IMG/VR virus record: IMGVR_UViG_3300026097_001075 | Location: 1-25,274 of that record | Reading direction: 5' to 3' (one strand) | DNA: 25,274 nucleotides | Source of the DNA: a virus | In this document: one piece after another, positions 1 through 25,274 of the stretch | Layout of the letters: each line of letters opens with the position of its first letter | Numbering within the stretch: the stretch's first letter is position 1 | Notes under the pieces: generated by a model | What the model saw: only the letters and a program-made list of their open reading frames with translations | What the model was told of the DNA's origin: nothing | Database searches by the model: none | Translations under genes and position numbers: made by a program

Positions 1-223
1 TTGAGTTATAAGCATCAATTGTAATCTGTTCAAATGTAAGATTGGGACGTGTTACGTCAATAACTTGACGAGTAATTTCTCTAACACCATCTGCTCCTCC
101 GGTTGTACCAAATCCGTCAAATAATACCCTAAAGCGATATTGCAGCTTAGGCATTAGCAATGTTGAATTTGTACCTGCCTCACCTGTCGGAACTGAAAGG
201 TTTTGTAGTGTTGTGATTGGCAT
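1..223 (-). CDS. 19: Tail tube protein gp19, N-terminal part (cut by window edge)
   Basis: This is the start of a gene that runs off the left edge; 74 codons are visible. The protein begins MPITTLQNLSVPTGEAG and continues with LMPKLQYRFRVLFDGFG, then a stretch ending DVTRPNLTFEQITIDAYNS. That pattern fits the amino end of the T4 gp19 tail tube family, which forms the inner tube of contractile tails inside the sheath. A good ribosome-binding site (AGGAG, 7 bases before ATG) fixes the start. It lies directly downstream of the sheath gene, matching the T4 order 18-19. It has its own late-promoter-like GATAAATA. The family call rests on the N-terminus and on synteny; the remainder is outside the window. 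Confidence 0.85.
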   Translation of the reverse strand, partial: MPITTLQNLSVPTGEAGTNSTLLMPKLQYRFRVLFDGFGTTGGADGVREITRQVIDVTRPNLTFEQITIDAYNS

Positions 224-244
224 TCTATTCTCCTAATACGTATG

Positions 245-252
245 TATTTATC
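245..252 (-). promoter_or_regulatory. T4-type late promoter for gp19
   Basis: On the minus strand the sequence reads GATAAATA, one base from the T4 late consensus TATAAATA. It sits 21 bases before the gp19 ATG and upstream of its AGGAG site. It would let the tube gene be transcribed independently of the sheath gene. Assignment is by motif and position only. Confidence 0.65.
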
Positions 253-260
253 TTTGTTTG

Positions 261-280
261 AGGGGCTGTTTAAAGCCCCT
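261..280 (-). other. Stem-loop between gp18 and gp19
   Basis: The sequence AGGGGCT-loop-AGCCCCT forms a perfect 7-bp GC-rich stem with a 6-base loop, just after the gp18 stop codon and just before the gp19 late promoter. No run of T follows it on either strand, so it does not look like a standard intrinsic terminator. It may protect the gp18 mRNA 3' end or partly separate the two transcripts. Confidence 0.5.
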
Positions 281-288
281 CACTATGC

Positions 289-3200
289 TTAACCTAATGT
301 TGCAATTTCACCAGTGTTTTTAATTCTAAGCGGAATGTATATAAATTCAATCGCTTTTACTGGCTCTATAGCAATGTCTAAATAAAGCTCATTTCTATCA
401 ATTCTTGCAGGTGTATTGTTTGACTCATCACACACTGATAAGAAGTCATACAACGCTCTTAGACTTACTAGTTCTAACAAGAACGCATCTGCTGCTGCTT
501 TAACTTGATCTCTTGTTATCTTGTCATTAGGCTCAAACAGATATGGTTTTACCAGTCTTTCCAGCTGCACTCTCATATAAACAATCAGTCTCGCAACATT
601 AACTCTGTCAAGTGCACTTGCATTTCTAGCACGAGTCTTTTGTCCAAACACAACAAGTCCGCTTCCGGAAAGGAATGTAATTGGGTTTATTGAGTTTGAA
701 TAAAGAACATCACGCTGTCCAGTGTTTAGTGCTACTGGTACAAACTCACCCTCACTGTTAATATAACCAGAACTTGTAGCGTTTGTTACTCCGCCTCGGC
801 GTGTGCCTGCAGGTGCAAACCATGGAAATGCAACTTGGTCATTCAGTATAAGTGTTCTCAGTGCCATATGACTCGGAGGAACAACTACGTTATTACCTGC
901 ATTGTCACTTGTAAAGCCCCATGGGTAATACATGCCCAAGTACTCGTCAAAGCTTACTGCGCCCTGATCGTTGTCTTCCACAGCTAGTCTAACATTAGTT
1001 GCCCACTCATTTAGTGATGTAGCATCAGGTGTAAGTCTTGCAGGAGTGTCACCTACAACAAATGAACTTAGTCTACGATCATAATTAAGTGTTACCATTT
1101 CGCCGATTAGCTCTGGATAACCAGGTGTTGCCATTAGATTAAAGAATCTTGACTCTTCGTCTCTAATTTCCTGGTTTGAATTAACCATTGCCTGTAGTCT
1201 CTGAATAACTACTTTACGCTGTGCCAGACGACCAAATGTGCCCGATCCGTCTTCTTGATTGCCTGACTCAGTTACCCAACGGTGTGGAAAGTAATCTTGC
1301 ATTGCTTGGTCTGCACCTTCAAGGCTATAAAAATCAATTCCTTGTGTTGTTTCTACTGGAAATCTGATGTTGTCCTGGGCAGTGTTAATATAGTTGCGTT
1401 CAAAACGCTTTACATTGAATCCACTTCTACGTAGATTCCAAAGCAACATACCTCTTGGATACAAGTTAGGATCTGGTGCATCTGGATCTTTATAATTGCT
1501 TAGTAATAGATCTTCAATGCTTGCAGCTTCCGAGTTAGAACCTGCATCACTCCATCGAGCATCAGCAAATACTATACCTTCTTCACTGGTTTGATCAGTA
1601 CTATCTATTTGAATCCACTCTTCCAATGTAGCATTCCAACGATAAATTGTTGGAAAGTTTTCTAATTCACTTGTGTCGATCCAAATATCATTATCAACCA
1701 ATGCATCGCCATTTAGCTGTGTTGTTGGAGCAGATGCTCCGATGCTTGGACCTGCTGAATCAGTACCTGGATAAGCAGTAGTATCTCTATAACCTACCCA
1801 GTCGTCTCCGTTGTGATACAGGATATCAACTTCGTCTATAACTGAACTGTACCATAGTTCTCCATCTGCTGTAAGATCTAGCGGCTCATCATTTGACGCT
1901 GTGTAGCTTAGAACTTTCCAGTTTGTTGCTGTATATGCAGCAGGTATTGTGCTACTAAGAGTGCCCGGAGTTAGATAAAGATTGTCAGTCGTTGATGGTT
2001 CGAATCCCATTTCGGTTAAAGTACCGTCAATATCTACAATCTGTATGTCGCCGCCAATTCTGTGACTTATCTCTACTCTGTTTTGTGCAGTAACCAAAGC
2101 ACGAATATTAACAAATCCTGCACCGTTTATTGCAGCAGCTAGAGCTGCTGCGTCACTGCTGGCACCAGTTGAAGTAAAACTAACTAGTTTGCTTTCGCTA
2201 AATTCTGCACGATTAATCAAAGTTTCTGCCATTGTAAATTCGTTATTGCTTGAACCTACTTCTAATGTACCTGAAACAATTTTTTTACTGCTAATAGTAG
2301 TTGCGCCGGCGGATACACGACGGAATATTTTATAATTAGCTAATGCCGGATCAACATTGTCTACATTTGCTCTAACATAAAGATCGCCAATATCTAAATT
2401 TGCTCCGCCGCCACTTCTGTCTAGATTAAACAGTGCAGCAGAATTGGTTTTGTATAGTGGTGCAAAGCGGCTTTCCCAAAGATTGGTTTCTGCGTTCCAT
2501 TGCTTAACACTAAAGTTGGCGCCACCGTTTGGAGTAGTTGTCTTTAACCAAATTGATCCTGTTGGACGTGCACTAAAGCCTTCTACTGGCGTAAATGCGT
2601 CAGTAACATCGTCACTGTTCTTGAATCTAGGAACCACAGTATGTGGATCGATATTCAATTTAGGAGCAGCATATCTAGTATCTCCGTCAGTTGCTGTTAT
2701 GCCAACTGAGCTTAGAATGTCACCTGACACATTTTGAATTGCTAGCAATCCGTCTGGATTAGTACCGTCCGAAGCAGCATTGCTGTTTACATAAATTTCA
2801 AGAGAACCATCTACTTCTGATGCCGAGACACCGTCAATCTCTATTGCGTTAATCGAAGTTGCTAAATCTGTAACAGTAGTACCTGCTAGAACTACAGTTT
2901 CGTCATTAATTAAAATGCTATCACTAGTAGCAAGAGTAGGATTCGAAGCTGAACCTCTCACTGTTGGCCAACTCCACTGCCATTCAGGAGAACCGACTTC
3001 GACCCATGTGCCTGTATCGTTCTTATACCAAACACGATTCATTGTTGTTGCTGCAACTACAGCATAGTCGCCTACGCCGCCGATTGATTCTAGAGGTGCA
3101 TTACTTAGGTCTAAATCAGCATCTTCTGTAATTACAATAGGATCAAGTATCGTAAAGCTTTGGCCACCGTCTGCACTTACAGGCTGAGCATTCCATTCTA

Positions 3201-3639
3201 ACAACCCAAAATCAGATACCTGTGTATCAAACCAATAAGTACCATCTGCAGGCTCACCGCCTGGTGCAGTAGCCGAAGGAGTTAATTTTGACACATCAAG
3301 ATCTGCTCTTGTTACGTAAACTCTGTTAGTAACTCCCAGCAGCGAATATGCAGTTTGTAAACCGTACTCGTTTAGTTCTGATCCATGAATCATATTGTTG
3401 TTGTTGTCGCTGTAGAATGTTGGATCTCCAAATAGATCGCCTAGTTCTCGTTGACTGGTTAGCAAGAACGGTCTACCTGCGTTTGATTTAAGTGTTCCTG
3501 ATGCAACGCCTGTGCCAGAAGCGTTTGCTTTGTTTTCTGCAGAAACGACGAAAATCATTGGTACTGTGCCTGCCGATGCCGGAGTGTAAAAACTCTCGTC
3601 AATTACATTGACTTCTACACCTGGTGATACTAATGCCAT
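289..3639 (-). CDS. 18: Tail sheath protein gp18, enlarged
   Basis: Contractile tail sheath subunit. The N-terminus (MALVSPGVEVNVIDESFYTP) and the C-terminal section (residues about 1010-1116, with RVQLERLVKPYLFEPND and the ending EFIYIPLRIKNTGEIATLG) are typical of T4-family sheath proteins. The C-terminal part forms the conserved inner core in that family. At 1116 residues it is far longer than T4 gp18 (659). The extra length is in the middle, roughly residues 120-700, and holds several short tryptophan-rich units such as GTYWFDT and IYRWNATLEEW. These probably form extra beta domains on the outer sheath surface. Start: GAGGAG about 8 bases before ATG, with a late-promoter-like AATAAATA upstream. 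It is followed by gp19 as in T4. The sheath call is secure; the roles of the insertions are unknown. Confidence 0.93.
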   Translation of the reverse strand: MALVSPGVEVNVIDESFYTPASAGTVPMIFVVSAENKANASGTGVASGTLKSNAGRPFLLTSQRELGDLFGDPTFYSDNNNNMIHGSELNEYGLQTAYSLLGVTNRVYVTRADLDVSKLTPSATAPGGEPADGTYWFDTQVSDFGLLEWNAQPVSADGGQSFTILDPIVITEDADLDLSNAPLESIGGVGDYAVVAATTMNRVWYKNDTGTWVEVGSPEWQWSWPTVRGSASNPTLATSDSILINDETVVLAGTTVTDLATSINAIEIDGVSASEVDGSLEIYVNSNAASDGTNPDGLLAIQNVSGDILSSVGITATDGDTRYAAPKLNIDPHTVVPRFKNSDDVTDAFTPVEGFSARPTGSIWLKTTTPNGGANFSVKQWNAETNLWESRFAPLYKTNSAALFNLDRSGGGANLDIGDLYVRANVDNVDPALANYKIFRRVSAGATTISSKKIVSGTLEVGSSNNEFTMAETLINRAEFSESKLVSFTSTGASSDAAALAAAINGAGFVNIRALVTAQNRVEISHRIGGDIQIVDIDGTLTEMGFEPSTTDNLYLTPGTLSSTIPAAYTATNWKVLSYTASNDEPLDLTADGELWYSSVIDEVDILYHNGDDWVGYRDTTAYPGTDSAGPSIGASAPTTQLNGDALVDNDIWIDTSELENFPTIYRWNATLEEWIQIDSTDQTSEEGIVFADARWSDAGSNSEAASIEDLLLSNYKDPDAPDPNLYPRGMLLWNLRRSGFNVKRFERNYINTAQDNIRFPVETTQGIDFYSLEGADQAMQDYFPHRWVTESGNQEDGSGTFGRLAQRKVVIQRLQAMVNSNQEIRDEESRFFNLMATPGYPELIGEMVTLNYDRRLSSFVVGDTPARLTPDATSLNEWATNVRLAVEDNDQGAVSFDEYLGMYYPWGFTSDNAGNNVVVPPSHMALRTLILNDQVAFPWFAPAGTRRGGVTNATSSGYINSEGEFVPVALNTGQRDVLYSNSINPITFLSGSGLVVFGQKTRARNASALDRVNVARLIVYMRVQLERLVKPYLFEPNDKITRDQVKAAADAFLLELVSLRALYDFLSVCDESNNTPARIDRNELYLDIAIEPVKAIEFIYIPLRIKNTGEIATLG

Positions 3640-3675
3640 ATTTATTCTCCTCGTGGGTTATATGTTTATTGCAAG

Positions 3676-3683
3676 TATTTATT
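3676..3683 (-). promoter_or_regulatory. T4-type late promoter for gp18
   Basis: The minus strand reads AATAAATA, matching seven of eight positions of the T4 late consensus, 36 bases before the gp18 ATG and upstream of a GAGGAG ribosome-binding site. Assigned by motif and location. Confidence 0.6.
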
Positions 3684-3713
3684 ATTATTTGGAAAAAATA
3701 CACCTGTTATACC

Positions 3714-3743
3714 GTTGAAAAAGGCACCGAAAAGGGGCATAAA
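3714..3743 (+). promoter_or_regulatory. Sigma-70-like promoter abutting the HNH gene
   Basis: TTGAAA (-35) at 3714-3719 and CATAAA (-10) at 3738-3743 lie 17 bases apart on the plus strand. The ATG starts 6 bases after the -10, so transcription would begin at or next to the start codon. The same bases read CATAAATA, so a T4-type late promoter is an alternative reading. The geometry repeats that of the kinase gene and the heptose cassette, which favours the sigma-70 reading. The -10 matches only four of six consensus bases. Confidence 0.45.
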
Positions 3744-3749
3744 TACTGT

Positions 3750-4085
3750 ATGAGGCCTTTGTGTGTATGCGGACAACGTCCAGCAGCAATAAATTATAAG
3801 AAAAAGAATAAAGTTTACTATCGTAAGCTTTGTGAAACCTGTCTTCGCAACGGTCTAGGACATGGCACTCCTAGGTGGAAGCTAGCAGGTTACGAGAAGA
3901 AATCATATTGTGAAAAATGTGGATATAAATCTAAGCACAGTGAACAGTTCAATGTATATCATGTGGACGGCAATTTAGAAAACTGCCGTCCTACAAATCT
4001 AAAAACTATCTGTGCTAACTGTCAACGCATAATTCAAAAAGAAGGATATCGTTGGCGGCAGGGTGATCTCAAACCTGATTTTTAA
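3750..4085 (+). CDS. Small HNH/zinc-ribbon endonuclease-like protein
   Basis: A 111-residue protein with two cysteine-pair regions: C5/C7 with C28/C31, and C54-EK-C57 with C88-AN-C91. Between the second two pairs lies H71-VDGN and N83, which matches the HNH (beta-beta-alpha metal) nuclease layout with a structural zinc. Similar short proteins are common in T4-like marine phages. The start is set at the ATG before RPLCVCGQRP, because the upstream in-frame extension to 3624 would overlap the sheath promoter and shows no family features. There is no close ribosome-binding site: AGGGG is 12 bases away. The gene diverges from gp18 and converges on the kinase-like gene, overlapping its stop by a few bases. 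It could be a free-standing homing-type nuclease or a DNA-processing factor; activity is not proven. Confidence 0.72.
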   Translation: MRPLCVCGQRPAAINYKKKNKVYYRKLCETCLRNGLGHGTPRWKLAGYEKKSYCEKCGYKSKHSEQFNVYHVDGNLENCRPTNLKTICANCQRIIQKEGYRWRQGDLKPDF

Positions 4086-4594
4086 CTTGCACCGTAAGCG
4101 TCAATGTGTTTAATTAATTGATCAATGTTGAAGTTCAGTTCTTCAAGACTGCCGTTGTTGTCAATAGTAAAATCAGCCATCCACTGTTCAAGACTCATTG
4201 AAGTTTTTGCTTCTTCAGGTAGATGGTCCGATCTATCAACCCAAACTGCATAATCAAACACACCTGTGTTTTTCATTGCGTGAAATTCTTTTTTGTTTCT
4301 TAAGCCGCAATAGATGTCGTGCTGTTTGAATATTTCTCTTCCTAAACGGCTTGCATCAGGAACATTATAATTGCAGATAGCATCATACCATTCTGCTCTG
4401 TGATTATGACGGTCAGCGTAGCACTGTTCTTCATTATCATAGCTGTATTTTTCCTTTAGATCGTTGTAGATAAAAAGACGTGAGCAGAATTGACTGCTGG
4501 ACTCAAAACTGTATCCATACCGGTCTCTCAGTATTTCGCATACAGTATCTTTGCCATGACGGCCGTGACCAATTACCAATAGTTTTAACTTCAT
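4082..4594 (-). CDS. P-loop kinase, likely deoxynucleoside monophosphate kinase (gp1-like)
   Basis: A 170-residue P-loop protein. The Walker A motif is at the very N-terminus (VIGHGRHGKDT; G9, G14, K15), with aspartate in the usual Ser/Thr position, as in the GKDT form found in phage dNMP kinases. Further conserved-looking blocks are DRHNHRAEWYDAICNYN and IYCGLRNKKEFHAM, then FDYAVWVDRSDHLP. Such enzymes phosphorylate dNMPs to feed phage DNA synthesis in the cytoplasm. It is shorter than T4 gp1 (241 residues), so the substrate is less certain than the fold. No ribosome-binding site precedes the ATG; instead a strong sigma-70-type promoter ends 6 bases before it. Its stop overlaps the HNH stop from the opposite strand. 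Confidence 0.7.
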   Translation of the reverse strand: MKLKLLVIGHGRHGKDTVCEILRDRYGYSFESSSQFCSRLFIYNDLKEKYSYDNEEQCYADRHNHRAEWYDAICNYNVPDASRLGREIFKQHDIYCGLRNKKEFHAMKNTGVFDYAVWVDRSDHLPEEAKTSMSLEQWMADFTIDNNGSLEELNFNIDQLIKHIDAYGAS

Positions 4595-4600
4595 GTGTTT

Positions 4601-4629
4601 ATACTACGATAGGATCAGAAATTTGTCAA
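4601..4629 (-). promoter_or_regulatory. Sigma-70-type promoter of the kinase gene (leaderless layout)
   Basis: On the minus strand a perfect TTGACA (-35, 4629-4624) is followed after exactly 17 bases by TAGTAT (-10, 4606-4601; four of six consensus positions). The kinase ATG begins 6 bases after the -10. A normal start point about 7 bases downstream would fall on the ATG, giving an mRNA without a leader. It fills most of the 53-base gap after gp13. Confidence 0.7.
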
Positions 4630-4647
4630 TAATTATCTGATAGTAAA

Positions 4648-5631
4648 TTAGCCTATTGTGAAGCCATAGCCCACACCGCCAGCTACCTGTTGTATCACTT
4701 CGGTTTCTAATTTTTCTATTTCAGCCTGTGCTTCGGCTTTGAGCGTATCACCATTGAGAGTGCTGCCGCCCTGTGGTCCTGCAATAGTAGCAAACTTTGA
4801 ACGTGCTTCACCTAGCATATACTTACAACTAGCAAGTGTGTAATCTTTTATCCATTGTTTTGCGAGATAGTCTTGCATCAGTTCTGAATCCGGACGGTAA
4901 TTATATGCATACAGCATGATTGATTCTTCTGCTCTAGGACGCTGTAACAGTGTTAGTTTTTTTGTTGTGGTATTCCATTTAAACTCAATAAATGATCCGA
5001 ACATTCTACCTACAAGCTCTTGATACTGTGAGAACATGTCATAGGTAGCAAGTCCACCTAGATTAGAACTACTCAATAGATAAGCATTTGTGTATGCAAG
5101 ACTAAATGGATCAAATAGACTGCCGCCGCCATTTTTTGCTGAGCTAAACAGACTCACTCCAACTACATCTCCTTCATTTAACGGTGTTGTTAATGTGATT
5201 GATCTCTGCCCAGTATCAGTAGCGTAGTCAGAAGTTTCTGTATTATTCACTTCAACTTGTATAGTTTGAATACTGTTTAGATTATAGTTTACGTTGAAAG
5301 TCTGTTGTCCTTGCGCAGCTTTAAATGATTGTGAAAATATAGGGCCGCCTGCTGCTGATGTGCTGGGTCTTGTTCCTACACTTCTACGAAATATTTTTCT
5401 AACTTCGATCACTTCGTGTGGCAAAGTGTATTCATTTTGATCAGGTATTGTTTCTATAAAAAGATATGATTCTTCAACTGAGTTGTCTGAACGCTGTCTA
5501 AAACGACCTAATGCTTTGGTTAGTGCAGTCTCGTAATGAATTGGGTCTAATTCCACATCTATCATGCCGCCGCCTAGCAGCGTATGCACATAATTGAATA
5601 TTTCTTGTTTTTGTGTCTGAAGTTCGTTCAT
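4648..5631 (-). CDS. 13: Neck protein gp13
   Basis: A 327-residue homologue of T4 gp13 (309 residues), which with gp14 closes the filled head and joins it to the tail. The N-terminal block (IDVELDPIHYETALTKALGRF) parallels the T4 helix block around INVELTPDQIYDCIQRALE. The C-terminal block parallels T4 closely: QWIKDYTLASCKYMLGEARS, then GGSTLNGDTLKAEAQ, ending GYGFTIG (T4: WVKDYATALAKELNG, GGVTIDGQRLIEEA, FGILVG). A ribosome-binding site (AGGAG) precedes the ATG and a late-promoter-like GATAAATA lies upstream. Unlike T4, where 13, 14 and 15 run in one direction, here gp13 points away from gp14. Confidence 0.88.
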   Translation of the reverse strand: MNELQTQKQEIFNYVHTLLGGGMIDVELDPIHYETALTKALGRFRQRSDNSVEESYLFIETIPDQNEYTLPHEVIEVRKIFRRSVGTRPSTSAAGGPIFSQSFKAAQGQQTFNVNYNLNSIQTIQVEVNNTETSDYATDTGQRSITLTTPLNEGDVVGVSLFSSAKNGGGSLFDPFSLAYTNAYLLSSSNLGGLATYDMFSQYQELVGRMFGSFIEFKWNTTTKKLTLLQRPRAEESIMLYAYNYRPDSELMQDYLAKQWIKDYTLASCKYMLGEARSKFATIAGPQGGSTLNGDTLKAEAQAEIEKLETEVIQQVAGGVGYGFTIG

Positions 5632-5647
5632 ATCTGTTCTCCTACAG

Positions 5648-5655
5648 TATTTATC
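5648..5655 (-). promoter_or_regulatory. T4-type late promoter for gp13
   Basis: The minus strand reads GATAAATA, 16 bases before the gp13 ATG and upstream of its AGGAG site. It is one of a back-to-back pair: the plus-strand late-promoter-like motif for gp14 begins only 5 bases away. Confidence 0.65.
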
Positions 5656-5660
5656 GCTGC

Positions 5661-5668
5661 GCTAAATA
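5661..5668 (+). promoter_or_regulatory. T4-type late promoter for gp14-gp15
   Basis: GCTAAATA on the plus strand matches the CTAAATA form of T4-like late promoters reported for some marine phages. It is 24 bases before the proposed gp14 start and is followed by GGGAG, a plausible ribosome-binding site. It would drive gp14, gp15 and possibly the Nudix gene. Confidence 0.55.
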
Positions 5669-5692
5669 TGTATAGCTATTGGGAGAAGAATC

Positions 5693-6853
5693 ATTCCTAG
5701 AATATCTTTATATAGACCTGAACGTGGTAATGACTACGAGTTTCTTGATCGACAGATTGAAGAAATGTTTACTGTAGGTGGAACAGATATCAATATTCAC
5801 AAATATATCGGAGTAGAAGGTGCTGCCGAAGGCGAAGGCACTGCTGATCAACCTGCATATGATGCTGTTAGCGAAACAAATATTCAGGATCTTTTGTTTT
5901 TAGAAAACAGAGATAGAAAATACGACAAAGACGTGTATACCCACAGATGTGTATACAATGTTCAAGATATTGATTTTGATCTCAGCCAGTTTGGTTTGTT
6001 TCTATCAAATGACACACTGTTCATGACTGTGCATATTCGCAGTATTGTAAAAACCATAGGCCGTAAACCCATATCAGGTGATGTTATAGAACTGCCGCAT
6101 CTCAAAGACGAATATGCTCTCAATGATTTTTCATTTGCACTGAAAAGATTTTATGTAATTGAAGACGTAAATCGAGCAGCAGAAGGTTTCTCGCAGACTT
6201 GGTGGCCGCACCTATACAGATTAAAACTAAAGCAGATCTACGACGGTCAGGAATATGCAGACATACTAGACTTGCCTGCAGACGAGGAATCAGACACTAC
6301 ACTGAGAGATCTACTTAGTACATATGAGACAGAAATGCAAATCAGTGACGCTGTGGTTTCACAAGCAGAAGCAGATGCTCCTAAGAGCGGATTTGAAACT
6401 AGACATTTTTACACCGTGGCACAGAACGAAGACGGTACTGTTGCTCTTAGAACTGTAGATGAAGACATTGACACCAGTGCGTTTTCTGTTACAGCAGATC
6501 AAGTTTTTGACACACCCGGCAGAGAAGCATATACAGGATATCTAATGAATTATAGCGACGGTGTGCCGCCCAATGGTTCTCCTTTTGGTTCAGGCATACA
6601 GTTTCCTACTGCGTCTTATGAAGGCGATTTTTTCTTAAGAACTGACTTTGTGCCAAATAGACTTTTTAGATACGACGGAAAAAGATGGATTAAATTTGAA
6701 GACGATCTAAGAATGGATCTATCTAACTCTGACACAAGAAACACACTGAGAACCAGTTTTACAAACAACACAAATGTCAATACAATCGGCGGCGAAGAAA
6801 TACCAGAAAGACAAGCTGTGTCAAAAGCATTAAGACCAAAGGCAGATAACTAA
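5693..6853 (+). CDS. 14: Neck protein gp14, apparent ATT start
   Basis: Head-completion/neck protein family; its place directly before gp15 and opposite gp13 supports the name. The first ATG in frame is at 5765, but the reading frame is open upstream and encodes PRISLYRPERGNDYEFLDRQ, which looks like the normal start of marine-phage gp14 proteins (YRPxRGNDYxFxDRxIxEMF). No ATG, GTG or TTG occurs in that extension. An ATT at 5693 lies 7 bases after GGGAG, so ATT initiation (386 residues) is proposed; ATC at 5690 is an alternative. The middle contains DFDLSQFGLFLSNDTLF. The region from about residue 310 carries a tryptophan-type motif (GDFFLRT...LFRYDGKRWIKF) also seen in the sheath. The stop overlaps the gp15 ATG (TAATG), suggesting coupled translation. 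Confidence 0.8.
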   Translation: MPRISLYRPERGNDYEFLDRQIEEMFTVGGTDINIHKYIGVEGAAEGEGTADQPAYDAVSETNIQDLLFLENRDRKYDKDVYTHRCVYNVQDIDFDLSQFGLFLSNDTLFMTVHIRSIVKTIGRKPISGDVIELPHLKDEYALNDFSFALKRFYVIEDVNRAAEGFSQTWWPHLYRLKLKQIYDGQEYADILDLPADEESDTTLRDLLSTYETEMQISDAVVSQAEADAPKSGFETRHFYTVAQNEDGTVALRTVDEDIDTSAFSVTADQVFDTPGREAYTGYLMNYSDGVPPNGSPFGSGIQFPTASYEGDFFLRTDFVPNRLFRYDGKRWIKFEDDLRMDLSNSDTRNTLRTSFTNNTNVNTIGGEEIPERQAVSKALRPKADN

Positions 6854-8292
6854 TGGAATTCTTTTATGATGGGCAAATAAGACGTTACACTACTCAGCTG
6901 ATGAGATTAATGAGCAATTTTCCTGTAAAAGACGGCAACGGAAATATCAAACCTGTTCCTGTTATGTATGGTGATTTGACTCGTCAAGTTGCTAGTATTA
7001 TTCGAGAAAATTCAGAAAACAAATTGCCTAGTGCTCCAAGAATGAGTGTTTATATAACAGGATTAGAACAGGATCGTTCAAGAACCAGTGACAGCACTTT
7101 TGTAAGTAAATTGAATATTCGTGAACGAAAATATAACGAAGAAACAGGTGAGTACGATAATATACAGGGAAAAAACTACACCGTAGAAAGATTAATGCCT
7201 ACACCTTATACGCTAAAAGCAAATGTAGATATCTGGGCAAGCAATACTGATCAAAAATTGCAGATAGCTGAACAGATATTGGTATGGTTTAATCCCAGTT
7301 TAGAAATTCAAACCACAGACAACTTTGTGGATTGGACTAGCCTTACTGTAGTAAATCTAGAAGGTATCACCTGGAGCAATCGAAGTGTTCCTGTAGGTGT
7401 CGATTCAGAAATAGACGTGGCTACACTGAGTTTCAGTATGCCTATCTATATCAACGCTCCTGCAAAAGTAAAAAGACTAGGTGTAATTACTGATATTATA
7501 ACAAGTATTTTCAACGAACAAACTGGCGATCTAGAACAAGGAATAATCAATAATATAAACAATGAAGCTGTTGTTGCTCCTATTGACAATGGCAACGGTA
7601 CACGAATACAACCTACAGTTCCGGGTGAAGCAGTAATCAATATAGCTATTCAATCTCTTGCTGTAAATTATGATGAATATGCTCTTTTTATTGAAGGCGA
7701 AAAAGCAATAATCATAGACAATCGAGGTAATATAGGAATAACAGATTGGTTTGCAGTGTTAGATGCGTTGCCTGGTACTTATATACCAGGAGCAAGCAGA
7801 ATTTATATTTCAAACAGAGATGACGGAAACTTCAGTTCAGGAACATTTACTGTTAATCTGGACGATCGAAGAGAACTTGCAATCGACTGGGATGCAGACA
7901 GTTTTCCTGATGACACGGTTATTTCAGGTCCTGCAGGTGATAGAACTACAATAGATTATATTATCAATCCTATAAATTTCAATCCCACTTCAATCAAAAC
8001 ACCAGGATTAAGAATACTGCTGTTACATGATATCGGTGCTGAAATAAACACAGATGGTGCAGACGCTTGGAAAAGCAACAGTGGTGAAGATTTTATCGCT
8101 AGTGAAAATGATATTGTAGAATGGGACGGCACAAAATGGAACATTGTTTTTGATGCAAGTTCTGCAGAAGAGACTATATATGTAACTAATCTACGCACAG
8201 GTGTGCAATATAAATTTGACAACGGCGAGTGGATCAATTCCATAGACGGCGAATATCCAGTTGGAACATGGGGTATGATTCTCGACGCATAA
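6853..8292 (+). CDS. 15: Tail terminator / sheath stabiliser gp15, C-terminally extended
   Basis: Residues 1 to about 220 match the T4 gp15 layout: an N-terminal FFYDGQIRRYTTQLMRLMSN block (T4: YFYNSSFRRYATLMGDLFSN), then RMSVYITGLEQDRSR, MPTPYTLKANVDIW, and QIAEQILVWFNPSLEIQ (T4: QIVEQILPYFQPHF). In T4, gp15 caps the finished tube and sheath and connects to the neck. At 479 residues it is much longer than T4 gp15 (272). The extra C-terminal half is beta-rich and includes IVEWDGTKWNIVF, similar to short motifs in gp14 and the sheath. Its ATG overlaps the gp14 stop codon. It ends 8 bases before the Nudix gene. Confidence 0.85.
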   Translation: MEFFYDGQIRRYTTQLMRLMSNFPVKDGNGNIKPVPVMYGDLTRQVASIIRENSENKLPSAPRMSVYITGLEQDRSRTSDSTFVSKLNIRERKYNEETGEYDNIQGKNYTVERLMPTPYTLKANVDIWASNTDQKLQIAEQILVWFNPSLEIQTTDNFVDWTSLTVVNLEGITWSNRSVPVGVDSEIDVATLSFSMPIYINAPAKVKRLGVITDIITSIFNEQTGDLEQGIINNINNEAVVAPIDNGNGTRIQPTVPGEAVINIAIQSLAVNYDEYALFIEGEKAIIIDNRGNIGITDWFAVLDALPGTYIPGASRIYISNRDDGNFSSGTFTVNLDDRRELAIDWDADSFPDDTVISGPAGDRTTIDYIINPINFNPTSIKTPGLRILLLHDIGAEINTDGADAWKSNSGEDFIASENDIVEWDGTKWNIVFDASSAEETIYVTNLRTGVQYKFDNGEWINSIDGEYPVGTWGMILDA

Positions 8293-8300
8293 CTACGTGT

Positions 8301-8738
8301 ATGTCAAAGATTATATGCAGCGGTGCTCTTTTTTATACTTTAAATACCAATAGATTTCTAATGCTTTACCGTAACAACGGTAAACGCAATAATCAATGGG
8401 GTATTGTAGGCGGCACTAACGAAGGAACAGAAACTCCTTGGGAAGGTCTAAAAAGAGAAATACAAGAAGAAATAACTGCTCACCCCGAGATATTAAAAAC
8501 CATACCTTTGGAAACTTTTATTTCTAACGATGAAAATTTTGAATTTCACACTTACCTCTGTGTGATTGAAGACGAATTTATACCCATACTCAACGAAGAA
8601 CACAGCGGATATGCTTGGGCAAGTTATGGAAATTGGCCCAAGCCTCTTCACCAGGGATTACGGAATACACTGTCAAGCAAAATCAACAAAGCAAAACTAG
8701 AAACTGTTTTTAACATGGTTGACTTATTGAAAAAATAA
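8301..8738 (+). CDS. Nudix hydrolase
   Basis: A 145-residue protein with a complete Nudix box: G38, E44, R52-E53 and E56-E57 in the spacing G-x5-E-x7-RE-x2-EE. These residues coordinate the divalent metal that cleaves nucleoside diphosphate derivatives. The fold begins with SGALFYTLNTNRFLMLYRNN and the box region follows WGIVGGT. Candidate substrates include oxidised nucleotides, ADP-ribose, nucleotide sugars or mRNA caps; none can be chosen from sequence. The start at the MSKIICSGAL methionine is preferred over a longer frame that begins inside gp15. No clear ribosome-binding site is visible. Its last codons overlap the promoter of the heptose cassette. Because that cassette makes a nucleotide-sugar, a role in nucleotide-sugar turnover is possible but speculative. 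Confidence 0.88.
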   Translation: MSKIICSGALFYTLNTNRFLMLYRNNGKRNNQWGIVGGTNEGTETPWEGLKREIQEEITAHPEILKTIPLETFISNDENFEFHTYLCVIEDEFIPILNEEHSGYAWASYGNWPKPLHQGLRNTLSSKINKAKLETVFNMVDLLKK

Positions 8739-8747
8739 AAGTATAAT
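8719..8747 (+). promoter_or_regulatory. Near-consensus sigma-70 promoter of the heptose cassette
   Basis: TTGACT (-35, 8719-8724), a 17-base spacer, and a perfect TATAAT (-10, 8742-8747). The -35 lies inside the end of the Nudix gene. The hldE-like ATG begins 5 bases after the -10, and there is no ribosome-binding site, so the transcript is probably leaderless. It is the best host-type promoter seen in the window and points to early transcription by host RNA polymerase. Confidence 0.78.
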
Positions 8748-8752
8748 TAATT

Positions 8753-9895
8753 ATGACAAAAGTTTTAATTATTGGTGATGTTATTGTTGACAAATACATA
8801 CACGGAACGTCTACAAGACTAAGTCCTGAAGCACCGGTTCCTGTTGTTACACAAAAAAAGATTACAGAATCCATAGGTGGTGCTGGACTTGTATATGAAA
8901 ATCTTAAAAGTCTCGGTGTTGATGTTGAACTTTACGATCACGGTGAAGAAAATAGCATTAAAACTCGTGTAATCTGTGACGGGCATTATGTTACACGTAT
9001 CGACGATGATCGATATGCTAACAGCACAGCCGTTTTAAACAAGGTCGTTAATGATGATTTTTCCAAGTATGATTATGTTATACTAAGTGACTATAACAAA
9101 GGTGTGCTGGACGAATCTTATCAGATTATCAAACACATTAATCGTTTCGGATGTCGTGTTATTGTAGATCCAAAGGATTATGCTATACACTATGACGGTG
9201 CTTGGCTAGTAAAACCCAATTACAAAGAATTTCGAGATTTTGAATTTACCGTCTGGAAGGGCAATATCATCACTACTAATGCAGGAAACAATGTTACTGC
9301 AATGATAGATAACACAGTGTATGATATACCTGTAGACACAGTTGAAGTATCAGATGTAACAGGTGCAGGAGACTGTTTCTTAGCAGCATTTGTATACGGA
9401 TTGTCTAGAGGATACGATTATCAAACCTGTTTAGAACTTGCTGTAAAAGGATCTGCTGCTAGTGTAAAACACACAGGTACCTATGTTCTCAAAGTTGAAG
9501 ACATAGAAGAACGTGTTGTTTTCACAAATGGCGTATTTGATATATTACATCAAGGACATTTAAAGTTATTGTCAGAAGCATATACATTAGGTACTAAACT
9601 GATAGTGGGCTTAAATTCTGATGCCAGTGTCAAAAGACTAAAAGGCAACGCAAGACCAATTAACGATCAACAAAAAAGAAAAACACAGTTAGAAATGTTA
9701 CCTTGGATTTCTGAGGTAATAATTTTCGAAGAAAATACTCCTTATGAATTAATCAAACAGACAAAGCCGCATGTTATAGTAAAAGGTGGAGATTACTCGG
9801 TTGACGAAGTAGTAGGCAACGATCTAGCCGAAGTGTATATTGTTCCTACTGCTGAAGGTTATTCAACTACAAATATTATAGAGGCAAGTAAATGA
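8753..9895 (+). CDS. hldE: HldE-like bifunctional heptose-7-phosphate kinase / heptose-1-phosphate adenylyltransferase
   Basis: Two fused enzymes of ADP-heptose synthesis. Residues 1 to about 250 are a PfkB/ribokinase-type kinase: IIGDVIVDKYIHG, RLSPEAPVPVV, GGAG near residue 43, KPNYKEF, and the catalytic GAGD at 204-207. Residues from about 255 are a cytidylyltransferase-like domain with TNGVFDILHQGH (H266-x-G-H269), LNSDASVKRLKG, VKGGDY and GYSTTNII, all close to E. coli HldE. The kinase would form heptose-1,7-bisphosphate and the second domain ADP-heptose. At 380 residues it is about 100 shorter than E. coli HldE (477), and the loss is in the kinase half; catalytic motifs remain. It starts the four-gene cassette, and its stop overlaps the hldD-like start (ATGA). 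Family assignment is strong; exact sugar specificity is inferred. Confidence 0.9.
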   Translation: MTKVLIIGDVIVDKYIHGTSTRLSPEAPVPVVTQKKITESIGGAGLVYENLKSLGVDVELYDHGEENSIKTRVICDGHYVTRIDDDRYANSTAVLNKVVNDDFSKYDYVILSDYNKGVLDESYQIIKHINRFGCRVIVDPKDYAIHYDGAWLVKPNYKEFRDFEFTVWKGNIITTNAGNNVTAMIDNTVYDIPVDTVEVSDVTGAGDCFLAAFVYGLSRGYDYQTCLELAVKGSAASVKHTGTYVLKVEDIEERVVFTNGVFDILHQGHLKLLSEAYTLGTKLIVGLNSDASVKRLKGNARPINDQQKRKTQLEMLPWISEVIIFEENTPYELIKQTKPHVIVKGGDYSVDEVVGNDLAEVYIVPTAEGYSTTNIIEASK

Positions 9896-10716
9896 AAATA
9901 CTAGTAACCGGACACAAGGGATTTATCGGGTCAAATATAGCACTGTATCTGCTTAATCAAGGACACGAGGTAGAAGGTTGGGAATGGCAACCGGGTATCA
10001 TTCCCAGCACAGAAGATTATGATTGGTGCATCCACACAGGTGCTATATCATCAACTACCTACACAGATGTTGATCAAATTCTAGAACAGAATTTTGAATT
10101 CTCAGTTAGATTAGCACAGGTGTGTGAAAACTTTGGCACAAATCTACAGTATGCATCAAGTGCAAGTGTGTATGGTCCTACAGAACATTTTACCGAAGAC
10201 GGCGCACTGTTACCGCAATCACCTTATGCATGGTCAAAATATCTGTTTGACAGATTCATAAATCAATTCAAAGATGAATTTGAAATTACAATACAAGGAT
10301 TTCGCTACTTCAATGTATATGGTGCTGGTGAAGAACACAAAGGCGATCAAGCATCACCGTATACTAAGTTTACTAAACAAGCAAAAGAAAACGGTGTCGT
10401 AAGACTGTTCAATGATTCTGATCAATATCGTCGTGATTTTGTATCTGTAGACGATATTTGCCGTTTACATGAAAAAATGTTTTCAATTAACAAAACAGAT
10501 ATATTCAATGCAGGTACAGGCGTTGCTACGAGTTTTGACACAGTAGGACGTGCTATAGCTAAAAAATATTCTGCAGACATAGAATATATACCCATGCCTG
10601 ATGAACTTAAAAATCAATATCAAACATACACCTGTGCAGATTTAACAAAACTAAATTCAGTTGTAGATATAAACTGGACAACTATAGAGGATTACATAAA
10701 TGGAACAACCAACTAG
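9892..10716 (+). CDS. hldD: HldD-like ADP-heptose 6-epimerase
   Basis: An extended short-chain dehydrogenase/reductase closely resembling E. coli HldD (RfaD), which converts ADP-D-glycero- to ADP-L-glycero-D-manno-heptose. The NAD(P) site GHKGFIGSN is at the N-terminus (GxxGxxG). The catalytic pair is in YAWSK (Y112, K116). The HldD-specific EHKG follows, with K150 matching the second catalytic lysine, after GFRYFNVYG. Also diagnostic are GAISSTTYTD, RDFVSVDD, NAGTGVATSF and IEYIPMPDELKNQYQTYTCA (E. coli: [20 protein letters not shown]). Length 274 versus 310 in E. coli. It overlaps hldE by 4 bases and the cupin gene by 17, so translation is probably coupled. The HldD signature is clearer than for a generic epimerase. 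Confidence 0.9.
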   Translation: MKILVTGHKGFIGSNIALYLLNQGHEVEGWEWQPGIIPSTEDYDWCIHTGAISSTTYTDVDQILEQNFEFSVRLAQVCENFGTNLQYASSASVYGPTEHFTEDGALLPQSPYAWSKYLFDRFINQFKDEFEITIQGFRYFNVYGAGEEHKGDQASPYTKFTKQAKENGVVRLFNDSDQYRRDFVSVDDICRLHEKMFSINKTDIFNAGTGVATSFDTVGRAIAKKYSADIEYIPMPDELKNQYQTYTCADLTKLNSVVDINWTTIEDYINGTTN

Positions 10717-11095
10717 ACTAGAAGGATTTGTAAAAAAAGGCTGGGGCTACGAACTAATCTGGGCTACCAATGACAAATACTGTGGAAAAATTATGGTATT
10801 TGAAAAAGCTGGTGCTAAATTTTCTATGCATTTTCACAAAGAAAAAGACGAAACTTGGTTTGTTAACTCCGGACGTTTTAAGGTAAGATGGATCGATACC
10901 ATCACTGCTGAAATTTTTGAAAAAGAATTAGGTGAGGGCGAAATTTGGCATAATCCGCCGTTACAACCTCACCAACTAGAAGCATTAGAAAATGATTCGA
11001 GTATAACTGAAGTAAGCACTGCTGACTCGATAGCAGACAACTATAGATTAATTCCAGGGGATAGTCAAAGAATAAATGAGGACACTGATGTCTAA
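10700..11095 (+). CDS. Single-domain cupin, sugar-isomerase-like
   Basis: A 131-residue cupin with an exact first cupin motif: G38, H44-x-H46, E51 and G58 in the spacing G-x5-HxH-x4-E-x6-G. The second motif has PPLQPHQLEAL with its metal-binding histidine. The KGWGYELIW opening resembles the cupin half of mannose-6-phosphate isomerases and related sugar-phosphate enzymes. The ribosome-binding site GAGG is 9 bases before ATG, inside the end of hldD. It sits between hldD and gmhB in overlapping reading frames, so it probably acts on a heptose intermediate. Its reaction is not known; an aldose-ketose isomerase or epimerase are the obvious options. It could stand in for GmhA, which is not seen here. 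Confidence 0.75.
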   Translation: MEQPTRLEGFVKKGWGYELIWATNDKYCGKIMVFEKAGAKFSMHFHKEKDETWFVNSGRFKVRWIDTITAEIFEKELGEGEIWHNPPLQPHQLEALENDSSITEVSTADSIADNYRLIPGDSQRINEDTDV

Positions 11096-11711
11096 TATCT
11101 ACTGGGGCGAGGATCCTATGCAAGATCCTAACTACGTCGCTCCAAAGCCAGTTATTGGTTTAGATAGAGACGGTGTAATAAATGTAGATCGCGGAACTTA
11201 CACATGGAAAACAGAACAATTCGAGCCTATTCCTGGTAGTCTCGAAGCGATTGCAAGGATTAGAAAACTAGGTTATAAAATTGCAATAATAACAAATCAA
11301 GGTGGTATTGACAAAGGGTTATACACCGAACAGGATGTTGATATTTTACATAACCATCTGCTGGAATTGCTAGGAGAAGCAGGATGTCCTAGTATTGATG
11401 CAATCTATTACAGTGCCAGTTCGAACAAAGGTGATCCTTATGCAAAACCTGCAACAGGAATGTTTAAACGTTGCGAAAAAGAAATGGCATGGAAAAAGAT
11501 AAAATTTTCTAAAGGATTTTATGTAGGAGATAAAATAACAGATCTCAAAGCTGCTTGTAAAATCAAAGCAAAGCCTGTTTTAGTGCGTACAGGTTATGGC
11601 TCAGATACTGAAAAGGAGTTGAAGAAATTTACCTATCGTGATATTAGGAAAAAGACCGCAGTGTTTGACGATCTTTCTAGTTTTGTAGATTGGTTAGAAG
11701 CACTGAATTAA
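11088..11711 (+). CDS. gmhB: GmhB-like heptose-1,7-bisphosphate phosphatase (HAD family)
   Basis: A HAD phosphatase of 207 residues. Motif I is GLDRDGVIN (nucleophile D26, acid/base D28); motif II is IITNQGGIDKG (T69-N70-Q71); motif III lysine is K120 in YAKPATGMF; motif IV is YVGDKITD (D148, D152). The TNQGGI and GMF elements are typical of the GmhB/histidinol-phosphatase group, and the operon partners favour GmhB, which removes the 7-phosphate between the two HldE steps. The cysteine/histidine zinc loop of E. coli GmhB, expected just before motif III, is absent; the short loop reads YYSASSNKGDPYAKP. Start at 11088 is chosen because GAGG lies 6 bases upstream; an ATG at 11076 is an in-frame alternative. 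It overlaps the cupin gene by 8 bases and the opposing giant gene by 4. Confidence 0.82.
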   Translation: MSNIYWGEDPMQDPNYVAPKPVIGLDRDGVINVDRGTYTWKTEQFEPIPGSLEAIARIRKLGYKIAIITNQGGIDKGLYTEQDVDILHNHLLELLGEAGCPSIDAIYYSASSNKGDPYAKPATGMFKRCEKEMAWKKIKFSKGFYVGDKITDLKAACKIKAKPVLVRTGYGSDTEKELKKFTYRDIRKKTAVFDDLSSFVDWLEALN

Positions 11712-14700
11712 GCCTGTGCTTCTCCCCATCTTAGAATAATATTAGAAGGTGCACCTGCTCCGCTAACCTTATAAACATTTATAGCAAGAACATCTGGTCC
11801 GTTTGGAAATGTTCCTCTACCGCCTAGTGGCGTATTTGTAAGCTCTTTTAGCTCACTTAGATCAAGTGTTGATCTTTCTCCCGGAGTCGCAATAAACGAA
11901 AATATAGTTTCGCCTGGTAGAGCATATGGCGGCTGAATAAATGTTAATTCTACTGTTCCTGTTCCTGCTACTAATGTCCCAACATAACTGTTGTTAAACT
12001 GTATTTCGTAATATTCTGTTCCAGCAAAGCTTTTTAAATTTATATCATTTATAAGTGTGTTAGCAGGAAAAGTAACCGAGCCACCGGTAACAGAAGTACC
12101 CACTGTGGCTCCTGCAGATTCAACACTAGCCTTTGTAAATAAACCAAAGTTTCTGTCACTTAAATCGCTGCCACTTGTAATTGTAAATGCATCTACAGTA
12201 TTTGAAGATATATTACCGTTTTGAGTACGTCTACTTAGGAAAAAATATCCAAAATTGGAACTTGAATCAATAAACCCTCCGGTAATTGTTGTATTATTGT
12301 TAATTCTGTTACCTGTTATAACTTTACCGATTACTGGCGCTAAATCATCACTACCAAATGTATTTCTATAATCTGTTGCACTAACATATACAAAATCATT
12401 TCCGTTTGAGGAGAATTGTCCCGAATCGATAGTTGTTGTAATTGTTGATTGTGCTGTTATGGTTTCAACAATCGGTGCCTCATCTGTGCTCCATACTACA
12501 GAACCACCAGCTGCAACCTGAGCAAAACTAGGCTGGCCACCTTGTGCAACCCCGCTTAGTCCTGACCATCCGATATCATTTGGGTTAAGTGGATAGTTTT
12601 GAGGATTAAGAATACCTTCAACAACAATACCACCAAGGATATCATCAGTGCCATCTGTACCATCTGATGTAATTTCAAGTCCTTGCAGTAAGAGCTGAGC
12701 ACGATTAAGTAGTTCTCTTTCGCCTAGATCGCCAACAAGTGCATTTGATACACTAGGGGACAGTCTAATTAGAAATGCAGTTTGTTTAGTAGTTGTAATA
12801 TCAATGCCGGTTTCTGCATAGGAGAAAATATATCCTCGATCTTCGTCAAATAAGCCGTCTGTTATAAATGCCGATCCCCAGTGACTGATAAGTGGTGTAA
12901 TAGTTTGCGATATTAGTATTACTCCAGTTCTTGCATCATGGGGTTCTGCTGCACTAGCTGTATAATTTCTAGTTGCACCTGCTTGAAAGTTGTTAAATGT
13001 AGCACTTCTTACGAGACCAGTTAGTGTATTAGTAGCATCGTCTTTTCCAGTAAATTGAATTATCTCATTATCTACGTATACCGTTCCAGATGTTGGAAAG
13101 AAGCTAGTATCTTCAAGCGTCATACTAGTCTGTGTTGCATCTATTGTAGATTTAAGTTTGCCTGGAGGTCCTTCGTTAGTAACTTCATAGCGCACTGGTA
13201 AGTTACCTGAACGCATAAACGCTTCTGTGTTAACGTTGGAGTTACGCATTCTATGAGCATAAACAAAATTACCATCTGCACCACGCAGCATAAAGTCAAT
13301 AAAACCAGCACCATACCATGAATACTGAATACCAATCATCTGCATCTTTGCAATGTCAATATCGTATCCACTTGGTCCTGTACCGTCAAGACGATCTAAA
13401 TTAAAGTTTGATTGCTTAACTTTTTTGTCAACGATTAGATTTGCCTTTGCACCGGTAATATTAACGACGCCGCGCCAGTCTGGTGTTACTGTGATTTCTG
13501 ATTGACTGTTTACGTGAGACACAACATGAGTCATGCCTTTGATAATTATTCTATCGCCTGCTTTTAATTGGTCTCTAAATCTAGTATTAGTACCTGTTAC
13601 TAGGTTGTTGTCCACTGTTAAGGCAATTGTTCCTGCAAGCTGCTGAGTACCTGTTCTCTGAACTACAGATATCTGAGTACCGTCAAATTCCCAGAAAATT
13701 CCGTTTTGATCATCAAAGATTCCCGAACGAACTGTAGCACCGTGCCAGCTTACTACCGACATCTGAGCACTGAATCCTAGGGTTGCTGTTGTTGCACCAA
13801 GTCGTCTTTTTGATCTAACTTGGAAAGTTCTTTCGTCTATCACATTAACTACTTCGTAATCAAACTCGGGTGGTATTGCTGTTTTAGGACCTGAATTGTA
13901 ACCAGGTGTTTCTATGCCTAGTAGTCTTACAACTCCGCCTTCTTGAACACCATGATCATTGTCATCAGTTTCTATTGTAATTAAGCTATTTACTTCTACT
14001 CCGTCAGCAGTTACGCTTCTTAAATCGTAGCTAGGTGCAAACAGTGCACCAGTGGTATACATTATACCCTTACCTGACTGATAACGAATATACTTTTTAC
14101 TTTGACGAATTGCCTGTGCACCATGTTGCGGGCCGCCTGTGCCTAGCTGTACACCGCCGTCAAATGGTCTATGTATAAAGAAGCTGTCAGGTCTTGGGTA
14201 TACAATAGATCTTATTGAATCTGTAGTTGTATCAATAGCACCAGTTGCTCTTGCTTGGTAACGTAACGTGTTTACAGTAGGTACATCAGTAGCAAAAAAA
14301 GAACCTGCTACAAGATCGTGATTGTTTGTGCCATTATCAGAATCTACTGTTACAATAAATGTACCTCCTGGTACAAGACCATGTGCTGTATCAAATGTAA
14401 TTTCTAATGTAGCAAGTGAAGCAAATGAATATACTTCTCCTGCACTTATATCATCTGTTGTAATTTCCGATAATTGAACTGTGCTTATTAAATCTAGGTT
14501 AGATCCTGAATTTGCTTCTATATAATCTACTACAAAGCTGTTAATAGATCCAGAAACTACATTTGTTACTCTTATGGTAATATCATTTAACGGAGTAATT
14601 CCGTCAAGAATAACACCTGAAATTATTATTCTATCGCCGACTTGATACCCTGAACCCGAGTTATCTCCTAGCAACACTGTGTATTCAGTAAAATCTCTGT

Positions 14701-17533
14701 TTACAATAAAAGTAGCATCTGTGCCGTCTATAGTATCGTTTGTGCCAGGTACACTTGTATAACTAGTATCAGGCACATAACCTGTTCCTGTAAATGTAAT
14801 TGTGTTAATAACACCACTTTGCAATGTATCAATAGCAGTTACAGTTATAATAATATCGTTTTCGGGAGAAGCGCCGCCAAAGACGGTTCCTGGTATTGTA
14901 AGCTGTTGATTTACGTTGTAATTTTCACCAGGAGTTTCGGCTGATACTGAGTACACTCCGTCTAAAAGTGTAACATTAAAAGTTGCACTAGTTGGTATTA
15001 CATTTGTTCCTGAAAGTGCAGATAGTGAATCTCCGTTTACTGCTATACCAGAACTGCTTACATCAGTAATGGATCCTAAACCGTCGACATTATCTACTGT
15101 AATAGTTAAATCATTTTCAGGCGAAGTACCACCTAGATCTGTGCCTAACACAGTTATAGTTTCTGTAGGCACAAAGTCAATACCTCCGTCTACAATTGAA
15201 GTTGTATATGTTCCGCCGTTAAGTTCAACGTCAAAAATTGCATTTTGACCGCTACCTGAGGTAGTATACGGAACATTATTAAAGGTTGTAGAATACTGCG
15301 GCGCTTGTCCTGCAAATGAAACAGAAACAATCGAACCGCCTGTGCCGACTGCATCAACACTGATAAACAAATCATTTATTCCGTCTGTACCATTTTGTAT
15401 ATTAATTGCACTGCCAGGTATTACAATTTTATCACCTACAACATATCCAGAAGATTCATCCGGTGATGTAACATCAACAGTAAGATATGTTCCGTCTTCA
15501 TAGGTAACATCAAAAAGAGCATCTACACCGTTGCCATCTGTATAATTTGCAGTTACTCCTGTTAAAGATACATCTCCGTCTGTATGTGTACCTTCAAGCA
15601 CCGATGCAGTGCCTATGCTGTTGTCGCTTCCTACACTGTTAACAATAATAGTTAAATCATTTTCGGGCGTAGTTCCTCCGAGATCTGTGCCTGAAATTAC
15701 AATTCTATCTCCAACTTCGTATCCAAGACCGTCATTTGCAATATCATCAATGATATATGATCTCAAACTATCTTGAGAATAACTTATATTAAATAATGCA
15801 CCAGAACCTTCAAAGAAATCGTTTACACCGCTGACATTAATGTAGGTTTTCTTATTTGCTGTAAGAGGTTGCGTAAAATTTCTATCAAATTCTATGTCGT
15901 TACCGTTGATGCTTGATATAAATGCTGCAAAACCGTCGCCTCTATCAACAGCTAGATTTTCTACTATACCTACAGATGATTCTACAGTTATAATATTAGT
16001 ATTTGATGCAGTGTCTTCAACTAGTGCAGGTGTTATATATGTGCCGCCGCCTTGACTTTGACTAATAACACCGGTGACCTGAGTTCCTGTTGGAACATTA
16101 ACTCCTGTCAAAGGAGCACCAATTTCTGGAGCAGTGCCGTCATAAGGCAAAAGATCATTACCGGATAATACTGCTAGCTGTGTTTCGAGATTTCCGTCCG
16201 AACCTTGACTCAGAACAGTTATATCTGGATTTCCAATGTTTGCACCTGTATAAAATCCTGCTTGTCGTAGCTGAGTAAATGTCGTACTAAGAACATCACC
16301 GTTTGTGTTACCAACTTTAGATTTTGCAAAATATGTAAATGTAGTCGGAGAAGGTACTTCAACTATTACAAAGCTGCCTTCTGCTCTTGCGGCGCCGACT
16401 ACTGAATCCTCAAGTGCTTTGATTGTAACTGGAGTACCTGCAGAAAATCCGTGCGGTGCTACTGTTGTAACTGTGACAAGTGACTGACCCACGCCTGCTG
16501 TACCTGCCGAAGCATCAGTTACAACTGTTGAAACCGGAGTATCAGTGCCTGGCAATTCAAATACCGAAGGGTAACCTCTCAGAGTACCAATCGCTGCCCA
16601 TTTAGTTGGCTGAAGTCCATATTCAAAGTCAGCGTCTAACATACTTAGCGGTTGAGCAACACGCATACGTTCAATAGCATCTGTTCCAAAATCATAAGGA
16701 CGAGTAGTAACTACACTTTTACCATTTTCTACTTGTTCTATAAAAATTTGTAATTCGTCAGTAGGTAGATGCGAACTGGTATCATACTTAAGAGTAATTA
16801 TAGTTATAGCATCAGTTGTTTGCAAAAACTTTGTAAAGTCAGAGTCTTCTGTTACGCTGTCAGTCTTAAATTCAACAGTTCCGCCTGTTGTAGGGTTAGA
16901 AAAATTATAAACAATTTCATTCTTTGTAGTATTTGTAATTAATAAAATATCTTCAAGATCGTAGCGTCCTTGAATTTTAATTTTGCCTACGCCCGATACT
17001 TCCAGTGCAGGTAAACTTCCTAATCCATTTTCTATCACATCTGCTGTATTTTGTATAAGTGTATTGATTTTTGTTATTGCATCAGCTTCAGCAGTTTTTT
17101 CAGTGTCAATGGTTTGATTTACTTCTGTATTGCTTGCTGTATAAGCTATATTTGTTAATACAAAATTTGTAATTAGTGTAGCAATAAATTCATAAGTCTG
17201 TATTTCTGGTTGTCTATCACCATCTATTTGTGCAACATCTTGGTCCCAATAGTACTTGATAGAGTTACGAGTATTTTCATTGCCGCCATATCTTAGATCT
17301 TTTAAATATGCATCTATGTTAAATCCTATATCTCTTTCACATTTAGAATTATTATAAGTATATCCTGCGAATCCTGTTGTACCGGAATCAATCTGATCCT
17401 GTATCCACTGTGTAGCTTCTTTTTTTACAAATTCTATATTGCTTTCGAGCAAACCATATGCATCGGGAAATAGATTATCATTTAGTCCTATACCGGGTTT
17501 AAATACATAATTTTTTATCTGTGTCTTTGCCAT
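11708..17533 (-). CDS. Giant virion structural protein (1941 residues), probable tail-fibre or baseplate component
   Basis: The N-terminus (MAKTQIKNYVFKPGIGLNDN, then KCERDIGFNIDAYLKDLRYGG) and long beta-rich body resemble large structural proteins of T4-like marine phages. The order is an N-terminal conserved region (about 1-230), a middle section with five tandem repeats of about 90 residues (about 565-1005), a conserved block around HRPFDGGVQLGTGGPQHGAQ and KKYIRYQSGKGIMYTTGAL, further beta domains, and a C-terminal domain ending NIILRWGEAQA. No signal peptide, membrane segment or enzyme motif is seen. It is probably a fibre or baseplate-associated protein that contacts the host, but no T4 gene name fits. 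The start has only a weak ribosome-binding site and lies 3 bases from the preceding stop, so it may be translated by coupling. Transcription probably comes from the late promoter at 18430. Confidence 0.8.
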   Translation of the reverse strand: MAKTQIKNYVFKPGIGLNDNLFPDAYGLLESNIEFVKKEATQWIQDQIDSGTTGFAGYTYNNSKCERDIGFNIDAYLKDLRYGGNENTRNSIKYYWDQDVAQIDGDRQPEIQTYEFIATLITNFVLTNIAYTASNTEVNQTIDTEKTAEADAITKINTLIQNTADVIENGLGSLPALEVSGVGKIKIQGRYDLEDILLITNTTKNEIVYNFSNPTTGGTVEFKTDSVTEDSDFTKFLQTTDAITIITLKYDTSSHLPTDELQIFIEQVENGKSVVTTRPYDFGTDAIERMRVAQPLSMLDADFEYGLQPTKWAAIGTLRGYPSVFELPGTDTPVSTVVTDASAGTAGVGQSLVTVTTVAPHGFSAGTPVTIKALEDSVVGAARAEGSFVIVEVPSPTTFTYFAKSKVGNTNGDVLSTTFTQLRQAGFYTGANIGNPDITVLSQGSDGNLETQLAVLSGNDLLPYDGTAPEIGAPLTGVNVPTGTQVTGVISQSQGGGTYITPALVEDTASNTNIITVESSVGIVENLAVDRGDGFAAFISSINGNDIEFDRNFTQPLTANKKTYINVSGVNDFFEGSGALFNISYSQDSLRSYIIDDIANDGLGYEVGDRIVISGTDLGGTTPENDLTIIVNSVGSDNSIGTASVLEGTHTDGDVSLTGVTANYTDGNGVDALFDVTYEDGTYLTVDVTSPDESSGYVVGDKIVIPGSAINIQNGTDGINDLFISVDAVGTGGSIVSVSFAGQAPQYSTTFNNVPYTTSGSGQNAIFDVELNGGTYTTSIVDGGIDFVPTETITVLGTDLGGTSPENDLTITVDNVDGLGSITDVSSSGIAVNGDSLSALSGTNVIPTSATFNVTLLDGVYSVSAETPGENYNVNQQLTIPGTVFGGASPENDIIITVTAIDTLQSGVINTITFTGTGYVPDTSYTSVPGTNDTIDGTDATFIVNRDFTEYTVLLGDNSGSGYQVGDRIIISGVILDGITPLNDITIRVTNVVSGSINSFVVDYIEANSGSNLDLISTVQLSEITTDDISAGEVYSFASLATLEITFDTAHGLVPGGTFIVTVDSDNGTNNHDLVAGSFFATDVPTVNTLRYQARATGAIDTTTDSIRSIVYPRPDSFFIHRPFDGGVQLGTGGPQHGAQAIRQSKKYIRYQSGKGIMYTTGALFAPSYDLRSVTADGVEVNSLITIETDDNDHGVQEGGVVRLLGIETPGYNSGPKTAIPPEFDYEVVNVIDERTFQVRSKRRLGATTATLGFSAQMSVVSWHGATVRSGIFDDQNGIFWEFDGTQISVVQRTGTQQLAGTIALTVDNNLVTGTNTRFRDQLKAGDRIIIKGMTHVVSHVNSQSEITVTPDWRGVVNITGAKANLIVDKKVKQSNFNLDRLDGTGPSGYDIDIAKMQMIGIQYSWYGAGFIDFMLRGADGNFVYAHRMRNSNVNTEAFMRSGNLPVRYEVTNEGPPGKLKSTIDATQTSMTLEDTSFFPTSGTVYVDNEIIQFTGKDDATNTLTGLVRSATFNNFQAGATRNYTASAAEPHDARTGVILISQTITPLISHWGSAFITDGLFDEDRGYIFSYAETGIDITTTKQTAFLIRLSPSVSNALVGDLGERELLNRAQLLLQGLEITSDGTDGTDDILGGIVVEGILNPQNYPLNPNDIGWSGLSGVAQGGQPSFAQVAAGGSVVWSTDEAPIVETITAQSTITTTIDSGQFSSNGNDFVYVSATDYRNTFGSDDLAPVIGKVITGNRINNNTTITGGFIDSSSNFGYFFLSRRTQNGNISSNTVDAFTITSGSDLSDRNFGLFTKASVESAGATVGTSVTGGSVTFPANTLINDINLKSFAGTEYYEIQFNNSYVGTLVAGTGTVELTFIQPPYALPGETIFSFIATPGERSTLDLSELKELTNTPLGGRGTFPNGPDVLAINVYKVSGAGAPSNIILRWGEAQA
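14520..15840 (-). repeat. Five tandem ~90-residue repeats within the giant protein
   Basis: Five copies of a unit with the core YxVGDxIxIxGxxxGG, then PxNDxxIxVxxV and a GSI-type turn. Cores lie near residues 614, 704, 796, 881 and 971. Clear examples are GTDLGGTTPENDLTIIV, GTDLGGTSPENDLTITV, GTVFGGASPENDIIITV and GVILDGITPLNDITIRV; the second copy is more divergent (INIQNGTDGINDLFISV). Boundaries are approximate. The pattern suggests a chain of identical small beta domains. A single related copy occurs in the protein encoded at 21710-22609. Confidence 0.8.
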
Positions 17534-17536
17534 TCT

Positions 17537-18412
17537 TTACATCCCAAGTGCTATTGTTAATGCTGTTACTGTAGTATCAACGTATTTTTTATTTGTTAAA
17601 TCATTGTCATTTACTGGATTGTTAGTTGCCGAAACAACAGTAAACGACGCTGCTGCTGGTGTAATACTACCTATTGCAGTGTTTTCTATAGTTGTATTTA
17701 ACATTGGAACAGTGCTTCCTGAACTATTTATTTTACCTATTATCGAACTGTCATTTGCTAAAAAAACAATATCGTCAACAACATCAAATTTTAAATTTGT
17801 GTCTGATATAATATCATTTACATACAAATCATTGTTTACAAATAAATTACCTTGTACAGCAGCGCCGCCTGCAACAATCAATGCTCCGGTATCTTTATTA
17901 GTAGTTTCGTTATTGCTGTTTATAGTAACTGTATCAAAACTTCCGTCAGGATCTATCACATTTATTAGATAACGATCTCTATTAATTTGGTCTGTTGAAC
18001 CATAAAATATCGAATCAGGTAAGCTTGTAGGTACAGTAAACACTAATCTACCTGTTCCTTTCGACTGTGCATTTACACCGATTGAGCCATCCGAATGGTT
18101 TAATCCAGTGTTTACTAATTCACCACTAATCTGATTTTGAAAAATTGTAAAATTTAAAGTTTCTAATTCTAAATCAAAGATATAGGTTCTGCCTCTAGAT
18201 AATGTTATAGTTGGATTATTATCATCGAAGCTAGAAAAAACAAAATTTAAATTTTCTTCAGTTACGACAAAATCAGCAGGAGTTTCTGCTGTTTCTTCTT
18301 CTGTGATAGATAAGGTAATGCTTCTTGCTATTATGTTACCTTCGTCGTCAACAGTAAATCCAGGACCTTTAAATCCATACTCTGATTCAAAGGGCGACTT
18401 ATTTACAACCAT
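17537..18412 (-). CDS. Virion structural protein with cupredoxin-like domain
   Basis: A 291-residue protein. It opens with YGFKGPGFTVDDEGNIIARS. Residues about 50-165 read like a cupredoxin-type beta barrel of the kind seen in marine phage fibre proteins (NPTITLSRGRTYIFDL, then GTGRLVFTVPTSLPDSIFY). The copper-binding His and Cys positions are not kept: LNFTIFQ stands where a His is usual and FYGSTDQ where a Cys is usual. The C-terminal part has GALIVAGGAAVQGNLFVNND, a repetitive motif of phage fibre shafts, and ends in a helix-like tail after NDNDLTNKKYVDTTV. It is probably a fibre or fibre-attachment protein. GGAG is 8 bases before ATG, behind a late-promoter-like motif. It is followed after 3 bases by the giant structural gene. 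Confidence 0.7.
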   Translation of the reverse strand: MVVNKSPFESEYGFKGPGFTVDDEGNIIARSITLSITEEETAETPADFVVTEENLNFVFSSFDDNNPTITLSRGRTYIFDLELETLNFTIFQNQISGELVNTGLNHSDGSIGVNAQSKGTGRLVFTVPTSLPDSIFYGSTDQINRDRYLINVIDPDGSFDTVTINSNNETTNKDTGALIVAGGAAVQGNLFVNNDLYVNDIISDTNLKFDVVDDIVFLANDSSIIGKINSSGSTVPMLNTTIENTAIGSITPAAASFTVVSATNNPVNDNDLTNKKYVDTTVTALTIALGM

Positions 18413-18429
18413 GTCAATCTCCTATACAG

Positions 18430-18437
18430 TATTTATT
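18430..18437 (-). promoter_or_regulatory. T4-type late promoter for the fibre/giant-protein unit
   Basis: The minus strand reads AATAAATA, 17 bases before the ATG of the cupredoxin-like structural protein, with GGAG in between. It overlaps the stop codon of the upstream 138-residue gene. It probably also serves the giant protein downstream, which lacks its own motif. Confidence 0.6.
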
Positions 18438-18852
18438 ATACATAATGAGGATTTTGATTGTGAAAATATTGTGCTGTAAAGATTGCTTTAGGATTACCAA
18501 TAATCGTGCTATCTCCTGGAGGCACTGGTGATATCATTACATCAACATAGCTGTTATTAACTGTAGCATCAACTGTAACTAAATTTCTTTCGGTATTATT
18601 TCTTGCATAGATTACTATTGATGCATTGTCGAGCGTAGCAGTTACTAAAACTTTTAGAATTTCTTTGTTATCATTGTCTAGATCAACAGAAATTGTATAC
18701 TCAACTGAACTAAAATCGCCTACATAAAATCTATCTAAAACTGTATTTTCAAAAACCTGTATCCAAGGACCATTATGACTAAAACCTGTTGTGTTTTTCA
18801 TAAGCAAGGTATTTTTTAAACCCTGTTGTATATAGTTTAATAGATTTATCAT
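18436..18852 (-). CDS. Small virion structural protein, function unknown
   Basis: A 138-residue protein with alternating beta-strand pattern and no enzyme motif. The segment WIQVFENTVLDRFYVGDFSS followed by VEYTISVDLDNDNKEIL resembles small structural domains that recur in T4-like marine phages. It has no transmembrane segment or signal peptide. AGGAACC lies before the ATG, and a late-promoter-like AATAAATA precedes that, which supports a late virion role. It lies between the carbamoyltransferase and the fibre-like gene. I cannot name it. Confidence 0.65.
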   Translation of the reverse strand: MINLLNYIQQGLKNTLLMKNTTGFSHNGPWIQVFENTVLDRFYVGDFSSVEYTISVDLDNDNKEILKVLVTATLDNASIVIYARNNTERNLVTVDATVNNSYVDVMISPVPPGDSTIIGNPKAIFTAQYFHNQNPHYV

Positions 18853-18870
18853 ATTGGTTCCTATTTGATA

Positions 18871-18878
18871 TATTTATT
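18871..18878 (-). promoter_or_regulatory. T4-type late promoter for the 138-residue structural gene
   Basis: The minus strand reads AATAAATA, 18 bases before the ATG and upstream of AGGAACC. It overlaps the last codon of the carbamoyltransferase gene. Confidence 0.6.
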
Positions 18879-20670
18879 AATTTTTAACTGTTATTAATTT
18901 ACCAAATTCAGGCAAGTATAGATATTCAATGTCACTTTGTTGTAATGTCCAGAGTGCATCTTCTAGTGTTTCTACAAGAGGTTCTCCACCTAAATTAAAA
19001 CTGGTATTAAAAACAATAGGAACACCGGTACGATCTTTAAATGTTTTGATCAGATCATAATAATGTGGATTTTGTTCTTTATTTACAGTCTGTATACGAC
19101 AAGTTCCATCTACATGAATAATACTTGGAATTTTTTCCTCTACTCCAGGTTGACAATTTACAGCATACATCATTGTAGGCGAGCTGTCCATGCCTCTTAA
19201 ATCAAACCATTCATGGACATCTTCTTCTAGGATCGATCCTGCAAATGGACGAAAATATTCTCTACGCTTAATTTCGTTAACAAAATCTTTGCCATCTTTG
19301 AAAGTAGGATCAAAAATCAAGCTTCTGTTGCCTAATGCTCTTGGGCCATTTTCTGAACGTCCTTGAAATAACGAAACAATATTTTTTGATGTAATTAAAT
19401 CAATAACAGTTTCATTTGTAGCGTCTTCAACAATTGCGTTGTATTTGTTGCTTAATTCTGTTATATTTTCTTCTGTATAATCGTATTTAGGTCCTAGATA
19501 AACAGCGTCTTGCTGGGTTCTAACTGAAGTATCTCCTGTTTTATGATAATGCCAAACTAAGGCACAACCTATAGCAGTTCCAGCATCGTTAGATACAGGT
19601 TCAACATATAAATTAATATCTAAATCGTCTAATTCTTTAAGATAAAAATAATTAGCTACACAGTTTAGCCCGTATCCACCGCTGACTACAACATTTTTAA
19701 TCCCTGTTTTTTCAACTGCATATCTAATATAATCTGCTGCTGCTTGTTGAGTTTCTTTTTGTACAGCATATGCTAGATCTCTACGATTTTCTAATGTTGT
19801 TAAATCTTCTGCAGTATTGTCATTTAAAAATTTATAAAAAGCACTATTTATAACTGCACCATTTGGATACCTAGGAAGAATAATATTTCTATTAGTTAAA
19901 GGATTGGGCAGGTCTGTCTCGTCCATTAACGAAGGAAAACTATTATTTTCTTTACCGTACGGACTTAGGCCCATGGTTTTTCCTGCTTCGATACTGACCC
20001 AACCACAATATTCAGTTACTGCTTCGTATGCTTTTACAATACCTGCTCTATCGCTAAAACTTACTTCAAAGGAGCCTGCTGGTTCCCAAGATTCTGCTAT
20101 ATGTTCTTGTTGATGAATTCCAACAAACATATCTCGTGTTCCTAGTGTTTTGTGTTTTGTAATAATCTGATCAGGATAATTACAAGTAAATATACTTTCA
20201 GTTTCCCACATAGTTAATTGTTCTTGACCGAATGGAGTTTCTATACCTATAGGAAAAAATGTTCCTGCGCCGTCTATAATTACAGAAACTGCTTTTTCAA
20301 AACCACTGCGATAAAATGCAGCAGCGGCATGCATTTTGTGATGATATAAACTCATATCAATTACTTGATTTGTTGAATGAGGTTCAATTAATCCCATTTT
20401 GCGTGCTAAACCACTATATACATCTTCTCCGCTATAGTCTAATTTTCCAGCAGTTCCGTCTAAAGAAGTAGTATGGGCAACTACAAGATAATCTAATTTA
20501 TCAGTATATTCTTGAATTTTAAGCATACATGCTAGAGGTCCGCCGTCATATTTCTGTCTTGTTAATCTTTCTTCTTCTATAGCAAAAACAATTTCGCCAT
20601 CTTTCATTAAACAAATTGCAGCATTATGTCCTCTAGCAATTCCTGCTATCCATATAGATTTATCGCTCAT
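18877..20670 (-). CDS. O-carbamoyltransferase (NodU/CmcH/TobZ family)
   Basis: A 597-residue, two-domain enzyme, close to the family norm. The N-terminal Kae1/HSP70-like domain starts IAGIARGHNAAICLM and holds IEEERLTRQKYDG, the metal-binding histidine cluster YHHKMHAAAAFY (around residues 109-117), VIIDGAGTF, and VVSGGYGLNCVANY. The C-terminal YrdC-like domain has QGRSENGPRALGNRSLIFDP (from about residue 434), REYFRPFAGSILEED and VPIVFNTSFNLGGEPLVET. Members transfer a carbamoyl group from carbamoyl phosphate, via a carbamoyl-adenylate, to a hydroxyl of a sugar or similar acceptor. AGGA lies before the ATG. It follows the GT9 gene after 19 bases with no promoter between, so the two probably act on the same sugar product. 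The acceptor is not known. Confidence 0.9.
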   Translation of the reverse strand: MSDKSIWIAGIARGHNAAICLMKDGEIVFAIEEERLTRQKYDGGPLACMLKIQEYTDKLDYLVVAHTTSLDGTAGKLDYSGEDVYSGLARKMGLIEPHSTNQVIDMSLYHHKMHAAAAFYRSGFEKAVSVIIDGAGTFFPIGIETPFGQEQLTMWETESIFTCNYPDQIITKHKTLGTRDMFVGIHQQEHIAESWEPAGSFEVSFSDRAGIVKAYEAVTEYCGWVSIEAGKTMGLSPYGKENNSFPSLMDETDLPNPLTNRNIILPRYPNGAVINSAFYKFLNDNTAEDLTTLENRRDLAYAVQKETQQAAADYIRYAVEKTGIKNVVVSGGYGLNCVANYFYLKELDDLDINLYVEPVSNDAGTAIGCALVWHYHKTGDTSVRTQQDAVYLGPKYDYTEENITELSNKYNAIVEDATNETVIDLITSKNIVSLFQGRSENGPRALGNRSLIFDPTFKDGKDFVNEIKRREYFRPFAGSILEEDVHEWFDLRGMDSSPTMMYAVNCQPGVEEKIPSIIHVDGTCRIQTVNKEQNPHYYDLIKTFKDRTGVPIVFNTSFNLGGEPLVETLEDALWTLQQSDIEYLYLPEFGKLITVKN

Positions 20671-20689
20671 AGATTTTTTCCTAACTTTT

Positions 20690-21637
20690 TTATTTCTTAG
20701 ATATAAATTTAAATGTTTTTTCTACTTGTTCGATGATAGCATCTTCTACTGCACTGTTCATTTGCATTATACCTTCATTTACTCTGTCAGTAAACTCGTC
20801 AATAGTGATTCTAATAGGACTATAACGTTTTACACCATCGCCCATATCTAAAACTTTAAATATTTCTGTATCTGGGTAAGAAACATTTTCTCTAAAGGTA
20901 CTTCCTAAAACAACTGTAGCAGGTATATCAAAGGCATATGCAATATGTTGACCTACACTATCGCAGCCTAAAAAATGATCACTTTTAGATATAATTGCTG
21001 CCCAAGTTCTCAAATCAATACCTTGAGGTATTGCAACAGGTTCAGATACACCATGTTTGTTAAATTCTATACCAATTTCACTCATAAAAATTATAGCGTA
21101 TTTCTTGCTTAATTTTTTTACAATATTAATAACGTGTTCTGGTTCAAAACTTCTTCCACTAAAGTCAGTTACCATACCGTTTTCATTTATAACGCCTCTG
21201 CCAAAAGGCTGAAACACAATCACTTTATCTTTTTTTGTTTTTTCTTTAACTTCGTTTATAGTTTTTTTTGCAATTATATATTCTTGTTTGCTGCATCTAA
21301 TTGTCGGCTTTTGAAGATCTCTTATGCCTTTATTGTTTATTGCAATATCATATGCTTGAGATAAACTGCATTTTTGATTGTAATATTCCCAAACTCTATA
21401 AGGTTCAGGACTTGACAGATTCATGTCTTTTAATTTATCTTCGAAAAGATTCTTATGCCATACATCATATGCTTTTTCGTGCAATATAGAATGGCTTTTA
21501 AAAAAATCTGTTCCACCTTCACAAACTATTATAAAATTGTCTTCTGGATTTTCTTCGTGAAATTTTTCTAATGCAGGTATACTACAAATAACTCGGCCGG
21601 CTCCGCCGTTGATAAAAAATGCTGTGTTTCTTGACAT
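20690..21637 (-). CDS. GT9-family glycosyltransferase, heptosyltransferase-like
   Basis: A 315-residue protein with the two-domain GT-B pattern of family 9, which includes ADP-heptose:LPS heptosyltransferases. The N-terminal loop NGGAGRVICSIPALEKF corresponds to the GDxxxxxPAL element of WaaC. The linker region has VIVFQPFGRG. The donor-site region (about residues 205-245) reads LRTWAAIISKSDHFLGCDSV then GQHIAYAFDIPATVVLGST, parallel to the WaaC VDTGLSHLTAALDRP...YGPT segment, with C-D-S-V in place of D-T-G-L. Donor specificity is not proven, but a heptose donor fits the HldE/HldD genes in the same window. It is the first gene after a perfect TATAAATA late promoter, and its AGGA ribosome-binding site lies in an inverted repeat. 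The acceptor could be a virion protein, a glycan or host LPS. Confidence 0.72.
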   Translation of the reverse strand: MSRNTAFFINGGAGRVICSIPALEKFHEENPEDNFIIVCEGGTDFFKSHSILHEKAYDVWHKNLFEDKLKDMNLSSPEPYRVWEYYNQKCSLSQAYDIAINNKGIRDLQKPTIRCSKQEYIIAKKTINEVKEKTKKDKVIVFQPFGRGVINENGMVTDFSGRSFEPEHVINIVKKLSKKYAIIFMSEIGIEFNKHGVSEPVAIPQGIDLRTWAAIISKSDHFLGCDSVGQHIAYAFDIPATVVLGSTFRENVSYPDTEIFKVLDMGDGVKRYSPIRITIDEFTDRVNEGIMQMNSAVEDAIIEQVEKTFKFISKK

Positions 21638-21691
21638 AAAAATATCCTACTTAATATATGCTTTAATGATATTTATAGGTAGGATATTCTT
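21638..21691 (-). promoter_or_regulatory. Inverted repeat that would hide the GT9 ribosome-binding site
   Basis: AATATCCTAC (21641-21650) and GTAGGATATT (21679-21688) are a perfect 10-bp inverted repeat, extendable to 13 pairs with one G-U. In minus-strand RNA the downstream arm contains the GT9 AGGA site, 7 bases from ATG. The late promoter lies in the 28-base loop, so only read-through RNA carries both arms. RNA started at the late promoter lacks the upstream arm and leaves the site open. T4 lysozyme gene e is a known example of this logic. Confidence 0.65.
21670..21677 (-). promoter_or_regulatory. Perfect T4-type late promoter for GT9-carbamoyltransferase
   Basis: The minus strand reads TATAAATA, an exact match to the T4 late consensus and the only perfect one found in the window. 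It is 32 bases before the GT9 ATG, between the arms of the inverted repeat. Confidence 0.78.
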
Positions 21692-21709
21692 GTTTAACTA
21701 AATTTGGTA

Positions 21710-22609
21710 TTAACCCAAAGGTGGTTCTTGCATAGAAACTTTCCAAGCTGGCACTAGTTGTTTTTTTGATAAAGAAATAATTGCACCTGTTCCGGATCCA
21801 TTTGTAGTGTAGAATACGTCAGAATAATTGCCTGCTTCGGTATGATAAAACGCTTTTGCATGTGTTATTTTATTTACTGCTGTAATTCCTCCAGAGTCAT
21901 CTACAGAAGTAACTTCAACTAGTATTTCATTTACTGGTTGATTGTTTTTATATCTAGGATCGTTTATACTGATTTTATCGCCTATACTATAATTAGTTCC
22001 GCCATTTTCTATTTTTACAGTCCAACTTACTCCATAAATTTCAGGAAAATCTCTTAGATATTGTCTATAATTTTTTACTTTAATTGCTAGAGACTCCGGC
22101 AAATCTTCTGAAGAAATAACATCACTAGCATTTATTGCAGAGCTACGAAGATCGAAAAGAATATCCCAAGTCATTTCTGGTTTTTTCCAAGGAAACGGTT
22201 TGACAAAACTTTTTCTAGAAGGATCGTATTCAATCTCAGTAAGCTCATAAGTTTCAATGGGCTTCGAAGGTTCGTTGTATGTATAAGGATAACCATTGTA
22301 CTCAATTTCCTCAGTAAGCTCTTCAATTCGACCATCTTCAAATTCGTGTTTTTGCCATATTGAACAAACTAATGTGTCTTTATTACAATCTACTTCTATA
22401 GCGTAATCGTTATCTGCATTTTCGTTGTATGTTTTATATATTTCAGAGGTAATATCTCTACCTGTCAATTTATTTGTATCAGCATCTATAATTAAATAAA
22501 TCTTTTCAGGACCATTGTATGTTAAAGTTGTAGTTCTATTTTGTTCTCCTGAATTAACAAACATTTCGTCTGCTAATTTATATGTAAAATCTTTACTTAT
22601 ATTTTTCAT
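21710..22609 (-). CDS. Fibre-assembly-chaperone-like protein with an inserted repeat domain
   Basis: A 299-residue paralogue of the protein at 24155-24811. Shared features are a beta-rich start with TYNGPEKIYLIIDADTNKLT (paralogue: KYTGPDRIWVFVDEKTGAFS), a middle with YELTEIEYDPSRKSFV and a WDILFDLRSSAINASD helix, then YRQYLRDFPE, and the end AWKVSMQEPPLG. The LRD-P and final P-P pattern resembles tail-fibre assembly chaperones. Between YRQYLRDFPE and AWKVSMQEPP, where the paralogue has about 10 residues, there is an extra domain of about 90 residues matching the giant protein's tandem repeat. The start is set at ATG 22609, 7 bases after AGGA; an upstream GTG at 22615 is too close to that site. 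It lies directly after an adhesin-like gene. The chaperone role is inferred; a structural role is possible. Confidence 0.6.
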   Translation of the reverse strand: MKNISKDFTYKLADEMFVNSGEQNRTTTLTYNGPEKIYLIIDADTNKLTGRDITSEIYKTYNENADNDYAIEVDCNKDTLVCSIWQKHEFEDGRIEELTEEIEYNGYPYTYNEPSKPIETYELTEIEYDPSRKSFVKPFPWKKPEMTWDILFDLRSSAINASDVISSEDLPESLAIKVKNYRQYLRDFPEIYGVSWTVKIENGGTNYSIGDKISINDPRYKNNQPVNEILVEVTSVDDSGGITAVNKITHAKAFYHTEAGNYSDVFYTTNGSGTGAIISLSKKQLVPAWKVSMQEPPLG

Positions 22610-22625
22610 TATCACTTCCTAGTTA

Positions 22626-23372
22626 TTAAAAATAAACCACATAAACTAATCCGCCGGCACCAGGGCCGCCGCAACAACACCCGCCGCCGAAAGCTTGCGC
22701 AGTGCCTCCGCCGCCGCCGGGCCACATGCCAAATGCGATTGAACCTCCGTGAGCACAACATCCATTTCGTCCGATCGCCGGACCTGGTATAAATGGAGCG
22801 TTTGCTCTTAAATAAAATCCTCCATCGAAGCAGCTCCTGGACGTTCGGCCGCCGCCGGCAGTTCCAGGAATAGAAAAATCTGTATTAACGGATCTACCAC
22901 CACAACAATAACACATTGTACAGCACGTATAACAGTTAGCATAATAATCGCAGTTAGCAGCACTATTCGGAATGCCCCCACATACTTTAGCTTCCCAAGT
23001 TGATTCGCCGCCGCCGCCTAGTGAACAAACAAAGCTGCAATTGCCCTGTGATCCAGCACAACTATTGCTACAAGTAGTAGAACCAGCAGCACATATTCTT
23101 ATAGATTGACCTGGTGCTACTGTACACACTTTAATTCCATAGCCACCACTTCCTGCGCCATTGCCCTGCTGACAGCATCGGCCGCAGCCGCCGCCTCCCC
23201 CGCCACTCCAAATTTCAAATATTGCCGTAGATACTCCTGCTGGAACTGTCCATAAACAGCAGGCACCACCGTTTGAAGCAGTGGTAATATCCGTGTCGTA
23301 AACACTAAATTCACCTGGTATAAGCTCTGAAGGTTCTTCGTATCCGAACAATAAATCTCTAAGATTAGGCAT
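22626..23372 (-). CDS. Cysteine- and glycine-rich adhesin-like protein A
   Basis: A 248-residue protein with an unusual composition: about 25 cysteines and many glycine runs (GGGGGG, GGGGG). The N-terminal 30 residues are ordinary, then a conserved TTASNGGACCLWTVPAGVS opens the rich region, and it closes with GGPGAGGLVYVVYF. Cysteines often come in pairs or triplets (CC, CCC). Proteins of this type recur near fibre genes of T4-like marine phages. The glycine tracts resemble the polyglycine helices known in T-even type distal fibre adhesins, so a receptor-binding role is likely but not shown. No signal peptide or enzyme motif is seen. AAGGA precedes the ATG. It is paralogous to the next gene and follows it by 12 bases. 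Confidence 0.72.
   Translation of the reverse strand: MPNLRDLLFGYEEPSELIPGEFSVYDTDITTASNGGACCLWTVPAGVSTAIFEIWSGGGGGGCGRCCQQGNGAGSGGYGIKVCTVAPGQSIRICAAGSTTCSNSCAGSQGNCSFVCSLGGGGESTWEAKVCGGIPNSAANCDYYANCYTCCTMCYCCGGRSVNTDFSIPGTAGGGRTSRSCFDGGFYLRANAPFIPGPAIGRNGCCAHGGSIAFGMWPGGGGGTAQAFGGGCCCGGPGAGGLVYVVYF
23231..23285 (-). repeat. 55-bp direct repeat, copy 1 (adhesin A)
   Basis: This 55-base stretch matches 24011-24065 at all but four positions, exactly 780 bases away and in the same reading frame. It encodes the TTASNGGACCLWTVPAGVS block. The DNA similarity is much higher here than in the surrounding paralogous sequence, which suggests recent duplication or gene conversion. Confidence 0.85.
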
Positions 23373-23384
23373 GTTTATTCCTTT

Positions 23385-24155
23385 TTAAATATCTTGTACT
23401 ATAGGATAGTAAATGTTTACTAAACCACCTGCTCCGGGCCCACCGCAGAATGGACCTGTGGTATGAGAAACAGCAGACGGGCCGCCACCGCCTGGCCAGC
23501 GTGCGTAACCACCTGAACAACATCCTCCGCAGAATCCAGAACACCCGTCTTTAGAATAACCATTATTAGACATTGTAAATGGTGCCTGATTCATTGTTTG
23601 CCAAGTTTGTGTCGAACAATGCGAACTTCCTTTTGCACCTCCGTAGATTCCTGGAATGCCCATTGTACCGCAAAATGATGTCAAGCTATTCTGTACATGT
23701 TGGCAACCTGAATTACTACAGTTCAATTGAAAGTCACATCTAGTAGTTCCCGCTGTTCCGCCTGCTGCACAAATTTGTACTGCACCTCCATTTATGCTTA
23801 CAAAGCTAGGAAACGACGAACATCCTGTAGTGCTTCGGCTACAACCTGTAGAACCTGCTGCACAAATAGTATATTCTTCACCACCGTCGCCACTTAATCC
23901 TGTAATAAATTTACGAGCGTAGCTTCCGCCGCCGCCGCCCCATCCAGCGCGACAACAACAGGCCTCGCCGCCGCCGCCGCCGCCGCCCCACATTTCAACA
24001 GCAAACCATGATACTCCTGCTGGAACTGTCCATAAACAACAAGCACCACCATTTGAAGCAGTAGTTTTGTTTGAATTAAAAACATACAGCGTATCAAAAT
24101 TTATACTTTTATTTACTTCGCCACCTATCTCTAATAATGTTCTTAGTCCGGCCAT
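23385..24155 (-). CDS. Cysteine- and glycine-rich adhesin-like protein B
   Basis: A 256-residue paralogue of adhesin A. After a 30-residue start it carries KTTASNGGACCLWTVPAGVS, then WGGGGGGGEACCC, a glycine-rich body with about 19 cysteines, two ICAAG segments, and the shared end GGPGAGGLVNIYY followed by a short PIVQDI tail. The seven-glycine run is encoded by seven identical GGC codons, a trinucleotide repeat. Predicted role as for protein A: a distal fibre adhesin with polyglycine structure, perhaps stabilised by disulfides. AGGAG precedes the ATG, and the start overlaps the chaperone-like stop codon (TAATG), so the two proteins are probably made together. Confidence 0.72.
   Translation of the reverse strand: MAGLRTLLEIGGEVNKSINFDTLYVFNSNKTTASNGGACCLWTVPAGVSWFAVEMWGGGGGGGEACCCRAGWGGGGGSYARKFITGLSGDGGEEYTICAAGSTGCSRSTTGCSSFPSFVSINGGAVQICAAGGTAGTTRCDFQLNCSNSGCQHVQNSLTSFCGTMGIPGIYGGAKGSSHCSTQTWQTMNQAPFTMSNNGYSKDGCSGFCGGCCSGGYARWPGGGGPSAVSHTTGPFCGGPGAGGLVNIYYPIVQDI
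23967..23987 (-). repeat. Seven-unit GCC trinucleotide repeat encoding polyglycine
   Basis: Seven perfect GCC units on the plus strand (GGC codons on the coding strand) encode the Gly7 run of adhesin B. In this AT-rich genome it stands out. Changes in copy number would alter the glycine run without shifting the frame. Confidence 0.9.
24011..24065 (-). repeat. 55-bp direct repeat, copy 2 (adhesin B)
   Basis: The partner of 23231-23285, with four differences in 55 bases. It encodes the same TTASNGGACCLWTVPAGVS block at the start of the glycine-rich part of adhesin B. Confidence 0.85.
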
Positions 24156-24811
24156 TAAGCATCTCCTGGTGGTGTTGGAAATCTAACTTTCCATGCATCT
24201 ATTTCGTTTTGGGTACCTTTACCAAATGTTGCAGGTAAATCTCTTAAGGCTTGTCTATATTCAATCCAAGGTTGTTTAACACTATCTGGCTGATCTGGTG
24301 CAATCTTTCCATCACTTGCAGTAAGAGCACCATTTCTTGCATTTATAACATCGTCCCAAGTTATAGACGAAGTTTGGTAATCTGGAACAATCCATTTATT
24401 ATCTTCTAAATTGTAAATTAATTCGCTTAGATTATATGTTTGATCTATTGTAGGTATTTCATTATATTCTACTGTAGAACCGTTTGGTAAATTTTCTGTA
24501 ATAGTAGTTTGATTTAGTGTTTCTACATTACTTCCTAAAATTAATGAAATAATAAAAGGATTATCTTCAGCTACAACTTCTACTTTTTTATGTCCTACCG
24601 GTGTTGGAACATCTGCACCATCTTCTCTTGCTGTAAGTGGCGGAGTTACTCTTGAGAAAGCACCTGTTTTTTCGTCTACAAAAACCCATATTCTATCAGG
24701 ACCTGTATATTTTGCTGTTCCTGTTTTCCTTTCGGAATCATCCAAAGAGTATATAACGTTTGGTACGTTGTATGTAAACTCTATGGTTGTATTTATTACT
24801 TCGCTTGGCAT
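24155..24811 (-). CDS. Fibre-assembly-chaperone-like protein
   Basis: A 218-residue protein in the same family as 21710-22609 but without the inserted repeat domain. It has KYTGPDRIWVFVDEKTGAFS, a middle with YNLSELIYNLEDNKWIVP and TWDDVINARNGALTASDG, and a C-terminal WIEYRQALRDLPATF...AWKVRFPTPPGDA. The YRxALRDxP helix and closing P-P motif resemble phage tail-fibre assembly chaperones. It lies between two adhesin-like genes, overlapping the next ATG by one base, as expected if it helps fold or load an adhesin. GAGG lies before the ATG. A virion-structural role cannot be excluded. Confidence 0.6.
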   Translation of the reverse strand: MPSEVINTTIEFTYNVPNVIYSLDDSERKTGTAKYTGPDRIWVFVDEKTGAFSRVTPPLTAREDGADVPTPVGHKKVEVVAEDNPFIISLILGSNVETLNQTTITENLPNGSTVEYNEIPTIDQTYNLSELIYNLEDNKWIVPDYQTSSITWDDVINARNGALTASDGKIAPDQPDSVKQPWIEYRQALRDLPATFGKGTQNEIDAWKVRFPTPPGDA

Positions 24812-24823
24812 ATTTTATTCCTC

Positions 24824-25274
24824 TTAACTAAATGTTAGTATGACTAGACCACCGGCGCCTGCTTGACCAAAACAATAGCCGCCTCCGCAAACTCTTGCTG
24901 CTGCTCCGGCGCCAGCAGGCCATGAACTAAATGCTTGACACATTGCTTCGTTTCCTGACCGGCCGGGGTCATGAACACAAAAGTCGCCTGTTTGCTTTGT
25001 AGAATTTAATCCTCCGGCTACCATTTCGAACTGATATTGGTTACAGAATCGGTTAGAAAAATATTGTCCGCCCATTCCAGTGAACGTTATATCGCCGCTG
25101 CCTTCAGATGATTGTTGGCTCCAGCAACAGGTATATCCTCTACAATGACTTCCTCTGGTCATCTGGCTACATCCGCCTTCGCCGCCCGGAGCACAACCTA
25201 CCAATGATGATGTACCATTATTAAGTACATATGTTGTAAATGCTGTATTACCAATACCGCAACAGCAACAACAA
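24824..25274 (-). CDS. Cysteine- and glycine-rich adhesin-like protein C (start outside window)
   Basis: The frame stays open to the right edge, so the start codon is outside; about 150 residues are visible. The visible part begins with five consecutive cysteines followed by GIGNTAFTTYVLNNG, continues with GCAPGGEGGCSQMTRG and YTCCWSQQSSEGSG, and ends GQAGAGGLVILTFS, matching the GAGGLV ends of proteins A and B. A TTG at 25204 could be mistaken for a start but lies within the ongoing protein. It is the third adhesin-like member and is followed by the chaperone-like gene after 12 bases. Confidence 0.7.
   Translation of the reverse strand, partial: CCCCCGIGNTAFTTYVLNNGTSSLVGCAPGGEGGCSQMTRGSHCRGYTCCWSQQSSEGSGDITFTGMGGQYFSNRFCNQYQFEMVAGGLNSTKQTGDFCVHDPGRSGNEAMCQAFSSWPAGAGAAARVCGGGYCFGQAGAGGLVILTFS

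Follow-up and report, generated by a model that had tools for sequence, protein, structure and literature searches.

A cis-acting RNA hairpin with a T4-type late promoter motif nested inside it probably masks translation of a GT9-like glycosyltransferase gene in an uncultured T4-like phage. The window, i.e., the whole stretch of DNA analyzed, is a 25,274-bp IMG/VR record of marine or aquatic origin; its 1,116-amino-acid tail sheath resembles those of large phages, e.g., Agrobacterium phage Atu_ph07. The hairpin spans the gap between an adhesin/tail-fiber gene cluster and the GT9 gene, and the pairing preserved among relatives indicates that it is selected. What appears to be new, judging from the sequence, is the use of the device known from the T4 lysozyme gene at a different gene, GT9. 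The features are as follows:

21710-22615, minus strand: last gene of the upstream minus-strand adhesin/tail-fiber cluster, ending with its stop at 21710, 72 nt ahead of the GT9 ATG.
21679-21691, minus strand: 5′ arm AAGAATATCCTAC, present only in RNA arriving from upstream (sequence and folding).
21670-21677, minus strand: T4-type late promoter motif TATAAATA, between the arms (motif match).
21664 (approximate), minus strand: predicted first base of the late RNA, in the loop (from T4 late promoter spacing).
21638-21650, minus strand: 3′ arm GTAGGATATTTTT, which holds AGGA and a run of T and adjoins the ATG (sequence and folding).
21645-21648, minus strand: AGGA, putative Shine–Dalgarno site of the GT9 gene (sequence and predicted opening cost).
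20690-21637, minus strand: GT9-like glycosyltransferase gene, 315 amino acids, phrog_8954 (predicted fold and weak Pfam GT9 matches in homologs).
18877-20670, minus strand: carbamoyltransferase gene, probably cotranscribed, with its own Shine–Dalgarno site outside the hairpin.

On the plus strand, the perfect 10-bp core consists of AATATCCTAC, starting at 21641, and its pairing counterpart, starting at 21679. Read on the minus strand, AAGAATATCCTAC (21691-21679) pairs with GTAGGATATTTTT (21650-21638) across a 28-nt loop, and the gap between the adhesin and GT9 genes runs TAATACCAAATTTAGTTAAAC-AAGAATATCCTAC-CTATAAATATCATTAAAGCATATATTAA-GTAGGATATTTTT-ATG. The stem has 13 pairs, 10 of them in the perfect core, with one G-U pair and only 3 G-C pairs. 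The late motif TATAAATA (21677-21670) sits in the loop, AGGA (21648-21645) falls within the 3′ arm, and that arm directly abuts the GT9 ATG at 21637, the U's of the TTTT before the ATG being largely paired in the stem. The initial annotation had described a perfect 10-bp inverted repeat, extending to 13 pairs, whose arms flank a late promoter and whose downstream arm includes the AGGA of the GT9 gene; its positions proved exact. No Rfam family matched anywhere in the window.

The naming of the 315-amino-acid gene as GT9 also turned out to be right. The window protein reaches no Pfam family at its cut-off, and 27 of its 41 homologs weakly match Pfam GT9 (best 3e-7). Its predicted structure (mean pLDDT 83.7) matches the GT9/heptosyltransferase structures 3tov, 2gt1, and 1psw at E values of about 1e-10, with 3tov as the best Foldseek match (E 8e-11). 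On this structural model, phrog_8954, for which no function is listed, adopts the fold of a GT9 heptosyltransferase. Upstream, the adhesin cluster contains alternating paralogs, with phrog_4205 and phrog_9740 repeated (window 22626-24811 and L072:48-3932), which suggests a duplicated pair of fiber and assembly proteins.

The heptamer ATAAATA occurs 11 times in the window. Five of these copies lie 20-45 nt ahead of gene starts on the sense strand, and about 0.3 of the 11 would be expected within 70 nt of a gene start. This placement, together with NATAAATA, which has been published as the late motif in T4-like cyanophages (PMC2984593), makes ATAAATA credible as a promoter. Late RNA starts were assumed from T4 spacing, six bases after TATAAATA. 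With that start, opening the Shine–Dalgarno site in the window is predicted to cost 12.6 kcal/mol when the RNA reads through from upstream and 1.3 when it begins at the late promoter; for T4 gene e, the corresponding values from this script are 9.2 and 1.3. Relatives with the hairpin and a recognizable promoter give 8.6-14.9 in the long RNA and 0.6-2.2 in the late RNA. Across the group's remaining late genes the median is 1.9 and the maximum 6.5 (computed in a shorter context), and homologs without the hairpin are open in both RNAs (L231, 2.0; L005, 3.9). Folding with and without the upstream arm thus bears out, by prediction, two earlier proposals: that read-through RNA would fold over the GT9 ribosome-binding site and that RNA begun at the late promoter, lacking the 5′ arm, would stay open.

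These predictions fit a simple scheme. Polymerase reading through from the adhesin operon would make RNA with both arms, which would fold to hide AGGA and abut the AUG, leaving GT9 poorly translated. Polymerase starting at TATAAATA, between the arms, would make RNA without the 5′ arm and with an open site. As the site is predicted to be open or closed according to where the RNA starts, the nested promoter would decide whether GT9 is readable. Expression of GT9 would then depend on the gene's own promoter alone and be shielded from the operon upstream. We infer the promoter activity, the start site, the read-through, and the loss of translation in this scheme from sequence.

The fold is locally stable. 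The segment 21634-21692 folds at -13.4 kcal/mol (z -4.48), and no shuffled sequence was equally stable; z-scores range from -3.6 to -4.5 in the local stretch and fall to -1.40 in a 121-nt context. Instability against competing folds had been named as a weakness to look for, and the hairpin is still the minimum-energy fold within 121 nt, with a z-score there of only -1.40.

The arrangement closely resembles a known one. T4 gene e (lysozyme) has a translation-control hairpin, described by McPheeters et al. 1986 as reviewed in PMC3014915, and masking is proven for that gene (PMC3014915). Similar hairpins precede T4 soc, 49, I-TevI/II/III, and segB and Aeh1 mobE; in these late genes, the start is hidden when the RNA comes from promoters farther upstream and accessible when it begins at a late promoter close by (PMC2988022, PMC3014915). 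With the script used here, T4 e, 49, and I-TevII show the same anatomy as GT9. No masking was scored for T4 soc, where the hairpin found overlaps the ATG, whereas AAGGA was the site scored. As in T4 gene e, TATAAATA lies within the hairpin, the late RNA would begin past the 5′ arm, the 3′ arm holds the Shine–Dalgarno site next to the ATG, and predicted opening costs are similar. The arms of T4 e, AATACCTTCTA/TAGGAGGTATT, are even close in sequence to those of the relative L424, AAATACCTCTCTAT/ATAGGGAGGTATTT. There are also differences: The gene here is a GT9 glycosyltransferase, the upstream operon seems to be late, several members have a U run after the stem, and the present case is known from sequence and folding. 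By anatomy and prediction, the GT9 hairpin appears to belong with the T4 gene e type of device.

The repeat by itself means little. The window contains 2 perfect 10-bp inverted repeats with arms 10-45 nt apart, and 1.7 would be expected in random sequence matched for dinucleotide composition, so that placement and comparative evidence weigh most. The second repeat, GTTGTAACTG, lies within a 1941-amino-acid gene (16464-16525) and is probably due to chance. A comparable origin for the GT9 hairpin, as a chance repeat in AT-rich DNA, would agree with that expected number and is nonetheless very improbable given its position, its covariation, and an enrichment specific to the GT9 junction. A looser-pairing statistic, tried first, gave a weak signal and was superseded by a clustered, gene-specific test. 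Stems scoring ≥24 that straddle the promoter occur in 6 of 21 GT9 promoter clusters, whereas exchanging arms among loci gives an expectation of 0.15, and none of 10,000 such permutations had as high a mean. Arm swapping and covariation together therefore speak against a chance repeat, even though the bare repeat is not rare; the compensatory changes refute it unless they arose by chance themselves. At the other late promoters of the group, none of 42 has a stem scoring ≥24; given this lack of excess, the stem is not something that the group's late promoters share as a rule.

Six scans of viral contigs yielded 457 usable GT9-gene starts, 113 of them with distinct upstream DNA, and stems scoring ≥24 cover the Shine–Dalgarno site in 11 of these 113, all such counts of relatives being inflated by kinship. 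The hairpins are distributed over four distinct regions of the GT9 tree, where well-supported branches force at least two changes of state. The hairpin is frequently missing from homologs whose proteins are 63-76% identical, and many homologs lack a terminator as well; the hairpin is thus inessential to the GT9 gene. Where present, its arms are spaced 5 to 32 nt apart and differ in sequence by group: TATATCCTATAA/TTATAGGATATA in L242, ATTAATTATGGTCC/GGATCATAATTAAT in L226, ATTAGATAAGGTCC/GGACTTTATTTAAT in L227, ATACCTCTCTATAA/TTATAGAGAGGTAT in L429, AAGATCCTCTCTA/TAGAGAGGATTTT in L248, AAATGCCTTGACTAATTG/CAATTAGTTGAGGCGTTT in L305, and AAATACCTCTCTAT/ATAGGGAGGTATTT in L424.

Compensatory changes in related phages had been suggested as a check, and the arms do covary. 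Between the window and L242, whose proteins are 78% identical, 11 shared pairs include two double compensatory changes, and L242 lacks one further outer pair relative to the window. Of the 14 pairs compared between L226 and L227, two show double changes and three show one-sided changes, and none is broken. L248 differs from L424 by two double and two one-sided changes, again with no pair broken, and from L429 by two double compensatory changes. G-U swaps are also seen between the hairpins of relatives. These substitutions bear on whether the repeat acts as DNA, i.e., as an operator on which a dimeric repressor would bind both arms around the promoter that they flank. Arm sequences vary between close relatives while pairing holds and G-U pairs are used, which speaks against a protein operator; one arm, moreover, always lies over the Shine–Dalgarno site, and the spacing is variable. 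Such an operator is highly implausible.

Other arrangements were observed among the relatives. Before GT9 in L305, L306, and L365, long covering hairpins (up to 18 pairs, with a U run) have a loop without a clear NATAAATA. In L262, L254, L423, and L071, weaker arms of 7-9 bp (CCTTTA/TAAAGG) surround a TTTAAATA motif before GT9, and the loop contains a further small hairpin; this could be a more relaxed version of the device. In a pattern scan, the promoter-straddling sequence CCTCTCTATAAATAGTAATTATTAGAGAGG turned up directly before a 240-amino-acid gene of unknown family, unrelated to GT9, at L469:1705-1734 and L471:2173-2202, and this hairpin with its late motif extends the device beyond GT9 genes.

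The U run found in some members, which the initial annotation passed over, raises the question of termination. The hairpin and U run could form a composite terminator that ends adhesin transcripts, with masking either a by-product or a second activity; polymerase starting at the late promoter in the loop would escape the stop. A U run directly follows the stem in the window (TTTT), in the CCTCTC group (T5-T6), and in the L305 group, and in records with a U run the hairpin is the sole terminator-like element of the gap. Close relatives without the hairpin (L005, L231, L233, and L235) have a separate U-tailed terminator. By the criteria applied here, such a terminator precedes the promoter in 0 of 10 relatives with the hairpin versus 29 of 81 without it (Fisher P 0.027, kinship ignored), as expected if the hairpin handles read-through. 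Termination would also explain how carbamoyltransferase is kept off read-through RNA. The stem nevertheless persists without any U run in L226, L227, and L242, which fits masking and not termination, and in the window a 28-nt loop, a stem with 3 G-C pairs, and mostly paired U's make a poor intrinsic terminator.

A likeness to intrinsic (Rho-independent) terminators, in which a stem and then a U run close an operon, is seen in the window and the CCTCTC group, the latter with loops of 5-16 nt. The differences are the long loop and few G-C pairs of the window, the lack of a U run in L226, L227, and L242, and the promoter inside the hairpin. A search of the literature for cases of a promoter inside a terminator loop returned nothing relevant. 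L242 combines the masking hairpin with a separate stem that has a poor U tail. In L226 and L227 the masking stem stands alone, without a U run or a terminator, an indication that it is masking as such that is retained. A composite terminator is an unlikely account of the hairpin, though partial termination is a serious rival, and in the window and the CCTCTC group termination may add to masking.

The reviews describe the device for lysozyme, Soc, endonuclease VII, and homing endonucleases, and their rationale is that late proteins are kept out of early RNA (PMC3014915, PMC2988022). A timing switch of this kind at GT9, with early or middle read-through silent and the protein made only late, would be in keeping with an anatomy identical to that of T4 e and with the T4 genes that carry such hairpins, which are late genes on early or middle transcripts (PMC2988022). 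The surroundings of GT9 differ in this respect. In nine related records with the hairpin, a late-type promoter, NATAAATAC, lies 20-40 nt before the first gene of the adhesin operon, ~4-4.4 kb upstream of GT9. The nine are the L242 contig (read as L487), L228, L227, and six CCTCTC-group contigs (L066/L475, L072 or L473, L465, L470, L476, and L478); the window contig ends before the start of the operon, so this evidence comes from relatives. The upstream operon is probably also late, and the read-through RNA with it. That promoter, together with upstream genes that look like tail or adhesin genes, gives no indication of early RNA across the junction, though a late promoter is compatible with early RNA too.

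A timing switch is accordingly quite unlikely, and the proposal that GT9 is strictly late is not supported, given that the adhesin operon itself opens with NATAAATAC in those records. T4 soc, 49, the I-Tev genes, segB, and Aeh1 mobE lie on early or middle transcripts, whereas the upstream neighbor of GT9 appears to be another late unit, and the early-RNA context of the T4 cases may not apply. Of the gene e logic as originally proposed, the anatomy, the predicted closed and open site, and the covariation stand; the early-versus-late role is not supported. The extension of strict lateness to carbamoyltransferase fares no better. That gene has a ribosome-binding site of its own, 20 nt beyond the end of GT9, which the hairpin does not include, so masking alone would leave it unsilenced; keeping that gene off read-through RNA would need termination, or Rho acting on untranslated RNA.

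With the upstream operon seemingly under its own late promoter, it is more likely that the masking hairpin uncouples two late units than that it separates early from late. One elaboration, possible though on balance doubtful, is a one-way gate between two late operons, in which the hairpin would cover the ribosome-binding site that follows and also stop transcription arriving from upstream. The downstream late promoter would lie inside the hairpin, so its own transcripts would form none. If such a gate is real, marine T4-like phages would have turned the device of gene e into a boundary between operons that is interchangeable with an ordinary terminator.

A late motif straddled by two arms, one of them on a Shine–Dalgarno site, provides a simple rule for finding such genes in uncultured phages. 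Covarying copies of the hairpin before a surface-sugar enzyme, behind a seemingly late operon, would mean that the device also sets boundaries within late expression.

Follow-up and report, generated by a model that had tools for sequence, protein, structure and literature searches.

What use does a phage have for fibre proteins that are extraordinarily rich in cysteine? The question is raised by a 25,274-nucleotide stretch of DNA from a marine cyanobacterial virus (IMG/VR record IMGVR_UViG_3300026097_001075, positions 1 to 25,274; hereafter the window), which ends in five genes lying together on the minus strand. An initial annotation had described them as an array of adhesins and chaperone-like proteins. 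The array is real and the gene order was given correctly, its labels A and B being the reverse of those used here. Read 5' to 3' on the minus strand, it consists of:

25273-24824, minus strand: adhesin C, 149 aa visible with 15 Cys, the N-terminus lying beyond the window edge
24811-24155, minus strand: chaperone 1 (tail-fibre assembly), 218 aa, 0 Cys
24155-23385, minus strand: adhesin A, 256 aa, 19 Cys, TNF-like plus Gly-rich fold
23372-22626, minus strand: adhesin B, 248 aa, 25 Cys
22615-21710, minus strand: chaperone-like 2, 301 aa counted from GTG, 2 Cys, extra C-terminal domain

Composition and fold of the array proteins

Cysteine makes up 7-10% of the adhesins versus 0.53% of the remaining window (39 Cys in 7420 aa), an excess with binomial P values of 4e-24 for B, 4e-16 for A and 5e-15 for C. 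Glycine accounts for 21-22% of A and B. The oddity of the cysteines and the run of five in C, both pointed out before, are thus borne out, and the reported range of 19-25 cysteines per adhesin applies to the two complete genes, A and B, and not to the cut C with its 15 visible ones. We take C as truncated because its visible part opens with CCCCC at the window edge; a complete orthologue (L003:6584-7336) is 43% identical. For chaperone-like 2, relatives suggest a start at the ATG at 22609.

Adhesin A matches PF21722 (Gly_rich_2) above the cut-off, and also phrog_4205. Adhesin B, 42% identical to A, matches phrog_4205 (E 4e-17) and, below the cut-off, PF21722 (E 3e-4). Sequence searches of the PDB gave no match with the adhesin profile and no meaningful match with that of the glycosyltransferase discussed below, and folds were therefore compared instead. 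The predicted model of adhesin A (pLDDT 84) aligns with 7ypx, the Pam3 fibre, in its receptor-binding part (Z 18.3, rmsd 3.1 over 193 residues), and Foldseek retrieves this fibre at E 6e-7. The model has the TNF-like plus Gly-rich fold of this type, and at its N-terminus a single short helix (residues 4-8, low pLDDT) in place of the long alpha-helical docking bundle. The fold match does not show polyglycine helix bundles, proposed earlier as a target for structure prediction; it points to a Pam3-like fold. In Pam3, the Gly-rich motifs have near-beta dihedral angles and form a four-layer lattice (PMC9608196). Searches of phages by tblastn with adhesins A and C gave no matches, probably due to the low-complexity filter; the S-SSM7 adhesin as query did match.

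Both chaperones fall in one PHROG, phrog_9740 (E 3e-24 for chaperone 1, 6e-23 for chaperone-like 2). Chaperone 1 also matches Phage_tail_APC (PF16778; E 4e-8) with 33.4 bits against a gathering score of 26.6, and chaperone-like 2 remains below that score with 17.4 bits. The C-terminal extension of the latter bears a weak likeness to Gp18 domain I. The three Cys/Gly-rich proteins thus look like adhesins with tail-fibre chaperones, as PF21722, the modelled Pam3-like fold and Phage_tail_APC suggest, in line with the earlier assignment.

The duplicate adhesin/chaperone sets had been read as alternative, swappable receptor-binding tips, a reading to which two chaperones and three paralogous adhesins in one array lend themselves. 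However, the order C, chaperone 1, A, B, chaperone 2 is constant in many contigs (dozens), and in a tree of 13 arrays A, B and C form position-specific groups, with two label changes, the fewest possible. Judged from these sequences, they are ancient paralogues holding their positions, therefore not swappable tips, and we give that reading scarcely any credence. Module swapping of the array, considered by comparing related contigs, is ruled out by the same tree.

A glycosyltransferase and heptose genes in the same genome

The next gene downstream of the array encodes a putative glycosyltransferase of family 9 (GT9), followed by a carbamoyltransferase gene, and a set of heptose genes is found elsewhere in the window:

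20690-21637, minus strand: GT9/heptosyltransferase-fold enzyme (phrog_8954, E 1e-146), the proposed adhesin modifier
18877-20670, minus strand: NodU/Nol-like carbamoyltransferase (PF16861, E 9e-58; PF02543; phrog_1601)
8753-9895, plus strand: HldE-like heptose-7-phosphate kinase/heptose-1-phosphate adenylyltransferase (NF008454, E 8e-81; TIGR02199, E 9e-46; below curated cut-offs)
9892-10716, plus strand: HldD-like ADP-glyceromanno-heptose 6-epimerase (TIGR02197, E 4e-67; below curated cut-off)
10700-11095, plus strand: small cupin (Cupin_2, E 1e-6; phrog_7851; labelled 'cysteine dioxygenase' in relatives)
11076-11711, plus strand: GmhB-like heptose bisphosphate phosphatase (NF006506, E 7e-40; below curated cut-off)

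The heptose and glycosyltransferase genes, which lie outside the interval 21710-25274, were absent from the initial annotation.

The predicted GT9 model (pLDDT 92) matches the GT9 structure 3tov (Z 25.1), WaaF (Z 21.9), TibC (Z 20.5) and WaaC (Z 19.9). The window's own enzyme has no Pfam match at E 0.1, and PF01075 is found in 19 of its 33 relatives (best E 1e-6); fold and relatives together place it in glycosyltransferase family 9. With five scattered cysteines and no CxxC, it lacks the four-Cys iron finger of the bacterial autotransporter heptosyltransferases (BAHT) and for this reason is not filed as one, though by analogy it may act like TibC. The three heptose enzymes have their best matches in the families named, yet all fall under the NCBIfam equivalog cut-offs. 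No GmhA is recognised in the window, and the small cupin of the operon is perhaps a sugar-phosphate isomerase that substitutes for it. These pathway genes, in the same genome, indirectly suggest ADP-heptose as the putative donor of the GT9.

Co-occurrence of GT9 with Cys-rich fibres

GT9 and Cys-rich fibres are associated well beyond the window. Locus counts are not counts of independent events, because most loci are related. The phrog_8954 loci in IMG/VR include a Cys-rich ORF in 70/80, the array side being cut off in the remaining 10. A further scan, for which the GT9 alignment was made more diverse, found Cys-rich tail-like ORFs in 67/81 loci, with 2 more truncated and the other 12 forming two groups. 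Seen from the fibre side, viral Gly-rich 'WTVPAGV' loci have a GT9 in 0/87 Cys-poor versus 6/11 Cys-rich cases (Fisher P 4e-7), and a whole-record search found a GT9 for two more of the Cys-rich ones. In 50,697 phage records, the cyanophages picked out by GT9 (at least 40% identity) are also those picked out by Cys-rich adhesins; two GT9 carriers gave no adhesin match, and in both of them other Cys-rich proteins adjoin the GT9. Cys-rich fibres are missing from nine cyanophage genomes that lack a GT9; S-CAM1 has three such fibres and P-SSM2 two, every one of them beside the GT9.

The fibres concerned have unrelated architectures in cyanophages, a jumbo phage, Vibrio podophages and an Aeromonas phage. 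In the Vibrio phages SBP1, K479 and D505 the gene following the GT9 encodes 38-41 Cys, and in Aeromonas phage HJ05 the gene preceding it encodes 23; the HJ05 enzyme as query found no relative in the genome contigs. AG-345-O18 has proteins with 73 and 31 Cys, AG-345-P14 one with 26. A jumbo contig encodes, near its second GT9, a fibre of ~2,380 aa with YadA-like repeats and 132 Cys. Some loci count against the tip modification proposed below. The G004 group comprises seven loci, one of which was scanned over its entire record; its candidate, an RCC1-like protein, lies ~7 kb from the GT9 and contains just 16 Cys. Cys-rich ORFs without a GT9 occur in two contig fragments of ~20 kb (G008, G010), and in a third fragment (G013) a moderately Cys-rich fibre domain likewise has no GT9.

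HldE is present in all five GT9-positive cyanophages and absent from the nine GT9-negative ones. The Vibrio and Aeromonas phages carrying a GT9 have neither HldE nor HldD, and their hosts make heptose LPS. The jumbo contig (G001), with a GT9 and a Cys-rich fibre, has no HldE match, which counts against the modification proposed below. S-SM2 has HldE, HldD and the cupin, and neither GT9 nor Cys-rich proteins; a link of the heptose genes alone to Cys-rich proteins is ruled out by this phage.

A different division of labour can be envisaged, in which the cysteines form disulfides that stiffen the tip, perhaps only after lysis into oxygenated water, while the heptose and GT9 genes alter the surface of the host, which could for instance prevent superinfection. 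In the pelagimyophage study, the phage glycosyltransferases encoded in this region are taken to modify the host O-chain (PMC7029224), and cyanophage heptose genes have been read as LPS genes (PMC3037559). The gene content of S-SM2 speaks against this view, as does the fact that cyanobacterial LPS lacks heptose (PMC4390846).

What the cysteines tell

Cysteine is the best-retained residue (0.88). Where it is lost, R/H/Q/W/Y replace it at 2.1x background and AVILM at 0.45x background, a replacement profile that looks like that of an exposed bulky polar site. High retention, together with paired CC motifs, would also be expected of disulfides. Yet cysteines change singly: among 43 close pairs differing in Cys number, the difference is odd in 25 and even in 18, and the total is odd in 46/77. 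Disulfides would fit poorly with replacements typical of exposed polar sites, and would leave unexplained why Cys-rich fibres of unrelated architectures track GT9. We consider disulfides with a modified host surface unlikely.

Glycosylation of the tips by the GT9 on Ser, Thr or another residue, with the cysteines serving something else, is in our judgement less likely again. The closest functional models, TibC and AAH, modify Ser (PMC4358343), and Ser and Thr are plentiful in the adhesins. Ser is poorly retained, however (0.44), and within the one Gly-rich family it is by their high Cys that members linked to a GT9 differ from those without one. Metal binding (iron, zinc or copper), which might let the phage exploit metal-uptake receptors, would suit the dense CC and CxC motifs, but no fixed ligand spacing is seen across the unrelated architectures, the jumbo-fibre cysteines occupy several non-equivalent positions of one repeat, and no role would be left for the GT9; we regard it as highly improbable. 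Disulfides, metal and modification had all been suggested at the outset, and the evidence favours the last.

Our best explanation, which we hold to be somewhat better than an even bet, is that the phage heptosylates, perhaps carbamoyl-heptosylates, its fibre-tip cysteines. The three Cys/Gly-rich proteins would be subunits of the receptor-binding tip in a cyanomyovirus tail fibre, and the two chaperones would assist their folding. Inside an infected cyanobacterium the phage would make ADP-heptose through the cupin (possibly the isomerase), HldE, GmhB and HldD, and the GT9 would transfer heptose to surface-exposed thiols of the tip (S-heptosylation). The carbamoyltransferase may then carbamoylate the tip sugar, and a dense sugar coat would shape or protect the receptor-binding surface. 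No clear strict sequon was found around the cysteines, which counts against the proposal. More tentatively, and with a little less than even confidence, we suggest a convergent system in unrelated tailed phages, in which surface cysteines of diverse fibres take S-linked heptose from one GT9 clade (phrog_8954), the whole ADP-heptose pathway being carried where hosts lack heptose and the transferase only where they have heptose LPS.

Significance and comparison with known systems

S-heptosylation would explain why some phage fibre tips reach 7-12% Cys, and why cyanophages have heptose genes despite the heptose-free LPS of cyanobacteria. It predicts heptose, perhaps carbamoylated, on fibre-tip cysteines of P-SSM2, S-SSM7, S-CAM1 and Vibrio phage SBP1. 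If true, phages would encode an S-glycosylation that acts on their receptor-binding surface, with bearing on host range, adsorption and phage ecology. A literature search, subscription journals aside, found nothing relevant on Cys-rich cyanophage virion proteins or S-glycosylation in phage tail fibres. Sugars on the sulphur of cysteine are known from the S-glycosylated glycocins sublancin and glycocin F. These likewise carry the linkage proposed here, but are small peptides and use another glycosyltransferase family.

The closest structural parallel is the Pam3 tail fibre gp24 with its chaperone gp25 (7ypx/7yfw; PMC9608196), which shares the TNF-like plus Gly-rich receptor-binding fold and the dedicated chaperone gene adjoining it. 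The long N-terminal helix bundle of Pam3 is missing from adhesin A, which is also very high in Cys, and the window has three tip paralogues and two chaperones, with a GT9 and a carbamoyltransferase attached. TibC/AAH (PMC4358343) resemble our locus in the GT9-like fold and in an adjoining adhesin rich in candidate acceptor residues. They differ in the CxxC iron finger, absent from the window's enzyme, and in the acceptor, proposed here to be Cys rather than Ser and to lie on a phage fibre tip. A phage glycosyltransferase has also been proposed to decorate the virion in mycobacteriophages (Freeman 2023, as cited in PMC12619734); the sites described there are capsid and tail tube C-termini, as opposed to fibre tips, a heptose donor pathway and Cys-rich putative acceptors. 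Finally, the heptose genes are the same as the cyanophage 'LPS' genes T4-GC 304, 305, 307 and 308, which a 2010 study left undecided between functional genes and 'stuffer DNA' (PMC3037559). In P-SSM2 and S-SSM7, T4-GC 302 (GT9) and 303 (carbamoyltransferase) stand beside them. In contrast to the LPS reading, we tie heptose genes that are accompanied by a GT9 to a putative modification of the fibre tip.

The array and its affiliation

The window is a 25,274-base virus record. The tail proteins it encodes and their neighbours are of the marine cyanophage type; among isolates, Synechococcus phages S-CAM1 and S-CAM3 come closest to its 1,941-aa structural protein (40-43% identity). The five array genes are nearly gapless (spacing of 12, -1, 12 and 10 bases). 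Cysteine makes up 7.4% of adhesin A, 10.1% of adhesin B and 10.1% of the visible part of adhesin C, versus 0.53% of the rest of the window. A tail sheath-like protein (292-3639) is of unusual length, 1,116 aa. The main features are:

21710-25273, minus strand: adhesin C (truncated), chaperone 1, adhesin A, adhesin B and chaperone 2, in that order
20690-21637, minus strand: phrog_8954, a heptosyltransferase-fold enzyme (GT9)
One operon, plus strand: HldE-, HldD- and GmhB-like enzymes and a small cupin

Adhesin A matched PF21722 (Gly_rich_2) above the cut-off and adhesin B below it, and both matched phrog_4205. Chaperone 1 matched Phage_tail_APC and shares phrog_9740 with chaperone 2. The AlphaFold model of adhesin A (pLDDT 84) had the cyanophage Pam3 fibre as its top fold match (Z 18.3), then, at 12.6, a tail-tip chain of mycobacteriophage Bxb1 and, at 8.4-10.4, ALK/LTK ligand-binding domains; the next row drops to 4.2. 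In Pam3 gp24, the matching part is the proposed receptor-binding end, covered by its chaperone (PMC9608196). Because fold matches and context agree, the initial annotation of these genes as adhesins plus chaperones is well supported. Chaperone 2 carries a C-terminal extension (21710-22015) resembling tail-sheath Gp18 domain I, below the cut-off, which chaperone 1 does not have.

The gene order recurs in four compared loci (L003-L006) and many more contigs, with two small proteins and a ~1,600-aa fibre before the array, and GT9 and a carbamoyltransferase after it. A second layout, three adhesins with one chaperone, is found in S-SSM7 and Sf-FS3. A tree built from 13 window-type arrays needs two label changes, the fewest possible, to account for adhesin positions A, B and C. 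Adhesins A, B and C are old paralogues, inherited together; both the stable order and this tree go against the earlier idea that the adhesin/chaperone sets are swappable tips. Many relatives encode an extra protein of ~280-320 aa between GT9 and the carbamoyltransferase (for example L003:11565-12413), absent from the window and matching no Pfam or NCBIfam family.

Cysteine-rich fibres accompany the transferase

GT9 in Pfam was matched by 19 of 33 relatives of the window phrog_8954 protein. Its model (pLDDT 92) aligned with GT9, WaaF, TibC and WaaC at Z 20-25; same-fold plant NDH-complex subunits reached ~19, and all remaining matches 12.6 or less. The sequences themselves establish the array, the fold matches, the enzyme family, the pathway genes, their co-occurrence with Cys-rich fibres and how the cysteines are substituted. 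We infer that this enzyme puts heptose, perhaps carbamoylated, on cysteines of the fibre tips, where the sugar may act as a coat.

Gly-rich fibre domains, sampled blind to cysteine content, fall into two classes, a majority with 0-2% cysteine and a minority with 5-14%. The latter tend to have phrog_8954 as a neighbour, which was found in none of 87 Cys-poor loci. Conversely, 70 of 80 phrog_8954 loci contain a Cys-rich ORF, and in the remaining ten the stretch ends before the array side; the loci in these counts are not independent of each other. A more diverse GT9 alignment gave 67 of 81 loci (72 with a 125-aa ORF of five loci, which was not accepted). The other 14 comprise two truncated loci and 12, in two groups, with this GT9 away from the fibre. 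For the first group (five loci), the jumbo contig G001, read whole, carries a second GT9, ~1.7 kb from a fibre of ~2,380 aa with 132 Cys. This fibre (G001 177601-184728; L386:17601-20000 and L387:1-4728) consists of YadA-head-like repeats with cysteines at non-equivalent repeat positions. In the second (seven loci; G004 read whole), the sole candidate lies ~7 kb from GT9; it is RCC1-like, has 16 Cys and makes a weak case. Nine complete cyanophage genomes without GT9 had no Cys-rich fibre protein. Some contig fragments depart from the pattern: G008 and G010 carry Cys-rich ORFs without GT9 and so, with moderate cysteine content, does G013.

Could the Gly-rich fold simply require the cysteines for its structure? 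In the Vibrio podophages SBP1, K479 and D505, the gene immediately after GT9 encodes a tail protein with 38-41 Cys, and in Aeromonas phage HJ05 the order is reversed, GT9 coming right behind the gene for a 23-Cys fibre; the PHROG matches of these proteins are tail fibres. Unrelated-looking Cys-rich proteins, with no PHROG family match, adjoin GT9 in AG-345-O18 and AG-345-P14. Since proteins of such differing architecture adjoin GT9, a requirement of that one fold cannot explain all of these cases. The AG-345-O18 proteins (L206:4024-6297 and 6297-7166; 73 and 31 Cys) are sited between heptose genes and GT9.

Evolution of the cysteines

Among 77 adhesins, residue retention in pairs at 50-90% identity was highest for Cys (0.88), with 0.78 for Gly and 0.70 for Trp. 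Lost cysteines were replaced by Arg, His, Gln, Trp or Tyr at 2.1 times background and by aliphatic residues at 0.45 times. Replacement by the former set was similar in Tyr (2.3) and Arg (1.6) columns, unlike in Ser, Ala and Gly columns (0.7, 0.2 and 0.5). Such a profile would be expected of exposed residues bearing a bulky polar group, and would not be expected of buried thiols or half-cystines. Pairwise disulfides are also disfavoured by these alignments: among close pairs that differ in cysteine number (n=43), odd differences (25) were as frequent as even ones (18). As the compared pairs share ancestry, these data are support, not proof.

A possible heptose supply

HldE was present in all five GT9-positive cyanophage isolates tested and in none of nine GT9-negative cyanophages. 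The small cupin of the operon (10700-11095) is annotated as 'cysteine dioxygenase' in relatives; its place among heptose genes suggests a sugar-phosphate isomerase instead. A natural dissociation is seen in Synechococcus phage S-SM2 (L517, ~151-160 kb), which has HldE, HldD and the cupin, and neither the phrog_8954 GT9 nor any Cys-rich protein. Cysteine therefore tracks the transferase, not the sugar genes as such, and the S-SM2 heptose genes must have some other role. Neither HldE nor HldD was found in SBP1 and HJ05, though the transferase is present; their hosts make LPS heptose themselves. Cyanobacterial LPS contains no heptose (PMC4390846). This distribution fits a heptose donor coming from whichever partner can supply it. 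An earlier study of cyanophages (PMC3037559) did not decide whether their heptose genes are functional or 'stuffer DNA'; for those accompanied by GT9, heptose on the fibre tip would offer a testable answer. The carbamoyltransferase adjoining GT9 suggests that the sugar is carbamoyl-heptose, as in the LPS core of Pseudomonas.
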